The notes beneath the pieces were generated by a model. It was not told where the DNA came from. It worked only from the letters and a program-made list of their open reading frames with translations, and did no database searches. Positions 1-64,000 of a DNA stretch of 64,000 bases are shown here, one piece after another. Position numbers and translations under genes: made by a program. How positions within the stretch are numbered: the stretch's first letter is position 1; each line of letters opens with the position of its first letter. Origin of the DNA: Pseudalkalibacillus salsuginis (GTDB lineage Bacteria; Bacillota; Bacilli; Bacillales; Fictibacillaceae); the NCBI RefSeq assembly GCF_021646685.1, contig NZ_JAKJHW010000009.1, positions 1 to 64,000 on the forward strand, in the 5' to 3' direction.

Positions 1-109
1 AAGAATTCAACACCCAATCAAGGGTGAACCTAACAAATTCTATTGTACTAGAAAAAGTACATTCGTACATGTATTATTACAACTATATACGACCGTTTAC
101 TAAATTAAA

Positions 110-144
110 CTGCCACAGTCCCGTTGAATTTAGGGTTGCGGCAG
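110..144 (-). terminator. Possible terminator of the subtilase gene
   Basis: An imperfect stem (CTGCC pairing with GGCAG, extended inwards by CAGTCC against GGGTTG with one mismatch and G-U pairs) lies about 85 bases beyond the subtilase stop. On the minus strand it is followed by an AT-rich TTTAATTTA tract. The rest of positions 1-229 shows only a short CACCC/GGGTG inverted repeat near position 11 and no gene. Confidence 0.35.
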
Positions 145-229
145 CATAGGTGTTTTTTTCGTGTTCCATTCTACTGGGTCAGTTCAGTGATCCTGTCTGG
201 TTTCTTCATTATCTTTTTATGAAGCTATT

Positions 230-3200
230 TTATTTGCCCTTTTCAGGTTTCCCTGGTTTGCCTGGTTTACCAGGGTTTTGGTTTCCTATGAATTTTAGGA
301 CATCATATGGTGATTCTACTGCACCAGCATTATTGATGACTAGTGCTTTTGCCCTTGACTCATTCACTGTTACTTTTACTTCTTCCGTTTTACCAGCTGG
401 AACACTCAAGCTATTGGTTTCAAAGCTTAGAGATGGTTGCTGGGTGTTATATGAAATCCAACCTGCTTCATTTCCATCTGGTAATTCAGAATCTTGACCC
501 CAAGCAACAACCTGGTAATTGAATTCACCATTTTCACCCGCTATTAAACTATTAGGAACTGGTAATCCCATGTATGCATTGTTCCAGGATCCGCCTAGAT
601 CCACATAGTATAGTGGCGTGGAGCTTTCTTTAGCTGCATTATAAAGCACAGAGACTTGATCACCTGTTGCGTCTGTCCCACTGAATGTACCCAAATCGAT
701 GTTATAAAGAATGTATTCTGAATTTCCATCACCATTATTATCAATATATACATTGAATTCTACCAGATTAGGAGAATCCCATGCTTCCTCTGTAGTGGCG
801 ATAAATTCGGTTACTCCGCCTTCTGATCGTACTCCAACCGCTCTCAGGTCTTGATAATCTTCAATTGAAGCTTCTGCACGATCAAGATCCCCGAATTCGA
901 AGAGATCTGTTTGAGAATCAGTGGCCGCTTTGTTTTGAAGTTTTACTAAGTCTTTTGCAGCCTTTGCTTTGACATCACTTACTTTTTCCACAACGGCCTG
1001 GTAAGGAATTCTTGTGACTTCCCCATTATTGTCTGTTAAAACAACATATCCATCCAGCTCATGAAGTCCAGCTTCGTCACTTAACCCAGCTGCTTCGATC
1101 GCAAAGTCGAGTGTTAGTTTTTTGCTGTGACCAGCCTTTACCTCAATCTTTCCAGGGACTTTTACTGTCAATGGACCAGACATTTCACCATGACGGTTTT
1201 GCCAAGATACGGTGTATGCTTTTGCTTCTGTATCTTTATTTGTAACTTTAAGATCTTTTACTTTTTCTTCCGTTACTTTATCACTGACAGCCGTATATCC
1301 AAGTGAAATCGCCTGCGGATAGGCCACTGTAGTCGCTTCTGCCGCTTCAGCTACTTGTACTCGTCCAGCACCTTGACGGGAAAGCGGATATACTTCTTCG
1401 CTCAAATTTTGGATTGGCGTCGATGTATTCATGATCAACGATTTGATTTCTTCTGTGCTCCAATCCGGGTGGACCTGTCTTAACAATGCCGCTACACCAG
1501 CAATATGCGGTGCCGCCATTGACGTTCCACTCATCAATGTCCCTGCATCACCGGTACCGAAGGCTGCAGATCGGATATCGAATCCAGGAGCAGAAATTTC
1601 CGGTTTAAAACTCCCATCTCCACGTCCTGGTCCCTTTGAACTGAAGGATGCAATCGTATCAGCAAGCTGAGGCTTCGGAATTTTAATTTCGTCAGAGAGT
1701 GTCAAGTTTACAGTTTCCCCATTTTTAAGTGCTCCTTTTAACAGGTTACCGTTTACTTGGCTGATCATAACCCCTGGGATGTCTACCGGGTCTCCACCCA
1801 TCGTTATTGGATCCCCCGCAGAATTATTAACAACAACTGCTGCAGTAGCCCCTCCATTTAGTACATTTTTTAATTTTTCAGTAAATGCACATGTACCACG
1901 ATCGAGCAATGCAATTTTATCGGTCGGATCTCCAGCCAATTCATCGCCATTACACGCTCGTCCAACATAAACAACATCATTTGTAACTGGTCCAGCTTCG
2001 GATAATGGGGTTGTAATTGCTCCTTCGACCGCTTCGTATTGGCCAGCAATACTTTCAGGAGAATTGACGTTATATCCCCCTACTACGACTCCATCATCTA
2101 CTGAAGCAGCAACACTTATAGCTTTTTCTGCTACAGCCGGTGAACCTGTGATATATGGACCATTCCCAGAGTTTCCTGCTGAAGCGACGACGATGATTCC
2201 AGCATCTACTGCTAGATTCGTAGCAACCGCAGTTGGATCATTGGGATGGCCATAAGAGGAACCAAGTGACATATTCACAACATCTACATGGTCAGAAACA
2301 TCCCCATCACCATTCGGGTCTGCTGCCATCTCTAATGCCTGTGTCGTAACGCCCGTTGATCCTGATTTTCCAAAGACTTTATAAGCATACAGGAGGGCAT
2401 CAGGTGCAACACCTTTTCCAATATTACCTTCAACTTCTTGCCCTGCAACTGTTGCACCAACGTGTGAACCATGCCCCTGTTCATCAAGTGGATCCGCATC
2501 AGGCATCGGTACACGCTTAGCAGGATCTTCAGAACCCGCGTCATAATCCGTACCTACGAAATCATAACCACCTATGACTTTTGCAGTTGGGAAGCTTCCA
2601 TCTTCAATTACATTCGGATTGTTGGAGTCATAGGCTTCAGTGGTTCCTTCTCCGCCGAATGCAGCGTGTGTATAATCGATTCCAGTATCAATGACGGCTA
2701 CCGTAATTCCTTCACCAGTTACGTTGACGCCATCAACCGTTTTCTCCCAAACTTGAGGAGCGCCGATGAAATCAACACTTGTGTCATTGTGTAATTCCAC
2801 TGGATTTACTGGATAGATCGCTTTTACTTCACTCAGTTCTGCAAGCTCATTTAGTGTGCTCCTCTTTGCTTGGATAAAAAGACCATTGTAGATCTTTTCA
2901 TAGCTGGTGATGATTTTTCCATTATCTTTTGTAATTTTATCTTTAGCACGCTTTTTGTCATTAACCAGTTTGTTTGCATGATTCTTTTGTGAGTTCTTAC
3001 TAAGTTTTTGGCCATTTGCTTTCTCATTGATGTATTCCTTTAAAACTGGATCCCCTTTAAACTGAACTATGACCTCAACAACCTCATCCATGTTCGCGCC
3101 TCGTGGCATTACTTCTTGAGCAATTTTACCATCTGTGTCTAATGCTTTAACCTCGGTGTAGTGATCCGTCATTGCATCAGCAGGTAATGTTGCGGTCCCC

Positions 3201-3268
3201 ATGAGTAACCCCATGGCTAGTGCAATCATACCAGCCCTATTCATTCCCCTTTTTAGTCTAAAATTCAT
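230..3268 (-). CDS. Vpr-like secreted subtilisin-family serine protease (S8)
   Basis: Large extracellular serine protease of the Vpr/S8A type, about 1012 residues from the chosen start. Domain order: signal peptide, inhibitor I9-like propeptide (to about residue 150), catalytic domain, a protease-associated (PA) insert at roughly residues 385-530, the rest of the catalytic domain, then an Fn3-like C-terminal region. The triad is visible: Asp in VIDTGID (about 194), His in HGSHV (about 266) and Ser in SGTSMAAPH (about 583). The tail ends in a short collagen-like GKPGKPGKP repeat and a basic GK end. The ATG at 3268 is chosen because GGGAGA lies 6 bases upstream; an ATG at 3274 and a longer reading to 3313 are less likely. 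It probably degrades extracellular protein. It is a single gene with no operon partner. Confidence 0.93.
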   Translation of the reverse strand: MNFRLKRGMNRAGMIALAMGLLMGTATLPADAMTDHYTEVKALDTDGKIAQEVMPRGANMDEVVEVIVQFKGDPVLKEYINEKANGQKLSKNSQKNHANKLVNDKKRAKDKITKDNGKIITSYEKIYNGLFIQAKRSTLNELAELSEVKAIYPVNPVELHNDTSVDFIGAPQVWEKTVDGVNVTGEGITVAVIDTGIDYTHAAFGGEGTTEAYDSNNPNVIEDGSFPTAKVIGGYDFVGTDYDAGSEDPAKRVPMPDADPLDEQGHGSHVGATVAGQEVEGNIGKGVAPDALLYAYKVFGKSGSTGVTTQALEMAADPNGDGDVSDHVDVVNMSLGSSYGHPNDPTAVATNLAVDAGIIVVASAGNSGNGPYITGSPAVAEKAISVAASVDDGVVVGGYNVNSPESIAGQYEAVEGAITTPLSEAGPVTNDVVYVGRACNGDELAGDPTDKIALLDRGTCAFTEKLKNVLNGGATAAVVVNNSAGDPITMGGDPVDIPGVMISQVNGNLLKGALKNGETVNLTLSDEIKIPKPQLADTIASFSSKGPGRGDGSFKPEISAPGFDIRSAAFGTGDAGTLMSGTSMAAPHIAGVAALLRQVHPDWSTEEIKSLIMNTSTPIQNLSEEVYPLSRQGAGRVQVAEAAEATTVAYPQAISLGYTAVSDKVTEEKVKDLKVTNKDTEAKAYTVSWQNRHGEMSGPLTVKVPGKIEVKAGHSKKLTLDFAIEAAGLSDEAGLHELDGYVVLTDNNGEVTRIPYQAVVEKVSDVKAKAAKDLVKLQNKAATDSQTDLFEFGDLDRAEASIEDYQDLRAVGVRSEGGVTEFIATTEEAWDSPNLVEFNVYIDNNGDGNSEYILYNIDLGTFSGTDATGDQVSVLYNAAKESSTPLYYVDLGGSWNNAYMGLPVPNSLIAGENGEFNYQVVAWGQDSELPDGNEAGWISYNTQQPSLSFETNSLSVPAGKTEEVKVTVNESRAKALVINNAGAVESPYDVLKFIGNQNPGKPGKPGKPEKGK

Positions 3269-3452
3269 CCTCATTCTCCCTTCTCTTTCTACAATAAACA
3301 ATGCTATGTACATATTTATTGCAAATTTCCATACAAAACCTTTTATTCCACATAACTCTAGTAGTCTCCTGTTATATTTACAAAAGTTTTCAAAATATGA
3401 TAAAAGTTCTGTTATTTCTACAAAATGGGTTGACAGTATCTAAGACTTTGAC

Positions 3453-3604
3453 GGTGCCTGGTACACTTTGAAAAGCGTTGGGGGAGAAGAGATTTAAAAC
3501 GGTGCCAGGAACCATCTGAGAAGCCTTGCGGCGCAAGGGATTTGAGATGGTGCCTGGCACCGATTAAGAAGTCTTGGTATAATTCTTATCCGGTACCTGG
3601 TACA
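3453..3604. repeat. GTGCC(A/T)GGCAC palindromic repeat, copy 1
   Basis: Cores are at 3453 (GGTGCCTGGTACA), 3501 (GGTGCCAGGAACC), 3549 (GGTGCCTGGCACC) and 3592 (GGTACCTGGTACA). The 3501 and 3549 cores are inverted arms of one hairpin whose tip is CCTTGC/GCAAGG. Positions 3453-3561 are almost identical to 15455-15562. The repeat fills most of the gap between the subtilase promoter region and the FAD oxidoreductase stop. No gene is seen there. Confidence 0.9.
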
Positions 3605-3637
3605 GGGGAATGTGCAGAGGAATTGTACAGAGGGTTT

Positions 3638-5212
3638 TTAAATTACACCGATTTCCGGCCAGTGGAGTTCGATTCCTTGTTGGTGGAGGTGGGCTTGGAA
3701 GTCCTGTAATAGAGCGCTGTTGTGACGGACTGCCCTTGGTTCGACGCCTTTTTCGTGAGCGAAGGCAGCCAGATAACCGGCGGATTCACCGATGTTCCAT
3801 TCGACAGGATGGACTCGGAAGCAGCCGTTCGTAATATGGGTCGCACCGATGTTTTTACTTCCGGTGATGAGATTCTTCATTCGGATAGGCAGCAGCGTCC
3901 CGAGCGGGATTTCGAAAGGGAGGCTAGGTGTATAGAACAGCTGTTTGGTGACAATCGTCGGATGAAGATCGATCCGGTAACAGCCGACACCTACTGAATC
4001 TTCAACCTTCTTGATTCCTTTATTACCACGGTACTCAGCATTGATATCTTGTTCCTTGACCGTCACCTCCGCCTTAATTCGGCGTGATTCACGGATATAA
4101 GGGTACATCGCGAGACCATCATTGGTTCCTGCAACATCCCTTCTCAAGCGTAATCCAGGATAACCAGTCCCTCCATCATGCCTCGGTGCTTCCACCTGCA
4201 TCCAATAAAGAAGGGACAAACTTAATTGCTTGGCTCCTTCCAAATGTGTCTGCCGTTCCTCTTCACTGACTTCATAGATCGGACCGAGCCAATAATCGTT
4301 TTGCGGCCAGTTGATCAAAGAAAGGTCACCGTCTGCAAAGCCGTCACGGAATAGCGTTTTATCAAGAGCCCTTCGATATTCCCAGAGTGAAAACAACCCT
4401 TGCTGTGGGAAAAGTGTGAATAACTTCGATTTTCCAGTCGCTGCATCTGGTCCGAACCAGCTTAATTGTTTATGATCCAAGAAATCCGCCTGATAGTTTT
4501 TCCAAAACTCATACTGCTCCGGTTTTTCGATGGTATGGTCTTCACCTTCGAGATAATCGACCGCAAAACAATGGGTGGTGGATTGCATATCAAGTGGTTC
4601 TGCCTTACCCTCCAATCCATGGGGCTCCCCGGTCTCTCCCTTTGACTCGGCCCCTGTCACATATTCAATACCCGCCAATGGCAGAAGATCCCCACATTCC
4701 GTTGCATCAATGAACAGCGACCCGCTTATCGTGACTTCACCTTCCACTTCTAAACCCCGGATTGTGACAGAACGTACCTTATCCCCACTCGTCTCTACAG
4801 CCACTGGTCGATACTCCAAAAGTACCGTGATCCTGCCAGTATGGATAAAGGGTGCCAGCATATCATTCAATACTGCCAGTGAGATTCTGGGGTCATGCGA
4901 GATCCGGCTTACGAGGGCGTTGCCTGGATTCAGCCTTGGATTGTTCCTGGCCGCTTCTTTCAACGGATAATTCCGGCGATAATAGTCCCGGACACGGTTG
5001 CGGAACGCACGGTAAGTACCTGTGCATCCAAATTGTTCGATCCATTTATGTTCATCAGGCGGGACGAGTTGACTCGTCAGCTGACCACCGATCCGGCCCG
5101 TTTCCTCTGTCAGGATCACCTTCTTACCCATTTTGGCAGCAGATAGTGCGGCCATACTCCCGCCAAGTCCGCCCCCAATGACGATGATGTCACCATGCAA
5201 TTCTTTACTCAT
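3638..5212 (-). CDS. FAD-dependent oxidoreductase (FAD_oxidored type), last gene of glycan operon
   Basis: Predicted cytoplasmic flavoprotein of about 524 residues. The N-terminal Rossmann motif GGGLGGSMAALSAAKMG, about 10 residues in, binds the ADP part of FAD, followed by EETGRIGGQLTSQ. The family (PF12831-like) includes proteins annotated as FAD-dependent dehydrogenases and is common in carbohydrate clusters; its substrate is unknown. The start at 5212 is chosen because AAAGGAG lies about 8 bases upstream; an open reading to 5284 would run into the tandem repeat. It is the last of ten co-directional genes, so it may oxidise a sugar or sugar acid released by the locus, but that is inference. 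The 52-bp array separates it from the rest of the operon. Confidence 0.85.
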   Translation of the reverse strand: MSKELHGDIIVIGGGLGGSMAALSAAKMGKKVILTEETGRIGGQLTSQLVPPDEHKWIEQFGCTGTYRAFRNRVRDYYRRNYPLKEAARNNPRLNPGNALVSRISHDPRISLAVLNDMLAPFIHTGRITVLLEYRPVAVETSGDKVRSVTIRGLEVEGEVTISGSLFIDATECGDLLPLAGIEYVTGAESKGETGEPHGLEGKAEPLDMQSTTHCFAVDYLEGEDHTIEKPEQYEFWKNYQADFLDHKQLSWFGPDAATGKSKLFTLFPQQGLFSLWEYRRALDKTLFRDGFADGDLSLINWPQNDYWLGPIYEVSEEERQTHLEGAKQLSLSLLYWMQVEAPRHDGGTGYPGLRLRRDVAGTNDGLAMYPYIRESRRIKAEVTVKEQDINAEYRGNKGIKKVEDSVGVGCYRIDLHPTIVTKQLFYTPSLPFEIPLGTLLPIRMKNLITGSKNIGATHITNGCFRVHPVEWNIGESAGYLAAFAHEKGVEPRAVRHNSALLQDFQAHLHQQGIELHWPEIGVI

Positions 5213-5281
5213 ATGATCGACTCCTTTAAAAATGGCTGTATGTACGCGGGACTTGATCAAAAGGTGCCAGCAAATCGGTTT

Positions 5282-5593
5282 CATGAGACCCTGAAAATGC
5301 GAAAATCTGAATTTGAGGTACTCATAAGAGTTTCATGAGACCCCGAAAACGCGAAAATCTGAATTTGAGGTAACCATAAAAGCTTCATGAGACCCTGAAA
5401 ATGCGAAAATCTGAATTTGAGGTACTCATAAAAGCTTCATGAGACCCTGAAAACGCGAAAATCTGAATTTGAGGTACTCATAAAAGCTTCATGAGACCCT
5501 GAAAACGCGAAAATCTGAATTCGGGGTACCCATAAAAGCTTCATGAGACCCTGAAAATGCGAAAATCTGAATTTGGGGTACTCATAAGAGCTT
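5282..5593. repeat. Tandem array, six 52-bp units
   Basis: Units begin with CATGAGACC at 5282, 5334, 5386, 5438, 5490 and 5542, exactly 52 bases apart, with only a few substitutions between units and no length change. The unit has an AT-rich core (GCGAAAATCTGAATT) and, across unit junctions, a potential hairpin of GGT-CTCAT against ATGAG-ACC with one bulge each side. The array lies between two genes of the same operon and is probably transcribed. The 52-base period is not a multiple of three, and no credible protein crosses it. Confidence 0.95.
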
Positions 5594-5602
5594 GTTTCAT
5601 GA

Positions 5603-5632
5603 TTCGGGCTGACCACCATGAGCCAGCCCGAA
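5603..5632 (-). terminator. Stem-loop after the GHL10 gene
   Basis: A perfect 9-bp stem, TTCGGGCTG with CAGCCCGAA, has a 12-base loop and begins 7 bases after the GHL10 stop. No good U tract follows on the minus strand, so it may be an mRNA-stabilising or attenuating hairpin instead of a full terminator. Confidence 0.5.
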
Positions 5633-5638
5633 ATCTAG

Positions 5639-7306
5639 TTATTTATTATCTCTGACCATCTTCAACAAACCTGGGATCTGGTGAGGCGGTTTGGACTCTT
5701 CTGCAAATTCCTCCTCGATGATGTCCCACCAGCCAAACTGTTCAAAATAGACGAGGTCGAACAGCATGATTCCATGTGTCCTTTCCATAACTGCTCTCAA
5801 GCCTCTACGAAACTGTTCTGGATCTCCTTTGTATTGATTCAGATACAAGCTTCCATAGACAAAGGTCGCTTCATTCACGACATCGAAAGCGATATCAGCT
5901 GACCCCTCAACGCTATACCAATCAGGATTTCCCGAAGCAATCCCTTCCTCACGTGTAACATCCCTGAAGTAGTTCCCCGTCATAAGGAAGTCGAGTACTT
6001 CAGCATACCCTGTTTTTCCGTAGTCAGGGCTCGCCCAATCATAATCCGGCTGGTGGGTCCTGCTTGCCCAGTTCACGCCTTCACTATAGTAGAGCGGATA
6101 CCAAGCTCCGACATACGTACTGAAAAACAGGGAGGAATCCTTCTCATGGACGAGCTGCTCAGCCTGTTTGAAGAAGTCCTGGATGTTGCCTGCTCTCCAC
6201 TCGATCCACTTTTGGTAATGCGGTCCTGGAATCCGTTCTTGTCCTTCCTCAGTGAATTCCACTCTGAAAATGTCCTCTGGCCAGTTTTCTACGGTTTCAC
6301 CGATATAGTCTTCGAACTGCTCACGGCTCAAGTCACTGAAATCAGCGTTGATGTTCGAATAACGGGCCCGGTCAAGGACAATCCCGTCTACATCATAGTT
6401 GCTGATAATTTCATCGATGATGCTTAACTCATAATTCCGGACGTCCTCACGGATCGGATTGGTGAACGTTGAAAATGAAGGGTATTCCGATGCAGGGACC
6501 AATTCTGTCTTTGATGCGGAGTAATCAAGTTCATCCCCAACCTTAACGTTCTCAAGGATCCATGTTCTCGCTTCCCCGTGACCTGATAGGACAACGCCAT
6601 CATCCGGCACTTCAACAGCTGGAGCTCTATATGTACGGTCGATTACTTCCGTTACAACTCCATCTGTGATCTGGACTTCGGCTCCCCATTGGTTTGCAGG
6701 GGAAACATCATATTTTGCTGGTGTATACATGACCAATTGGTTTGAACCTCTTGTCGTGTTCACTCCGGTAATATCAAAGGTTTCTCCATTTGCGGCCTCT
6801 GCGATCCGGGAAGCCATATAGAACGTTGTCTGCCATTGTGGATTTTCAAAGGCTGGACCGTCTTTATAGTCGTTGTTTCCTTCAGAGAAAACATTGACGT
6901 TCGCATGAACCTGGATATCAAACTTATGGGCTTCCTTTATCACTTCCGTAAGCAAGTCATACCCCTCAGGGAACTCGTGGTAATTCGTAATCTTGGATGT
7001 GCTCATGTGCGGGGCGATCTTACTCAAATAACCAACAAAACCTGTGTAATTCTTTACATCTAGGATGATCGTATCAATGTTTGCTCTGGCGGTTTTCTCT
7101 ACGATGTTCTTCACTTTTTCCGGGGTATTCAAGTTTTGGATATTGGCTGAAAGGTCATACCATAAAATCCTCGCTTTCTTGTCATCTTCATTTACGAGGT
7201 CTTGAAGTGCTTGATGCCTTGATTTGTCATTTCCTGTTGCAGTCGCCGGTATAACAAGGCTCATCACCAGGACAACGGACAGTAGAATACCGAAAAGTTT
7301 TTTCAT
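5639..7306 (-). CDS. Secreted GHL10-type glycoside hydrolase-like protein (YngK-like)
   Basis: 555-residue exported protein. The N-terminus MKKLFGILLSVVLVMSLVIP, then ATA, is a signal peptide. The body starts with ARILWYDLSANIQNLNTPEKV and continues with TIILDVKNYTGFVGY and DGIVLDRARYSNINADFSDLS, the TIM-barrel pattern of the glycosyl-hydrolase-like 10 family (PF02638), to which B. subtilis YngK belongs. Family activity is poorly defined; a retaining glycosidase acting on glycan outside the cell is the usual assumption. Candidate acidic residues are the Asp of VLDRAR and acidic residues of later strands. It lies 103 bases after the DUF4127 gene, with GGAGG just before its ATG. It probably feeds the ABC importer of this operon. 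Confidence 0.8.
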   Translation of the reverse strand: MKKLFGILLSVVLVMSLVIPATATGNDKSRHQALQDLVNEDDKKARILWYDLSANIQNLNTPEKVKNIVEKTARANIDTIILDVKNYTGFVGYLSKIAPHMSTSKITNYHEFPEGYDLLTEVIKEAHKFDIQVHANVNVFSEGNNDYKDGPAFENPQWQTTFYMASRIAEAANGETFDITGVNTTRGSNQLVMYTPAKYDVSPANQWGAEVQITDGVVTEVIDRTYRAPAVEVPDDGVVLSGHGEARTWILENVKVGDELDYSASKTELVPASEYPSFSTFTNPIREDVRNYELSIIDEIISNYDVDGIVLDRARYSNINADFSDLSREQFEDYIGETVENWPEDIFRVEFTEEGQERIPGPHYQKWIEWRAGNIQDFFKQAEQLVHEKDSSLFFSTYVGAWYPLYYSEGVNWASRTHQPDYDWASPDYGKTGYAEVLDFLMTGNYFRDVTREEGIASGNPDWYSVEGSADIAFDVVNEATFVYGSLYLNQYKGDPEQFRRGLRAVMERTHGIMLFDLVYFEQFGWWDIIEEEFAEESKPPHQIPGLLKMVRDNK

Positions 7307-7409
7307 CTAATCCCTCCGAAAATTCAATTGAACAAGCCGCAGTGATAAAAGTGACAGGAATGTTCAGATGTCGAGCAACGTACCACCTCCTTAAAAAACT
7401 TGATTAGGT

Positions 7410-8933
7410 TTAATCCCTCTCCAGACAAATACTCAGGCCGATTTCAAACGTACGATTCCAGGGCAGATCAATGTTTTGGATGTTGAGCTTGTATTCACCC
7501 CATTGAGGCATCTCCTCTAAAGCTTTCATAAACTGTCTACGAACTACTTCGAGGAGCTCTTGTTCATCCACCCCCGCTTCATCCACTTGCTCCCTCACAG
7601 TTTGACGGACGACAGATTGATAGAGATAGTCGTCTAAAAACCGATGAATCAACACTCCCATATGCCTCTTTTTAAACTCCGATTCCAGTAGAAATCCTTT
7701 CCGTTTATGTAGATGAACCATTGCAGAATGGGCAATGACCGTCCCGAGCGAATTTCCTGCTGTATTCCAGCCAGCATAACCGGAAAGCATTCCGAAAAAA
7801 CCCGATTCCAGCAACCTCGGCATAAGGGCTGGATCCGATCCGTTGGCATAAGCAAGATCAGCGACCGCTACATCTTTCCCTTCTCCAAGGTAGTGTTTGA
7901 TCCTCAACATCCATTCCCCTAGATTCCGATCGTTTGTGTCGACTTCGGCTAGATCCATTTGCAGAGCAAGATCTCCCTGTTTTTTCCCTGGTACATTGAC
8001 AGCTAGTAAAATATCCGCTTCAGATGGGGTTTCTACTGTAAACGAACCGAAAGCGTAGACTTGTCCTTTGACAGATTCATAGATCGGCCTGTCTTCATAT
8101 CTAGCGGGAGTGAGTGCGCCTTTTTGCCCACTGAAAAAAGGTTGATAGATCGGCTTCACTACGTTTTCCAACTCATAGATCATCCTGGCGACCAATGTAC
8201 TTGCCACCTCGTCTGCACCTGGATAGATGAAAACTTTCTCAAATAAACGCCGTTTGCTGACTTCCTCTGATAACCATTCCTGCTCCTGGATATTCATCCC
8301 GTACTCCGCTGTATCATCTTGAGGGAAAACCAGAATATCGAATAACCCCTCTTCCACATCATCCAGCAGAGAACGGTTGATCGAAAAATTCCGATCTCTC
8401 GTATTTTGGTAATCTCGTAAAATGACATCCGGTATCTTCAGCCTCAACTCCTCTACCCTCTTCATGGAGATAGGATCCTTCGTTTTCGAATGACAGTGGG
8501 TGTGATACGAAAATTGCCAGATTTCTTTTCCGTAACGGTTCCAGTACTCCTTCTCCTCTTCATTCACGTATGAATCGGAAAGTCGCATCGTGGCACTGAA
8601 CCCCATGATTTTCAGCTCTGGTTTTGCCTCTTTCAGATCTTTTAAAACTTGAATGCGTTCACGGACCTGTTCTACAGTAGCCTCTGAAATTCGTGAAGGG
8701 ACTAACCCTCCATAACCGAGCATATCAATCGAGACGACAATCCCGTCGACTTTATCTGCTGTTTCCTTCAACCAGTCTTGGAGGCTGTCAAGACTGCCGG
8801 GTTCTTTCAAAAAACCGAGTTCGTTACGTTCCGGTACGAGAACCTCCCATCCACCGATCGCGGCGAGTTGTCTTGGCAGGTCTCTCGTAACAGGTCTTCC
8901 GTCGACTGGAAGCAATGCTATTTTTCGTTTCAT
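7410..8933 (-). CDS. DUF4127 family protein
   Basis: 507-residue cytoplasmic protein without a signal peptide. The start MKRKIALLPVDGRPVTRDLP and the segments DGIVVSIDMLGYGGLVPSR and FPQDDTAEYG match DUF4127 (PF13552), a family of unknown biochemical function. The ATG at 8933 has GGAG 5 bases upstream; a longer reading to 8972 is unlikely. Family members recur next to sugar ABC transporters, so an enzyme that cleaves or modifies the imported sugar is plausible. The conserved Asp/Tyr/Gly-rich SIDMLGYGGL segment and the later AYANGSDPALMPRLL segment are candidate active-site loops. It lies directly after the two permease genes. Confidence 0.8.
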   Translation of the reverse strand: MKRKIALLPVDGRPVTRDLPRQLAAIGGWEVLVPERNELGFLKEPGSLDSLQDWLKETADKVDGIVVSIDMLGYGGLVPSRISEATVEQVRERIQVLKDLKEAKPELKIMGFSATMRLSDSYVNEEEKEYWNRYGKEIWQFSYHTHCHSKTKDPISMKRVEELRLKIPDVILRDYQNTRDRNFSINRSLLDDVEEGLFDILVFPQDDTAEYGMNIQEQEWLSEEVSKRRLFEKVFIYPGADEVASTLVARMIYELENVVKPIYQPFFSGQKGALTPARYEDRPIYESVKGQVYAFGSFTVETPSEADILLAVNVPGKKQGDLALQMDLAEVDTNDRNLGEWMLRIKHYLGEGKDVAVADLAYANGSDPALMPRLLESGFFGMLSGYAGWNTAGNSLGTVIAHSAMVHLHKRKGFLLESEFKKRHMGVLIHRFLDDYLYQSVVRQTVREQVDEAGVDEQELLEVVRRQFMKALEEMPQWGEYKLNIQNIDLPWNRTFEIGLSICLERD

Positions 8934-8974
8934 CGCTACTCCTATCCTTTCTCTCAAAAAAGTTGACAGCACCC

Positions 8975-9871
8975 TTATCCTTTTACGGCCCCACTAGTTG
9001 CCCCTTTGATGAAGTAGCGCTGGAGGATGAGGAAGAAAATGATGATCGGCAATACCGAAATGACAGATCCTGCAGCAATCAGCCTCCAGTCTGCGGAAAA
9101 CAGCCCGGTGAGCGCATTCAGTCCTAATGGCAGGGTGTACATTTTCTGATCATCGAGAATGATCAACGGCCACAGGAAATCCCCCCATGCCATCACGAAC
9201 GTAAAAATGGCAAGCGTGACCACTGAAGGTTTTACAAGTGGTAGCAGGATCCTCCACCAGATTTGGAAGCTGTTCGCTCCATCCATCCGTGCCGATTCGT
9301 CGAGCTCATATGGGATTGTGATGAAGGCCTGGCGCATCAAAAATATTCCGAATGCGGTCGTCGCGTGTGGCAGGATCAACCCTGCATAGGTGTTCTTCAA
9401 CCCAAGATCGAGGGACAGGATATAGATCGGGATCATCAACAGCTGGAATGGAATCATCATCGTACTGATGATGAGAATAAAAATGATGTTTTTCCCTTTG
9501 AAATTCATCCTTGCAAGCGGGTAAGCTGCAAAGGAACAGAACAGGACATTGAGCAGGACCGTAAAAAAGCCGACGATCGTACTGTTCATCAAATAGGTCC
9601 AGAAAGGAAAAGCATCCATGACTCTAGAAAAGTTGCCTAGCGTCGGGCTTTCCGGAATGAACTTTGGTGGATAACTGAAAATATTTTCATGCCCTGATTT
9701 CAATGCCGTCGAAAGGAGCCATAAAAATGGACCGAGCATTCCGAGTGCCACGATGATCAAAAGCAAATAGACCAAGATTTTCTTGAGCAGGACTTTTGTT
9801 TTAATGTTCATCATTGGACGTGTTTGAACAGTGATCGGTCGATGTTTCTTTCCGGTAACAGGCGTTTCCAC
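8975..9871 (-). CDS. Sugar ABC transporter permease, MalG/AraQ type
   Basis: 298-residue inner-membrane permease with six predicted membrane spans. The ABC-coupling EAA loop is seen as ELDESARMDGANSFQIWWR near residue 190, followed by ILLPLVKP. The start is a GTG at 9871 with GGGGAG 5 bases upstream. With its partner permease and the lipoprotein encoded at 13311-14585 it forms a CUT1-type importer for oligosaccharides. There is no ATPase gene in the operon; a shared MsmX-type ATPase is expected. Confidence 0.92.
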   Translation of the reverse strand: METPVTGKKHRPITVQTRPMMNIKTKVLLKKILVYLLLIIVALGMLGPFLWLLSTALKSGHENIFSYPPKFIPESPTLGNFSRVMDAFPFWTYLMNSTIVGFFTVLLNVLFCSFAAYPLARMNFKGKNIIFILIISTMMIPFQLLMIPIYILSLDLGLKNTYAGLILPHATTAFGIFLMRQAFITIPYELDESARMDGANSFQIWWRILLPLVKPSVVTLAIFTFVMAWGDFLWPLIILDDQKMYTLPLGLNALTGLFSADWRLIAAGSVISVLPIIIFFLILQRYFIKGATSGAVKG

Positions 9872-9884
9872 TTTTTCTCCCCCC

Positions 9885-10754
9885 TTATGCTACGTTTTCT
9901 TTTTTGCCCATCAGTTTCAAATTGACGATCGAAAAGATGAGCGTAATGAGAAAGAGTACAACTCCGGCAGCACTGGCATACCCCATGTTCAGTTTTTCAA
10001 ATGCCTCTTGATAGATATAGAACACGAGCGTTTTCGAACTGTTCAACGGGCCGCCGCCAGTCATGATATAGATCTCTTCAAACACTTTCATGGCTGCAAT
10101 CGACGACATCACCGTCACAATGATAATGGATGGCATCAGCATCGGAATCGTGATACGGATCGTCTGTTGCCACTTGTTCGCCCCATCGATCTCTGCCGCT
10201 TCGTATAAATTTGAGGGAATGGATTGAAGGCCAGCCAGGTAGATGACCATGTAATACCCCAATCCCTTCCAGACCGTCACCGCCATGACCGCGAAAAGTG
10301 CCGTCTTTTCAGAGGTGAGCCAGTGGACAGAACCGTTGATCAGCCCGACGACTTCCAGCAAGTAGTTGAGGACGCCTTTTTCCGCATAGACCCACTCCCA
10401 TGTGATCCCAACGACAACCCAGGAGGTGACAACCGGTATGTAATAGGCTGACCGGAAAAAACCGATACCTTTCAGCTTTTGGTTGACCAGGATTGCAAGG
10501 AAGATCGGTAAAATGATAAGAGCGGGGACGACTCCAACAAGATAAATCAGTGTCTGAATGAGCGTCTTCCAAAACATACCGTCTTCAAAAAGCCGTTGAT
10601 AGTTTTCCGTACCGGTGAAGGCCGGGTCGGTGATCATATTATAGTCTGTAAAACTTAACCATATTGCTTGCAGCAACGGATAAAAAATGAAAGCCCCCAG
10701 AATTACACAACCAGGCAGCAAAAACAAATAGGGTGTCAAAACGTTCTGTTTCAC
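9885..10754 (-). CDS. Sugar ABC transporter permease, MalF/UgpA type
   Basis: 289-residue membrane permease. It begins TPYLFLLPGCVILGAFIFYP, as is typical for the MalF side of CUT1 importers. The EAA loop is seen as NLYEAAEIDGANKWQQTIRIT near residue 190. The GTG start at 10754 overlaps the ROK stop by four bases (GTGA), which indicates translational coupling; the MalG-type gene follows 13 bases after its stop. The substrate is probably an amino-sugar oligosaccharide, from operon content. Confidence 0.92.
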   Translation of the reverse strand: MKQNVLTPYLFLLPGCVILGAFIFYPLLQAIWLSFTDYNMITDPAFTGTENYQRLFEDGMFWKTLIQTLIYLVGVVPALIILPIFLAILVNQKLKGIGFFRSAYYIPVVTSWVVVGITWEWVYAEKGVLNYLLEVVGLINGSVHWLTSEKTALFAVMAVTVWKGLGYYMVIYLAGLQSIPSNLYEAAEIDGANKWQQTIRITIPMLMPSIIIVTVMSSIAAMKVFEEIYIMTGGGPLNSSKTLVFYIYQEAFEKLNMGYASAAGVVLFLITLIFSIVNLKLMGKKENVA

Positions 10755-11656
10755 ACCTCTCCCCCCTTACTCATTGCATCGAATAACAGCTTGACTGCTC
10801 CGATCATGCCAGCTTTGTTTCCGAGAGCCGCTGGGAGAACATCCAGGTTGACATCCTTTCCTGTCAGTTTTTCTATTAACACATCCCACCATTGATCCTT
10901 CGATTCGATTACCCCGCCACCAATGATGACTGCTTCGGGATCGATGCTTACGGAAAGGTTATAGACGACAAGTGCCAGATCATCAAGATACCTCTCAACG
11001 ATCGGCTGGATTTTTCGGTCGCCAGCCTGGAACGCCTCAAAGAGATCTGCGCCATTTGTGTAGGTTCTTCCAGACTGTCCATTAGCGGTTTTCACTAAAG
11101 CTGTACCGGATAAATATTGTTCGATGCATCCTCTATTTCCACAGTTACACGCACGTCCCTCAGGATAAAGGATGACGTGTCCCCATTCACCGCCGTTCCA
11201 AAGATTACCCCGGAAGATTTTCCGACGGATCATATTCGCACCGCCTACACCCGTGCCAAGCGTCAGGAAGGTTACTGAGTCATAGATCTCCCCTCTATTC
11301 CACCATTCACCTGCCAGTGCTGCATTCGCATCATTATCAATAAAGGCAGGAAGTGCGTATGTATTGGTGATGAACTCACGCAGGTTGATGCCTTGCCAGC
11401 CAGGAAGATTGGCCGTACTATAAATGACCTTGCCACGATCTACGTCGACTCTGCCTGCGGTGCCGATCCCGATTCCCATGATTTCCGTTTCGTTTTCAAG
11501 CAGTTGATCGATCGTTGTTGTCAAGGTTGCCAGGATACCGTTTCGGCCTTCGGATCTATTGGTTTGTATGGTGACCTGATGATGAATCTTTCTTTTTTCG
11601 TCAACAATAGCCCCTTTGATTGTGGTACCGCCTATATCGATTCCGATCGCTTTCAT
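10751..11656 (-). CDS. nanK: ROK-family sugar kinase (putative N-acetylmannosamine kinase)
   Basis: 301-residue ROK kinase. The phosphate-binding motif GIDIGGTTIKG lies at the N-terminus, the catalytic Asp in IDNDANAALAGEWW, and the zinc motif is complete: GHVILYPEGRACNCGNRGCIEQYLSG supplies one His and three Cys across the GRACNCG and GC parts. ROK kinases phosphorylate glucose, ManNAc or GlcNAc. Adjacency to nanE suggests that it makes ManNAc-6-phosphate for the epimerase, but glucokinase activity cannot be excluded. It lies 12 bases after the RpiR regulator gene. Confidence 0.88.
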   Translation of the reverse strand: MKAIGIDIGGTTIKGAIVDEKRKIHHQVTIQTNRSEGRNGILATLTTTIDQLLENETEIMGIGIGTAGRVDVDRGKVIYSTANLPGWQGINLREFITNTYALPAFIDNDANAALAGEWWNRGEIYDSVTFLTLGTGVGGANMIRRKIFRGNLWNGGEWGHVILYPEGRACNCGNRGCIEQYLSGTALVKTANGQSGRTYTNGADLFEAFQAGDRKIQPIVERYLDDLALVVYNLSVSIDPEAVIIGGGVIESKDQWWDVLIEKLTGKDVNLDVLPAALGNKAGMIGAVKLLFDAMSKGGEV

Positions 11657-11668
11657 CGTTTCACCATC

Positions 11669-12523
11669 TTAATAGATCTTATTGACAACCGATTGTGCCG
11701 TCTTTTCTTTCATTTCCAATGCCACATCCTTATGCTTGAGGGCAAGCCCTGTACATAAAAGGTCGATGACGAACAGCTGGGAGATCTTTGCAGCAAGGGA
11801 ACTCCCTTCAAGAGGCGATTCTTTCCCCCCGTTAATGAGCACAGCATCAGCAATTCTGGTGATTGGTGATCTTGCATGGTAAGTGACCGCGATCGTTTTC
11901 GCACCATTTTCTTTCGCGATTTTCAACGAATCGATCGTGTCTTTCGTACTGCCCGAAACTGTAATTCCGATGACGAGATCATTTCCAGAAAGGGTAGCAG
12001 CCGTCATCGACTGGATGTGCGGATCAATCACCGCGTCTACTCTCCTGCCTATTCTGAGGAAACGGTTCTTGGCATCCAGGGCGGTCAATCCAGAAGTCCC
12101 GACACCGAAAAAGTGTACGGAAGATGCATGATCGATCATGTCAATCGCTTTATTGATCGCCTCCTCACTATTCATGGACACTGTTTCGTGAATCGCATTG
12201 ATCGTGTAGGAAGAAATCATTGTAAATAAATCATTTTGAACAGGTGACCCCGGTTCTTCCCCTGCCTTGTTCGCCAAATCCTTGGCGATCGCCAGCTTGA
12301 ACTCCTGATAGCCTTTCAGACCGATTTTCCGGCAAAAACGGAGTACGGTCGTTTCCCCGACTTCTGCTGCATCTGCAAGATCGGTCACAGAATAATAGAT
12401 CACCTGATCAAGCTGCTGCACGACGATATCTGCAACTTTCTGCTCTGATTTGGTAAGGGAAGGAAAGTAACTGTTAATCAACCCTTTTATATTTCCTGTC
12501 TGATTCACCTGTTTCACTGTCAT
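11669..12523 (-). CDS. MurR/RpiR-family transcriptional regulator
   Basis: About 284 residues. An N-terminal RpiR helix-turn-helix (LTKSEQKVADIVVQQ, then VGETTVLRFCRKIGLKGYQEFK) is followed by a SIS domain (SVHFFGVGTSGLTALDAKNR, then GNDLVIGITVSGSTKDT) that binds a phosphosugar. The ATG at 12523 is preferred because AAGG lies 8 bases upstream; the ATG at 12529 would be too close. The gene overlaps nanE by about 50 bases in another frame. It is expected to control this operon in response to ManNAc-6-P or GlcNAc-6-P. A candidate operator is listed at 15383-15401. Confidence 0.9.
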   Translation of the reverse strand: MTVKQVNQTGNIKGLINSYFPSLTKSEQKVADIVVQQLDQVIYYSVTDLADAAEVGETTVLRFCRKIGLKGYQEFKLAIAKDLANKAGEEPGSPVQNDLFTMISSYTINAIHETVSMNSEEAINKAIDMIDHASSVHFFGVGTSGLTALDAKNRFLRIGRRVDAVIDPHIQSMTAATLSGNDLVIGITVSGSTKDTIDSLKIAKENGAKTIAVTYHARSPITRIADAVLINGGKESPLEGSSLAAKISQLFVIDLLCTGLALKHKDVALEMKEKTAQSVVNKIY

Positions 12524-13217
12524 CCGCATTGCCTTCTTTCTTTATAAAATCAGTGTATCTTCTCGTGATTTCTTGAGGTCTGGTGATGGCAGAACCGACG
12601 ACGACACAATGTGCCCCAAGTCGAAGAGCTTGCCGTGCATCCTCTGGCGAATGGTATTTTCCTTCTGCGAACACTGGAATCGCAAATCGTTTCGCCAATC
12701 GTTCCACCAGTTGGAAATCCGGTCCTTTCAAGGGCGGAGAATAGGTTGTATAGCCTGACAACGTGGTCGATATGCAGTCCGCTCCAACAGCCGCTGCCCT
12801 CACACCTTCTTCATACGTTGAAACATCAGCCATCACCAGTTTTTTATGACTGTGGATCAACTTGATCAATTGTTCAATTTCTTGTCCCCTTGGGCGTTCT
12901 CTCATTGTGGAATCGATCGCAATGATGTCAACATCCACTCTTATCAATTCCTCAACTTCATCGCAAGTAGGGGTGATGTATATTTCACTGTCTGGATACG
13001 ATTTTTTCACTAAACCGATGATGGGAAGGTTGATCAATTTTTTAATTTCAAGGATATCTTCAGTGCCATTAGCCCTGATCCCTACAGCACCTCCGATTTG
13101 CGCGGCTTTTGCCATCTTCGCCATCATTTCTGATCCATGGAGCGGCTCATCCTCAAGCGCCTGGCAGGAGACGATCAACCCTCCTTTTAACTGTTGAAAT
13201 ACCGTTAATGGTTCCAT
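12474..13217 (-). CDS. nanE: N-acetylmannosamine-6-phosphate 2-epimerase
   Basis: About 247 residues, TIM-barrel NanE family: interconverts ManNAc-6-P and GlcNAc-6-P. Diagnostic segments are LKGGLIVSCQALEDEPLH, GAVGIRANGTEDI, IIAIDSTMRERPRG, MADVSTYEEG, CISTTLSGYT and FAEGKYHSPEDA. The last 18 residues (after FIKKEG) are a family-atypical extension caused by the frame overlap with the regulator gene. The ATG at 13217 gives the usual NanE N-terminus; the Shine-Dalgarno is weak and a GTG at 13235 is possible. The product GlcNAc-6-P would need NagA and NagB, which are encoded by the second sugar locus near 48 kb. Confidence 0.93.
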   Translation of the reverse strand: MEPLTVFQQLKGGLIVSCQALEDEPLHGSEMMAKMAKAAQIGGAVGIRANGTEDILEIKKLINLPIIGLVKKSYPDSEIYITPTCDEVEELIRVDVDIIAIDSTMRERPRGQEIEQLIKLIHSHKKLVMADVSTYEEGVRAAAVGADCISTTLSGYTTYSPPLKGPDFQLVERLAKRFAIPVFAEGKYHSPEDARQALRLGAHCVVVGSAITRPQEITRRYTDFIKKEGNADDSETGESDRKYKRVD

Positions 13218-13277
13218 CTCTCTACATATCACCACTCTTTAAATCTTTTTGTCAGACATTGAATTGTTGAAAAATGA

Positions 13278-13301
13278 GAAAGGGGAAAGAGATCCCCTTC
13301 G
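13278..13301 (-). terminator. Stem-loop between binding-protein gene and nanE
   Basis: AAGGGGA and TCCCCTT form a 7-bp stem with a 6-base loop just after the binding-protein stop, followed on the minus strand by a T-rich stretch. Stem-loops here commonly raise the level of the binding protein over the downstream enzymes. Confidence 0.5.
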
Positions 13302-13310
13302 CATTCTTCC

Positions 13311-14585
13311 TTATTGAGAGAGGATCTCGTTCCACTCAGCTTCAGCCTGTTTTACTGCTTCTTCTGGAGTCATTTTTCCGAGCATGGCAGCATGTAAAGC
13401 TTCATTGATTGATGTTTTCAGCTCTTCATAATTTTCCATAGGTGGCACTAATACTTCACTTTCCTTCAATTGCTCTGCAGACACGATTCTAGCTTCATCG
13501 ATCGGGGTAGGATCCTCAGGAAGCTCGTTGAAATATGGATCCTCTAACGCACTTTCGATTGACGGGAGGATTGGGACGATCTTATCGAATTCAACCTGGT
13601 TTTCAGCATTGGTCATGAAAAGAGAGAACTTGACTGCTTCCTCTTGATGTTCACTTTGTATTGGTACGACGAGATTCATTGCCGCTGTATTCTTTTTGCC
13701 TGATGCTCCAGTGATCTGTGGGCCGGATTTAGTCGCTTTCAATATTTCAGGCGCATTCTCTTCAACTTTGTTCAGAAATTGAGGTCCAGAGGCTAATATT
13801 GCAAGCTGGCCAGCCTGATACATATCAATCGCCTTTCCGTGACCTTCTGTCAGAACTTCTCGAGGAATCAAGTCGTTTTGATATAGGTCGACGAAGAATT
13901 CGAACGCCTTGATTCCTTGTGGCGTATTGAAAGCCGCTTTTGTCATATCCTCATTCGTCAGGTCCACATCCATCATGACAAGGGTTTCAAGTAAGTGGCT
14001 GGCATCAAGTGGTGGGAAGAAAGCATACTTTCCTGTTTCTTCTTTAATGGTTTTAGCTGTATCTTTCAACTCTTCAAAGGTTTTAGGAGGTGAATCAGGA
14101 TCAAGTCCCGCCTCTTTAAAAATGTCTGTGTTATACATCGTCACTTGTGAAGAGAGATACCAGGGAATGCCGAACGTTTTATCATTGAATGTGTTCGATT
14201 TCCATACCCCTTCGAAATACTTATTTTGTGTCTCTTCATCTACCATCTCGTCCATATTCACCAAGGCGTCCAATTCTGCTAGTTTAGAAGCGAATTGTGG
14301 GTTGAGGTTCGCGACATCAGGTGCGGTCTTGGAAGCGACTGCCGCTAATATTTTTTTCTCCATATCTGCCCACGGGACATCAACCCATTTTACTTTGATA
14401 TCCGGATTTTCTTTTTCGAAGTCTGAGATGACTCCGTTGATGTAATCATCGAACGTAGGCGAAAGCTGCATAGTCCAGAACTCTAGTTCAACCTGTTCAT
14501 CATTCGTCGTTTCAGCACTTTTACAACCTGATAAAAAAAGAGCTGTAACCATCAAAATGGACAAAAACAATGAAAACTTTTTCAT
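13311..14585 (-). CDS. Sugar ABC transporter substrate-binding lipoprotein
   Basis: 424-residue extracellular solute-binding protein, family 1 (MalE-like). The signal sequence ends in the lipobox LFLSGC, so the mature protein is anchored at Cys21. The N-lobe begins ELEFWTMQLSPTFDDYINGV, with the typical PDIKVKWVDVPW strand. It is close in type to the binding protein at 61449-62735, which shares the PW/PG-D KWVDVP signature, so the two may recognise related ligands. A 13-base gap separates it from the upstream esterase gene, so both are probably cotranscribed. Confidence 0.93.
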   Translation of the reverse strand: MKKFSLFLSILMVTALFLSGCKSAETTNDEQVELEFWTMQLSPTFDDYINGVISDFEKENPDIKVKWVDVPWADMEKKILAAVASKTAPDVANLNPQFASKLAELDALVNMDEMVDEETQNKYFEGVWKSNTFNDKTFGIPWYLSSQVTMYNTDIFKEAGLDPDSPPKTFEELKDTAKTIKEETGKYAFFPPLDASHLLETLVMMDVDLTNEDMTKAAFNTPQGIKAFEFFVDLYQNDLIPREVLTEGHGKAIDMYQAGQLAILASGPQFLNKVEENAPEILKATKSGPQITGASGKKNTAAMNLVVPIQSEHQEEAVKFSLFMTNAENQVEFDKIVPILPSIESALEDPYFNELPEDPTPIDEARIVSAEQLKESEVLVPPMENYEELKTSINEALHAAMLGKMTPEEAVKQAEAEWNEILSQ

Positions 14586-14598
14586 AAAATCCCCCTCT

Positions 14599-15336
14599 TT
14601 ACAATTCGTTTTGGGCGAAGTAGGTCAACGCCCTTTTCAGATCTTCTTTCCAAAAACGCCAAAGATGGCCTTCGTTTTCTTCAAAGTATGTAAGGCTGGT
14701 TTTTGCATAGCGGAAAGCATTGACCAGCTTTCGATTGTTCGTGGTGATGTCAAGTATCTTTCCACTGATTTGGGATTGAAAGCCATCTTCATGTTTTCCG
14801 TACACTTGATAAACGTACCAATTTTCTCTAGGAGTCTCTTCTACTTCCCCTATCATTGGTGTATCGATCGCGGTGGATTGGAGCAAAAGGTGCGTCCAGA
14901 CGGATGGATGTTGAAGTGCAATCGCCAAACTGACAGTAGCGCCGAGGGAATCACCGAGCAGACCCATTTTCTTTATGTGTTTTCCTTGTTGGATAAAATG
15001 GTTTCGGATGAATGGAAGTAATTCTTGGTGGAAAAATTGGAGATATTGTTTGTGGTATTCACCTTCTGGATGGTAAAACTGATAACGTTCATGTGAGGTT
15101 CCTGGTGGAATAAGGATCATGGTAATGTTGCTGAACTGATTTTGATTTTGGTTGAGCAGATCCGTAAACTGTTCTTTCAGGTGCCCTAACTGTAAGTAAT
15201 CCTCCCCGTCTTGCACGAACAACAGACTGCAATCATCCCCTTCCGTATTGAAGAGGTCCGAGGACAGAAAAGTCACTTTTTGTTCCCTATCCAGCACACT
15301 GCTGGGAAGTACAACTTCCTCTAAAGCAACCTCCAT
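14599..15336 (-). CDS. Putative esterase (PF00756-like), first gene of the operon
   Basis: About 245-residue alpha/beta hydrolase of the Fes/enterochelin-esterase-like family. The nucleophile elbow is GDSLGA, and a late His in NEGHLWRFW fits the triad. There is no signal peptide, so it acts in the cytoplasm. The ATG at 15336 has GGGAGGGG 4-5 bases upstream; a longer reading to 15468 would enter the repeat. As the operon's first gene it may remove O-acyl groups from the imported sugar, in line with family members that deacylate sugars; this is inference. Confidence 0.78.
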   Translation of the reverse strand: MEVALEEVVLPSSVLDREQKVTFLSSDLFNTEGDDCSLLFVQDGEDYLQLGHLKEQFTDLLNQNQNQFSNITMILIPPGTSHERYQFYHPEGEYHKQYLQFFHQELLPFIRNHFIQQGKHIKKMGLLGDSLGATVSLAIALQHPSVWTHLLLQSTAIDTPMIGEVEETPRENWYVYQVYGKHEDGFQSQISGKILDITTNNRKLVNAFRYAKTSLTYFEENEGHLWRFWKEDLKRALTYFAQNEL

Positions 15337-15364
15337 ACAACCCCTCCCAAATTTTGTTACCAAT

Positions 15365-15393
15365 ATAATACCATGAATTTTCAGAAATATGAA
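15365..15393 (-). promoter_or_regulatory. Promoter of the esterase-nanE-FAD operon
   Basis: On the minus strand, -35 TTCATA (15393-15388), a 17-base spacer, and an extended -10 TGGTATTAT (hexamer 15370-15365) lie about 30 bases upstream of the esterase start. Confidence 0.55.
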
Positions 15394-15401
15394 TAATTTC
15401 T
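15383..15401. promoter_or_regulatory. Candidate RpiR operator
   Basis: AGAAAT-N7-ATTTCT is an inverted repeat overlapping the -35 region of the operon promoter. It is the only palindrome seen at this promoter; assignment to the operon's RpiR regulator is inference. Confidence 0.35.
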
Positions 15402-15454
15402 CTAAAATTAAGTAAAAAGGCGGATATAATCTCCAAAACGGATGCGTTGTTTCT

Positions 15455-15562
15455 GGTGCCTGGTACACTTTGAAAAGCGTTGGGGGAGAAGAGATTTAAA
15501 ACGGTGCCAGGCACCATCTGAGTAGCCTTGGGCGCAAGGGATTGGAGATGGTGCCTGGCACC
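15455..15562. repeat. GTGCC(A/T)GGCAC palindromic repeat, copy 2
   Basis: Cores are at 15455, 15503 and 15550. The last two form a hairpin with 17-bp perfect arms (GGTGCCAGGCACCATCT and its complement), with CCTTG/CAAGG at the tip. The copy is nearly identical to 3453-3561. Confidence 0.9.
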
Positions 15563-15593
15563 GAGAATATTACGACAACTTTCGCGTTTGGTC

Positions 15594-15667
15594 AATCAAA
15601 CATTTGTTTAAGGTGGTGAAAAGGTTATTGTGATGGGATTTGTAATTTCAATTAAACGCTTGTTTAA
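15594..15667. repeat. Paired AATCAAA/TTTGTTTAA palindromes
   Basis: Two imperfect palindromes, AATCAAACATTTGTTTAA at 15594 and ATTAAACGCTTGTTTAA at 15651, lie about 56 bases apart. The same pair with the same spacing occurs at 30332 and 30388. They follow the GTGCC repeat directly and appear to be the second half of a composite element. Confidence 0.6.
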
Positions 15668-15674
15668 AGCACAT

Positions 15675-15721
15675 AAAAAGGGACTAATCCCCCAACTTGT
15701 AGCTTCGGAGTTAGTCCTTTA
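15675..15721 (-). terminator. Terminator of the M14 carboxypeptidase gene
   Basis: AAGGACTAA pairs with TTAGTCCC and is followed on the minus strand by CTTTTTA. It lies just beyond the carboxypeptidase stop. Confidence 0.7.
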
Positions 15722-15726
15722 TAAAA

Positions 15727-16782
15727 TTATTTACTTGTGGAGAATTTCGCTTCGTACAGTTGATAGCTTTCTTCCGCCGCATACAAAGGGACTGCTTTGT
15801 TTTCTTCCCAGCTTGGATCGAACTCTGAGATCGGCAGATGACGTGGACCTGGATAGTTTCCGATTTCCATAGTAAGACCCGGCCGATGATACTTGCTGAT
15901 GAACCAGTCTGTCATTCCACCACCCGATGGGGGATCTTCAGCATACATCATCTGATACCCGGTAATATGACTGACTTTATTTGCAATCCTGTGATCACGG
16001 TCATATTGCGCACCTGTTTGTTTATAGTTCCAATAAATCACTTTTCCTGCACTGTGGTAAGGGACTGCGATTTCAGGCATGATCGATTTTGTGAAATTAA
16101 CGATCGCCCTTACTTCAGACGAGGAATGTGGCGCTGCTCCTTTATGAAATGCCCAGCTTGGTTCGCTTCGAGCATCCTGAATATTCTTCCAATCCGCATC
16201 GTAATTTCGATTCAAGTCTACACCCTTTGCATTCGCTTTCCACCTTGTAAAATCGGTGCTGCCTTCATTCATCCGGATCAGGTCGTCATGTGCGCTTTCC
16301 GGGAAGGCATCCAGTCCACTCTGCTGGAGGGTGACGCCATCCGGGTTGACCATCGGTACAAACCACATTGTTGTTTTACCAAGTACTTCTTTTACATTGT
16401 ATCCATCGATTATTCCATTTTCTTCGAAAGCCTGTGCATATTGGTCAATCATGTACATGTTAAGGTTCGTCGTTAACCATTCTCGCGCATGATGGGAGCC
16501 GTTTATAAATACTGAAGGCCCGCCAGGTCTAATCTTCCCAAGAGATACTGCATAGATATCACGGCCGTATTCACTCTTCCCAATCACTTTATACCTGATT
16601 AAATCGGGGTATTTCTCAGCTAGTGTCTTGATGTCCTGAACCATTTCAGGATACGTATAGGTTTGATGTGGATCCACCACATTTTCATGGGCACTTGTAG
16701 ATGTCGGATATAGCAATACGCCACCTAGTAAAATAATTGAAAGAAACGTAAAGGTATGTTTTAAGCTATACTTCAAATTCAT
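15727..16782 (-). CDS. Secreted M14 zinc carboxypeptidase
   Basis: About 351-residue extracellular metallocarboxypeptidase. It has a signal peptide (FLSIILLGGVLLYPTSTSA). Zinc ligands are seen in GSHHAREW (HxxE) and the late His of VPYHSAG. Substrate-binding residues lie in KGVDLNRNYD, and the catalytic Glu in LTMEIG. It may release C-terminal residues from peptides or from cell-wall peptide stems (family members act on both). The start at 16782 is chosen for AGGAGG about 9 bases upstream. It is a single gene bounded by repeats on both sides. Confidence 0.88.
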   Translation of the reverse strand: MNLKYSLKHTFTFLSIILLGGVLLYPTSTSAHENVVDPHQTYTYPEMVQDIKTLAEKYPDLIRYKVIGKSEYGRDIYAVSLGKIRPGGPSVFINGSHHAREWLTTNLNMYMIDQYAQAFEENGIIDGYNVKEVLGKTTMWFVPMVNPDGVTLQQSGLDAFPESAHDDLIRMNEGSTDFTRWKANAKGVDLNRNYDADWKNIQDARSEPSWAFHKGAAPHSSSEVRAIVNFTKSIMPEIAVPYHSAGKVIYWNYKQTGAQYDRDHRIANKVSHITGYQMMYAEDPPSGGGMTDWFISKYHRPGLTMEIGNYPGPRHLPISEFDPSWEENKAVPLYAAEESYQLYEAKFSTSK

Positions 16783-17010
16783 TATGCAAACCCTCCTATA
16801 ATTATGTAAATATAGTAAATTTAGATAATATGGATGTAACCCATCCCTTCCTGAATCTAGCAATCTTACAAATAATCCCTTGCACCCTATTGTTTTTGTC
16901 GTTTAACCTACCGTACCTTCAACAGAAAAGTTACTATATCCTGCAAACTTTTCAGTGGCAAATGAATTTCAAACTATTAGACTACCTAGTAAGTAGTCCA
17001 ACTTAGGCAG

Positions 17011-17120
17011 GTGCCTGGTACATTTTGAGAAGTGTTGGGGCACAAGGACTATAAAACGGTGCCAGGCACTTTTCTGAATCCCTTTGGGGAGAAGGGATTC
17101 AGAAAAGTGCCTGGCACAGA
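17011..17120. repeat. GTGCC(A/T)GGCAC palindromic repeat, copy 3, with 26-bp perfect hairpin
   Basis: The core at 17011 (GGTGCCTGGTACA) is followed by a hairpin at 17060-17118. Its arms are 26 bp and perfectly complementary, beginning GTGCCAGGCACTTTTCTG, with a 7-base loop TGGGGAG. An AATCAAGCGTTTGTTTAA palindrome follows at 17131-17148. The rest of the 16783-17288 gap, apart from the terminator at 17190, shows no gene. Confidence 0.92.
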
Positions 17121-17189
17121 ATGTCTACCAATCAAGCGTTTGTTTAAATAAGCTTTTTTCTAAAAGATTGTTGTATCATAAAATATAAA

Positions 17190-17220
17190 TGGCGTACCCA
17201 TAGATCATAAGGGTACGCCA
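17190..17220 (-). terminator. Terminator of the DinB-like gene (bidirectional)
   Basis: A perfect 10-bp stem, TGGCGTACCC with GGGTACGCCA, has an 11-base loop. T-rich DNA follows on both strands, so it could serve either direction. It lies 69 bases past the DinB-like stop. Confidence 0.75.
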
Positions 17221-17288
17221 AAGTTTTTAATTTTTTCTCGAGGGGTTTATTCCATTAAAGCCCCCGATTATTAAGGATATCATTATAT

Positions 17289-17777
17289 CTAATCTCTTGC
17301 CCCCAGCACATCTGTATTTAGAGATTCGTACCCCATTTGTCTGGCCATCGCCATGATTTGTCCTTTATGATGATACTCGTGAGTGACTGTATGCATTAAT
17401 AGTTTTCGAGGAGTCATAGAAATAGCTTCACTTGACTCTCTCCAAGGAATAGGTTGTACAATTGGCTCATCCCATTTTAGAGCGTATGACTCAAGAACTT
17501 CATTTACATAAGTATCTGCATTTCCAAAAAGTACCCTGATTTCCTCCATTCCTATTGCGGGCAGATTCTCTCTAGGTGTAATTGGCTTTTTTGTTTGTAA
17601 TAAAACAAATGATCCTAACCAAGCATGATAACAATTCGCAACATGGACGAGTGTATCACGCACATTCTGCCAACCGAACACCATTTCACGTGTAAAATCA
17701 TTTGGATCTATTTTACTGCAAAAATCAAGAAGCACCTCTCGATTCTCTTTGACCCATTCGTATTCTTTATGATTCAT
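17289..17777 (-). CDS. DinB-family protein
   Basis: 162-residue four-helix-bundle protein of the DinB/YfiT-like superfamily. The metal-binding His set is visible: a His in LVHVANCYHAW (about residue 46) and the HEYHHKGQ pair (about 130-134). Members are metal-dependent, and some transfer bacillithiol or similar thiols; the function of this one is not known. It is a single gene; its terminator lies at 17190. Confidence 0.85.
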   Translation of the reverse strand: MNHKEYEWVKENREVLLDFCSKIDPNDFTREMVFGWQNVRDTLVHVANCYHAWLGSFVLLQTKKPITPRENLPAIGMEEIRVLFGNADTYVNEVLESYALKWDEPIVQPIPWRESSEAISMTPRKLLMHTVTHEYHHKGQIMAMARQMGYESLNTDVLGARD

Positions 17778-17947
17778 AAGATCACCTTTCTAATTGTATG
17801 GATAAACATATACCATAAATACTTTTCTTGAACTAAGCTATCTTTTACTTCAGTAACAAAGTGAATTTTTCATTCTTAAAGAAAGGCCCCTTATTTTTGA
17901 ATAAACAATTAGCTTATAATAGCTGGTACAGTTGAACAAAAAAAGAA

Positions 17948-18682
17948 CTATCTTATATATCCTCCATTATTTAAATCAAATGTTGCCCCTGTGTAATGCT
18001 TAGATTTATCTGATAATAAGAAGATAACTGTATCAGCAACATCTTTAGGCATTACAGGTGTATCGATGAGTTGGTGATTTAAATACTCTTCTTTTCTCCA
18101 ATCAGGTATTGTACCCATCATCGCAGTATTAACCATCGTAGGCGCAACAGCATTAACGCGGATGTAAGGTGAGAAATTCATTGCATTACTCTTAGTTAAA
18201 CCAAGAATGGCAGCTTTTGATATCCCATAAATTGCATCTGAACTGCCTTCTATACCTGACATTGAAGACATATTCACGACCACTCCCTTACGTTGGTTTT
18301 GGAGTAATTTCCTCCCGAACATTTGTGAGAAATAAACACATCCCTTAACGTTTATATCAAGGACTTTATCAATTTCGTCTACTTTATAATCAAGTATATT
18401 CTTTGCCAAATAAATCCCTGCATTATTTACTAAACTATCAACATCAGAATGTTCTGCTTCAACATATTTAAAAAAATTGGCAACCTCTTCATACTTACTT
18501 ACATCTAACTGATATGTATGCAGAACATACTGGTCATCTATTGACCTTTTTAACTCATGTAAGGAGGATTCATTAATATCACATGCAATTACTGAAGCTC
18601 CTTCAAGTAAACATTGTTTAACAATTTCTTTTCCAATTCCAGAAGCCGCACCCGTTATTATTACTTTTCTATTTTTAAGCAC
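17948..18682 (-). CDS. Short-chain dehydrogenase/reductase
   Basis: 244-residue classical SDR. It has the NAD(P) motif TGAASGIG, an acidic ACDIN after beta-2 that suggests an NAD preference, the NNAG motif, and the catalytic Ser-Tyr-Lys set in NMSSMSG and YGISK. The C-terminus GATFDLNNGGYIR is typical. The substrate is unknown. It is monocistronic; a short gap without recognisable features separates it from the GNAT gene. Confidence 0.9.
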   Translation of the reverse strand: MLKNRKVIITGAASGIGKEIVKQCLLEGASVIACDINESSLHELKRSIDDQYVLHTYQLDVSKYEEVANFFKYVEAEHSDVDSLVNNAGIYLAKNILDYKVDEIDKVLDINVKGCVYFSQMFGRKLLQNQRKGVVVNMSSMSGIEGSSDAIYGISKAAILGLTKSNAMNFSPYIRVNAVAPTMVNTAMMGTIPDWRKEEYLNHQLIDTPVMPKDVADTVIFLLSDKSKHYTGATFDLNNGGYIR

Positions 18683-18892
18683 TAATAAAATCCTCTCACT
18701 TTTTTTCCTGTCTCATTTTATTGGGTCACTCTAATCGAATAGAGGTTTTTTCTTTTTTATAATCTTTAATAAACATTGACCATCATATTAATATGTATAG
18801 AATCCCAAAAATCACATAAATAGTCCAAAGAGAATCCCTTTTAAAACAATAAAAAGCATTTTAAAAAATGACTATATTTCACAACATAGAAT

Positions 18893-19342
18893 TTATTCAG
18901 ATATCCATTCATATAGAATATCAGGTAAATTCTCTTCATTTTCATGTCCTCTGCCAATGATTTTAAATCCATGCTTTTCATAAAATCGTTGTGCGTTCTT
19001 ATTTATTTCAAATGTGTATAGTGATAATCTCCCACTTGATTGTACTTTTGCTTTATTTAGTAATGTTTTACCAATACCGATCCCTTGATAATCTATGTGA
19101 ATATATAATTGGTTTATTTCACTTTCATTATAGGCAATCATTCCAACTACCCTTTCATTAATTAACGATAACTCTATCTGATACTGTTTAGCTAAAATAT
19201 GATTTAAAAAATGGACGTGATCTTCAAAACTGTGAATTTCCTTCTGACCAATGGCTAGTTCCTTACTTACCCTCCACATTGACACCGTTTGTTCTGCGTA
19301 CTTAGGATTATACTGAGTAATTATGACTTTGTGCTTGTTCAC
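18893..19342 (-). CDS. GNAT-family N-acetyltransferase
   Basis: 149-residue acetyltransferase. The acetyl-CoA pyrophosphate loop is seen as IDYQGIGIGKTLLNKA, followed by LYTFEINKNAQRFYEKHGFKI, the canonical motif B pattern. The acceptor substrate is unknown. It is a single gene, start ATG at 19342. Confidence 0.87.
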   Translation of the reverse strand: MNKHKVIITQYNPKYAEQTVSMWRVSKELAIGQKEIHSFEDHVHFLNHILAKQYQIELSLINERVVGMIAYNESEINQLYIHIDYQGIGIGKTLLNKAKVQSSGRLSLYTFEINKNAQRFYEKHGFKIIGRGHENEENLPDILYEWISE

Positions 19343-19449
19343 TACAAAATCCTCCTCAAGTCTTTCATCAATTGCTAAATATAACTCTTAAATTCAATAA
19401 AAAAGAGCACTTTCCTTCTTAAGGAAAAGTCCCCTTATCTGGAATTACA

Positions 19450-19656
19450 TTATTTATTTGCTTCATCCATGTTCCTTCTGTGATTTAGATCTATAACAAT
19501 TTCACCAACCCCCATCGCAATAAATCCATTTAGTAATCCAAACATAGGAGTAGTCAAATCTCCAACGCTATTTGAAAAAGGTATTAAAATAAATTGATAA
19601 ATACTAAATAAAACAAAAGCCATTCCTAACAAAAATAAAGCGCGACCAACAAACAT
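19450..19656 (-). CDS. Small two-span membrane protein
   Basis: 68 residues with two hydrophobic spans (ALFLLGMAFVLFSIYQFILI and FGLLNGFIAMGVGEIVI) and a charged C-terminus NHRRNMDEANK. No family recognised. AGGAAGGAG precedes the ATG, which supports real translation. Confidence 0.65.
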   Translation of the reverse strand: MFVGRALFLLGMAFVLFSIYQFILIPFSNSVGDLTTPMFGLLNGFIAMGVGEIVIDLNHRRNMDEANK

Positions 19657-19831
19657 TCTTTTCTCCTTCCTGGAAATATTGTTATTCAGAATCTCTTTAT
19701 ACGGTTATTCAATTAAAGTGCCCAATAGATACTATTAAATATAAAGAGGCGTAACCCTTCTTAGAATCAACGCACCTTTTTCTGGAATAAGCGGATCTCT
19801 ATAAAAAGCTAAGTTCTGGTAATTAGTTCAA

Positions 19832-22800
19832 CTATTTAATGTCTACTACTATATCGCCCGGCAATCCGTCTATGGTTACCAGCATGATTAGGTTGTCAGA
19901 TTTCTTCGGTACTTCATAAGTAAGACGAACACTTATTTTTCCTTTTCCAACCACTTGATTTCCTTTCCAATTCTCTTTTTCCACTACCTCCCAATCGATC
20001 GTATTGTATTTCTTTCCTTTAGAATCAATCAACTGATAAGTGTATGGCTTCAGTAACCAATTCGTCTCGGTAAAGCTTGTAAAAGTAAATGGGATAGACA
20101 GTTTTGTTTTTCCATCATTTAGTCCAGACTTTACTGTCCCAACATCAACCGTAAAATCTTTTACATCTATAACATCATTTTTCATAACAAATTGGTCATC
20201 AGAATTCATTCTTTTGAAAGCTGATTCGTAATAAGAAGAAAAATCATTATCTTTGTTATCTTTATCTCTCGGCTTTTCTTTTGAGGAAGAAGTTTTATAT
20301 ACATCAATAGCCTTTCCCTCAGTACCTTGTACTGCAGTGTTTGGATTTGCACTGTTTTTTATTTCTGGAATCACTGATCCAAGTAACAAAATAATTCCTA
20401 CAAATAAACAAGCCCCTCCAAAAGCAAATACATATTTAAATTGTTTTTCAGATTTCTTAGAATTGGAGTATCCACCGCTTAATCCCTGATATGGCTGTAT
20501 CTTAACGGCTTTAATCGATGGGATGATCGCACCGAGTAACCCTGCACTGATTGGAATGAGAATCGTTACGATTAAAACGATTAATTCATTAATCGGATTC
20601 TGCCCATATACCTTGATGATGGCCAATAATGCTATGCCAAAACCAATTACTCCGGCAATCAGTCCATTTACACCACCTTCAAACAAAATGGTGCTTCTTA
20701 CAGTAGCATCCCTCCAGCCCAATGCTTTAAGTACTGCATATTCAGGTTGTCTTTCCGCAACATTTTGCCAGATGATTTCAAGTGTAGTTAAAATGGCAAT
20801 CGCCATTGCTATGCCCATTGCTAGATAATGCATCGTTCCAATTTCCAACGCGACATATTGCCCCAACCACGTCGCATACATTACACCTTTCAAGCGAAAA
20901 GTAACAAAGATGAAAAAGATGAGCATCGCAGATGGGAGCGCAATAGAAAATATAGACAGAAGGCTCCTTTTCCATTTTGTCATCATATAGTTCATGCTAA
21001 TCGCAATAGCTGTTTGGGATTTAAAATATCTTTTCCCATTAGAAATTTCTCCAGCTTTCATACTTTCATAAGGTTTGATTTTACGTACTAGAATAGCTGG
21101 AACAAGCGTACCAAACCAATAAATGAGTAGACCGAAAACGCCAATCAATATTATACGACCTGTGGATGTTTCAATGTCATTTAAAAGATAAATATAGCCC
21201 AGTATCAACCAACTGATAACCGATACGATACTTCCTAATATGGTTGACTCGGCAAATAATAACTTGGACAATTGGTTGGGTCTCCATCCTAGAGACAATA
21301 AAACAGCGTACTCTTTCTTGCGAACATACATCATGATCAAATTAGATGAAAAAACATAAACAATCGCTACAAGAATAACGGTTATAATAAAGGATGAGGC
21401 TCCAACCTTCGTTTCTTTAAAGATGGAAATGGAAGATCCGAGTTTGATCCAGGGCTGTTCAACCCACCCGAGATTCGTTTTACCTTCAATTCCTGGCACA
21501 TGGGTCAAAGCTGGCTGTGGTGAGGACCCCAAGGTAATGTCCGCTAAAAGCCCTGTTTCCTTTTCAATTTCGTCAGCCACTTCTTTTAAGATTTTTTCGC
21601 TTTCTTTGTTTAATTCATTTACACCATTTACTTTGATACGAATTGAAGCAATTGGTTGATCTCCAAGTACTTTTTCGGCTGCCTCAAGTGTTGTTAACAT
21701 GGTAGGTGGCTTTGTTAAAAATCCATAAGGGTTATTGATAGGCTTCATCGTTTTGGGCGGGTTTACAGGTGTCTCATCTCCATCCATTACCAGCTTTGCT
21801 TTAGCTGGAAAATACGTTTCCATTGGAAGCTCTGTCAATGGATCTTTTGATAGGTTTAACTCTGCTGGATCGAAGACCCCAATTGGTTCTGTTTTTAATC
21901 TTAACCAATCGTTAAATCCTTCACCAAAGGGTTTAACTTGACGATAAGCCTGATTTACTTTTAAGAAAGAATCTTCTGGAAGCGTATAGGGTGTAATTTC
22001 ATAAGAGAAAGGCCATCTATCTTGAAAAGGGCTTTTTATGGGGCGATATTCAACAGGAGACGGTTTCAAAGCCACTAAATTAAATCGATTTTCATTGGAG
22101 TCATGAGATTCCATTATATTGGTAATAATCTTTTCCAGAGCTTGATCGGTAGTAAAAGACCTCTTTTCAATAACTATTCCGTTTTGTTTTTGTAAATATG
22201 CTTCTCCGCCATTCTTCTTAATACTTTCCATTGTTTTGCCTTGTTCATTTAATTCAAATGGAAAATCCAACCTTTCAATCTCATACGTAATCTCACTGTC
22301 CACATACTCCTTATTACTTATCAACACCGGAATGGAAGTTTCTTTTATCGTATCTAGAACAGTATATTCATGCGGAATATCTTCTTTAGTAAAATAATGG
22401 CTATTTCCATTTGTAATAACTGCATTATCAAGACCAACGAGTCTTGCTTCAGCTTCTGGATCAATGCCAGCTAATAATAAATAACTACCGTAGTTGAGAT
22501 TACCATCGAATTCTCCGACACCATATTCTTTCCCTAACCCTGCTGGTTTCCACTTACCCTCTGTGAAGTAAAAAGTTCCTTCATCTTTATCTAGAAAAGC
22601 ACCATTGTTATTTTTTTCGGAAACTTTTAATCGGTAAACCCCAGGTTCCTTAAGATCAACATGGTCCAATTGAACATCATTCAATGTGAATCCAATCATT
22701 GCGATTGGTGCAGCTATTTCAACGGAATCCATTTTCTTGATCGTTTCATACTGTTCCATCGAAATTCCGCCTGCTAGTCCGCTTAAATAGTTTGGTTCCA

Positions 22801-23023
22801 ACAAATTTAATTCCTCAGTTACGCTGCGGCTTCCTTGTGGTCTGACTACGATATCATAAGAAGATTTCCACCTTTTTTGAAGTTCATCAACAATTGTCCC
22901 ATTATTAGCTTGTGTAATTCCTACCAAATAACTGAGTCCGATACTTAAGATTAAAATACCAACGAGAACAAGGATGAATTTCTCTTTGTTTCTCCACCAT
23001 GAGTTCCATATAAATCTAAGCAT
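19832..23023 (-). CDS. FtsX/MacB-type ABC transporter permease
   Basis: About 1063-residue membrane protein. One N-terminal span (FILVLVGILILSIGLSYLVG) is followed by a large extracellular domain to about residue 545, then two sets of FtsX-like spans and a soluble C-terminal domain rich in charged residues. With the adjacent ATPase it forms a type VII mechanotransmission ABC system instead of a classical pump; such pairs handle lipoproteins, peptides or antimicrobial stress. The start at 23023 gives an 8-base overlap with the ATPase gene; a longer reading to 23059 is less likely. Confidence 0.88.
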   Translation of the reverse strand: MLRFIWNSWWRNKEKFILVLVGILILSIGLSYLVGITQANNGTIVDELQKRWKSSYDIVVRPQGSRSVTEELNLLEPNYLSGLAGGISMEQYETIKKMDSVEIAAPIAMIGFTLNDVQLDHVDLKEPGVYRLKVSEKNNNGAFLDKDEGTFYFTEGKWKPAGLGKEYGVGEFDGNLNYGSYLLLAGIDPEAEARLVGLDNAVITNGNSHYFTKEDIPHEYTVLDTIKETSIPVLISNKEYVDSEITYEIERLDFPFELNEQGKTMESIKKNGGEAYLQKQNGIVIEKRSFTTDQALEKIITNIMESHDSNENRFNLVALKPSPVEYRPIKSPFQDRWPFSYEITPYTLPEDSFLKVNQAYRQVKPFGEGFNDWLRLKTEPIGVFDPAELNLSKDPLTELPMETYFPAKAKLVMDGDETPVNPPKTMKPINNPYGFLTKPPTMLTTLEAAEKVLGDQPIASIRIKVNGVNELNKESEKILKEVADEIEKETGLLADITLGSSPQPALTHVPGIEGKTNLGWVEQPWIKLGSSISIFKETKVGASSFIITVILVAIVYVFSSNLIMMYVRKKEYAVLLSLGWRPNQLSKLLFAESTILGSIVSVISWLILGYIYLLNDIETSTGRIILIGVFGLLIYWFGTLVPAILVRKIKPYESMKAGEISNGKRYFKSQTAIAISMNYMMTKWKRSLLSIFSIALPSAMLIFFIFVTFRLKGVMYATWLGQYVALEIGTMHYLAMGIAMAIAILTTLEIIWQNVAERQPEYAVLKALGWRDATVRSTILFEGGVNGLIAGVIGFGIALLAIIKVYGQNPINELIVLIVTILIPISAGLLGAIIPSIKAVKIQPYQGLSGGYSNSKKSEKQFKYVFAFGGACLFVGIILLLGSVIPEIKNSANPNTAVQGTEGKAIDVYKTSSSKEKPRDKDNKDNDFSSYYESAFKRMNSDDQFVMKNDVIDVKDFTVDVGTVKSGLNDGKTKLSIPFTFTSFTETNWLLKPYTYQLIDSKGKKYNTIDWEVVEKENWKGNQVVGKGKISVRLTYEVPKKSDNLIMLVTIDGLPGDIVVDIK

Positions 23024-23708
23024 AGTGTTCACACCTACGCTCCGAAATAATTTGTCCATCCTTCATTTCAATTTGGATATCCGTTCGTTCTGCAAGTACA
23101 GGATCATGCGTAACAATAATGACTCCACACCCATTTTCTTGATTTAATCTTTGAAGTAATTGAAAGATTGTTTCTCCAGTTTCCGTATCCAGATTGCCTG
23201 TAGGTTCGTCAGCGAGAAGCCAACTCGGCTCGTGAACAAGTGCTCTAGCAATTGCTACACGTTGTTGCTGTCCTCCCGATAGTTGGGAAGGAAGAGCGTT
23301 ACATTTGTCTTTTAATCCCATCTGTTCTAGAAGAGATTCAGCTTTTTCTTTTTTGTTGTATGGAACTTTTCTTGCCATAAGAGGAGACATCACATTTTCT
23401 AAAGCCGTTAGTGTTGGGAGGAGATGAAATTGTTGAAAAATAAAACCGATGTGCTCGAAACGAAAATCAGCTAGTTCTTTGCTTTTTAATTGACTTATTT
23501 TTTGATTACCATACGTGATTTCTCCTTTACTCGGCACATCCAAGGTACCCAATAAACTGAGTAAAGTAGACTTACCAGATCCAGATGGTCCAATTATGGA
23601 GACAAAATCGCCAGAATTCAGTGATAAGTTTATGTTTGTCAGAGCATTTGTTTCAATACCGTCCCCAGTGAATATCCTACTCACATCTTTGCAAACTATA
23701 TTTTCCAT
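23016..23708 (-). CDS. MacB/LolD-type ABC transporter ATP-binding protein
   Basis: 230-residue ATPase. It shows Walker A GPSGSGKST, Q-loop FIFQQFHLLP, signature LSGGQQQR, Walker B WLLADEPTGNLD and H-loop IVTHD. The ADEPTGNLD form is typical of the LolD/MacB/FtsE group. Its stop overlaps the start of the large permease gene, so the two are translated together. No two-component system is nearby to hint at a peptide-sensing role. Confidence 0.93.
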   Translation of the reverse strand: MENIVCKDVSRIFTGDGIETNALTNINLSLNSGDFVSIIGPSGSGKSTLLSLLGTLDVPSKGEITYGNQKISQLKSKELADFRFEHIGFIFQQFHLLPTLTALENVMSPLMARKVPYNKKEKAESLLEQMGLKDKCNALPSQLSGGQQQRVAIARALVHEPSWLLADEPTGNLDTETGETIFQLLQRLNQENGCGVIIVTHDPVLAERTDIQIEMKDGQIISERRCEHYA

Positions 23709-23831
23709 CCTAACCCCCCTAATATCCGAAACAAAAAAACAAATTAGTAAAAATATTCCACTTCTCTATGTAAGACGATGTCAAAATTAATTCGTTTTAT
23801 AAATAGGATTCATTTTCTAAAAATTAAGCTT

Positions 23832-23869
23832 AAAAAAAGACGTGCATTCAGAAATGCACGTCTTTTTTT
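23832..23869 (-). terminator. Strong bidirectional terminator
   Basis: AAAGACGTGCATT and its complement form a 17-bp stem including flanking A/T runs, with a 4-base loop. Seven or more T residues follow on either strand. It ends the Nudix gene transcript and separates it from the ABC pair. Confidence 0.9.
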
Positions 23870-23988
23870 GTGAAGTGAGTTATTCAATTAAACTGCCCAA
23901 TTTTTGCAGTAAGTGAAAGGGTGATCACCTTATGCAGTAATCGCCACCGTTTCTTGAATACTCTTAAAAATAATAACAACCCTTAAAT

Positions 23989-24453
23989 TCATCCAAGACT
24001 ATGCTCTTCAAGTAATTCAATATTCCTCTTATTATTAGAGTATTCCCGTATAAGTGGTCCGATTTTAGCGTAAAGTTCAACTTTTTCTAGGTCTGATAAG
24101 GGAAGCCACATTACGCCGGTTTGGTTAGGATCTGGTTTCTCAGGGAGTTTTGCAATCCCATCTTTAATAGTGCATTCAAACATCATCACTAATGTATGAA
24201 TAGGTCCGAATTTATTTGAATTAAGATGTGGTGCATACTCATAGACAAAAGCTAAGGGACCGACTTCGATATTAATACACGCTTCTTCTTTTGCTTCTCT
24301 TTTTAATGCTTCAATTATGGATTCATCTGGTTCAGCTCCACCAGCAGGCAAATCATAAACTAATCCTCGCATTGGATCATTGTATTCGGTTAATAAAATC
24401 TCTTGATCCTCTAAAATGATGGCACCTACTCGTACTCTCATATGATAGGACAT
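23989..24453 (-). CDS. Nudix hydrolase
   Basis: About 154 residues. The Nudix box is seen as GGAEPDESIIEALKREAKEE, followed by ACI, with the final box Gly replaced by Ala. Members hydrolyse nucleoside diphosphates linked to other groups; the ADP-ribose pyrophosphatase-like subgroup fits the box and length. The ATG at 24453 is preferred over an upstream TTG at 24462 because of spacing from AAGGG. It forms a loose minus-strand group with the two genes to its right. Confidence 0.87.
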   Translation of the reverse strand: MSYHMRVRVGAIILEDQEILLTEYNDPMRGLVYDLPAGGAEPDESIIEALKREAKEEACINIEVGPLAFVYEYAPHLNSNKFGPIHTLVMMFECTIKDGIAKLPEKPDPNQTGVMWLPLSDLEKVELYAKIGPLIREYSNNKRNIELLEEHSLG

Positions 24454-24524
24454 TGCATTCAATTCCCTTCATTACTTTTCTTTGTTCTACATTTCCCCCT
24501 TTTTTTAAGTAACTCGATTGTTAC

Positions 24525-24794
24525 TTATGGGCTTCCAACGTGTTGAATGTATATTCGTCCAAATTCAATGATAATTAAGTAAGGTACTCCAAAAATCACA
24601 ATGAGGCTAAGAGATATTTTTTTATAAACTCCACTTTTACTTAAAAGTGCAATAACAAAGGATATTAATAATCCACTTATTGTTACTAATCTAAGTATTA
24701 GAACATTAGGGATACCATTAACCCAATAATTAACAAAAAATCCAATAACGAAACATAAGATGATCATTGTAATTAGTCCAAAATGCTTTTTCAT
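24525..24794 (-). CDS. Small membrane protein
   Basis: 89 residues with three predicted hydrophobic spans: LITMIILCFVIGFFVNYWV, LRLVTISGLLISFVIALL and ISLSLIVIFGVPYLIIIEF. GGGGGATGTTAG precedes the ATG. No family recognised. Confidence 0.65.
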   Translation of the reverse strand: MKKHFGLITMIILCFVIGFFVNYWVNGIPNVLILRLVTISGLLISFVIALLSKSGVYKKISLSLIVIFGVPYLIIIEFGRIYIQHVGSP

Positions 24795-24859
24795 CTAACA
24801 TCCCCCTTAGTAGAATTAGACTCTTCCCTTATTGCTTCCGATTACGGAATAATCGATAG

Positions 24860-25609
24860 TTATAAAGAACAGTAATGATTGACTATTTCCATAAGACGTT
24901 CAGATTTTTCTGATGATACATTTTCAGACAATCTTGCCCCTGCTATGATTGGTGCCCATTGGAAAACTTCATCTTTTGACAAACCACTTTTTTCACAATA
25001 AAGTCGCAAGTACATATCGGCTAGTTCTGTTGAAAACTGAGAATACAACAGATACGTACGATAAATGTCGGCACGTTTATCCCCTGCACTGGAATCAACC
25101 CAATCTATAATTGTTACATTGTTATCTGACATAATCAAGTTAAACAAATGATAATCCCCATGACAGAGCCTTTTCTCAAATGTCATCGTCTCCAATTTTT
25201 GTATTAACGCAGACTTATGTCTTTTATCCAAATTATGGACTGATTTAATTTGACGTCTTAATTTTTCAGTCATGGGTTCAAGAGAATCAGTGACAATCAT
25301 ATGGATTTTTTGTTGTATATCGATGGAAATATCCATGTAATATTCTGCTTGTTCCATGTTTTCGGATATGATTTCACCTAATGTTCTTCCCTTAATATAT
25401 TCCATTATTATAGCTTGTTTCCCATCTATTTTGGTGACATCCAATACTTTAGGAACATCAAGTCCACACAAAGAAGCATATGTTTGTTTATTTGCTTCGT
25501 ATGAAGATTCGGTATTCGGCAAATAATTATTAAACACTTTAAAAATCTTGTTTTCGTAAAGATAGATTTTTGCTGTATTTCCTATTGCTATCGGTGTGCC
25601 TAAATTCAT
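24860..25609 (-). CDS. Aminoglycoside phosphotransferase (APH)-family kinase
   Basis: 249-residue protein-kinase-fold phosphotransferase. The catalytic loop is CHGDYHLFNLI (Brenner HxDxxxxN) and the metal-binding Asp lies in IIDWVDSSAGDKRAD. The hinge appears as IIMEYIKGRTLGE. It could act on aminoglycosides, choline or other small alcohols; nothing in the context decides, and it is not a recognised resistance determinant. Confidence 0.85.
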   Translation of the reverse strand: MNLGTPIAIGNTAKIYLYENKIFKVFNNYLPNTESSYEANKQTYASLCGLDVPKVLDVTKIDGKQAIIMEYIKGRTLGEIISENMEQAEYYMDISIDIQQKIHMIVTDSLEPMTEKLRRQIKSVHNLDKRHKSALIQKLETMTFEKRLCHGDYHLFNLIMSDNNVTIIDWVDSSAGDKRADIYRTYLLYSQFSTELADMYLRLYCEKSGLSKDEVFQWAPIIAGARLSENVSSEKSERLMEIVNHYCSL

Positions 25610-25699
25610 TGGTACTTTCTCCTTAAATTTTTTCTGTACAACAGAATTTATTCAATTATTCCACCTATGTTAAAAAGTTTTTCTACTTCCTTTTCAACA

Positions 25700-26074
25700 A
25701 TGCTGCCCAATTCTTAAGTATGTATGGATCAAGACCAGTTGTGAAAGATGCCGTCTTCGAACTTAGGTTTCAAGACATTTCTCAAAGCTTGTTGGACAAT
25801 GCGGTCTTCGACCGTGGGTATACCTAGAGGTCGTTCCCCTTCCGTTCAGCCATTGTTTGACCAATCGCTTACTTCTGTACTATGAGAACGTCTGACTTCT
25901 CTACCCACATGAGTCATTTCGGATTACCCTTATAACGCATGCAGGAGTATTGACGGGATGGTTTCGGGAAACATGGTTCCATCATTCCCATCCTCCGTTG
26001 TAAAGTTGAAGTCTAATCTGTTAAACTTCCTGTATTTTCACGTAGTAATGCGCTTATAACAGAACTTGTCGCAC
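25700..26074 (-). mobile_element. Relic of a group II intron (5' part with RT fragment)
   Basis: On the minus strand the relic opens with GTGCGACAAG at 26074, matching the GUGYG 5' end of group II introns, and runs through structured intron-like DNA. An in-frame stretch at about 25845-25729 then reads GERPLGIPTVEDRIVQQALR, continuing NVLKPKFEDGIF, the start of the reverse-transcriptase domain of intron-encoded proteins. The frame stops upstream (TGA) and downstream (TGA at 25731-25729). The rest of the RT, the maturase and domains V-VI are missing. The surrounding 25610-25700 and 26075-26360 hold no recognisable gene. Confidence 0.75.
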
Positions 26075-26377
26075 GCCCCCTTTAACGGAATAAACAACGC
26101 AATTCAATACTGTGAGGATAAAAAGCAAAGTATTTATTACATTAAATAAACGGTTAACTTCCGATAAATTAGTGTGATTTCAAAGTTCTTCAGTAGCAAA
26201 ATAAATCTAAAGATTCAGAATATACATTGCCCATTTACTCTATATAAACTAAAATACAAAGGACTTGGTTAATCGCTCAGATTCTAAGGAGGTTCATATT
26301 TATGATTTTATTTTTATAGTGTTTCTTCTCTCATAATTGATACTATTGGTAAAATAAGATAAGTGAGGGAAAGAAAA

Positions 26378-26902
26378 ATGAATACAAATAATAATTCACG
26401 TGAACTTCTAGAAAAAGCTATTGCATTACGTGAAGACGGGCGTGCAAAACAAGATATGACAATTTTAAAAGAAGCACGTAATCTTCTTCTAAATATGTCT
26501 GAAAATGATCCTGAAAACGCAGAAATAAATTATCAAATTGGGATTGCCTATGATAATTCCGGATTAAGTAACAAAGCAATTCCTTATTATGTTAAAGCAA
26601 TTGAGCAGGGTCTATCCGGTTCAGATCTACAAAGATGTTTACTGGGCCTTGGTAGCACTTACCGGCTTTTGGGACACTATAAAGAAGCTGTTGAAACTCT
26701 CCACCGTGGTGTGACAGAATTTCCTGAACATCGAGGTTTACAAGTCTTTTATTCTATGGCTCTGTATAATACAGGGGAATATAAAAAGGCGATGGAAATC
26801 GTTTTAATGAATTTAATGGAAACAACAAATGATGAAACACTTCAATACTTTAAGCGTGGTATTTCTTACTATGCCCAGCACCTTGATGAAACTTGGAATT
26901 AA
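26378..26902 (+). CDS. Tetratricopeptide repeat protein
   Basis: 174-residue soluble protein with at least three TPR units: AEINYQIGIAYDNSGLSNKA, LGLGSTYRLLGHYKEAVETL and VFYSMALYNTGEYKKAMEI. It is probably a protein-interaction scaffold; B. subtilis has similar short TPR proteins. The ATG at 26378 has GAGGG 8 bases upstream and is preferred over a GTG at 26363. It stands alone between two decayed mobile elements. Confidence 0.85.
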   Translation: MNTNNNSRELLEKAIALREDGRAKQDMTILKEARNLLLNMSENDPENAEINYQIGIAYDNSGLSNKAIPYYVKAIEQGLSGSDLQRCLLGLGSTYRLLGHYKEAVETLHRGVTEFPEHRGLQVFYSMALYNTGEYKKAMEIVLMNLMETTNDETLQYFKRGISYYAQHLDETWN

Positions 26903-26942
26903 TAAAGTAGAAATTTAAATGACAAGTAAAATCCATATGATT

Positions 26943-26973
26943 CGCAGTGGAGCCCTATAACAGCTCCACTGCG
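26943..26973 (+). terminator. Terminator of the TPR gene
   Basis: An 11-bp perfect stem, CGCAGTGGAGC with GCTCCACTGCG, has a 9-base loop and is followed by TTATTTAATT, 40 bases after the TPR stop. Confidence 0.85.
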
Positions 26974-27079
26974 TTATTTAATTATGACTGTTTTAATAAC
27001 CCCTGCTAATTTTTCAAAGTAACAATATTATATAGACTTGCTCCGTTAGTCCAATAGACATTATTCAATTTAAATGGCC

Positions 27080-27715
27080 CGTTTGTGGATTAATTTTAGG
27101 AACCTCTTATTCCAGATAACTACCCGTTTGCTGAATAAGAAAATTATGTATATTCTAATTTTAACATAAATTGTAAGGTTTCTTGGGGAAAAATGGAATC
27201 TGCATTTTCTTAGATTTGCTACTGTGAATTCGTTAAGATTTTGGCAAGCTGAAATAAGCATTTGTTCTATCCGATTTTCAAATGCCATTTTCTTTCCTAA
27301 TTCCAGCCATCTAAACCAATATAGGTAATGATCAAGATACTTTGTACAACCCCCTGGAACCGTTCCATCCAACTTTTTAACGGTTATGGAAGTTGTTAAC
27401 GTGTTGAACGTGATATAGCACGTCCTGTACCAGCTTTCCGAGCAATACCATTACCATTTTCTTAGCTACAGCATCAGCTATTTTTTGATTGGAAATTCCT
27501 TGCTTACTATCCTTTTCGCCCCGCTTTTTTGTCTTAATGGACACAAGCCAATCCATTGCTAAAACGAGCTTCACGGATATTATTCAGTAGTTTGGTTATT
27601 TAATCTGGTTTATCTGGAAACAAATCTTGTTTCATAGCATTAATTAATACCAACTGCTCTGCTTTACTTAAATCACTGATTTCTTCATATACATATTTCC
27701 ACACTCTATTTTCGC
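27080..27715 (-). pseudogene. Relic of an IS1595-type transposase
   Basis: Minus-strand fragments in shifting frames match successive parts of IS1595-like DDE transposases. From right to left: NIREARFSNGLACVH (N-terminal), KTKKRGEKDSKQGISN (middle), VLYHVQHVNNFHNR, then after a frame shift LKSWMERFQGV, and after another KYLDHYLYWFRWLELGKKMA. Stops interrupt at 27377 and elsewhere, and an internal deletion joins the KRG and YHV parts. No terminal inverted repeats or target duplication could be fixed. Confidence 0.65.
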
Positions 27716-27847
27716 CTCCTGAAACCTGATTATAGCAAGCTACTTATAGGATATATCTTTTATTTCGAAACTTAAAATTTGTGGGACGTGCCCTCAATAT
27801 CACTAAGCCATTTTATTGAACTGGCTAGATTTTCAGGGTTTTTCACA

Positions 27848-27893
27848 AATCGTAACCATTACAATTTACAAACCGTAATCATTACGATAAAAT
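27848..27893 (+). promoter_or_regulatory. Zur-regulated promoter of the zinc-binding lipoprotein
   Basis: -35 TTTACA (27865-27870), a 17-base spacer and -10 TAAAAT (27888-27893). The spacer contains AACCGTAATCATTACGA, whose core CGTAAT-C-ATTACG is a perfect palindrome matching the Bacillus Zur box. A second, weaker box (AATCGTAACCATTACAATT) lies at 27848-27866. Zur bound to zinc would cover the promoter fully. Confidence 0.9.
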
Positions 27894-27926
27894 GTTTACC
27901 GAAACCAAATAAAAGGGGGAGTGAAA

Positions 27927-29522
27927 TTGTTTAAAAAATTTGTAGGCGTACTTAGTTTATTTACTGTCATTTTTACGTTAGCTGCGTGTGGAGGAGAAGC
28001 AACAAACAGTAGTGAAAGTAAAAAAGAATCACAAGGATCTAATGAAGAGTTAAAGATTTTTACAACGGTTTATCCTCTTCAGTTTTTTGCTGAACAAATC
28101 GCAGGGGATCAAGCTTCTGTGGAATCTATTCTGCCACCGGGATCAGATTCGCATACTTATGAACCAACCACAAAAAAAATGCTGGAAATCGCTGAATCCG
28201 ATGCCTTTATTTATAATGGAGCAGGTTTAGAATCCTATGCAAACAAAATCTCCGAATCTATTCAATCTGAAGATGTCAAGATACTAGAAGCATCAAAAGG
28301 AATTAACCTGGAAGAGCATGCACATAACCATGAAGGAGATGAAGGCAGCCACGAGGACGAACATGCTGGACATAATCATGGGGATCAAGATCCGCACGTT
28401 TGGCTGGACCCTATTCGTTCTATTCAGTTGGCGGAGCATATAAAAGATTTATTAGTTGAATTAAAACCTGAGCAAGAAGAAGTATTTAACCGAAACTTTG
28501 AAGAGTTGAAAGGAAAGCTTGAAAACCTAGACCAAGAGTTCCATACAGAGCTTGAAAGTTTACCAGAGAATAAAATTATTGTATCTCATGCAGCTTATGG
28601 CTATTGGGAGAAATCCTATGGAATCGAGCAAATCGCAGTGTCTGGCTTGAGCCCTTCTAACGAGCCTTCACAAAAAGAGGTACAAAAGATTATTAAGACT
28701 GCTGACAAGTACGGTTTAAATTATGTGTTTTTTGAACAAAATGTAACTCCTAAAGTGGCGGACTTAGTTAGAAAAGAAATCGATGCAGAGGCTTTACGCA
28801 TACACAATTTATCCGTATTAACAGAAGAAGATATAAAGAATGATGAGGACTACTTTACACTCATGCAGCACAACTTAGAGGAACTAAAAAAAGCTTTATC
28901 TGAACCCTCATCAAAGGGATCTTCTGAGACAAAAGAGCAGGGTGAACACGATCACGACCATAGTCATGCACATGATGAAGAAACAGAAAAAATTTATGAA
29001 GGGTATTTTGAAGACAGTCAAGTGAAGGATCGATCTCTTTCCGATTGGGAAGGAGACTGGCAGTCTGTATACCCATATCTTCAAGATGGTACGCTTAACG
29101 AGGTATTTGCGTATAAAGCAGAACACGAAGGTGACATGACAGCTGAAGAATATAAGGATTATTATAATGAAGGGTACAAAACAGATGTCGGGCGTATTAT
29201 GATACAAGAGGATACTGTAACGTTCTTCAAAAATGGAGAAGAATATTCTGGGGAGTATATCTACGATGGGTACGAAATCCTAACATATGATGCGGGAAAT
29301 AGAGGGGTAAGATACGTATTTAAACTAGAAGAAGAAGCTGAAGGACTTCCTCGATATATTCAGTTTAGTGATCATAGTATCTATCCAACTGATTCTGATC
29401 ACTATCACCTGTATTGGGGTGACGACCGTGAAGCTTTATTGGATGAAGTTACCAACTGGCCTACTTACTACCCATCAGAAATGGATGGCCATGACATTGC
29501 TCATGAAATGATGAAGCATTAA
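27927..29522 (+). CDS. adcA: AdcA-type zinc-binding lipoprotein (ZnuA domain fused to ZinT domain)
   Basis: About 531-residue zinc-uptake lipoprotein. Signal peptide with lipobox LAAC, then a cluster A-I metal-binding domain (ZnuA-like) to about residue 340 with a His/Asp/Glu-rich loop (HAHNHEGDEG and EDEHAGHNHGDQDPHVWLDP). A second linker (HDHDHSHAHD) leads into a C-terminal ZinT domain (EGYFEDSQVKDRSLSDWEGD through the end, with HYHLYWG). This fusion is the AdcA architecture of Firmicutes. A TTG start at 27927 has AGGGGGAG 5 bases upstream; the GTG at 27921 sits too close to it. No permease or ATPase gene is adjacent, so it must use a transporter encoded elsewhere. Zur control is strongly indicated. 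Confidence 0.93.
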   Translation: MFKKFVGVLSLFTVIFTLAACGGEATNSSESKKESQGSNEELKIFTTVYPLQFFAEQIAGDQASVESILPPGSDSHTYEPTTKKMLEIAESDAFIYNGAGLESYANKISESIQSEDVKILEASKGINLEEHAHNHEGDEGSHEDEHAGHNHGDQDPHVWLDPIRSIQLAEHIKDLLVELKPEQEEVFNRNFEELKGKLENLDQEFHTELESLPENKIIVSHAAYGYWEKSYGIEQIAVSGLSPSNEPSQKEVQKIIKTADKYGLNYVFFEQNVTPKVADLVRKEIDAEALRIHNLSVLTEEDIKNDEDYFTLMQHNLEELKKALSEPSSKGSSETKEQGEHDHDHSHAHDEETEKIYEGYFEDSQVKDRSLSDWEGDWQSVYPYLQDGTLNEVFAYKAEHEGDMTAEEYKDYYNEGYKTDVGRIMIQEDTVTFFKNGEEYSGEYIYDGYEILTYDAGNRGVRYVFKLEEEAEGLPRYIQFSDHSIYPTDSDHYHLYWGDDREALLDEVTNWPTYYPSEMDGHDIAHEMMKH

Positions 29523-29566
29523 ATTCGGAGTTGCAAAGATTATTACTTTAACAAGTATGATTTAAA

Positions 29567-29595
29567 AGGCGTACTTATCGAATTTGAGTACGCCT
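29567..29595 (+). terminator. Terminator of adcA
   Basis: AGGCGTACT and AGTACGCCT form a 9-bp stem with an 11-base loop, followed by GTTTATTATT, 45 bases after the stop. Confidence 0.8.
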
Positions 29596-29713
29596 GTTTA
29601 TTATTATATATAAATCACTTCAGCGAGTAGTTCTTAATGGGATTTAATGTAACGCGTTATCTCTTAGGGTGTAAATTATAGGAATTTTAGATTATTGGTT
29701 AATTGACACCGAT

Positions 29714-29869
29714 ATGAGTCATGTTCATGGCGCAGGTGACCGTCGTGAACATAATCAATATGATCATCGAATGAGAAAAGTAAAGAACTACCTTCTGAAA
29801 CTGCCGCATTTTTCAACGGAAGAATACGGCTTTACACCGTCAAAAGTAAACAACTTTATTTTAAATTAA
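29714..29869 (+). CDS. Unidentified short reading frame or gene remnant
   Basis: A 51-codon frame rich in His, Asp and Arg (SHVHGAGDRREHNQYDHRMR), ending FTPSKVNNFILN. The frame stays open upstream of the ATG to about 29680, and no ribosome binding site was seen, so it looks like the 3' end of a lost gene. No family recognised. From here to 30290 nothing else is recognisable. Confidence 0.3.
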   Translation: MSHVHGAGDRREHNQYDHRMRKVKNYLLKLPHFSTEEYGFTPSKVNNFILN

Positions 29870-30290
29870 CATTTTTTACCATATGTTTTCTTTTTTCTTT
29901 ATTTCTCTTTTCTCTAAATTCCAATATAAGTATGTAAAACTTAAAACTATTGGAGAACCTATTAATAATTCAGCCATTAAAGATAAATTAAATCGATCTA
30001 TACAATACCCAACTAGAACTCCGGTAACTGCTCTAAAATTCCATACTTCCATAAGAACTTCCTCGGGTACTTTAATTTCATTTTATTTCTCTCCCTATAT
30101 ACCAATAATAATTTTTTAGATTATACCATAATCTTTACACTTTTCTTCTATCCTAAATTTGTTGATGGCTGGCTGCTATTTGATAAAGGAGGATAAGAAA
30201 ACATTTATTCAAGAGCTTTTTTATTGCTGAATTGATTATCTTAATTCATTTTGTTTTACCTAGTTTAGTAATATTTTTTTGGTGAGTGAG

Positions 30291-30575
30291 TGCCTGGTAC
30301 AGAATGGGTGCGACAAATTACGCGAAAGGCCAATCAAATGTTTGTTTAAAGGGCTGAAATAGTAGATGTGAAGGGATTTTCGATTTCAATCAAATGATTA
30401 ATTGAAAGTGTACCTGGCACCGTTTGAAAACCCTTGAGCTGTATGGGTTGGATTTTGGTGCCTGGCACGGTAGGGCTACGACATGTTTTGCGTTTGCTCA
30501 ATCAAATGTTTGATTAAGGCGGTATAATAATTGGGGAATAAGCGTTTTTATTTTTAAACAAATGTTTGGTTGAAC
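30291..30575. repeat. Composite repeat: GTGCC cores plus AATCAAA palindromes, copy 4
   Basis: GTGCC-type cores lie at about 30290, 30409 and 30458, with palindromes AATCAAATGTTTGTTTAA (30332), AATCAAATGATTAATTG (30388), a perfect 16-bp AATCAAATGTTTGATT (30500-30515) and AAACAAATGTTTGGTT (30557). The 30300-30408 part parallels 15563-15667 in order and spacing. Short CGACA and GCG(T/A) blocks stand before the palindromes in both. Confidence 0.75.
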
Positions 30576-30576
30576 A

Positions 30577-30617
30577 ATAAAAGCCTTCTTGAACAACGGT
30601 TGTTCAAGAAGGCTTTT
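30577..30617 (-). terminator. Terminator after the flavin reductase gene
   Basis: AAAGCCTTCTTGAACAAC and its complement form a near-perfect 18-bp stem with a minimal loop. T runs follow on both strands. It begins 4 bases past the flavin reductase stop. Confidence 0.9.
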
Positions 30618-30620
30618 TTA

Positions 30621-31217
30621 TCATCTTGGGAGTTTGAAGAATTCGGTGTTTTCACTGTAGTTTCCGGCTAGTCTGCCGAGTGGTTGGAGTTTTTCCAGGT
30701 TGACTTTGTAGTCTTCTAAATAGTATTCGTCCTTGATGTGATAGTGGATCATTTCACCAAGGATGAGGTGGTCTGATCCAAGTGGTATGATTTTATGGAG
30801 CTTGCATTCCATTTGGATCGGGGCTTCCGCTACTCGTTTCGGTTTGACGACTGCACTGTCTACCGGTGTAAGCCCAGCCTCCTCGAATTCGTCTGCCTCT
30901 CTTGGCAGGTTCTCTGAGCTTTTCTGCATTTGATTCCCTAATGAGGCAGGGACCACATTGATGACATACTCTTGCTGAGAGCGGATATTCACTAACGTAT
31001 CTTTTTCCGTACCCGCTCGTTCACCGACACCCGGTCCGATTGAAATGGCCAGAATCGGCGGCTGCCTTGATGCAACGGTAAAGAAGCTGAACGGAGCTAA
31101 ATTCAATTTCCCTTCCTCTGAAATAGTCGAAACCCATGCGATCGGCCTCGGTACAACTGACCCTGACAGTAATTTATAAACCTCTTTCGTCCTTAGTTGC
31201 GATGGATCAAATTCCAT
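30621..31217 (-). CDS. Flavin reductase-like FMN-binding protein
   Basis: 198-residue split-barrel flavin reductase family protein. The segments VVPRPIAWVSTISEEG, NLAPFSFFTVASRQPP and DTLVNIRSQQEYVINVV are characteristic of the FMN-binding barrel. It may supply reduced flavin or act as a small flavoenzyme in the organic-acid operon to its right. GGAGGGAA precedes the ATG. It is the last gene of the minus-strand group 30621-35948. Confidence 0.85.
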   Translation of the reverse strand: MEFDPSQLRTKEVYKLLSGSVVPRPIAWVSTISEEGKLNLAPFSFFTVASRQPPILAISIGPGVGERAGTEKDTLVNIRSQQEYVINVVPASLGNQMQKSSENLPREADEFEEAGLTPVDSAVVKPKRVAEAPIQMECKLHKIIPLGSDHLILGEMIHYHIKDEYYLEDYKVNLEKLQPLGRLAGNYSENTEFFKLPR

Positions 31218-31245
31218 TTCGTATATTCCCTCCTCTATCCATCTA

Positions 31246-32499
31246 TCATGATCCTCTTAGTCTACTTTTCCGGACTTGATAGGACAATATAGAAAGCAAC
31301 ACTATAACCATACCCATGATTGCCGTAATCGAAAGCCATCCTGCTGTGTAATGTCCGTTCTGGTCGACCATCAAACCAAAGATCGGCGGGACAAAAATAA
31401 CACCCATCGAGCCTAGCGTTATGCTATACCCACTCGATAAACCAGTTTGTTCTTTCGGCACCAATTCAGACGCGATATTCATCCAAATCCCGTTGAATCC
31501 CGAAACACAAAACCCGAACAAAATGATGACCAGAACCAATGCTAAGAACGGCGTACCTTCTGGAAGAAAGGCAACAATTGTACTTGCTATAGCTGCTAAA
31601 ATGGCGATGATCATGAGGATAATCAATCTTCTCCCATTGAATAACTTGTCACTGATGATGCCCCAGCCGATCCTCCCTAACGAACCGCTCACTTCAGAAA
31701 TGACAAGCAGGATGCCGGATAAAAACAGGCTGATTCCCATTTTTTCATAGGCGAATAAGACGATGTACGTATTCAAGCACATTTGGGATCCATTCAACCC
31801 CATAGCACTCAAACTGACCAGCAGTAATGGTTTGTTTTTCGCCATTTCAGCCAGTGCTCTAATAAAGAAAGAAATCCCTTCTTTTTTCCGTGGCTTCAGG
31901 CTTCCCATCGGATCCCTATAAAAAGCGAACGCGACAAAACCGGTGATGATCAAACCGACACACGCGGTCAACAGAACGGGTCTCCAGCCAAAGGTAGCTG
32001 AAAGGGGCAGCAGCAAAAAACCAGCGAGCGCTGATCCGAAGGTGATGCCCATCTGTTTGATCCCCATCGCGGTCCCTCTCTGGGTCTGGGAAAACCAGTA
32101 AATGATCCCTCTATTTGAAGTAGGATGCATCGCTCCATAGCCGAGTCCGCCGATCAATACCAAAAGCAGCACAAAAATGAAGTTCGTAAGCATCGTCATT
32201 ATGAGAAAACTGACACCTAAACAAAGCGAAAGCATCAAAAGCAGCCTTCTCGAGCCGATGAAGTCTGCCATGAAACCCACTGGAATGGATGCAATCGCTT
32301 GGCCGATAAAAAGTGCTGAGGGCAACAAACCGATTTCTGCTTTTGAAAGCGATAAGTCCTCTCCAATCAATATCCCTAATGGACCAAGGCTTCTCCCAAC
32401 GAAGGCAACCATCAACTGAGCAATGAGGAGCCACAGCAACATCCGCCATGGCTCTACAAAAAAACCTCGCTGTTCTGTTTTAAGCTCAACCGTGTTCAC
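31246..32499 (-). CDS. MFS transporter
   Basis: 417-residue major facilitator with about 12 spans. The loop 2-3 signature appears as GFMADFIGSRRLLL, and the central loop as FYRDPMGSLKPRKKEG. It resembles MFS carriers for organic anions, the likely class in view of its neighbours. The start is a GTG at 32499. A 213-base gap holding a structured repeat separates it from the symporter gene upstream. Confidence 0.88.
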   Translation of the reverse strand: MNTVELKTEQRGFFVEPWRMLLWLLIAQLMVAFVGRSLGPLGILIGEDLSLSKAEIGLLPSALFIGQAIASIPVGFMADFIGSRRLLLMLSLCLGVSFLIMTMLTNFIFVLLLVLIGGLGYGAMHPTSNRGIIYWFSQTQRGTAMGIKQMGITFGSALAGFLLLPLSATFGWRPVLLTACVGLIITGFVAFAFYRDPMGSLKPRKKEGISFFIRALAEMAKNKPLLLVSLSAMGLNGSQMCLNTYIVLFAYEKMGISLFLSGILLVISEVSGSLGRIGWGIISDKLFNGRRLIILMIIAILAAIASTIVAFLPEGTPFLALVLVIILFGFCVSGFNGIWMNIASELVPKEQTGLSSGYSITLGSMGVIFVPPIFGLMVDQNGHYTAGWLSITAIMGMVIVLLSILSYQVRKSRLRGS

Positions 32500-32571
32500 A
32501 TCGAATCATCTCTTTTTTCTAATCTATTAACGTGAATAAAATACTAGTTAATCAACCTTTTCAAATTAAGA

Positions 32572-32706
32572 TCAAAAAATTGACGAATTAGAAACAAGAA
32601 GTTCAAGGCACGACAGTTTCGAGGACCGGAGCGTACATTTATACGTGAGGACCGGAGAAACCGAGTAACACAGAAATTCGCCGTTTATTATTTGGTGATT
32701 TTTTGA
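32572..32706. repeat. Structured 135-bp intergenic element
   Basis: It is bounded by perfect 9-bp inverted ends (TCAAAAAAT and ATTTTTTGA), with inner GAATT/AATTC. The centre has two direct copies of GAGGACCGGAG flanking CGTA...TACG, enclosed by GTTTC/GAAAC. I have the impression of having seen very similar elements between genes in other Bacillaceae, but cannot check that here. It lies 6 bases past the symporter stop. Confidence 0.7.
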
Positions 32707-32712
32707 TTACAA

Positions 32713-34218
32713 CTAAGCCTCTATTTTTAAAGAAGTCATCTCATCCGCCCGTCCCTCCTGCTTAGCGGAAACAGGTACGAGGACTGATCCGCCGACTGCA
32801 ACAACAAAGTTCACTAACAGTCCGATGACTCCACCATGGATTCCGTATACTGTGCTGTGTCCAGTGAGCGTCATCACTCCTGCAATGACGGCGCCTAACA
32901 GCATTCCCAAGAATACAGGCCTTGCAGATAGCTTCTTCCAATACAGCCCTAAAATGAACGCTGGGAAAACTTGTACGAGTAATTCAAATTTTAACACGAA
33001 AATCTGATAAAGTGTTCCTGGAGGATTCCAAGCAATCCAGATCAACAGAATGACTGCAATCACTCCGACGATTTTCCCGACCAGGACTTTGCGATACTCA
33101 GAGGCCTTCGGATTGATGAAGTTACCGTATATATCGTTCGAAATCATTGACGAAAAACTTAGCAATACAGAGTCGGCTGTAGAAACAATCGCCGCCACGA
33201 TCCCACCGAAAAACAGGATCATCACCCAGTAATAGAATGAATTGATCGAAGCGATTTCGTTCGCCATCATCCCGACCAATTGTTCGGAATTTGCTTCATT
33301 CAAACCAGGAAACATCGAAATTCCGATGATCCCGATGACGAAGACCAATCCAGTTGTTACCGGAGGCATCCAAGCCATACGTGCAAAGGATTTTTTCAAG
33401 GTCTTTTCACTTTCAGCTGAATAGATCCGTTGGACAGCATGCGGATAAATCGCCGCGCCACAACCTACAAGCAGCAAGATGCTGAACCAGTTGATCGAGG
33501 TTTCCATCGCTGGTACCCCGACCTTAGCCGGTTCTGAATCCATGATGAAGGTCGTGACGTTCGTAAGGTTCCCGCCGACTAAATAAAGGGCCCCTCCAAG
33601 GAAAACAAGGATTCCGACCATCAATACGAGACCTTGCATGACGTCTGTAAACGCGACGGCCTTCATTCCGCCCATCCACTCATAAGCCAACATGACAAGA
33701 ATGAACGCGATAACAGCGACCTGATAAGGGATGGTTCCGCCAGTCATTCCTGCGACAGCTTGTCCGATGGCAACGAGCTGTTCCAGCAAATAGTTTCCAA
33801 GACCCCATAACATGAGGAACACGCCTAGTAATGTCACGGCTTTTGAGTTGAAACGATACTTGAGCCAGTCCGTCGGGGTGATGAATTTGTTGCGTTTTGA
33901 AATGACGTATAACCTCGGTGCAAACAATAGGTAGACACCGATGATGATCGTCATGAATGAGACGGATTGGATCCAGGAGAATCCGCTTCGATATGCTGTC
34001 GGTGCATATCCTACAATCGTATTCCCGCTATATTGTGTTGCATACAAGGTGAAGAATAAGGCGATGAAGCCCAGGTTTTTACCAGCGAGAAAGTACCCTG
34101 ACATCGAGTGGTGAATTTTTTTATCCCCCCGCCCTGACAAATAACCGATCAGGAGCATGACTAATGCGTAAAAGACAAGGATGATGACGCCGTCTATACC
34201 TGAGAATGCCAGATTCAC
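32713..34218 (-). CDS. Sodium:solute symporter (SSS family)
   Basis: 501-residue transporter with about 13 spans, beginning FSGIDGVIILVFYALVMLLI. The family pattern (AGKNLGFIALFFTLYATQYSGNT, then WMGGMKAVAFTDVMQG) is typical of PanF/MctC-like SSS carriers for carboxylates. Its GTG start overlaps the small upstream gene by 4 bases (GTGA), the usual arrangement for two-component SSS systems. Sodium-coupled uptake of an organic acid is likely. Confidence 0.92.
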   Translation of the reverse strand: MNLAFSGIDGVIILVFYALVMLLIGYLSGRGDKKIHHSMSGYFLAGKNLGFIALFFTLYATQYSGNTIVGYAPTAYRSGFSWIQSVSFMTIIIGVYLLFAPRLYVISKRNKFITPTDWLKYRFNSKAVTLLGVFLMLWGLGNYLLEQLVAIGQAVAGMTGGTIPYQVAVIAFILVMLAYEWMGGMKAVAFTDVMQGLVLMVGILVFLGGALYLVGGNLTNVTTFIMDSEPAKVGVPAMETSINWFSILLLVGCGAAIYPHAVQRIYSAESEKTLKKSFARMAWMPPVTTGLVFVIGIIGISMFPGLNEANSEQLVGMMANEIASINSFYYWVMILFFGGIVAAIVSTADSVLLSFSSMISNDIYGNFINPKASEYRKVLVGKIVGVIAVILLIWIAWNPPGTLYQIFVLKFELLVQVFPAFILGLYWKKLSARPVFLGMLLGAVIAGVMTLTGHSTVYGIHGGVIGLLVNFVVAVGGSVLVPVSAKQEGRADEMTSLKIEA

Positions 34219-34469
34219 TTTTCATCCACCTTCCTTTTCTCTTCTTCTTCAAAGTCCTCGACGATGTTCCATTCATGTGTACACAACCAGCTCAGATACC
34301 CGCACAGGACCAATGAAAAGACCCCCGAGAGGAATGCCCAAAATGGAAAGCCTAGAATAATCGGCTCGACTGCTTTATCAGGATAGTACCAGGGTACGAT
34401 GACTAGAATGATCAGGACCAGCCCGATCCAAATCCATTTTTTCTTGATCGGTTCTTTCATCTTTTCCAC
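34215..34469 (-). CDS. DUF3311-like small subunit of the symporter
   Basis: 84 residues with two spans (WIWIGLVLIILVIVPWYYP and FPFWAFLSGVFSLVLCGYLS), ending in a charged tail. Small proteins of this kind (DUF3311/DUF997 group) regularly precede SSS symporter genes. It has a GTG start with GGGAGG 9 bases upstream, and its stop overlaps the symporter start. Confidence 0.8.
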   Translation of the reverse strand: MEKMKEPIKKKWIWIGLVLIILVIVPWYYPDKAVEPIILGFPFWAFLSGVFSLVLCGYLSWLCTHEWNIVEDFEEEEKRKVDEK

Positions 34470-34610
34470 GTGTTACGACCTCCCTAAATGATAGAATTTT
34501 GTGAAATACGGCACCTACTTCATCAGACCTTGTAAAAGTTGTGATTTCTAATATGACCTAATTTTGAAGGACGTTTCGAATTCAAGGTCGTCGGTTACCA
34601 TCTGCCCCTC

Positions 34611-34725
34611 TTAATCGACAGTGAAGCGGCAGCCAGGATTTTGCTTTGTTTTGCTGAAGAGCGTCTTAATTTCTTCTTCTGGTAAAACGACGTTCCCATA
34701 TTTTCTCGTACAAGGTTTTCCCCAT
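34611..34725 (-). pseudogene. Relic of a LeuC/LeuD-type hydro-lyase
   Basis: An intact ribosome binding site (AGGAGGG) and ATG follow the CoA-transferase stop. The frame reads MGKTLYEKIWER, the signature N-terminus of isopropylmalate dehydratase large subunits, then loses frame. In a second frame the same strand continues VVLPEEEIKTLFSKT, then NPGCRFTVD, resembling the C-terminal third of the small subunit LeuD. Almost the whole large and small subunits are deleted. The remaining 34490-34610 is featureless. Confidence 0.6.
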
Positions 34726-34739
34726 TCATTCCCTCCTTT

Positions 34740-35948
34740 TTAGATGATGTTGGCTGCCTTCAATTCTTTGAAATCTTTTTCGGTGAATCCTAAGAGTTTG
34801 CTATAGACTTCCTCGTTGTGTTTTCCTTGTTTTTCAGGGCCAGGGTGATTGACTTTACCGGGTGTCCGGCTTAATTTCGGTACGATCCCCGGCATCGGAA
34901 ATTCACCAAGCTGGGGGTGATCGACTTTCAAGATCATTTCACGTTCTTGATAGTGCGGGTCTTCAACAATTTCTTTTGCGGTATAAATCATTCCCGACGG
35001 CACGCCCTTTTCTTCGAGCTTTTGAAGTGAATCTTTAGCTGGCAGGGATTTCGTCCATTCCTCGATTAACAGGTCAAGCTCCTTCATGTTCCGGCCCCTC
35101 GCGTGATGGGTCGAAAATCGTTCATCGTCCGCAAGTTCTGGTCGGTCCATCGCTTCACAAAGCCTTCTGAACACACCGTCTGCGTTCGCCCCGATCACGA
35201 TATACGTCTCATCTTTTGTAAAATAGATGTTTGATGGCGCTACGCCGGGAAGGATATTCCCCATCCGCTCCCGAACATAACCCGCAAGCAGGTAATCCGG
35301 AATCAAGCTCTCCATGACGGAAAAGACGGATTCATATAGGGCTGTGTCGACGACTTGCCCTTTTCCTGATTGCTCCCTTTCATGAAGAGCGACGAGACAG
35401 CCGATCGTCGCAAATAATGCGGCAAGCGTATCACCTATCGAGATGCCGATCCTTGTCGGGGCGCGATCCGGAAAACCGGTGATGTTACGCAATCCGCCCA
35501 TCGCTTCGCCTACACTACCGAAGCCTGCCCGATGCTTATAAGGTCCTGTTTGACCAAATCCAGACGTCCGCATCATGATCAGTTTTGGATTGATTTCAGA
35601 AAGGGTTTCATAGGACAAGTTCCATTTTTCCATCGTTCCTGGACGGAAGTTTTCGATAATGATATCTGAGTCCTTCACCATTTCTTTTAAAAGTTGTTGT
35701 CCTTTTTCCTCCCGCAGGTTCAAGGTGATCGATTTTTTGTTTCTGGACTGGATCGGCCACCAAAGCCCGACTCCATCTTTCTCATTGCCCCAATTTCTCA
35801 TCGGGTCTTCTTTGTCCGGGGGTTCGATTTTGATGACTTCTGCACCGAAATCTGCGAACAGTCTGCCGGAAAATGGTCCTGCTAAAAGGGTACCTAGTTC
35901 CAGGACCCTTACCCCCTCAAGAGGCAAACGTTCAATGTTTTCGCTCAT
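34740..35948 (-). CDS. CaiB/BaiF (class III) CoA-transferase
   Basis: 402 residues. The N-terminal LPLEGVRVLELGTLLAGPFS, FADFGAEVIKIEPP and ENFRPGTMEKW segments define the family; the catalytic Asp lies in QVVDTALYES. Class III enzymes move CoA between dicarboxylates; the closest familiar relatives (SUGCT-like) use glutarate, itaconate or 3-hydroxy-3-methylglutarate as acceptors. The divergent HMG-CoA lyase and the LeuCD relic next to it suggest a branched C5-C6 dicarboxylate. GGAGG precedes the ATG. Promoter and GntR boxes are listed separately. Confidence 0.92.
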   Translation of the reverse strand: MSENIERLPLEGVRVLELGTLLAGPFSGRLFADFGAEVIKIEPPDKEDPMRNWGNEKDGVGLWWPIQSRNKKSITLNLREEKGQQLLKEMVKDSDIIIENFRPGTMEKWNLSYETLSEINPKLIMMRTSGFGQTGPYKHRAGFGSVGEAMGGLRNITGFPDRAPTRIGISIGDTLAALFATIGCLVALHEREQSGKGQVVDTALYESVFSVMESLIPDYLLAGYVRERMGNILPGVAPSNIYFTKDETYIVIGANADGVFRRLCEAMDRPELADDERFSTHHARGRNMKELDLLIEEWTKSLPAKDSLQKLEEKGVPSGMIYTAKEIVEDPHYQEREMILKVDHPQLGEFPMPGIVPKLSRTPGKVNHPGPEKQGKHNEEVYSKLLGFTEKDFKELKAANII

Positions 35949-35992
35949 ATTTGAAGCCTCCTTACATAGCGGTTATCTAAAGATTCTGAATG

Positions 35993-36030
35993 TTGCATAC
36001 AATACTAGCAACTTGTATACAAAAAATCAA
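35993..36030 (-). promoter_or_regulatory. Promoter and GntR operators of the CoA-transferase operon
   Basis: On the minus strand, -35 TTGATT (36030-36025), 17-base spacer, -10 TAGTAT (36007-36002). TTGTATACAA (36013-36022) sits in the spacer and TTGCATACAA (35993-36002) abuts the -10. The motif equals the core of the classical gluconate operator of B. subtilis GntR. Confidence 0.75.
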
Positions 36031-36128
36031 TGTTATTTTGTAAACGCTTTATATTCGGGTGTTTTTTACTAAATAAATGGTATTTATTAGGTTTTTAACA
36101 GTGGTTTTCGCTTTGTTTTTTGAATTTA

Positions 36129-36157
36129 TTGAAAATTACATTTCGTTTGTATACAAT
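36129..36157 (+). promoter_or_regulatory. Autoregulated promoter of the GntR-HMG-CoA lyase operon
   Basis: -35 TTGAAA (36129-36134), 17-base spacer, -10 TACAAT (36152-36157). TTGTATACAA at 36147-36156 covers the -10 region. Confidence 0.75.
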
Positions 36158-36174
36158 AAAAGCGAGGTGTTGTT

Positions 36175-36846
36175 ATGGATGTATACAACTATATAAAAGA
36201 CGCTATCGTACTAGGAAAATACGGGCCAGGGATGAGGTTGACAGAAGAGCATCTCGCCAAAGAGCTGAAGATGAGCCGTACACCGATCCGTGAAGCGATC
36301 AAAAAATTACAAGCAGACGGGTTGATCGTCCCACTGAAGCGCGGCGTGAGTGTCCGTAGTTTTACAAAAGAGGATATCCGTCAAATCTATGACCTCAGGA
36401 CCTTGCTTGAAGGATACGCTGCGTCACAGGCAGCCACCCACCGGACGAATGAAGACCTTGAAAAAATGGCGGAAGCGAACAAATCATACGAGCAAGCTAT
36501 CAATGAATGTGTACAATCAGATATCCATAGCGTCAAAAAAGTCGTCGAAGTGAACCAACAGTTTCATGAGGCAGTCGTTATGGCGTCGGGAAACCAGCAT
36601 ATCCACTTCCATATTTCAAAGGTCGTTGTCGTACCCTTGATCTTCCGGTCGTTCTATTGGTATGACCGTGGTATGTTGGAACGGTCTCTTGAAGTTCATC
36701 GGATCATTTTAAAAGCAATTGAGAATCAAGAATCGGAACGGGCACGTATCGCGATGCATGAACATATTTACGAAGGCCGTGACCATGTTTTGACCCATTT
36801 GGAAGACATAAGGAACCACCATTTGATTAAGGAGGATGTCCATTGA
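36175..36846 (+). CDS. GntR-family regulator (FadR/FCD subfamily)
   Basis: 223 residues. An N-terminal winged helix (YGPGMRLTEEHLAKELKMSR, then TPIREAIKKLQADGL) is followed by an FCD all-helical effector domain (IRQIYDLRTLLEGYAASQAA and the metal/ligand His of NQQFHEAVVMASGNQHI). FCD proteins bind small carboxylates. It lies between TTGTATACAA boxes on both divergent promoters and is their probable repressor. The lyase start lies inside its stop (TTGA overlap). Confidence 0.92.
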   Translation: MDVYNYIKDAIVLGKYGPGMRLTEEHLAKELKMSRTPIREAIKKLQADGLIVPLKRGVSVRSFTKEDIRQIYDLRTLLEGYAASQAATHRTNEDLEKMAEANKSYEQAINECVQSDIHSVKKVVEVNQQFHEAVVMASGNQHIHFHISKVVVVPLIFRSFYWYDRGMLERSLEVHRIILKAIENQESERARIAMHEHIYEGRDHVLTHLEDIRNHHLIKEDVH

Positions 36847-37727
36847 TCGAGATCTGTGAAGTCGGCCCCAGAGATGGTATCCAGAATGAAGCGAAGTTTG
36901 TCCCTACAGAAACGAAGGTGGCGTTGATCGAAAAGCTGATTGACTCAGGCATTCGGTATATCGAGGCAGTCTCGTTCGTCAATCCGAAAGTCGTCCCGCA
37001 AATGGCTGATGCAGAAGCGTTGTTGACGAAGTTGCCAGTTCGGGATGATATCAAATATGCCGGTCTTATTTTAAGCCGGTCTGGTTTGGAGAGGGCTCTG
37101 AAGACGGATATAGGTCATTTGCATGTCGCCACGACGACAAGTGACTCATTTAACCTGAAAAACGTAAAGAGGACTGTGGCTGATGCAACCGAGGAATTGA
37201 CCAAGGTTGCTGCAGATGGCGTATCGGATGACAGAAAAGTAATCGGTGTACTAGGTACAGCTTTTGGCTGCCCTTTTGAAGGTGAAGTACCTGTCGAGCG
37301 TGTATTGAAGGTTGCAGAAAGTTTTTTGAAGGCTGGAAGCAGGGGGATTACCCTTGCCGATACGACAGGGATGGCCAACCCGAACCAGGTATCGGAGGTG
37401 GTCGGTTCTTTCAGGAAGGCGTTCGGTGAAGATCTGGATCTCAGTTTACATTTCCATAATACACGCGGGCTCGGACTTGCCAATGTCCTTGCAGGTTATC
37501 AAGCAGGTGTGAAGCGATTCGATTCCTCGATCGCTGGACTTGGCGGATGCCCATTCGCACCAAAAGCTGTCGGCAATGTATGTACAGAAGATATGGTCAA
37601 TATGTTCCATGGCATGGGAGATGCGACCGGCACAGATCTGGAGCAACTCGTCGAAACCGCCAAATGGATGGAACAGAACATGGGCCGCTCACTCGACGGC
37701 ATGCTCATGAAAGCAGGAATAGCGTAA
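36843..37727 (+). CDS. Hydroxymethylglutaryl-CoA lyase family protein
   Basis: 294-residue DRE-TIM metallolyase. It has GPRDGIQNE at the N-terminus, metal ligands in LHFHNTRG, and the active-site Cys loop GLGGCPFAPKAVGNVCTEDM. HMG-CoA lyases (B. subtilis YngG) split HMG-CoA to acetoacetate and acetyl-CoA; close relatives cleave citramalyl-CoA or similar 3-hydroxyacyl-CoAs. It starts at TTG with AAGGAGG 7 bases upstream, overlapping the regulator stop. Paired with the CoA-transferase it could cleave a CoA-activated branched dicarboxylate. Its last 99 bases recur at 44762-44860. Confidence 0.93.
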   Translation: MIEICEVGPRDGIQNEAKFVPTETKVALIEKLIDSGIRYIEAVSFVNPKVVPQMADAEALLTKLPVRDDIKYAGLILSRSGLERALKTDIGHLHVATTTSDSFNLKNVKRTVADATEELTKVAADGVSDDRKVIGVLGTAFGCPFEGEVPVERVLKVAESFLKAGSRGITLADTTGMANPNQVSEVVGSFRKAFGEDLDLSLHFHNTRGLGLANVLAGYQAGVKRFDSSIAGLGGCPFAPKAVGNVCTEDMVNMFHGMGDATGTDLEQLVETAKWMEQNMGRSLDGMLMKAGIA

Positions 37728-37785
37728 GTTTAAACCATTTGATGAGAATGTTAATTTAATAGACAAATGAAGCAATAATAGGAAA

Positions 37786-37828
37786 TTGCCAGGCTCCGAA
37801 AGTTAGTTTCGGTGCCTGGCACTTTTTA
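37786..37828 (+). terminator. Terminator of the lyase gene, formed by a GTGCC repeat
   Basis: TGCCAGGC-T-CCGAAA pairs with TTTCGG-T-GCCTGGCA and is followed by CTTTTT. The repeat unit continues to a second core (GTACCTGGCACAG) at about 37859-37871. This copy has close relatives at 44645-44706 and 44915-45003. Confidence 0.85.
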
Positions 37829-37880
37829 CGAACGTAGAAATACCAAGGGGTTTGAAAGTGTACCTGGCACAGATCGTAAA

Positions 37881-37911
37881 ATCGTATACGATCAAGTTAA
37901 TTGTATACGAT
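37881..37911 (+). promoter_or_regulatory. Upstream GntR operators of the tct operon
   Basis: ATCGTATACGAT at 37881-37892 (perfect palindrome) and ATTGTATACGAT at 37900-37911 lie 19 bases apart on centre, about 120-150 bases before the promoter at 38016. Confidence 0.7.
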
Positions 37912-38015
37912 CTTATGTCTTTTTATTAAACTATTAAAACCTTGCAAAAGGCGTTTATACGCTAAAAATCCTTTATAAACACATTCCACTTTTAATTTTT
38001 AGATAAATTTTAATA

Positions 38016-38044
38016 TTGCAAAATAAAAACAAATCGTATACAAT
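38016..38044 (+). promoter_or_regulatory. Promoter of the tct operon with GntR operator
   Basis: -35 TTGCAA (38016-38021), 17-base spacer, -10 TACAAT (38039-38044). ATCGTATACAAT (38033-38044) overlaps the -10. The motif is nearly the same as that of the 36-kb GntR promoters. Confidence 0.75.
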
Positions 38045-38079
38045 CTTAGTAAATTAATAAGCGAAGGAGAGAATGCTAC

Positions 38080-39075
38080 ATGAAAATTTGTAAGCGCTTT
38101 AGCGTCTTGATCATTTTTACCTTTCTGATTATTTTTTCTGCAGCTTGTTCATCAACTAGTTCCTCCCAAGGGGAAGCTGATTATCCAACCAAGGAAATCA
38201 AGTTGATCGTCCATACGAGTGCGGGCGGTCCTACAGACACGATGGCTCGTAAATTAGCTGAACAAGCGGAACCTATCTTAGGGCAAAAAATCGTCATCGA
38301 AAATAAACCGGGTGGAAGTGGTGCGACCCAAATGGCAGCCCTGAAAGCAGGTGATAGTGATGGCTATACTTTAGCAACGATAACTCCATCCCATGTCGGG
38401 GGTTGGAATAGCAACTTAAAAGGACAATACAGTCCCGATGACTTTGCATTCGTTTCTCGTGTTCAATTGGATCCTTATATCATTGCAGTAAATGCAGAGA
38501 GTGAATTTGAGACATTGGAAGACTTGGTGACATATATGAAAGACCATCCTGGTGAATTGAAAGTCGGTGGTTATGGATCTGTCGGTTCAGGACATAACAT
38601 CGCCTGGAACATCTTCGCAGATGCCGCAGGAGTAGATGCTGTCTGGACAAATTATGAAAGTACGACAGATGCTGTAACCGCTTTACTAGGAAACCATGTA
38701 GATATTGCTAATTCCAATCCGGAAATTGTGAAGCAATATGTTGATTCAGGCAAATTGAGAGTATTGGGAGTACTTAGTGATAAGAGACTTGAATCAATGC
38801 CTGATGTCCCTACTTATGAGGAAGGTGGCGTCGACGTTTCAACAAAAGATTGGGCACAATTTAGAGGTATTTATACGAATGCAGATGTTCCTGAAGATGT
38901 TTTAGATAAGTTGAGTTCCGCTTTTTCAAAAGCAATGGAAACTCAAGAATTCAAACAGTATATGCAAGATGCCATGATGGAGCCAGGAGATATGGACCAT
39001 GATGAGTTCACCGAATTCATCAATCAGCAAATGAAAGTCAACGATGAATGGTTGACTAAACTAGGAATCAACTAA
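38080..39075 (+). CDS. tctC: Tripartite tricarboxylate transporter substrate-binding lipoprotein
   Basis: 331-residue Bug/TctC-type extracytoplasmic receptor. Signal peptide with lipobox SAACSS (Cys about 23). The family signature follows: YPTKEIKLIVHTSAGGPTDT, MARKLAEQAEPILGQKIVIENKPGGSG in pieces, and DYVSR-like FAFVSRVQLDP. It captures a di- or tricarboxylate and passes it to TctAB. AAGGAG lies before the ATG. First gene of the TctCBA-GntR-PrpD-DASS module. Confidence 0.93.
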   Translation: MKICKRFSVLIIFTFLIIFSAACSSTSSSQGEADYPTKEIKLIVHTSAGGPTDTMARKLAEQAEPILGQKIVIENKPGGSGATQMAALKAGDSDGYTLATITPSHVGGWNSNLKGQYSPDDFAFVSRVQLDPYIIAVNAESEFETLEDLVTYMKDHPGELKVGGYGSVGSGHNIAWNIFADAAGVDAVWTNYESTTDAVTALLGNHVDIANSNPEIVKQYVDSGKLRVLGVLSDKRLESMPDVPTYEEGGVDVSTKDWAQFRGIYTNADVPEDVLDKLSSAFSKAMETQEFKQYMQDAMMEPGDMDHDEFTEFINQQMKVNDEWLTKLGIN

Positions 39076-39125
39076 TCTTTATAGGGGCATTCCCACCGCC
39101 CCTCTGCTCAATGAGGAGGACTAAT

Positions 39126-39563
39126 ATGAAAATACAAAAGGCTGAAATTGCTTTAGGGATATTTTCAATAATTGCCTCGGTATGGTTTATCTTAAGTTCC
39201 CGAAAATTTCCGGAATCTTTAAACCAGGCTGACGTTGGACCTGCAGCTTTCCCAACTATTATTTCTATTATCATCATTATTTTTTCAGTCACGCTGATTA
39301 TTAGTTCTTTTTTTAACAAAGATAGTGAGGATAAGGTAGAAATTTTAAGAATTAAAAATGTTATTCTTTCAATTTTACTATTATTACTTTTTGCACTCGG
39401 AATTCCTTTTCTTGGATTCTACGTAGCAGCAGCTCTCTTCTTTCCAATCATGCTTTTTTTAGCAAGCGTGACCAACTGGAAATCGATTGTTGCCACTACA
39501 TTGCTTTTTGAACTTTTAGCTTTTGGTGTGTTTGATCAATTGCTTGGAGTACCTTTACCGTAA
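39126..39563 (+). CDS. tctB: Tripartite tricarboxylate transporter small membrane subunit
   Basis: 145 residues with four spans (ALGIFSIIASVWFIL, AAFPTIISIIIIIFSVTLII and others), the TctB pattern including SRKFPESLNQADVGPAAFP. The start at 39126 has GAGGAGG 6 bases upstream. It lies between tctC and tctA, 12 bases from the latter. Confidence 0.9.
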   Translation: MKIQKAEIALGIFSIIASVWFILSSRKFPESLNQADVGPAAFPTIISIIIIIFSVTLIISSFFNKDSEDKVEILRIKNVILSILLLLLFALGIPFLGFYVAAALFFPIMLFLASVTNWKSIVATTLLFELLAFGVFDQLLGVPLP

Positions 39564-39575
39564 GGAGGATATCAC

Positions 39576-41051
39576 ATGTTTGAAAATTTATTATCCGGAT
39601 TTGATCAAGTCTTTCAAATTTATCATCTAATCGGCCTCCTTGCTGGTATTCTAATCGGTTATTTCATTGGTGCTATGCCTGGTTTGACACCAAGCATCGG
39701 GATCGCTTTGATCATACCGTTCACCTTTACGATGGAACCAGTCATGGCTATGATTCTGATTGTTTCATTATACATGGCTGCGGAATATGGTGGCGGAATT
39801 ACAGCCATATTGTTAAATGCACCTGGAACACCAGCAGCGGCTGCTACAGCCTTTGATGGTTTTGAGCTGACCAAAAGAGGTGAAGCCGGGAAAGCATTGA
39901 CAATCTCTATAGTGGCCTCAGCGATAGGAGCTTTGATCAGCTCCATCTTATTGATTTTCACTGCTGTGCCAATGGCAAGTTTCGCATTGGAATTCGGTCC
40001 GACCGAATATTTTGCTCTCGCTATCTTCGGTCTTAGTCTAGTCAGTTCATTAAGCCAAGAGTCCTTATTGAAAGGTATGCTCAGCATGTTGTTAGGATTG
40101 CTGATCATTACAATCGGTCTTGACCCTGTAATGGGAACACCACGCTTTGTTTTTTCCAATGGATTGTTTGAAGGGGTACCTTTCTTACCTGCCTTGATCG
40201 GTTTATTCGCTCTTTCTGAAGTCTTTTATATGCTTGAAAATGTAAAAGAAAAGCCGCCAAAAGAAGAAAAATTGAAAGGTATCGGAGCACCATTGAGCCT
40301 TTTTAAAAAGATGTGGCTGACACTTCTAAGGGCACCTATTTTGGGTTATGTAATCGGTGTAATTCCAGGGGCAGGTACTACCATCGCTTCTCTTGTAAGT
40401 TATAATGAAGCGAAAAGAGTATCAAAGCAAAAAGAAACATTTGGCAAGGGAAACCCTGAAGGAATTGCAGCATCTGAAGGTGCCAACAACGCGGCAGTTT
40501 CCGGAGCCTTCGCACCATTATTAGCCCTCGGTATACCCGGGTCTGCAAGTGCAGCAATCATCATTGGAGCCTTAACGATACAAGGTGTCCAACCAGGACC
40601 ATTGTTGTTTACAGAAAATCCCGAAATCCCCTATTCCATCTTTGCTGCATTATTGGTCGGCGTTCCGATTATGGCGATTGTAGGGCTTAGTGGCGTTCGT
40701 CTATGGGCAAAAGTCGTGTTGATCCCTAGAAGCATACTTGCTGTTTTTGTTTCAGGTATATGTGTGCTAGGTGCTTATTCCTATAGTAATTCAATGTTTC
40801 CTGTTTGGGTTATGATCATTTTCGGTATATTTGGTTATTTGTTGAGAAAAACCAATGTTCCTACAACCCCGATGGTTTTAGCACTTGTATTAGGTGCAAT
40901 GATGGAAACAAACTTCCGAAGAGCGATCACTGTCAGTGGCGGAGATTATACATTCTTCTTCCACCGTCCGATAACTCTTGTTTTGTTGATTCTATCAATA
41001 GGGACTCTCCTATTACCGATTATCCAACGATTTAGGAAATCGAGAGCATAA
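39576..41051 (+). CDS. tctA: Tripartite tricarboxylate transporter large permease
   Basis: 491-residue permease with about 12 spans. Signature loops are GYFIGAMPGLTPSIGIALII and LLNAPGTPAAAATAFDG, plus the second-half repeat YVIGVIPGAGTTIASLVSYN and ASEGANNAAVSGAFAPLLAL. It catalyses proton- or sodium-driven uptake of the TctC ligand. AAGGAGG is 8 bases before the ATG. Confidence 0.95.
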   Translation: MFENLLSGFDQVFQIYHLIGLLAGILIGYFIGAMPGLTPSIGIALIIPFTFTMEPVMAMILIVSLYMAAEYGGGITAILLNAPGTPAAAATAFDGFELTKRGEAGKALTISIVASAIGALISSILLIFTAVPMASFALEFGPTEYFALAIFGLSLVSSLSQESLLKGMLSMLLGLLIITIGLDPVMGTPRFVFSNGLFEGVPFLPALIGLFALSEVFYMLENVKEKPPKEEKLKGIGAPLSLFKKMWLTLLRAPILGYVIGVIPGAGTTIASLVSYNEAKRVSKQKETFGKGNPEGIAASEGANNAAVSGAFAPLLALGIPGSASAAIIIGALTIQGVQPGPLLFTENPEIPYSIFAALLVGVPIMAIVGLSGVRLWAKVVLIPRSILAVFVSGICVLGAYSYSNSMFPVWVMIIFGIFGYLLRKTNVPTTPMVLALVLGAMMETNFRRAITVSGGDYTFFFHRPITLVLLILSIGTLLLPIIQRFRKSRA

Positions 41052-41089
41052 TAATGATTAGACATGATTGACGATGAGGTGGTTTTGCA

Positions 41090-41743
41090 ATGAAAACTGA
41101 GAAAGACATTAAGACAGATAAAGTCTTCCGTTACGTATTCGACAGTATAAAAAATGGAGAATTCACGACAGGCCAGATGTTGACAGAAAGCGGGATCGTA
41201 AAAAAGCTCGGAGTAAGTCGGACTCCAGTACGGGAAGCATTGAGACGACTGGAAAAGTACGGGTTGGTAGAATCTGAACCACATAAAGGCGTCAAGGTAA
41301 TCTCCATTACAAAAGAAAGAATTACAGATTTATATCAGGTGCGGGAAGTATTGGAAGGCTTAGGTGCCAAATTGATCGCGATGAATCGAAATCATGAACA
41401 GGTCGGAAAGCTTCATGCCATTTTATCCCAAGCAAAGAAGGCTGTAGAAGACGATGATATTGAAACTTTATCAAGCATTAACAGTTCGTTTCATCTCGAA
41501 ATTGCCAAGGCGTCACACAATACTTATTTAGTCAATATTTTCGAAACTTTGCAATCGCATATCCAATTGGTTATGTTGACCTCATTGTCAAATAAAGATC
41601 GTCCAAAGGAAAATTTGAAAGAACATAAAATGATCGTGGAAGCGATAGAGAGCTGGGATCCTGAATTGGCCGAAGCCATTATTAAAGGTCATGTCAGAAG
41701 GGCGTATCGTGCCGCGTTGAAAAAATTAAATCTTGATGAATAA
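41090..41743 (+). CDS. GntR-family regulator (FadR/FCD subfamily)
   Basis: 217 residues. Winged helix (GQMLTESGIVKKLGVSRTPV, then REALRRLEKYGLV) followed by an FCD domain (ITDLYQVREVLEGLGAKLIA, with SSFHLEIAKASHNTYL). It is a paralogue-type match of the 36-kb regulator in architecture, and the operators in front of tctC differ little from those of the first module, so cross-regulation is possible. It lies within the tct module, 38 bases after tctA. Confidence 0.9.
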   Translation: MKTEKDIKTDKVFRYVFDSIKNGEFTTGQMLTESGIVKKLGVSRTPVREALRRLEKYGLVESEPHKGVKVISITKERITDLYQVREVLEGLGAKLIAMNRNHEQVGKLHAILSQAKKAVEDDDIETLSSINSSFHLEIAKASHNTYLVNIFETLQSHIQLVMLTSLSNKDRPKENLKEHKMIVEAIESWDPELAEAIIKGHVRRAYRAALKKLNLDE

Positions 41744-41775
41744 ATAGATATACATTTGGATAGGAGAGATTCAAT

Positions 41776-43116
41776 ATGACAACAAAAGAATTAGTACAAA
41801 ATGTTTTAGCGACCCAATACAATAATATTCCTGATGAGGTGCTAACTCACGCGAAGAAAAGTATCCAAAACTGGATGGGCGTTGCAATCGGCGCAGCTTA
41901 CCATCCTTCCGTCGATATGGTATTGGGATTGAAAAAAGATTTACAATCTGGAGAACAGGTTTCTGTACTAGGCCGCCCAGAAAAGGTCGATTTGTTGCTT
42001 GGTTCTTTAACCAACGGCATGACCTCGCATATTTTTGACTTTGACGATACCCATCTGGATACGATCCATCACCCAAGCGGTCCAGTAGCACCTGTGGTAT
42101 TTGCACTAGGAGAACATTATGACATCGATCCGAAAGAACTTTTACGAGCATTCGTATTAGGGTGTGAAGTAGAATTAAGAATCAGTAATGCCGTATATCC
42201 TAGTCATTATGATTTAGGTTGGCATATAACAAGCTCCGTAGGCGTTTTTGGGGCAGCAGTTGCGGCTGGAGTCTTACTAGATTTTGATGAAGAGCAAATG
42301 CTGCATGCACTTGGACTTGCCGGTACACAGTCAAGCGGCCTACGTGAAATGTTCGGAACAATGACTAAGCCATTCCATCCTGGTAAAGCTGCACAAAATG
42401 GTCTATTGGCCGCTCTGTTGGCAAAGAAAGGATTCACTAGCTCTAAGCAAGTTTTGGAAGCTAAAAGAGGATTTGCATCTGTCTTAGCTCCTGAACACAA
42501 CCTTGAGCGAGTCAATGAAAATTGGGGAGCGCAATGGGAGCTGCTTAAAAATGCCTTTAAACCTTATGCCTGCGGGATTGTGTTACACCCATCCATCGAT
42601 GCATGTATAAAATTAAGAGAACATGCCCAACCAGAAGAAGTGAAAGAAATTCAAGTTACAGTAAATCCTTACGTTCTCGAATTGACAGGGAAAGTTAAGC
42701 CGAAAACGGGTTTAGAGGGTAAATTCAGTATTTATCACACAGCAACAGTTAGCTTTTTAGAAGGGGATGCGGGAGAAGACCAGTATCAGGATGATGTGGT
42801 TCTACGTCCTGATGTGGTAGAATTCCGCTCAAAGATCAAACCTACGGTAGATCCAAATATGGAAGAAGATAAAGTTAAAGCTAAGATTGTGTTGAATAAT
42901 GGAAAAGAGTTTTCGGTCACGATCGACCATGCTACTGGAAGTATTGAAAATCCTATGACCCAAGAGCATCTAGACTCGAAGTTTGAGAAGCTCACAAACT
43001 CGATCATCGGTAACGAAAATACTTCTAAAGTCATTCAAAATATGAAGAATTTCGAAACCCTCCCTTCCATCAAAAAAGTTATTGAATTATGTACAGGCAA
43101 CAACGTATTGGTGTAA
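41776..43116 (+). CDS. MmgE/PrpD family protein
   Basis: 446 residues. N-terminal helical domain with HIFDFDDTHLDTIHHPSGPV, the conserved Asp/His loop of the family, then GCEVELRISNAVYPSHYDLG and GTMTKPFHPGKAAQNGLLAA. The family includes 2-methylcitrate dehydratase (PrpD), cis-aconitate decarboxylase and other tricarboxylate enzymes. Linked to TctCBA, it probably acts on the imported tri- or dicarboxylate. No prpB or prpC is present, so a methylcitrate-cycle role is unlikely. Confidence 0.9.
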   Translation: MTTKELVQNVLATQYNNIPDEVLTHAKKSIQNWMGVAIGAAYHPSVDMVLGLKKDLQSGEQVSVLGRPEKVDLLLGSLTNGMTSHIFDFDDTHLDTIHHPSGPVAPVVFALGEHYDIDPKELLRAFVLGCEVELRISNAVYPSHYDLGWHITSSVGVFGAAVAAGVLLDFDEEQMLHALGLAGTQSSGLREMFGTMTKPFHPGKAAQNGLLAALLAKKGFTSSKQVLEAKRGFASVLAPEHNLERVNENWGAQWELLKNAFKPYACGIVLHPSIDACIKLREHAQPEEVKEIQVTVNPYVLELTGKVKPKTGLEGKFSIYHTATVSFLEGDAGEDQYQDDVVLRPDVVEFRSKIKPTVDPNMEEDKVKAKIVLNNGKEFSVTIDHATGSIENPMTQEHLDSKFEKLTNSIIGNENTSKVIQNMKNFETLPSIKKVIELCTGNNVLV

Positions 43117-43142
43117 AAAATCTTCTTACAATAGAACAAGCC

Positions 43143-43174
43143 AAGCCCTTATGAACTCCTATTCATAGGGGCTT
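43143..43174 (+). terminator. Stem-loop after the PrpD-like gene
   Basis: AAGCCCTTATGAA pairs with TTCATAGGGGCTT (13 bp, one G-U) over a 6-base loop. The U tail is short (TTTCT), so partial read-through into the DASS gene is possible. Confidence 0.7.
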
Positions 43175-43223
43175 TCTAAGTAAACCGGTACAACCCATTG
43201 TTAGAAAGGTTCAGGTAACCTAT

Positions 43224-44642
43224 ATGATAAATTCAAGTCTAAGAGATTGCTTGAAATGGCTGTTTGTCATCCTTGGCTTCGTATTTGTAATCTTGTCATC
43301 TCAAATCCCTATCCAGGATGATCTTGGGAATGAAGGATGGATTACACTTTCAATAGTATTCTTGTCCATTGTGTTGTGGTACACAGAAGTTATTGATGCA
43401 GCTGTTACAAGTTTACTCGTTATCGTGCTATTTCCTTTATTCCATGTCATTTCATTTGAAGAAGCGGCAATGGGGTTAGGAAATGAAGTGATCTGGTTAT
43501 TACTCGCTATGCTTATCATGGCTACTGCAGTTAAACGGACTAACTTAGATAAACGATTGGCTTTTTTCATGCTTTCCCTTTCAAAAGGAAAAGTGATCTT
43601 CATACTTTTTCATTATATTTTAATGGGCTTTCTATTAACATTTATTATCCCTAATGCAATCGGTAGATTAGCTGTTTTACTGCCTATTGCGATCAGTTTA
43701 GTTAAAGCTTTTGAAAATCAATTGGACAAAAACTTTTCAAAGTCATTAATTTTGATAGTTACATTCGTGCCTTATATCAGCACGACGAGCATTCTGACCG
43801 GTGCAGGCGGATCCATATACTCGGCCAGTTTATTTGAATCTATGCTCGATTATGAATGGAGTTACCTCCACTGGTTAATTATTATGGCTCCAATCAACAT
43901 GTTTACACTTCTTATTTTTTGGGCCTTATTACTCTGGCTTTTTCCCATCAAAACAATAAAGCTTGAGGATATGAATGAGTATATTAATCAAGAGATTAAA
44001 AAGTTAGGGCCTATGTCCAAACAAGAAATGAAACTAATAGGATTATATAGTTTGCTGATCATGCTTTGGATTACAAAGGAACTACACCAAATTCCATTAG
44101 CTATGTCTGCTGTTATGGTATCAGTATTGTTATTTGTGCCAGGAATGAATATTATTTTTTGGAAAGAAGCGAGAAAGGATGTCAATTGGGGAGTGCCTTT
44201 ATTATTTGCTGCAGGCCTGACAATTGCATTTTCATTGAAAGCCAGCGGTGTCATTCAATGGTCAAGCGAAATATTGGAGAGTAATCTACTTCATCTAGCA
44301 CCTGTTACCCTTCCTTTAATGATGATGATTTTGTTTGTACTGATCCGGATCGTGTTCACGAATTTCACAGCTGCTGCAGCTTCATTAATGCCTGTTGCCC
44401 TTACAGTAGCCATCGGAAGTCCCTTTAATCCAGTCTGGCTGGGAATGATTTGTGTAGTAGCAAGTAGTACATCTTACCTCTTCCCTTCCCAATCCGCTGG
44501 GAATATGACAACCTACTCATTAGGCTATTACAGTGGTCGCGATATGCTTATACTAGGACTTACACTGACCCTCGTCATTATGGCAATGACACTTTTAGCA
44601 GCCTTCACTTACTGGCCATATTTAGGAATTCCAAAGATATAA
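43224..44642 (+). CDS. DASS/SLC13-family anion:sodium symporter
   Basis: 472-residue transporter with about 12 spans. The segments EVIWLLLAMLIMATAVKRTN and LTFIIPNAIGRLAVLLPIAI correspond to the first repeat (one NAIGR in place of the more usual SNT), and TNFTAAAASLMPVALTVA plus SSTSYLFPSQSAGN to the second. DASS carriers move di- and tricarboxylates. It adds a second uptake route to the tct module. The Shine-Dalgarno is weak. Confidence 0.85.
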   Translation: MINSSLRDCLKWLFVILGFVFVILSSQIPIQDDLGNEGWITLSIVFLSIVLWYTEVIDAAVTSLLVIVLFPLFHVISFEEAAMGLGNEVIWLLLAMLIMATAVKRTNLDKRLAFFMLSLSKGKVIFILFHYILMGFLLTFIIPNAIGRLAVLLPIAISLVKAFENQLDKNFSKSLILIVTFVPYISTTSILTGAGGSIYSASLFESMLDYEWSYLHWLIIMAPINMFTLLIFWALLLWLFPIKTIKLEDMNEYINQEIKKLGPMSKQEMKLIGLYSLLIMLWITKELHQIPLAMSAVMVSVLLFVPGMNIIFWKEARKDVNWGVPLLFAAGLTIAFSLKASGVIQWSSEILESNLLHLAPVTLPLMMMILFVLIRIVFTNFTAAAASLMPVALTVAIGSPFNPVWLGMICVVASSTSYLFPSQSAGNMTTYSLGYYSGRDMLILGLTLTLVIMAMTLLAAFTYWPYLGIPKI

Positions 44643-44644
44643 TA

Positions 44645-44758
44645 GGTGCCTGGTACTTTTTACGAACGTAGATATACCAAGGGTTTTGAAAGTGTACCTG
44701 GGACCGATCGGGAAGCCTTGTACTGCAACGGTTTCAGTTCGGTGCCTGGTACAGTGAA
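44645..44758. repeat. GTGCC(A/T)GGCAC palindromic repeat, copy 6
   Basis: Cores are at 44645 (GGTGCCTGGTACT), 44693 (GTACCTGGGACC) and 44741 (GGTGCCTGGTACAG). Positions 44645-44706 match 37811-37876 with a few substitutions, including the TTTTTACGAACGTAGA segment. Confidence 0.85.
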
Positions 44759-44761
44759 GTA

Positions 44762-44860
44762 GGCACAGATCTAGAGCAACTCGTCGAAACCGCCAAATGG
44801 ATGGAACAGAACATTGGCCGCTCCCTCGACGGCATGCTCATGAAAGCAGGAATAGCGTAA
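44762..44860 (+). pseudogene. Duplicated 3' end of the HMG-CoA lyase gene
   Basis: 99 bases matching 37629-37727 at 96 positions (differences: ctA for ctG, attG for atgG, tcC for tcA). In frame it encodes the last 32 residues (GTDLEQLVETAKWMEQNIGR onward) and the stop. It has no start, promoter or upstream coding DNA. Confidence 0.95.
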
Positions 44861-44914
44861 TAAAACCATTGATCAAGCGTATTTGTTTTATAGGAGTAAA
44901 GATGATGATAAATA

Positions 44915-45053
44915 AAGTGCCAGACTCCGAAGCGATTCGGTGCCTGGCACTTTTTGTGAATGCAGATGTATCAAGGGGTTTGAAAGTGTACCTGGCACCG
45001 ATTCAAAGCCCTTGTCCCGCTTGGGTTTCTTTTTGGTGCCTGGCACCGATGAT
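44915..45053 (+). repeat. GTGCC(A/T)GGCAC palindromic repeat, copy 7
   Basis: AGTGCCAG-CTCCGA pairs with TCGG-CCTGGCACT and is followed by TTTTT at 44951, a terminator-like form. Further cores are at about 44988 and 45036, and they can pair as GTACCTGGCACCGATTC against a partner ending GGTGCCTGGCACC. 44915-45003 parallels the DNA after the intact lyase gene. The remaining 45054-45248 shows only the upstream region of the GerAB gene. Confidence 0.85.
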
Positions 45054-45248
45054 GAACACAGATAAAAATGATGCTGAAAATTCTCTATTTTTATTGTGCT
45101 CACCTTCCCTTTATGGCCAAGAAAAATGGATTAAAACAGTCTAGGTTTGTTTAATTCTTTCGCCCTATTGTTGAAATGGTGTTTCATTCAATAATGACTT
45201 GTTAATAATAGAGAAGGAAATGGTACCTTCCAAAGGAGGGGAAAAAAG

Positions 45249-46349
45249 ATGTTAGAAAACGGAAAAATTTCGGTTCGACAATTTATGGTACTTGTAATTT
45301 TATTTACTGTCGGTACCTCTGTCTTACTTGCACCATCATTACTTGTTACTGAAGCGAAACAAGATGCTTGGATAGCTGGTATCCTTGGAGTGGGTGTAGG
45401 TTTATTATCGGTATGGTTATACAATGCTTTAGGGAACCTCTTTCCTAATAAGACCTTGGTTGAATATAGTGAAGTAATTCTTGGAAAATGGATAGGGAAA
45501 GCGATAGCTCTTTTATTTTTTAGTTTTACTTTTACCCTTGCTGCTCTCGTCTTGAGGAATTTAGGGGATTTCTTGACAACTAAAATTATGCCGGAAACAC
45601 CGATCGGATCCCTTCATATTATTTTTTTATTTCTTGTTATTATGGGAGCTCGTTTGGGACTTGAAGTCTTAGCACGTTCTGCAGAAATTTTATTCCCATG
45701 GTTTATCATCCTTTTTCTTTTGCTTGTTTTTTTTCTTTTTCCCGAAATCAAGTTTGAAAATTTTCAGCCTATCTTGGAGGTAGGAGTAAAACCCTTACTG
45801 CGGTCAGCGATTCCGTTTATTGAGTTTCCTTTTTTAGAACTTGTTATTTTTTTAATGATTTTCCCCTATGTTAATCGGACAAAAGATGCTGGCAAAGCTT
45901 TTTTAACGGGAACTTCGGTTGGAGGAATCATGTTAATCATATTAACGGTATTGGCTATTTTGGTAATAGGTGTAGATCTAATCTCGCTGGAGCTGTATCC
46001 AACCTATGAACTAGCCAAAAAAATAAATATTGGCGACTTTTTACAACGAATCGAAGCCATTGTAGCTGTACTGTGGTTTATTTCAATCTATTTTAAGCTG
46101 ACGATTTGTTTTTATACATCCGTTTTAGCCCTTGCTCAAACATTCAAACTAAAAGATTATCGACCACTCACTTTGCCATTAGGAATGATCCTGATTGTCT
46201 ATTCTCTTATAGTGAGTCCAAATATAGTCTATAACATTACATTTACCCCAAAAGTAATGATACCTTATGGTTTAATAGTTGGCCTTTTTCTGCCTTTATT
46301 GTTGTTGGGAGTAGCTTCATTTCGAAAAAAACGTCAATCTAAAACTTAA
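45249..46349 (+). CDS. GerAB-type spore germination permease (orphan)
   Basis: 366-residue APC-superfamily membrane protein with about 10 spans, spore germination GerAB/YndE family. It begins ISVRQFMVLVILFTVGTSVLL and has EVLARSAEILFPWFIILF and FPYVNRTKDAGKAFL. GerAB subunits recognise nutrient germinants in the spore inner membrane and normally work with GerAA and GerAC, which are absent on both sides. AAAGGAGG precedes the ATG. It shows a developmental (spore-formation) gene in this genome. No sigma-G promoter could be assigned with confidence. Confidence 0.9.
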   Translation: MLENGKISVRQFMVLVILFTVGTSVLLAPSLLVTEAKQDAWIAGILGVGVGLLSVWLYNALGNLFPNKTLVEYSEVILGKWIGKAIALLFFSFTFTLAALVLRNLGDFLTTKIMPETPIGSLHIIFLFLVIMGARLGLEVLARSAEILFPWFIILFLLLVFFLFPEIKFENFQPILEVGVKPLLRSAIPFIEFPFLELVIFLMIFPYVNRTKDAGKAFLTGTSVGGIMLIILTVLAILVIGVDLISLELYPTYELAKKINIGDFLQRIEAIVAVLWFISIYFKLTICFYTSVLALAQTFKLKDYRPLTLPLGMILIVYSLIVSPNIVYNITFTPKVMIPYGLIVGLFLPLLLLGVASFRKKRQSKT

Positions 46350-46503
46350 AGTGTACAGTTGATCGACGATAAGGGAAACCGTGTTTTTACTGATATTCAA
46401 TCCTTTTGAAATTTCTAATCTTGAACACATCTTATTTTTTCTTAAATATTCGAGGACTTTTTTCTGGTTTCTCTCTTAATATTGCTGTTCCTTTGATTGA
46501 CAT
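46339..46503 (-). pseudogene. Stump of a ROK-family (NagC/XylR-like) repressor
   Basis: Starting at ATG 46503 the frame reads MSIKGTAILRE, then shifts frame to RNQKKVLEYLRKNKMCSRLE, continuing ISKGLNISKNTVSLIVDQLYT, the winged-helix head of ROK repressors. It stops at 46341-46339. The sugar-binding ROK domain is missing, replaced by the end of the convergent GerAB gene. It is the last unit of the amino-sugar operon. Confidence 0.7.
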
Positions 46504-46517
46504 CTCAATAACTCTAC

Positions 46518-47276
46518 TTACAACTTTTTGATCTTCCCTTTGAACTGATCAATGAATCGGGCGTTCCATTCATCTCCACCAGTTGCATTTCCACTCATCC
46601 AGATAGGCGGCTTTATCCCTTCTTCAACCAGCATATTTATTGCTTCCGTAGCCATTGCATTCAAAAGAAATGAGTTTGCGAATGTAGAAACAGCTGCAAC
46701 TTTTTGTTCTAACCCCTCTATATCGATGATGGCATCTCCCACACCGACCTTACTGTCCAATACGACATCGACTAAGTCATGTAGGTTTTTCTTAGAAGGA
46801 TGGCGGGCAGGATGATCACCCGGTGTATTGATGGCGTGCTCCACAGATGTCACTCCAATCGTTTTCACTCCTAACTTCTCAGCCTCCAGAGCGGCATCAA
46901 TGACAGCGGAATTGATTCCATAGGCATTGATGATAATTAATAAATCATCTTTTTTTAAGTTATAATCATTGATTACAATCTTTCCATATCCCGGTGTCCT
47001 TTCTATTGACATGGATCGTAACGCACCGCTGCTCAATAGTGTACCTTCGTCCAATATTGCACTGATGTGCATCAACCCTCCTGCCCGGAAAAACAATTCT
47101 TGTGACCCTAGATTCGAATGCCCACCCGGGCCATAGGCAAATACTAATTTGTCTTTTTTTATTTGAGAAGCGATCAATTCTGCAGCTTTATGAATATTGG
47201 CCAACTCTTCGTCATGTAACCGATTCAGATGCTCCGTGACTTTAGATAGATATTGTCCTGTTAATGTAGATGTCAT
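46518..47276 (-). CDS. SIS-domain protein, UPF0309-like
   Basis: 252-residue sugar isomerase-domain protein. It has AYGPGGHSNLGSQELFFRAG and LIIINAYGINSAVIDAALEA, the UPF0309 pattern. Members are found with NagA homologues and are presumed phosphosugar isomerases or binding proteins. The ATG at 47276 overlaps the nagA-like stop (ATGA) and has GGAG 7 bases upstream. Confidence 0.82.
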   Translation of the reverse strand: MTSTLTGQYLSKVTEHLNRLHDEELANIHKAAELIASQIKKDKLVFAYGPGGHSNLGSQELFFRAGGLMHISAILDEGTLLSSGALRSMSIERTPGYGKIVINDYNLKKDDLLIIINAYGINSAVIDAALEAEKLGVKTIGVTSVEHAINTPGDHPARHPSKKNLHDLVDVVLDSKVGVGDAIIDIEGLEQKVAAVSTFANSFLLNAMATEAINMLVEEGIKPPIWMSGNATGGDEWNARFIDQFKGKIKKL

Positions 47277-48445
47277 TTTTCCACTCCTGATTGGTTTTTT
47301 ATTGAAACACACTTTCCCCTCTTATAAGTTTCAAGTAATTCAATTCCAGAACTTTTAGTATAGTTAAATAAAATAAAATCAGCGTATGAATCGACTTCGA
47401 GTTTATAACCAGATAATCTGAGCCATTCAGCAGGATTTACCGTTGCCATGTCAATCACATCAGCAAGTTCACATAGGCCCTGTTTCAGAAGATGGTTGAT
47501 CCCCCATATCTGAGATTGGGCTGACCCTGCCAGGAGGTCTGGATTACTGGCCATATGAAGTTTCCCTTTTTTAGTCAAAACAACTTTTCCACCGATGTGC
47601 ATGTTGTACTCTCCAGGCTCCATTCCCCCTAGCGAAACACTGTCACTTACTACGATTGCGCGTTTCCCTTTCATTCTTATAATCGTTTTCAGAACAGCAT
47701 CGGGCAAATGAAACCCATCCGCGATAAAAGTCGCCGCTAATCCATCATTCGCAAGCTGTTCCCAAATATAATTGGGATGGCGGGGTAGCATCAAATGAGC
47801 ACCATTTCCAAGATGGGTTGATAATTTAGCACCAGCTGAAATAGCAGCCCTGATTTGTGCTGGCGTTGCTGAAGTATGACCTATCGAGACGATGATTCCG
47901 TTCTCGGTACATGTTTTGATGAAGACCTCGGAATCATCCCACTCTGGTGAAATAGTCAAAAGTTTCAACCTGCCGCCTGAAGCTTTTTGCCATTTACTTA
48001 CTAGTGACCAATCCGGAGGACTGACAAACTTAGCATCATGTGCTCCTCTTGGCCCATCTTCTGGTGAAATGAAGGGGCCTTCCAAATGAACTCCTGCAAT
48101 GGAATCATCCATGTATGGGAAACGTGTACACACCTGTTTTATCGTTTCCATCGCTTCTTCAATTTTCTCAGGACTGTTTGTGATGATTGTTGGAAAGTAG
48201 GAGGTGACCCCTTCTTTCCATAACTCCCTGGTTATTTTCAAAATATCAGATTCTTTGAGCGGGAGAGTGTTGAAATCTACTCCTTTATAACCGTTGATTT
48301 GTAAATCAATCAGTCCAGGGGCGATATATGGTAAAGTTTCATTGTTGGATCTTTGGATTGTGGTCAATTTAGTAAACTTTCCGTCCCGACAGTCAATTTC
48401 CAGTCGTTCACCTGTACTATAATGGATGGCTTTTAATTTACTCAT
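47273..48445 (-). CDS. nagA: NagA-like N-acetyl-amino-sugar-6-phosphate deacetylase
   Basis: 390-residue amidohydrolase. It keeps HLEGPFISPEDGPRGAHD, the metal His of SIGHTSATPAQ and the DSVSLGGMEPG loop carrying the catalytic Asp. The usual THLFNAM motif is replaced by THLGNGAHLMLPRHPN, so it belongs to a divergent branch that may prefer a sugar other than GlcNAc-6-P (GalNAc-6-P, AgaA-like, is the best guess). It lies 2 bases after the NagB-like gene and overlaps the SIS gene. Confidence 0.85.
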   Translation of the reverse strand: MSKLKAIHYSTGERLEIDCRDGKFTKLTTIQRSNNETLPYIAPGLIDLQINGYKGVDFNTLPLKESDILKITRELWKEGVTSYFPTIITNSPEKIEEAMETIKQVCTRFPYMDDSIAGVHLEGPFISPEDGPRGAHDAKFVSPPDWSLVSKWQKASGGRLKLLTISPEWDDSEVFIKTCTENGIIVSIGHTSATPAQIRAAISAGAKLSTHLGNGAHLMLPRHPNYIWEQLANDGLAATFIADGFHLPDAVLKTIIRMKGKRAIVVSDSVSLGGMEPGEYNMHIGGKVVLTKKGKLHMASNPDLLAGSAQSQIWGINHLLKQGLCELADVIDMATVNPAEWLRLSGYKLEVDSYADFILFNYTKSSGIELLETYKRGKCVSIKNQSGVEK

Positions 48446-48447
48446 TC

Positions 48448-49221
48448 CTAGTGATTTCCTCCGCAGGACTCCTTATCTAAATATAATGTACAGTTAGGAT
48501 GATTTCTCAATATAGTAGCTGGCCAATTTGTCGTAATAGGTCCATCCAATACATGTCGGACTGCACTAGCTTTCGTTTTACCTGGAACGACACAATACAA
48601 GAATTCTCCTGAAAGTAAGGCCGGTATGGTAAGTGTGATCGCTTTTTCGGGAACCTCTTCAATACTACTAAAACAACCGTCATTTACTTGTTGCTGCCTG
48701 CAAGCTTCGTCCAGGGTGACTGTCTTGACCGTCTCTTCATCTTCAAAATTTGCCACCGGGGGATCATTAAAAGCGAGATGACCATTTTCCCCGATTCCCA
48801 AACAAACGATATCAATCGGCTTTTCATTAAATAGAGATGCGTATCGTCTACATTCATGTTCACTTTCACTATTTCCATTTATCAAATGGACTTCTTTTGG
48901 TTTTACCAGATCAAATAACTTCGATAACAAGAAATTTCTGAAGGTTTGGGGAGCATTTTCCGCTAATCCGATATATTCGTCCATGTGGAATGCTACGATC
49001 CTTGCCCAATCAATGCCCTTATCTTGTACCAGGTACTGCAACACCTCATTTTGGGAAGGTGCAGCTGCAAATACCATTCTTATTTCATCTTTGTCTTGTA
49101 AAAGTTCTTTGATTTTTCGAGCAATTTGTTGCCCTGCATAATCACCAAGCGATTTTCTATCATTAAACGTTTTTACTGCCAAATGATCGACTTTATCGAC
49201 TTGCACCGGAGAAACTGACAT
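48448..49221 (-). CDS. nagB: Glucosamine-6-phosphate deaminase-like protein
   Basis: 257-residue NagB/SOL-family protein. Catalytic motifs are VAFHMDEYIGL (Asp/Glu) and CLGIGENGHLAFNDPP (His), with a C-terminal VVPGKTKASAVRHVLDGPI. It converts GlcN-6-P (or a GalN-6-P analogue, AgaI-like) to the ketose phosphate and ammonia. AAAGGAG precedes the ATG. It lies directly after the ceramidase-like gene. Confidence 0.87.
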   Translation of the reverse strand: MSVSPVQVDKVDHLAVKTFNDRKSLGDYAGQQIARKIKELLQDKDEIRMVFAAAPSQNEVLQYLVQDKGIDWARIVAFHMDEYIGLAENAPQTFRNFLLSKLFDLVKPKEVHLINGNSESEHECRRYASLFNEKPIDIVCLGIGENGHLAFNDPPVANFEDEETVKTVTLDEACRQQQVNDGCFSSIEEVPEKAITLTIPALLSGEFLYCVVPGKTKASAVRHVLDGPITTNWPATILRNHPNCTLYLDKESCGGNH

Positions 49222-49222
49222 T

Positions 49223-50527
49223 CTAACAATCTCCTTTCATTATCAGTTCACGAATACCCTGTTGGATATTTTCTTCAATTGATATCGAAAAGTGGGAAGG
49301 CACACCAAAAAAGTAAATCCATTCTTTTGACTCGTAACCTCCCTCAATGATTTGTTGTGATGTTGGAATATAACCGATCATTCCATTACTGTATGGTAAT
49401 GGGAGTACCTTATTTGGAAACTCTTTTTTTATGAATCGGCTATATTCGACTACCATTTCTGCATTCATTGCCAGAAAGGATAGATCATCACCGAACTCTA
49501 CCAGCATTAATTCAAGAGTAGCCTCGGAACTTAACCTGTTTCGGTTTTCTAATAGGAAGGTTTTCCACACGACATGTTCATCCTTGGTCAAGGACTCTTC
49601 CAAACTCTGTAATTCATTTATGGACGGGACTTTCTCATATTTTAATGGGACTGATCTCTTTTGTATTTGCATATATTCGACATTTAATGGTTCCAACTTT
49701 TTTTCACTTATAGCCTTTATGACTTGGTCAGCTAATTGCTGTCCTAATCGCTGAACATCAGTCTGGTTTCCTCTATAAAATTCATTCTTTTCTTTATCAA
49801 TCATCGCAGGTCTTATATCACCACAACAGCCTTGAAAGTAACCTGCTACCACTTTCTCACCGAGTACTCTCTCTATTTCTTCCGTAGCGACTCCCGGAAA
49901 TTCTGAAGATATATAGTTGTCCCCAGTAATTGTAGGGTGGCAGGTGTAGTGGACCATTACCCCTTTAACGTTGCCATTGGAATTTTCCGCTACTAATATT
50001 GTTACATCAGAATCGAGTGGTCCATCTTCATTCGGTGCCATTCTAACCTTGGTTCCTGATAGTAAACGACGATTGATCCCAATATTGCAAGTAGTGAAGC
50101 CCCTTGATAAGGTTACAGGTTCGAGGTTTTGAACCGCTGATTTAATAGCCACTAGAACCTGAGTATTCAAGTTTTCAAGATAACAAGGATCCGGAACTCC
50201 TAAAAAACGTGTGAAAGTATTGCTGGTCTGTGGACCAGAATGATTATGGGTAGCATGAAAAATGATTATAAAATCTGAAGTCAATTCCTTTTTGATTTGT
50301 TGTTCAATTTGTTTACAATGTTCATCCTCCCACCAAATCAAATCAGCAGTTATCATGATGGTAATATCCTTTTTGGAACGAGCCCTTTCTTTTTCAAAAT
50401 AAAACGCTCTTAAATACAATGGTTTCTTTATTCCAGAATAGGGCCCTTTTCGATGGGCAAAGCCCGCCAATTCAATAGGGACCGAAGGAGTTATATCGAT
50501 TTTTGACGTTCCCAGATTTAGTGTCAC
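49223..50527 (-). CDS. Neutral/alkaline ceramidase-like amidase (N-terminal domain only)
   Basis: 434 residues. NLGTSKIDITPSVPIELAGF, HATHNHSGPQTSNTF and VMVHYTCHPTITG match the N-terminal domain of neutral ceramidases (PF04734), with the zinc His set. No signal peptide is visible, so it acts in the cytoplasm. It is shorter than true ceramidases and recurs as a stand-alone protein in sugar clusters; an amidase acting on an N-acyl sugar is a reasonable guess. The start is a GTG at 50527 with AAAGGTAG upstream. Confidence 0.8.
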   Translation of the reverse strand: MTLNLGTSKIDITPSVPIELAGFAHRKGPYSGIKKPLYLRAFYFEKERARSKKDITIMITADLIWWEDEHCKQIEQQIKKELTSDFIIIFHATHNHSGPQTSNTFTRFLGVPDPCYLENLNTQVLVAIKSAVQNLEPVTLSRGFTTCNIGINRRLLSGTKVRMAPNEDGPLDSDVTILVAENSNGNVKGVMVHYTCHPTITGDNYISSEFPGVATEEIERVLGEKVVAGYFQGCCGDIRPAMIDKEKNEFYRGNQTDVQRLGQQLADQVIKAISEKKLEPLNVEYMQIQKRSVPLKYEKVPSINELQSLEESLTKDEHVVWKTFLLENRNRLSSEATLELMLVEFGDDLSFLAMNAEMVVEYSRFIKKEFPNKVLPLPYSNGMIGYIPTSQQIIEGGYESKEWIYFFGVPSHFSISIEENIQQGIRELIMKGDC

Positions 50528-50783
50528 GCCAATCTACCTTTCTTTTTTTAATGGATCTGTTAAAGTTCATTGTACACCGGTAAGACATGCTAAAAAACGG
50601 GAATCGACCACCACACATAAAGGCTGAAACCATGTGTATATGTAAGACCTGCATAAGCAACAAAACACTGCACCACTATAGCCTGAGACATGACGGGAAA
50701 TCCCTGAAAGCCACCCAGGCATCTTTCCTCCCGCTACAAAAAAATCTTTGAACCTTTGACTTTTCCAAAAGACTAAAAACCGA

Positions 50784-50834
50784 TCACAATCTCAAGAAGA
50801 ACGCAATTAATACAATCCAATGAAGTGAATGCAT
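50784..50834 (-). CDS. Possible 16-residue hydrophobic leader peptide
   Basis: ATG at 50834 is preceded by the strong site AGGAGG at 6 bases, and the frame MHSLHWIVLIAFFLRL ends in TGA. It is the only translatable signal in the 377-base gap between the ROK kinase and the ceramidase-like gene. The rest of the gap (50535-50780) contains small palindromic stretches such as GGGAAATCCC and GCC-ACCCA-GGC but no recognisable riboswitch or gene. Confidence 0.4.
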   Translation of the reverse strand: MHSLHWIVLIAFFLRL

Positions 50835-50904
50835 AATGCTCCTCCTAATGATCATTAATTGGTCCTAGTCTATTACTATTTAATTTAAAAAAGATGTTTG
50901 AAAG

Positions 50905-51813
50905 TCAATCATTTTCTGAATAGTCCGCATTCAATTGGTTTTCATGTATAACTTTTAACCCAGCTCCAATCATCCCGTTGTCAGCCAATGTACTTGCAAA
51001 CATCTTTTCTGAGCTGAGGTTTTGTTCAGGAATTGCCATGTTTGATAATTTTTCTTTCAAAATTTCGAGGAGGAATGGATTGTTTGTAATGACACTTCCC
51101 CCGAATACAATCTTATGTGGATCGATTAAGCAAATGATCGTGTAAACACCTTTGGCCATTTTTATCATTATAGGTTCCATCATGCCTACTACCGTTTCAT
51201 TTCCCCTTTTATATTCTGAGATTATTTCTTTAGTAGTCAGTTTTCGGCTCAACTTTTGACTGTAAATCGAACTAATAGAAGGACCGCTGACCTGAGCCTC
51301 CAAGCGCTGGTTATCACTTTCTTGAAAAATCAAGCCGATTTCTCCAGCAAAACCCCTCCCCTTGAAAGGTCTCCCTTCATGTATAATACTGCTTGAAACA
51401 CCTGTACTCCATGTGAAATAAACGAATGTATCATTCATGTTTTTTCCTTCAATCACCCATTCTCCGTAAGCAGCCATGGCAACATCGTTACCCATTATCA
51501 TTTTGCAAGGAAAGATTGTTTGAAGTCTTTCGATCAAAGGGAAATTCCTCCATGGGAGGTTATTTTGAAAGATTGCAATCCCTTTTTGTGCATCGATTTT
51601 TCCCGGAACACCCACTCCTATCCCGACTATACGATCATTTTCATACCCTGACTCCTTTATGACGTCTTTAATACAATCGACCACTTGAAGGAACATAGCC
51701 TCACTATCATATGCAATACTAGGGTACACTTTCTTGAATGAACAATTCCCATTTTCATCTACCAGGGAGGCTGCGATTTTTGTTCCTCCGATATCCAAAC
51801 CAATCGCATACAT
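50905..51813 (-). CDS. ROK-family sugar kinase without the zinc motif
   Basis: 302 residues. GLDIGGTKIAASLVDE and the catalytic GNDVAMAAYGEW are present. The CxCGxxGC zinc motif of most ROK kinases is absent (GEIGLIFQESDNQRLEAQVS stands in its place). It probably phosphorylates the imported GalNAc or GlcNAc, as ABC import delivers unphosphorylated sugar. It lies 11 bases after the SIS gene. Confidence 0.83.
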   Translation of the reverse strand: MYAIGLDIGGTKIAASLVDENGNCSFKKVYPSIAYDSEAMFLQVVDCIKDVIKESGYENDRIVGIGVGVPGKIDAQKGIAIFQNNLPWRNFPLIERLQTIFPCKMIMGNDVAMAAYGEWVIEGKNMNDTFVYFTWSTGVSSSIIHEGRPFKGRGFAGEIGLIFQESDNQRLEAQVSGPSISSIYSQKLSRKLTTKEIISEYKRGNETVVGMMEPIMIKMAKGVYTIICLIDPHKIVFGGSVITNNPFLLEILKEKLSNMAIPEQNLSSEKMFASTLADNGMIGAGLKVIHENQLNADYSEND

Positions 51814-51824
51814 AAGATCCGCTC

Positions 51825-52862
51825 CTAGTTCGGTAAAGTTATTTTCACAACCTGATTCAAATTACGCGGCTTATCAGGATCCAGGTTTAAAGCTACAGCC
51901 CGATAGAAGGCCAACATTTGGAGATATGGCATAACAGAGATCGCTGAAATATGCTCCATTCCATCTGATCGTAAAATGATATTTTCGTCACTTTCATCTA
52001 CTGGCGTATTTCCGATCGTCAGCGTATATCCCCCGAATGATTGAATATCCCTGATGATCCCTGTATCAAGCTCTTTGGTTTTTTCGGAGGAAAGGACGAT
52101 GGCAATTGTCTTCTCATCCACAATTGATATTGGACCGTGACGGAATTCGAGGCTTGAATATGCTTCACATTCGGTTTGTGTCATTTCCTTCATCTTCAGA
52201 CATGCTTCTTCAGCAAGTCCATATGATACACCTGTTCCTAAATAAATGAATCTAGTGAATGAAAGGTTGTTCCCGATCTCTTTCACTTTGTTTGAACCCT
52301 TGCATGCTTCCTTCAGTAAGGTCGGAAGATTATCTAATTCCCTTTGTACTTCCGCTTCACTACATATCTGCCCAGCGTATAATTGGATTGCATAAAGCAT
52401 ATTCGTGAATGTCTGTGTCATGACGATACTTTTTTCATTGATATGATCAAGGACTATACTTTCTTGAGCAATACTGATCATTTCTGTATTTTTATTACAC
52501 GTAATCGCTAGTATTGATACATTGATGTAACGATCAAGCACTTTTAATGCTTTAATAATTTCTGAAGTCGTGCCCGATCGAGAAAAGGCAATGATTTTAT
52601 AGTTTATTTTGTCTGACATTATTTGTTGAGGATGAATGAATAATTCAGACGCTGGTACTGCTTGGGACGGGATACCCGTAGTTTCCTGATAAAACCGGGC
52701 TGCTGAAATGGCAAGATAATACGAAGTGCCGCATCCTGTGAATATCGCATGTTCAATTGATGAGTCTTTATCAGGCTTTTGTAAGGAAAAGACCCTTTCC
52801 CTGGTTTTCTCCATACTTTCGCCCTGGCTCATTATTTCACTATAGGTGTAAGAGGAATTCAA
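51825..52862 (-). CDS. agaS: AgaS-like SIS-domain ketose/aldose phosphate deaminase-isomerase
   Basis: 345 residues with two SIS halves (AIFTGCGTSYYLAISAARFY; IIAFSRSGTTSEIIKALK; FIYLGTGVSYGLAEEACLKM; LEFRHGPISIVDEKTIAIV), the GlmS C-terminal/AgaS architecture. AgaS converts GalN-6-P to tagatose-6-P. With the kinase and aldolase genes next to it this gives a complete tagatose route. The start is TTG at 52862 with AAAGGAG 9 bases upstream. Confidence 0.85.
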   Translation of the reverse strand: MNSSYTYSEIMSQGESMEKTRERVFSLQKPDKDSSIEHAIFTGCGTSYYLAISAARFYQETTGIPSQAVPASELFIHPQQIMSDKINYKIIAFSRSGTTSEIIKALKVLDRYINVSILAITCNKNTEMISIAQESIVLDHINEKSIVMTQTFTNMLYAIQLYAGQICSEAEVQRELDNLPTLLKEACKGSNKVKEIGNNLSFTRFIYLGTGVSYGLAEEACLKMKEMTQTECEAYSSLEFRHGPISIVDEKTIAIVLSSEKTKELDTGIIRDIQSFGGYTLTIGNTPVDESDENIILRSDGMEHISAISVMPYLQMLAFYRAVALNLDPDKPRNLNQVVKITLPN

Positions 52863-52868
52863 TCTCGT

Positions 52869-53794
52869 TCACTCCTTTTTTAAAATGATTCCTTGCTTGT
52901 ACTGATCAATCTTTTCAATATCGACCTTACCTGCTTGCTTCTCCATTGCATTTGAAACAGCAGCTGCGGTAGCATTGATCAGGCATTCTTCATAGGTTAG
53001 GTGATTATAGAAACCGACTGCCAAAGCCCCCACTAATGTATCTCCACATCCAACTGTATTGACAGCCTTTACAACAGGAGGGTTTATCGTCCATGTTGTG
53101 CATCGATCCGAACGATCATTCCTTCTGCTCCGTATGATATGAGCGATGCCGTAATACCTGAATGATGCCAACTCTCTATGATTTTCCATACTTCCTCTTT
53201 GGTCAATTTTTTTTGGCCATATATTTCTTGAACCTCATCAATATTAGGTTTTACCATAAAAGGCTTGGCAGCCAGCGCAAATTCAAGAGCTTTTCCACTC
53301 GTATCCACAATGGCCTTAGCGCCATGATGCTGTACTAAATCAATCAATTCTCCATATGCATATTGGGGAACGCCTGCCGGTAGGCTGCCGGAAAAGATGA
53401 CAAACTTGCTTTTTTTCGATAGTTCCTCTAAGTGTCGTTTGAAAATCCCAAGCTCTTTTTCCGAGACTTCAGGACCTTGTTCAAGTATTTCAGTTTGATG
53501 TGAGTGTTGGTCGATTATATTAAGGCAAAGACGGGATTCCCCAGAAACAGGTTGAAAATCATGAGGTATCGAATAGGAATCCAGAAGGTGGCAAATCGTC
53601 CTTCCGTTATTCCCACCAATCATACCGGTTACCATGACTGGGGCTTTTAATGTTTTAATGACTTTTGCGACATTGATCCCTTTTCCTCCCGGCTCTTTGT
53701 ACATGGAATCTACACGATGTATTTGGTTTGATTGAAATGCTGGAATGTAATAAGTGATGTCAATCGCCGGATTAAGTGTAACTGTTGTAATCAT
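52869..53794 (-). pseudogene. lacC: PfkB-family 1-phosphofructokinase/tagatose-6-phosphate kinase, frameshifted
   Basis: The first part (53794 to about 53100) reads ITTVTLNPAIDITYYIPAFQ, EPGGKGINVAKVIKTL and VIFSGSLPAGVP, and ends SYGAEGMIVRIDAQHGR-stop. The second part, in another frame, resumes TTWTINPPVVKAVNTVGCGD, followed by TLVGAL, to 52869. Total length is one base short of 309 codons, so a single-base loss near 53095-53105 explains the break. The lost frame carries the catalytic Asp of GCGD. As sequenced the enzyme is inactive unless the shift is a sequencing error or is bypassed. It belongs with the aldolase gene 16 bases upstream. Confidence 0.85.
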
Positions 53795-53810
53795 ATGAAT
53801 TATGACCCTC

Positions 53811-54671
53811 TTAAACGACCGATTGCGGTGAACTCTGAAGCGTAGAAATTTTACTTTTAACAATTCTTTTTACTGACTCTCTTGCAGATACGAAATATTT
53901 TCTTGGATCTTCCTCACCTGAATGGTAAGAGAGATAATTTCTTAATTCATGTACAAATGATTTTTTGAGTTCAGTTGAGAAATTCACTTTACTTACACCG
54001 AGTTGAACCGCTTTTTGTAAATGTTCTTTCGAAAGACCAGAAGCTCCGTGCATCACCAACGGTAATCTTACAAGATCTGATATTGCTTTTAATCTTGAAA
54101 AATCCAACTTTGGCTCCGATTTATAAATACCATGTGCTGTGCCGAATGCTGGAGCCAAAAAATCTATACCTGTCCTGATGACGAATTCCTCCGCAATATC
54201 TGGATCTGTGAATTGTACATCTGCCATATCAACATCAAGTCCATCTTCCACTCCACCTATCGTCCCAAGTTCCGCTTCCACTGGAACACCTACATCGTGG
54301 CATACCTCTACAACTTTCTTGGTAAGCGTTATATTTTCTTCATAACCAAGACTAGACCCATCAACCATGATCGAAGTGTACCCGTTCCTAAGACACTGAT
54401 TGACACACCGGAAGCTATCTCCGTGGTCCAGATGAAGACTTACAGGGATCCGGACTTGTTCTGCAGCTTCTTTTACCATACTGGCCGCAAAACCGATCCC
54501 TAAATAGTTGATTGTACCTGGGGTCGTTTGGATGATTACTGGTGAGTCCAACTCTTCTGCCGCGGAAACGATTGCTTTTATCATTTCTAAATTGTGACCC
54601 GCAAAAGCCCCTATTGCATAATGATGATCATAGGCATCCTTTAAAATTTCTTTACTGCTTACCAGTGGCAT
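53811..54671 (-). CDS. Class II tagatose/fructose-bisphosphate aldolase
   Basis: 286-residue GatY/KbaY-type zinc aldolase. Zinc ligands lie in SLHLDHGDS, GTAHGIY and VMHGASGLSK; the catalytic Asp is in LDHGD. It cleaves tagatose 1,6-bisphosphate to glyceraldehyde-3-phosphate and dihydroxyacetone phosphate. The gene has GGAGG before its ATG and follows the DUF624 gene by 15 bases. Confidence 0.9.
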   Translation of the reverse strand: MPLVSSKEILKDAYDHHYAIGAFAGHNLEMIKAIVSAAEELDSPVIIQTTPGTINYLGIGFAASMVKEAAEQVRIPVSLHLDHGDSFRCVNQCLRNGYTSIMVDGSSLGYEENITLTKKVVEVCHDVGVPVEAELGTIGGVEDGLDVDMADVQFTDPDIAEEFVIRTGIDFLAPAFGTAHGIYKSEPKLDFSRLKAISDLVRLPLVMHGASGLSKEHLQKAVQLGVSKVNFSTELKKSFVHELRNYLSYHSGEEDPRKYFVSARESVKRIVKSKISTLQSSPQSVV

Positions 54672-54686
54672 ATCCGCACCTCCTGC

Positions 54687-55316
54687 TTAATATTCGATTG
54701 TTCGGATTGAAAGTTTCCTGAAAGTCCTATGAGCATTAATCGTAACAATCAAACTTATCAAACTTCCTGCCATGAACAAGATAAGACCAGGAAAAACGAG
54801 AAAGAAGAATGCTAAGAGCAAAACACTCCCGATCATGATTATCGTGTCTAAAGGATAGGAAAGAAAAATCAAAATCGATTGTTTGAAGTACTGAAGAAAA
54901 GGCAGTTCCATATGTACATAAAGGGCGAGAAGAAACAGGGCGATGACAAAACAAAATAGACAAACCATGATGATCAGACAAAATGAGTAAAAAGCCAATC
55001 CTCCTTCAAAGGATTGAATGAACAAAAGATCCAGGTACAGTGCTGTAGTGGTCAAAAATAGGATGAGACCGATCAGATTCGCCTTCCAGAATTCTTTTTT
55101 GAAGGTAGATATGAATGCTTTAAAGAAATTGATTTGCTCCGTTTTCTGCACCCACATCCTGGTTACAGCAAACATTGCTACTGTGGCAGGGAAGAACCCG
55201 AATATGATCAGGCCGCCTAAACTGAAAGCCAACCAGAGAAGGTTCAACAGAATCATTTTCATACACCATTCACAAATGTTATAAAATTTATTTATCCCCA
55301 ATTTTATTTCCAACAT
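54687..55316 (-). CDS. DUF624 (YesL-like) membrane protein
   Basis: 209 residues with five or six spans; NLLWLAFSLGGLIIFGFFPA and TVAMFAVTRMWVQ match DUF624. Such proteins accompany sugar ABC importers in Bacillus; their role is not known. GGAGGGG precedes the ATG. Confidence 0.85.
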   Translation of the reverse strand: MLEIKLGINKFYNICEWCMKMILLNLLWLAFSLGGLIIFGFFPATVAMFAVTRMWVQKTEQINFFKAFISTFKKEFWKANLIGLILFLTTTALYLDLLFIQSFEGGLAFYSFCLIIMVCLFCFVIALFLLALYVHMELPFLQYFKQSILIFLSYPLDTIIMIGSVLLLAFFFLVFPGLILFMAGSLISLIVTINAHRTFRKLSIRTIEY

Positions 55317-55337
55317 CTACCCCTCCGTTTGAAGGAT

Positions 55338-56423
55338 TCAATAGACCGCGTTACCCTTTATCCATGAGGACAAATTTTCCTTTACAAAATCATCATCATT
55401 GAGATGAGGATAACTTTCATGAACCCGGTCAATTTCTTCCATCTGACCATGTGAAAGTGACTCGTTTGGATTCATACACCATGTCCCTTGCAGCAATCCT
55501 TGCTTTTTAAGAATTTCATGTATCCCTGATAAGCAGCCAGCAAAATGGTTGGCAGGATCAAAAATCGCACTGTTTACATCTGTCAATTCTACGTTGCGTT
55601 TGAGGAGCTCATCATAAGAAATTGAAGCATCTTCGCTCCTTTTACGCTTTTTGATATCATCGAGCAATTCTACAGCTTTTTTGGTCCATACCGCCCATTG
55701 TCCGAGCAATCCTCCTACAATTTCCTTCTCTACGACCTTATTGTCTATCTTGAATCTATAAGTGGTAAGCAAATCAACGATAATATTATCATCATTTCCA
55801 GTGTAAAGAGCGATTTCTTCCCTCCTGCTCGAACTACAGACAGCCCTGACAACATCAAGGGTTTGATAGCGGTTGAAAGGTGCGATTTTGATACCCATTA
55901 CTCCAGGGATTTCTGCTGCAGATTTCCAAAATTGAAAGCTCAATCTCCTCCCACCAACAGAAGGCTGGAGGTAAAAACCAAAAACAGGGATCACTTGAAC
56001 GATTGCTTCTAAATGTTCAAGAAGGTCATTTTCACTCCAGTCATCCAGACTTCCCAGGCTTACAAGACCTAAATCATATCCAAGTGATACAGCGAGGGCG
56101 GCTTCTTCCAAAGCTTGAGGAGTCGTGCCGCATATACCGGCAATTTTGATAAAAGGCTTCGTTAAGTTCGCTTTGTAAACCTCATCCGCTGCCAATTCAA
56201 GGACCTTTTTATACAGACCGTGTGTATTTTCATGAATTTCAAATTGGGTAGTATGAACGCCTACAGCTATTCCCCCGGCTCCGGAAGCGATATAGTATCG
56301 GGTGAGCCCCCTTTGGCGATTTTCATCCAGTTGACGGTTCTCATCCAACGCAAGTGGATGTGCCGGGACCACCGCCCCTTCATGCAAAGCCTTATGGATC
56401 ATTGGTTCCAGTTCATTAGGCAT
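55338..56423 (-). CDS. DHDPS-like (class I aldolase) family protein
   Basis: 361-residue TIM-barrel protein of the DapA superfamily. The likely Schiff-base Lys is in GVMGIKIAPFNRY, and GGIAVGVHTTQFEI resembles the early beta strand of the family. Longer than typical DapA because of a C-terminal extension. It probably performs a retro-aldol or dehydration on a keto-sugar acid. The ATG at 56423 lies one base from the epimerase stop and has AAGGAG upstream. Confidence 0.8.
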   Translation of the reverse strand: MPNELEPMIHKALHEGAVVPAHPLALDENRQLDENRQRGLTRYYIASGAGGIAVGVHTTQFEIHENTHGLYKKVLELAADEVYKANLTKPFIKIAGICGTTPQALEEAALAVSLGYDLGLVSLGSLDDWSENDLLEHLEAIVQVIPVFGFYLQPSVGGRRLSFQFWKSAAEIPGVMGIKIAPFNRYQTLDVVRAVCSSSRREEIALYTGNDDNIIVDLLTTYRFKIDNKVVEKEIVGGLLGQWAVWTKKAVELLDDIKKRKRSEDASISYDELLKRNVELTDVNSAIFDPANHFAGCLSGIHEILKKQGLLQGTWCMNPNESLSHGQMEEIDRVHESYPHLNDDDFVKENLSSWIKGNAVY

Positions 56424-56424
56424 T

Positions 56425-57441
56425 CTAAAACGCTCCTTCTCGTTCCTGGAAATTAGTTGGTTTATCAATGGTCACGCCCCCGACTTCTACCCAATTCGAT
56501 ACCCACTCCACCATTTGGCTTAATGTGACTTTTGGGTACCCAAGAAGTTTGTGGGCTTTAGAGGCGTTACTTAATAGAGCATTATTGTTTTCTTCGTTGA
56601 TAAAGATCGGTTCTTTTCCGAACCTTCTTCCAAACTGCTCAGCAAGCCACCTTACTGAAATTGTTTCTGGTCCTGTCACATTCAAGACTACAGGCGGTAA
56701 ATCAACCAAATTCAAACTTCGGGTAGCCATTTCATTAGCATCTCCCTGCCAGATCACGTTTACATGCCCGGTGGTGAGATCGATCGGTTTATCTTCAAAA
56801 ACATTCCGGGCAACCTCTAACAGCACCCCGTACCTTAAATCGATTGCATAATTTAAACGAAAATGGAGCATTTTGATGTCATATAAACGGGCAAAATATT
56901 CAAAAATACGCTCTCTTCCTAAGCAAGATTGTGCATATTCACCAATTGGTGCAGGTTTGGTCGATTCGTCAACTCCACTTTTGGATACTTCCGTAAATGG
57001 GTATACATTTCCAGATGAAAATGTAACAATCCTGGAGTTTCTGAATTTCTCCGCTACCATTCCTGGGAGAAAAGTATTCATTGCCCAGGCGAATGATTCA
57101 TTTCCATTCGTTCCGAATTTATATCCCGCCATAAAAATGATATTTTTCGTTTCCGGTAGAGTCAGTAACTGTTCTTTGTCTAATAGATCCATAGATATGG
57201 TTTCGACTCCGGATGATTCTAAGTCTGTACGTACATTTTTGGAAGAAAAACGGGAAACGCCAATGACTCTCTTATCTAATCCACCTGCATCAATTGCTCT
57301 TTTAGCCATTTTTGCAAGGGTGGGACCCATTTTCCCTCCCACTCCAAGTATCATGATATCTCCATCAATGTGTTCCAAATCATTTATCAAGCGCTTGGAA
57401 GGATTAGTCAATTTTTCTTCTAATTCTTGGATCGTCTGCAT
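56425..57441 (-). CDS. NAD-dependent epimerase/dehydratase-like protein
   Basis: 338-residue extended-SDR protein. The Rossmann loop reads MILGVGGKMGPTLAKMA, with SSGNVYPF around the catalytic Ser. The usual YxxxK is seen as YAQSCLGRE, without the Lys, so the fold may be used for a non-classical reaction. The start at 57441 has AGGTG 6 bases upstream; a GTG at 57450 is possible. It pairs with the DHDPS-like gene. Confidence 0.8.
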   Translation of the reverse strand: MQTIQELEEKLTNPSKRLINDLEHIDGDIMILGVGGKMGPTLAKMAKRAIDAGGLDKRVIGVSRFSSKNVRTDLESSGVETISMDLLDKEQLLTLPETKNIIFMAGYKFGTNGNESFAWAMNTFLPGMVAEKFRNSRIVTFSSGNVYPFTEVSKSGVDESTKPAPIGEYAQSCLGRERIFEYFARLYDIKMLHFRLNYAIDLRYGVLLEVARNVFEDKPIDLTTGHVNVIWQGDANEMATRSLNLVDLPPVVLNVTGPETISVRWLAEQFGRRFGKEPIFINEENNNALLSNASKAHKLLGYPKVTLSQMVEWVSNWVEVGGVTIDKPTNFQEREGAF

Positions 57442-57477
57442 ATTAAACACCTGCTCTCTCTATAATCATTCTATTTT

Positions 57478-59583
57478 TCAACTCCTGAAATTCAGTATGA
57501 CCACTTCATATTCTCGAAGGTACGGTAGATTCAAATAGACCCGCTCCTCATTTTGGTGGAATGTAAGTTGTTCGTTCATTCTCAATGCTTTTACCGACTC
57601 GATTTTTTCGATAAGCTCCAATTCGATCTGGATATCAGAAATAGGGACGACTTCTGTTATCGGTCTAGTCATTGATCCCGTATAATTGACCAGGTGGAGA
57701 ATAATACGTCTATCCTGTTTTCTCATGGCTGTATGTATTGATTCCAATGTAAAAGGAGTCTTTATATTCAATGGGACATCCACGAGGGATCGTACTGCAT
57801 TATCAATCAGCTTACGATATTCCGGAAGCGCATAGGATTCATAAAACTTCCCTATGTTTCCTGTAAAATATAGACTTTCGCCTTTCCCAAATGTATTTTT
57901 TAAAATGAAAGGATAATCTGTTCGTCCCGGCAGTTCACAGTACCTTGACTGTTGATGCTCCCTATAGTTCATGACCGATGCCGTTTTCCCATCCGATATG
58001 ACATTCATCCCTAATGATGAAGCTGGAATATGTGATTGATCGATTCCATCTGTCAGATCCTTATCCCCATTTATTTCAATGTGGTCATATTTACAATGCC
58101 GTATGCTGACTGCTTGTTCTATACCAAAAATCTCCCCAAGTAACGGCCGATCCCTTTTTTCTCCATCATCATCATATAGGGAGGTGTCAAAGGTAGAGAT
58201 GACCTTTCCACCTTGAGCGACATACTTTTTAATAAGCTCCGCCTGCTTCTCACTCATGACACTTATATTTGGCAGGATGATCAACTCATAACGTTGGAAG
58301 GCACCGCTTTCGATCGATTCATCATCAATGACATCAAATTGGATCCTGCTTCTTGATAACGCATCGTACCATCCCATAAAGGAACCACGAGCATCACCTT
58401 TTTCCGGATTGGATAATTTATCCTGTCCTGCTGTAAAATCTGTCTCCTCTGCAGATGATTGATACTCATTCGCAGTCGCAAAGGACCAAACCAATGCGAT
58501 TGAAGCCATTGATTTTGTATTCATATAGTATTTTTCATTTTCTGATAGAAACTGATTGATCTCTTTTACAGTGCCCATCCGCTTGTCTTGATTATTATCG
58601 TTATAGACGCCATACCATGTATTTGCACCATGTGAAACCGCCATTGCATGAGCAAGCCACGTTTCGGCAGGAGAAAGCAAATAACGAGACCAGGGTGCCA
58701 ATCGCCCAGCAATCGCAACACAATAGGGCTTGCCATTTGTTTGTGTTTCGAGCAATTGAGCAGTTGCTGCAGGTTTCCAAACAGGGGTTCTGCGAAGGTC
58801 ATCCCCCAAAAACCCCCCTTCTGCCAGTAACATATCTTGATGGTGGACCGTAAGTCGGTTGTCACGACTACAGAATTTGGTCGGTACAAGCTGTGGGCTA
58901 TTCATATAAATCATTGTGTCAGGAGAAATATCCTTTAACGTTTTGTTTGCCTCTTTCATGAAGAGTGCAATCGACTCGCGTTTATATGTAAACAGATCCC
59001 TCCTTTGTGTTTTATTCGCTTTCTCCCAATCTGGAAGGCCATATCCATAATTAGAAAGGAACGACATCTTACACGCCTTGCAATAACATCCTTCTACCCT
59101 GAAGAATGGTCCATCAAGAAAAATTCCCTTTATTGAATATTTTGCGAGATTACGGATTGTCGAAAATGCATATTCCCTGAATGAGGAATTGATGCATGAA
59201 TATCCACCTGATCCGTAGGCACTTTGGATCCTGTTCCCGTTACGATCCCGCTGCTGCCAATCCGGGTACAACTTTGCCAATGACTCGGCAAGCCAGTGCA
59301 CATTGAAATAAACGACCGGATAAATTCCGAGTGATTCATACGATTCAGATATTTTCCCCAGAATATCTTTCCGTTCCTGGACAGCACAATCAGAATGATA
59401 GTAGGTTATACCGGATTCTCCTTCTGTAATATCATGTACTTCAACATGCTCGGCATTAAAGCCCAATTCTTTCCTGATATTGAACTGCTCATCCAAATCC
59501 AAAGATTCATATTTTTCCGGTTCAGGAGGAATAAAGTCAACGATCCTAAGGGGTTTATCTTTCCATAGGGCAATTTTATTCAT
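57478..59583 (-). CDS. GHL6-type putative glycoside hydrolase with trimerisation-like domain
   Basis: 701 residues without a signal peptide. The TIM-barrel part has DITEGESGITYYHSDCAVQE, KGIFLDGPFFRVEGCYCKAC and MIYMNSPQLVP, the pattern of hypothetical glycosyl hydrolase 6. It is followed by a GH42-like trimerisation domain (YELIILPNISVMSEKQAELI, KKYVAQGGKVISTFDTSLYD) and a C-terminal beta region. It probably cleaves the imported oligosaccharide in the cytoplasm; the linkage is unknown. AGGAG precedes the ATG. Confidence 0.78.
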   Translation of the reverse strand: MNKIALWKDKPLRIVDFIPPEPEKYESLDLDEQFNIRKELGFNAEHVEVHDITEGESGITYYHSDCAVQERKDILGKISESYESLGIYPVVYFNVHWLAESLAKLYPDWQQRDRNGNRIQSAYGSGGYSCINSSFREYAFSTIRNLAKYSIKGIFLDGPFFRVEGCYCKACKMSFLSNYGYGLPDWEKANKTQRRDLFTYKRESIALFMKEANKTLKDISPDTMIYMNSPQLVPTKFCSRDNRLTVHHQDMLLAEGGFLGDDLRRTPVWKPAATAQLLETQTNGKPYCVAIAGRLAPWSRYLLSPAETWLAHAMAVSHGANTWYGVYNDNNQDKRMGTVKEINQFLSENEKYYMNTKSMASIALVWSFATANEYQSSAEETDFTAGQDKLSNPEKGDARGSFMGWYDALSRSRIQFDVIDDESIESGAFQRYELIILPNISVMSEKQAELIKKYVAQGGKVISTFDTSLYDDDGEKRDRPLLGEIFGIEQAVSIRHCKYDHIEINGDKDLTDGIDQSHIPASSLGMNVISDGKTASVMNYREHQQSRYCELPGRTDYPFILKNTFGKGESLYFTGNIGKFYESYALPEYRKLIDNAVRSLVDVPLNIKTPFTLESIHTAMRKQDRRIILHLVNYTGSMTRPITEVVPISDIQIELELIEKIESVKALRMNEQLTFHQNEERVYLNLPYLREYEVVILNFRS

Positions 59584-59593
59584 CTTATATCTC

Positions 59594-60439
59594 CTAACCT
59601 TTTATTGATCCTTGCAAGCCGCTGACAAAATGGCGTTGCATCAATATATAAAAAATTATGATCGGTACCAGTGAAATGACGACGCCAGCAGCCATGGTCT
59701 TCACATCGGTTCCAAATGTACCAGACAGATAAGCTAATCCGAGAGCTATTGGAAACAGGCTTTCATCTTTTAAGATGATCAATGGCCACATAAACGAATT
59801 CCACACAGAGATGAATGAAAAAACACTAAGGGCAGCTAACGTAGGTTTAGTCAATGGCAGAATCACACTCCACCAAACCCTGAATGGACCACAACCGTCA
59901 ATTATCGCAGCCTCCTCTATTTCCTTCGGGATGGTAAGATAGGCTTGACGCATCAGGAATATGGAAAATCCACCGATCAATCCAGGTACGATCAACCCCC
60001 ACCACGAATCCACCATACCCAGCTTTTCAACGATGATGAACAATGGAACGAGTTTACCCTCTTCGGGAAGAAACATTGTAGCGATAATTGCATAGAAGAT
60101 AAATGTCCTACCCGGAAAATTCATTCTGGCTAGTGGATAGGCTGTAAGAGCTGTCAAAAAAATATGAGAGGGGACCATGATGAGCAATAGTAAAAAAGAA
60201 TTCAACAGGTACCTCGGAAATGGAATAGCTGTCCACGCTTCAATAAAATGGTCGAATACAGCCGGCTTCGGAATAAAACTTGGCGGAAAACCGAAAACGT
60301 CCTGAGCATTGGACTTGAGAGCTGTAGATAACAACCATAAAAAAGGGCCGATGAAAATAAGCGATACCGAAATCAACAGTACATATAAAAAAACGTTTTT
60401 GCCGATTTTTCTCCATTTGTACAATTGTTTGTCGTTCAT
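59594..60439 (-). CDS. Sugar ABC transporter permease, MalG type
   Basis: 281-residue permease with six spans. The EAA loop is EIEEAAIIDGCGPFRVWWSV, followed by ILPLTKP. The ATG at 60439 overlaps the MalF-type stop (ATGA); a longer reading to 60505 is not needed. It lies 10 bases before the GHL6 gene. Confidence 0.92.
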   Translation of the reverse strand: MNDKQLYKWRKIGKNVFLYVLLISVSLIFIGPFLWLLSTALKSNAQDVFGFPPSFIPKPAVFDHFIEAWTAIPFPRYLLNSFLLLLIMVPSHIFLTALTAYPLARMNFPGRTFIFYAIIATMFLPEEGKLVPLFIIVEKLGMVDSWWGLIVPGLIGGFSIFLMRQAYLTIPKEIEEAAIIDGCGPFRVWWSVILPLTKPTLAALSVFSFISVWNSFMWPLIILKDESLFPIALGLAYLSGTFGTDVKTMAAGVVISLVPIIIFYILMQRHFVSGLQGSIKG

Positions 60440-61365
60440 TGCACCGAGTGCCCCCCTCTCGAGATTTTGTAATTTATAATCGTAAGAATCATCAGGATCA
60501 CCCATAGGACTATGCCCATTGCAGTTGCATATCCCATATCAAGCTGCACAAAAGCTTTTTGATAGATATACAGAGGAAGTGACATTGTACTATCCAGCGG
60601 TCCTCCACCTGTCATGATATAAATACTTGTGAACATTTGGACTGTCCCGAGCGTAGCCATTACAAGTGTTACAGCAAACACAGGTCGTAATTGAGGTAAA
60701 TAGACATGCCACAAAATCCTGAGCGGAGATGCTCCATCTATCCTTGCCGCTTCAATCAACTCCTTCGAAACTGCCTGAAGGCCAGCAAGGTAAATCAGCA
60801 TGTAGAACCCCATCGCTTTCCAGGCTTCGAGGATTGATACAGCTGGGATAGCCGTTTTTGTATTCAATAACCAATTTGTTTCGGCATTAATTCCGATGCC
60901 ATTCAAGAAGGCATTCACCAATCCAGACGGATGGTATAAATATTTCCACATGATCGCGACAGCTACCATAGCCGTAACTACCGGCAGGTAATAAATCAGT
61001 CTAAAAAAATTGATCCCTTTGATCTTTCTATTAACGAGAATAGCTAAAAATAATGGAAGAATAACTACCATTGGAACAGTAATGAGAAAATACTTCATTG
61101 AATTTCCTAATGCCTTCCAAAATTTATCATCCTGCATCATCGTTTTATAGTTTTCCATTCCTACCCATTCGGCTGGTGCAAGAATGTGGTATTCAGTAAA
61201 GGAATAATAGAAAGCATTCAAAGTCGGAAGATACTCAAAGGTAGAGAGAAGCACTATTGCAGGGAGTAAAAAAATATATGGAATAAAATTGAATTTCTTC
61301 TTTCTCCTCTTTTTTGCCACGACTACACTTTGACGGATGGATGTTTCTACTTGGTTTAAAGCCAC
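60436..61365 (-). CDS. Sugar ABC transporter permease, MalF type
   Basis: 309-residue permease. It opens with a basic stretch (KKRRKKK) and IPYIFLLPAIVLLSTFEYLP; the EAA loop is ELIEAARIDGASPLRILWHV. GTG start at 61365 with AAAGGAG 8 bases upstream. It lies 83 bases after the binding-protein gene, across a stem-loop. Confidence 0.92.
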   Translation of the reverse strand: MALNQVETSIRQSVVVAKKRRKKKFNFIPYIFLLPAIVLLSTFEYLPTLNAFYYSFTEYHILAPAEWVGMENYKTMMQDDKFWKALGNSMKYFLITVPMVVILPLFLAILVNRKIKGINFFRLIYYLPVVTAMVAVAIMWKYLYHPSGLVNAFLNGIGINAETNWLLNTKTAIPAVSILEAWKAMGFYMLIYLAGLQAVSKELIEAARIDGASPLRILWHVYLPQLRPVFAVTLVMATLGTVQMFTSIYIMTGGGPLDSTMSLPLYIYQKAFVQLDMGYATAMGIVLWVILMILTIINYKISRGGHSVQ

Positions 61366-61403
61366 TCTATCGACTCCTTTCTAAGAACCTGGAAAAAAGA
61401 AGT

Positions 61404-61434
61404 GCAGCGGATTGGATTTTTATAGATCCGCTGC
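61404..61434 (-). terminator. Attenuator-like stem-loop after the binding-protein gene
   Basis: GCAGCGGAT and ATCCGCTGC form a 9-bp perfect stem with a 13-base loop, followed on the minus strand by ACTTCTTTTTT. It probably trims transcripts so that the binding protein is made in excess. Confidence 0.7.
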
Positions 61435-61448
61435 GTTGATCCTTGCTT

Positions 61449-62735
61449 CTATTTAGAAAGTTCCTGGTTCCAGTGTTCTACAGCTGTATCAAGTGCTTCT
61501 TTTGCAGTTTTTTCACCTAAGAGGGCTGCTCGGATTTGTTCAAGGTAGAAATCTTTCAGTTCTTGTTCTTTTTCAATGCCCAGTGAATTGATTGTAAGAT
61601 TCGGAGATATCTCAACCATTATTTTCCTTGCTTCATCATGAATGTTTTTAACCTCAAAATCAGTAAAGAATGAATCTTCTAAGGTTTCTTCTGTTGAAGG
61701 AAAGATTGCAACCAACTTAGTGAACTCCAACTGATTTTTAGCGTTCGTCACGTAAAGGGCGAATTTCGCTGCCTCTTCAGGATGTTCTGATTTCTTAGGG
61801 ACGACGAATGTCTGGATACCAGCTAAAGCCACTTTGCCTTCACTACCTGTCACAGGTTTAAAAACTTTCAGTTTAGGAAGGACACTTGGAGCGTTCTTTT
61901 CAATTCCTACCAATGTAGACGCAAGCTTCTGTCCGACATGGGCTTGCTGTCCATTTTCAAATGTTTGCTGAAGCTGGCGATCATCTTCTGAAACCGCACC
62001 TGACGCAACAGCACCGTTTTTGTATCCCTCTACAAACATTTCAACAAATTCTACGTGTTCTTTTGAGTTGAAAACCGCCTCCGAACCTTCATCATTTAAT
62101 ATCGGAAGCCCTTGTCCAACTAGCACTTCCATAGTCGGCAGGTCATTTGAACCGTAAACCTTCGGCAGTTTCTCGTGGATCTTTTTCCCATTCTCCAATA
62201 TTTCTTTCCATGTTTGTGGCGGGTTGTCAGGATCAAGCCCTGCTTGTTCGTATACCTCTGTATTCAACATTCCGACTGCAGGTCCACCATGATACCATGG
62301 GATTCCCAGTAGTTCATTGTTGAAAGTCAGACCTTCAATCAATCCATCGATATATGGATCCAATTCTTTTTCATCGACGAGGGAATTGATTGGGTTCAGT
62401 ACGCCATAACTTTTTATTAAAGAGATATCCATACTGGCAAGGTTGACAACATCAGGGACTTCTTTACTTTGTAGTGCAGTAATGAACTTTTTCGAAGCAT
62501 CAGCACCAGGCACATCCACCCATTTGATCTTTACGTTAGGATTTTCTTTTTCATAGTCGTCCACGATACCTTGGATATAATCTCCAAAATTTTTCTTAAG
62601 ATTGATTGTCCAAAATTCCAGCTCAATATTTTCATCCTTTTCTGCAGATAAATCTTCCTGTGGTGAACAAGCGAGTAGCGGTAGGAAACAGAGTAAAATG
62701 ACTAATGACAAACTCACGATTTTTGTACGACCCAT
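61449..62735 (-). CDS. Sugar ABC transporter substrate-binding lipoprotein
   Basis: 428-residue MalE-like binding protein. Lipobox LLAC (Cys about 23), then IELEFWTINLKKNFGDYIQG and NVKIKWVDVPGADASKKF. It is similar in layout to the binding protein at 13311-14585. GGGAGG is 8 bases before the ATG, and a strong promoter is present (see 62800-62853). Confidence 0.93.
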   Translation of the reverse strand: MGRTKIVSLSLVILLCFLPLLACSPQEDLSAEKDENIELEFWTINLKKNFGDYIQGIVDDYEKENPNVKIKWVDVPGADASKKFITALQSKEVPDVVNLASMDISLIKSYGVLNPINSLVDEKELDPYIDGLIEGLTFNNELLGIPWYHGGPAVGMLNTEVYEQAGLDPDNPPQTWKEILENGKKIHEKLPKVYGSNDLPTMEVLVGQGLPILNDEGSEAVFNSKEHVEFVEMFVEGYKNGAVASGAVSEDDRQLQQTFENGQQAHVGQKLASTLVGIEKNAPSVLPKLKVFKPVTGSEGKVALAGIQTFVVPKKSEHPEEAAKFALYVTNAKNQLEFTKLVAIFPSTEETLEDSFFTDFEVKNIHDEARKIMVEISPNLTINSLGIEKEQELKDFYLEQIRAALLGEKTAKEALDTAVEHWNQELSK

Positions 62736-62799
62736 TAAAAATACCTCCCTATTTTTAATATTCTGAAAATTAAATATGTAAATACTTTTATTAAGTTAC

Positions 62800-62853
62800 A
62801 TTATATGGTCCTGGCTATTTAAAGACAAGTCTTTTTAATGTCTTTAAATAGCC
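62800..62853 (-). promoter_or_regulatory. Promoter with a 15-bp-arm palindrome (operator and/or terminator)
   Basis: On the minus strand, -35 TTGTCT (62828-62823), 17-base spacer, -10 TATAAT (62805-62800). The -35 lies at the edge of a perfect inverted repeat: GGCTATTTAAAGACA at 62813-62827 and its complement at 62839-62853, with an 11-base centre. The same palindrome begins 11 bases after the upstream gene's stop, so it may also end that transcript, although it has no U tail. Confidence 0.75.
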
Positions 62854-62863
62854 TGATAATATA

Positions 62864-64000
62864 CTAGAAAACATTCGGCGAAGCAATCCTTGTATACTTT
62901 ACTTCTTTCCCAACGCCTTTCTTTAAGCCGGGTTCATAATAAAGCCTTTCTACTTCAAGTTCATCAATTCTTTCACTACGACCACTTAAATAATCACCGA
63001 TCCTTTGTTGAGTCGTATCAATCCTTGCAAGGAGACCACCATATCGGATGTCTAAAATTTCCCACCCGAATGGTTTGTTATAAGCCATCCACTGGGATCT
63101 GTGGAGATTCCTCAATTTATCTACTGCATCGTGTAAAAGCTGTAATTCTATTTCAGACGTTTCCGCCAGCTCATCTTTCATATTATTACTATATCTTTCT
63201 ACTAGTTTTAATCCTATTTCACTTTTTACACTTAGTATGGAACATAATGTTGCAGAGAATTCATATAGTGTGCCCCATGTTGACTCTTTTTCCAAATAAG
63301 GTTTTAATTCCTGATATATGGTTTGGTAGTGCTTATTGAAGTCCAGATTTTGTATTTGTTTATCAAATAAACCTAAGAGCGGATCCTGCCATAATAAATA
63401 TTTCGTCGGGCTATCAGGGATCAGTTTATGCCAATCTGCAGCCGGATGCATGTCCATTTTCCCGATCGTCAAAAACGCTTCATAACGGCCTCCTGTACAA
63501 AATTCAAACCGATTCTTCAATTTCTCCTGATCGACTTCATTTGAATATCCATGTTCTGCGAAAAGCTGCAATCCCAAAAGGCCATAATAATAATTGCTTT
63601 CTGCTCCATCATCTCCCCAAAGGGTTGCGAAAACTTCCTTGACCCCTTCTTTTTTGCAAGCATTCAGAGCGGCATTTGTCGTAATAAATGTTTTCTCATG
63701 ATGAATCGTCGGCCCATGCCACGTCCATATCCCACCTGCAAAAACAGGTTTTGATCCAAAATCCGCATGCATCCTGATAAAATTTCTATAAAAATCCTCT
63801 GATTCGTTATAGTAATCCCAATATACAAGTTGAACACCTTCAGGGATGTCCTGCAAAACCTCTTTCGGAACTTGAATATCCAGATCGTAATAGGCATTGG
63901 ATTCTGACCATACACGGAAATACATGTCACTCCAAACCATCGGCTTCAACCTAAGTTTATCGGTTATCTCCTTTACTTTTTCAAGATGCTCTGTCATCAA
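62864..64000 (-). CDS. GH20-like beta-N-acetylhexosaminidase, C-terminal part (cut by window edge)
   Basis: 378 residues visible; the 5' end lies beyond the window, and the apparent TTG at the edge is probably internal. KPMVWSDMYFRVWSESNAYY and FAGGIWTWHGPTIHHEKTFI and VFATLWGDDGAESNYYYGLL match the second half of GH20 enzymes and their C-terminal helical region. It would release GlcNAc or GalNAc from glycans, the substrate class expected for this locus. Whether it is secreted cannot be judged without the N-terminus. Confidence 0.7.
   Translation of the reverse strand: MMTEHLEKVKEITDKLRLKPMVWSDMYFRVWSESNAYYDLDIQVPKEVLQDIPEGVQLVYWDYYNESEDFYRNFIRMHADFGSKPVFAGGIWTWHGPTIHHEKTFITTNAALNACKKEGVKEVFATLWGDDGAESNYYYGLLGLQLFAEHGYSNEVDQEKLKNRFEFCTGGRYEAFLTIGKMDMHPAADWHKLIPDSPTKYLLWQDPLLGLFDKQIQNLDFNKHYQTIYQELKPYLEKESTWGTLYEFSATLCSILSVKSEIGLKLVERYSNNMKDELAETSEIELQLLHDAVDKLRNLHRSQWMAYNKPFGWEILDIRYGGLLARIDTTQQRIGDYLSGRSERIDELEVERLYYEPGLKKGVGKEVKYTRIASPNVF

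Follow-up and report, generated by a model that had tools for sequence, protein, structure and literature searches.

A NanE gene is commonly taken to indicate that sialic acid is used. In the window, which is the whole 64,000-nucleotide stretch of Pseudalkalibacillus salsuginis DNA analyzed here, NanE was found among genes for a ROK kinase, an importer, a DUF4127 protein, a GHL10 protein and an FAD-dependent oxidoreductase, and the question is which compound such a set of genes would handle. The locus is an apparently undescribed operon for sugar use that lacks the usual sialic acid lyase and has relatives in more than one phylum. In it, DUF4127 and a flavin enzyme are apparently linked to the established conversion of ManNAc-6-P to GlcNAc-6-P. 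The original prediction of a ten-gene operon for uptake and conversion of a ManNAc-containing glycan product was confirmed in part in its observations and supported in part in its interpretation.

Organization of the operon

The ten genes were co-directional and of the families named in the original prediction, each being a minus-strand open reading frame with a Pfam match. The features were as follows:

15365..15393, minus strand, candidate promoter TTCATA-17-TATTAT with TG preceding the second hexamer, 5′ of the esterase gene
14599..15336, minus strand, esterase, alpha/beta-hydrolase (PF00756; Pfam Esterase 4e-27; best NCBIfam model below its cut-off)
13311..14585, minus strand, CUT1 solute-binding lipoprotein (SBP_bac_1 1e-40; lipobox by eye)
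13279..13300, minus strand, weak hairpin 3′ of the binding-protein gene (z −0.83)
12474..13235, minus strand, NanE, ManNAc-6-P 2-epimerase (Pfam 6e-71; 317.7 bits, cut-off 189)
11669..12529, minus strand, RpiR-family regulator (HTH_6 and SIS; start uncertain)
10751..11656, minus strand, ROK sugar kinase (Pfam ROK 3e-61)
9885..10754, minus strand, CUT1 permease 1 (BPD_transp_1)
8975..9871, minus strand, CUT1 permease 2 (BPD_transp_1)
7410..8933, minus strand, DUF4127 protein (PF13552; Pfam 2e-144; 482.4 bits, cut-off 27)
5639..7306, minus strand, GHL10 and DUF4985 protein with a signal-peptide-like N-terminal stretch (DUF4985 1e-36, GHL10 7e-18)
5601..5635, minus strand, stable hairpin without a T run, 3′ of the GHL10 gene (−21.8 kcal/mol, z −4.8)
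5280..5593, minus strand, tandem array of a 52-bp unit, 6.0 copies, in the GHL10-FAD spacer
3638..5212, minus strand, FAD-dependent oxidoreductase (PF12831; FAD_oxidored 5e-104)

The short gaps and overlaps that had been described were present at all junctions except that between the GHL10 and FAD genes. With the listed start codons, the esterase and binding-protein genes were separated by 13 bp, the binding-protein and NanE genes by 75 bp, the RpiR and ROK genes by 12 bp and the two permease genes by 13 bp; the NanE and RpiR reading frames overlapped by 56 bp, and the ROK and permease genes by 4 bp. The start of DUF4127 was placed at ATG 8933, which has a ribosome-site-like stretch upstream, in place of the listed GTG 8972, and this left 41 bp after the permease gene. 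The DUF4127-GHL10 junction was 103 bp, and the GHL10-FAD junction was 426 bp (FAD start at ATG 5212). Given this length, together with the hairpin and the six 52-bp repeats in the last junction, the FAD gene of the window may be transcribed separately.

No further copy of the 52-bp array was found across the genome at ≤2 mismatches, and no inverted repeats were found within it. The GHL10-FAD spacer of the related locus L118 contained an array of equal period with 9.9 copies and a similar hairpin at the corresponding place, and there was no array in the corresponding spacer of L117. By eye, the array units of L118 had short inverted ends. The hairpin behind the binding-protein gene was not unusual, given its z score.

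The single upstream promoter of the original prediction was not borne out, since a consensus scan gave 20 sites compared with 21.2 in shuffled sequences. The candidate at 15393-15365 lay within sequence that, by eye, was well kept in L117 and weakly kept in L119 and L122; these conserved surroundings favor a start site upstream of the esterase gene.

Encoded proteins

The NanE assignment was upheld, as the protein passed the subfamily cut-off and carried the six published active-site residues at matching places (mapping by eye). The kinase belonged to the ROK family, and its scores were below the cut-offs of both N-acetylmannosamine kinase models (138.6 of 283 and 124.8 of 450) and also of the glucokinase model, with which it scored best (194.2 of 260.35). 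As predicted, the CUT1 importer had no ATPase gene among the ten; a search with OB_MalK (PF17912) alone found one MalK/MsmX-type ATPase genome-wide, on another contig. A binding protein, two permeases and an ATPase elsewhere in the genome are the features of a CUT1 importer with a shared ATPase, and we infer that this ATPase powers the operon's importer. In S. pneumoniae and V. vulnificus, NanR proteins of the RpiR type are described as binding ManNAc-6-P (PMC12713135).

The GHL10 gene was the only one of its kind found in the genome, and its domain passed the cut-off (65.2 bits vs. 27.9). GHL10 had been described as a family without settled activity. For the family, to which DigH presumably belongs, this view has been superseded. 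Peptidoglycan activity has been published for Cwp19 and DigH: the former is a lytic transglycosylase (PMC6016235), and the latter is reported to hydrolyze denuded peptidoglycan glycans (PMC12288456).

The DUF4127 gene was likewise the single match in the genome. Its predicted structure was confident (pLDDT 95.4), and in this model most of the invariant residues lay directly after beta strands, an arrangement resembling an enzyme active site. Foldseek gave no good solved match for the model (best E 4e-4, TM ≤0.31 among the 50 matches listed), and the weak matches were TIM-barrel-like. For the window's FAD protein, no close solved relative was found by sequence.

The NagA and NagB functions had been assigned to a second locus in the window, and this was not supported. 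A pair above the family cut-offs was located on contig C7 (362.7 and 262.9 bits), whereas the two paralogues in the window were below them (208.6 of 225.65 and 145.5 of 236.9) and adjoined genes for an AgaS/GlmD-like isomerase, a hexose kinase and a tagatose/fructose-bisphosphate aldolase. Supply by the second locus was rejected on these scores and neighbors, and the neighboring genes look like a different, galactosamine-type pathway.

Conservation of the gene cluster

The original prediction proposed a search for conserved co-occurrence of DUF4127, GHL10 and NanE. Such co-occurrence exists, and FAD and GHL10 genes were enriched beside DUF4127-linked NanE. In one fixed set of 398 genomes of the phylum, counted by hand, DUF4127 was present in 27 of the 44 genomes with a clear NanE (≥95 bits) vs. 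36 of the 354 without (Fisher p 1e-13). Of the 27 genomes that carried both genes, 16 had them apart, on other contigs or distant (hand count), and 11 of the 52 clear NanE genes, including that of the window, were within 9 kb of DUF4127. The ten linked loci outside the window all contained ROK, RpiR, binding-protein and permease genes; FAD was found in nine, GHL10 in six and a DHDPS/NanA-family gene in none. The 41 unlinked loci, of which L216, L247, L248, and L249 were short, contained FAD once, GHL10 at ≥100 bits never (two weak matches, 76–77 bits) and a DHDPS-family gene five times, the profiles for both groups having been trained on loci that included the linked set.

The neighborhoods of DUF4127 comprised an unselected set (80 stretches from 60 genomes, omitting G000, G084, G251, and some second matches, e.g., G078:C20, G339:C5, and G174:C25) and a named set (80 of 530 matches). 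NanE was present in 67 of these 160 neighborhoods, with at least two double counts because L032 and L168 were apparently one contig and L144 and L153 overlapped. The raw profile placed NanE in 10/80 unselected and 57/80 named stretches (9/80 and 52/80 in the gene-called version); rates for the named set are inflated, since the query used to retrieve it was an alignment of DUF4127 sequences linked to the cluster. NanE was lacking from 70 of the 80 unselected neighborhoods, indicating that DUF4127 also serves elsewhere. ROK was found in 53/67 neighborhoods with NanE vs. 10/93 without, and FAD in 49/67 vs. 21/93, where the FAD family as counted consisted of two types, that of the window (600–900 bits) and a shorter one (~300–415 bits). 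Its absence from 18 of the 67 showed that FAD is not obligatory.

On the DUF4127 tree, the NanE label changed 19 times, compared with 51.7 in shuffles. Related clusters were found in Bacillota, Betaproteobacteria, Chloroflexota, and Acholeplasma, with genera and phyla mixed among the relatives. In L158 and L193, Glucosamine_iso and Amidohydro_1 genes, the expected last steps, adjoined the cluster. The core consisted of NanE, ROK, the CUT1 importer and DUF4127, mostly joined by RpiR and FAD, and the glycosidase was variable (GHL10, GH38, or GH84).

Proposed pathway and alternatives

The operon probably, if by no means certainly, encodes a catabolic pathway for an exogenous, non-sialic amino-sugar compound that drains via ManNAc-6-P to GlcNAc-6-P. 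The secreted GHL10-DUF4985 enzyme would trim an external glycan, the importer, presumably driven by the shared ATPase, would take up a small product, and the esterase may strip an acyl group inside the cell. Judging from their co-conservation, DUF4127 and the FAD oxidoreductase might act in sequence on this product, releasing or generating N-acetylmannosamine or a closely related sugar; the best guess is that the flavoenzyme oxidizes the sugar ring and DUF4127 cleaves or rearranges it. The ROK kinase would then phosphorylate N-acetylmannosamine or its relative, NanE would convert ManNAc-6-P to GlcNAc-6-P, and NagA and NagB from the other contig would complete the route, with the RpiR protein sensing ManNAc-6-P or a similar phosphosugar.

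ManNAc is present in wall polymers of Bacilli. It is conceivable, though rather unlikely, that the operon recycles peptidoglycan or the cell's own secondary wall polymer, with GHL10 cutting the wall glycan and the importer returning the fragments; such a polymer would supply ManNAc for NanE, and the characterized GHL10 proteins cut peptidoglycan. However, MurNAc recycling has its own locus, as the only MurNAc-6-P etherase match above the cut-off (368 bits) was on contig C15 and not in the operon, and GHL10 was absent from 41 of the 67 loci with NanE, where GH38 or GH84 may substitute. The cluster was also present in Acholeplasma (L160), a genus without a cell wall, in which the sugar source must be external. 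The window's own match to the etherase profile, at 37.9 bits, was the SIS domain of the RpiR protein. A catabolic operon for another hexosamine or hexosamine glycoside, with NanE and ROK acting on a sugar other than ManNAc, is decidedly improbable. In its favor, glucokinase models suit the ROK protein no worse than those for ManNAc kinase do, and the presence of GH38 and GH84 in some clusters hints at a substrate with mannose or GlcNAc residues; against it, NanE passes its subfamily cut-off and has all six residues of the active site.

A sialic acid operon that has lost its lyase or has it at another place, with DUF4127 and FAD acting on a modified sialic acid, would account for NanE, ROK, RpiR and a CUT1 importer, the usual sialic acid set, and a DHDPS-family gene did accompany 5 of the 41 NanE loci without DUF4127. 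This reading is very unlikely. In the genome (99.63% complete), all six full-length DHDPS paralogues fell far short of both NanA models, the highest scores being 165 against a cut-off of 281 and 144.3 against 382; these scores cover the six full-length copies, and a seventh, weak paralogue lay within the window (25 bits). No DHDPS-family ORF was detected in the 160 DUF4127 neighborhoods by a profile that did find the family in five other loci. The usual sialic acid route was rejected on these grounds. The original prediction had excluded sialic acid for want of NanA, and with no NanA-type lyase found in the genome, use of sialic acid along the standard path is indeed unlikely. That unrelated genes were brought together in a single lineage is scarcely credible. 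The 426-bp repeat-bearing spacer 5′ of the FAD gene and the different gene orders among clades would fit such an origin, but the content was kept across families and phyla though the order was reshuffled. The grouping is not due to chance, which was rejected by the association across genomes and the locus comparison.

We tentatively speculated that DUF4127 and FAD form a new two-enzyme, perhaps oxidation-assisted route that frees N-acetylmannosamine from a bacterial polysaccharide fragment or another ManNAc-bearing compound. If true, this would be chemistry for which no described enzyme was found, and DUF4127 would represent a novel family of enzymes, its fold poorly matched by any solved structure searched. 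The literature search found no paper on DUF4127/PF13552 or DUF4985/PF16373, nor on DUF4434, DUF5696, or N-acetylmannosaminidase, and, by title and abstract opening, none of the papers listed for ManNAc clusters was on the present cluster. For DUF4127, a family without an assigned function, the operon offers a first setting in which a role can be tested, and it suggests that bacteria of soil and sediment have some supply of ManNAc-6-P besides sialic acid. As for NanE as a sialic acid marker, about one in five of the clear NanE genes in our sample accompanied DUF4127 instead.

Comparison with known systems

The PF12831 protein shares the common FAD-binding fold with GR2-type flavoproteins (fumarate reductase, 3-ketosteroid dehydrogenase, and pyranose oxidase), and the similarity was weak (TM ≤0.42 among the 50 matches listed). 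The GHL10 protein has the GHL10 domain in common with Cwp19 and DigH, and Cwp19 (5oq2, E 1.2e-4) was its one significant PDB relative by sequence. Unlike these two, it bears DUF4985 and belongs to a transport operon, and many of its relatives in these clusters have no signal peptide, which would place them in the cytoplasm. By length, 17 such internal proteins were counted, one overlapping with GH38 (L144); 14 remained, with no GH38 overlap, after a check by eye that removed L120, a fragment at a contig edge, along with L138 and L144, whose N-termini were hydrophobic. In 16 related clusters the internal GHL10 was replaced by GH38, as in the alpha-mannosidases of Bacilli (nearest PDB 3lvt), the GH38, GH84, MocA and xylose-isomerase-like clusters each being named from one representative; the window's operon contained no GH38 alpha-mannosidase. 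Bacterial nan operons use an RpiR-type NanR and an ABC importer. In place of their NanA-type lyase, which was found neither in the cluster nor in the genome, DUF4127 and the FAD oxidoreductase are present, and GHL10, GH38 or GH84 occurs where a sialidase would be expected. Like nan operons, the present operon joins NanE, ROK, RpiR and an importer, and the exit to GlcNAc-6-P is alike.

Organization of the Gene Cluster

The gene cluster is real and conserved. As first named, its ten co-directional genes and their families were all recovered on the minus strand by ORF listing and Pfam profiles. The features discussed here are as follows:

15336-3638, minus strand: ten genes in the order esterase, CUT1 binding protein, NanE, RpiR, ROK, permease, permease, DUF4127, GHL10-DUF4985 and PF12831 FAD oxidoreductase
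5280-5593: 52-bp tandem array, 6.0 copies, in the GHL10-FAD spacer
46518-64000: second sugar locus, with sub-threshold NagA/NagB paralogues, an AgaS/GlmD-like isomerase, a hexose kinase and a bisphosphate aldolase

The original prediction described short gaps or overlaps. This held at eight of the nine junctions (overlap or gap of at most 103 bp), but not at the ninth, before the FAD gene, where the spacer was 426 bp. This spacer contained a stable hairpin (z -4.8) and the array, which a genome-wide search found nowhere else in the P. salsuginis genome. The corresponding spacer of the related locus L118 carried a matching hairpin and an array of similar unit and the same 52-bp period (9.9 copies, 13360-13873), and in both loci a strong hairpin, lying past the stop codon of GHL10, preceded the array. 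In L117, a nearer relative than L118, the spacer was ~117 bp (own count) and had no array. The esterase gene of L118 was divided between two ORFs (3617-4375).

The single promoter proposed for the operon was not borne out, as the sites found by the promoter scan were no more numerous than in shuffles. The sequence surrounding the candidate promoter upstream of the esterase was kept in L117. Upstream of the operon, at 15447-15560, a short palindromic GGTGCCTGGCACC-like repeat occurred in several copies.

Association and Distribution

The sample was a fixed and even set of 398 genomes from the phylum. Matches to DUF4127 occurred in 63 genomes and to NanE in 140, the latter mostly weak; the weak matches were likely other TIM-barrel families, such as IMP dehydrogenase. 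Clear NanE (a hit of at least 95 bits) was found in 44 genomes. DUF4127 was present in 27 of these 44 vs. 36 of the 354 others by hand count (odds ratio 14 and p 1e-13 in Fisher's test, the p-value being inflated by the shared ancestry of the genomes), and 11 of 52 clear NanE genes, window included, lay within 9 kb of DUF4127, which agreed with the co-occurrence that had been anticipated.

Ten DUF4127-linked NanE loci (window excluded) were compared with all 41 unlinked ones. The FAD family was near NanE in 9/10 vs. 1/41 (p 3e-8), GHL10 of at least 100 bits in 6/10 vs. 0/41 (p 1e-5), and the DHDPS/NanA family in 0/10 vs. 5/41. Thus, there are at least two kinds of NanE neighbourhood, and that of the window belongs to the DUF4127 kind.

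A scan of named genomes used an alignment of cluster-linked DUF4127 as the query, and was therefore biased towards such clusters; NanE was present in 57 of the best 80 of 530 loci. These belonged to Bacillaceae and relatives, Paenibacillaceae, Thermoanaerobacterium, other Clostridia, Betaproteobacteria (e.g., Roseateles, Massilia-type and Rhodocyclaceae), one Gammaproteobacteria MAG, Anaerolineae and Caldilineaceae, and Acholeplasma granularum. Together with 80 unselected stretches, NanE was present in 67 of 160 DUF4127 loci, a number that includes at least two double counts. The numbers in these 67 and in the 93 loci without NanE were: binding protein, 62 and 24; permease, 62 and 22; ROK, 53 and 10; FAD, 49 and 21; RpiR, 46 and 4; GHL10, 26 and 7; esterase, 16 and 0. 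When mapped onto a tree of 159 DUF4127 proteins, presence of NanE required 19 changes vs. 51.7 in shuffles; the link is therefore retained within clades, with several gains or losses. In L196 (4737-9324), an Acholeplasmataceae MAG locus without NanE, three consecutive DUF4127 genes were flanked by GHL10 genes.

Variable Components

The glycosidase varied among related clusters. GHL10-DUF4985 with a signal-peptide-like start was found in the window, L117, L118, L132 and one of two copies in L125; by inspection, 14 loci had a form of ~400 residues without such a start. A GH38 alpha-mannosidase-like protein occurred in 16 loci and a GH84-like protein in six. After inspection, GH38 and the internal GHL10 did not occur together in any locus, so these two may do the same job. 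The regulator also varied, being of GntR/UTRA type in seven loci.

Acyl esterases of several families recurred: PF00756 in Bacillaceae-type loci, AXE1 in L035, and GDSL and alpha/beta-hydrolase genes in L160. In L057, without NanE, DUF4127 was fused to a carbohydrate esterase 2 (CE2) N-terminal domain and a GDSL domain (288-2951). This recurrence hints that the substrate is O-acylated. A GFO/IDH/MocA oxidoreductase was found in 11 loci and a xylose-isomerase-like barrel in seven. Since 54 of the 67 NanE-holding loci (at least two counted twice) had an FAD or MocA type, the redox step looks like a common, not universal, part of the cluster. The DUF4127 protein of L107 (7051-9684) carried C-terminal S-layer homology domains, and some DUF4127 proteins are therefore probably located at the cell surface.

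Proteins and Proposed Pathway

The window NanE scored above its subfamily cut-off. Aligned to the C. perfringens enzyme and mapped by eye, it had at matching places all six active-site residues that the published text gives for S. aureus NanE (PMC8482478). The ROK protein was below all specific family cut-offs. RpiR-family NanR proteins are described as binding ManNAc-6-P (PMC12713135).

DUF4127 was single-copy in the genome, and its structure was predicted with high confidence (pLDDT 95.4, pTM 0.94). Among its invariant or nearly invariant residues, D15, R17, D74, G79-G80, R121, D210-D211, D245-E246, D363, N368, D371 and W393-N394 sat at or just past strand ends in the model, resembling the active-site layout of an alpha/beta or barrel enzyme. 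Against solved structures, Foldseek with the model gave no good fit and phmmer found none. The FAD protein was also modelled confidently (pLDDT 95.3); Foldseek gave low-TM matches to fumarate reductases, a pyranose oxidase and 3-ketosteroid dehydrogenase.

NanA was, as predicted, not found in the genome, where six DHDPS paralogues fell far below both NanA cut-offs. Supply of NagA and NagB by the second sugar locus was not supported: the adjacent pair above cut-off was on another contig (C7). That locus also had its own CUT1 importer and GH20C, GH42M/GHL6, ceramidase-like and DHDPS-like proteins, and looks like a different, galactosamine-type pathway. The genome held one MalK/MsmX-type ATPase (OB_MalK profile), a MurNAc-6-P etherase on contig C15, and GHL10 in this operon only.

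Gene content, conservation, the lack of a detected NanA and the NanE residues are observations, whereas the steps that follow are inferred. A glycan outside the cell would be trimmed and the product imported and deacylated; DUF4127 and the FAD protein would prepare the sugar, which would be phosphorylated, then epimerised, and leave via NagA/NagB. The substrate and the roles of DUF4127 and the FAD protein are the least certain parts. The leading guess for the sugar source is a ManNAc-bearing wall polymer or exopolysaccharide, because of the activity of characterised GHL10 proteins and the esterases that recur among the clusters. Given the variants with GH38 and GH84, other glycans are possible.

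No description of the cluster was found in the literature searched, and DUF4127 can credibly be argued to form a new enzyme family. The nearest solved relative of the window GHL10 was Cwp19. The exit of the pathway is of a known kind, and any novelty would lie in its entry.
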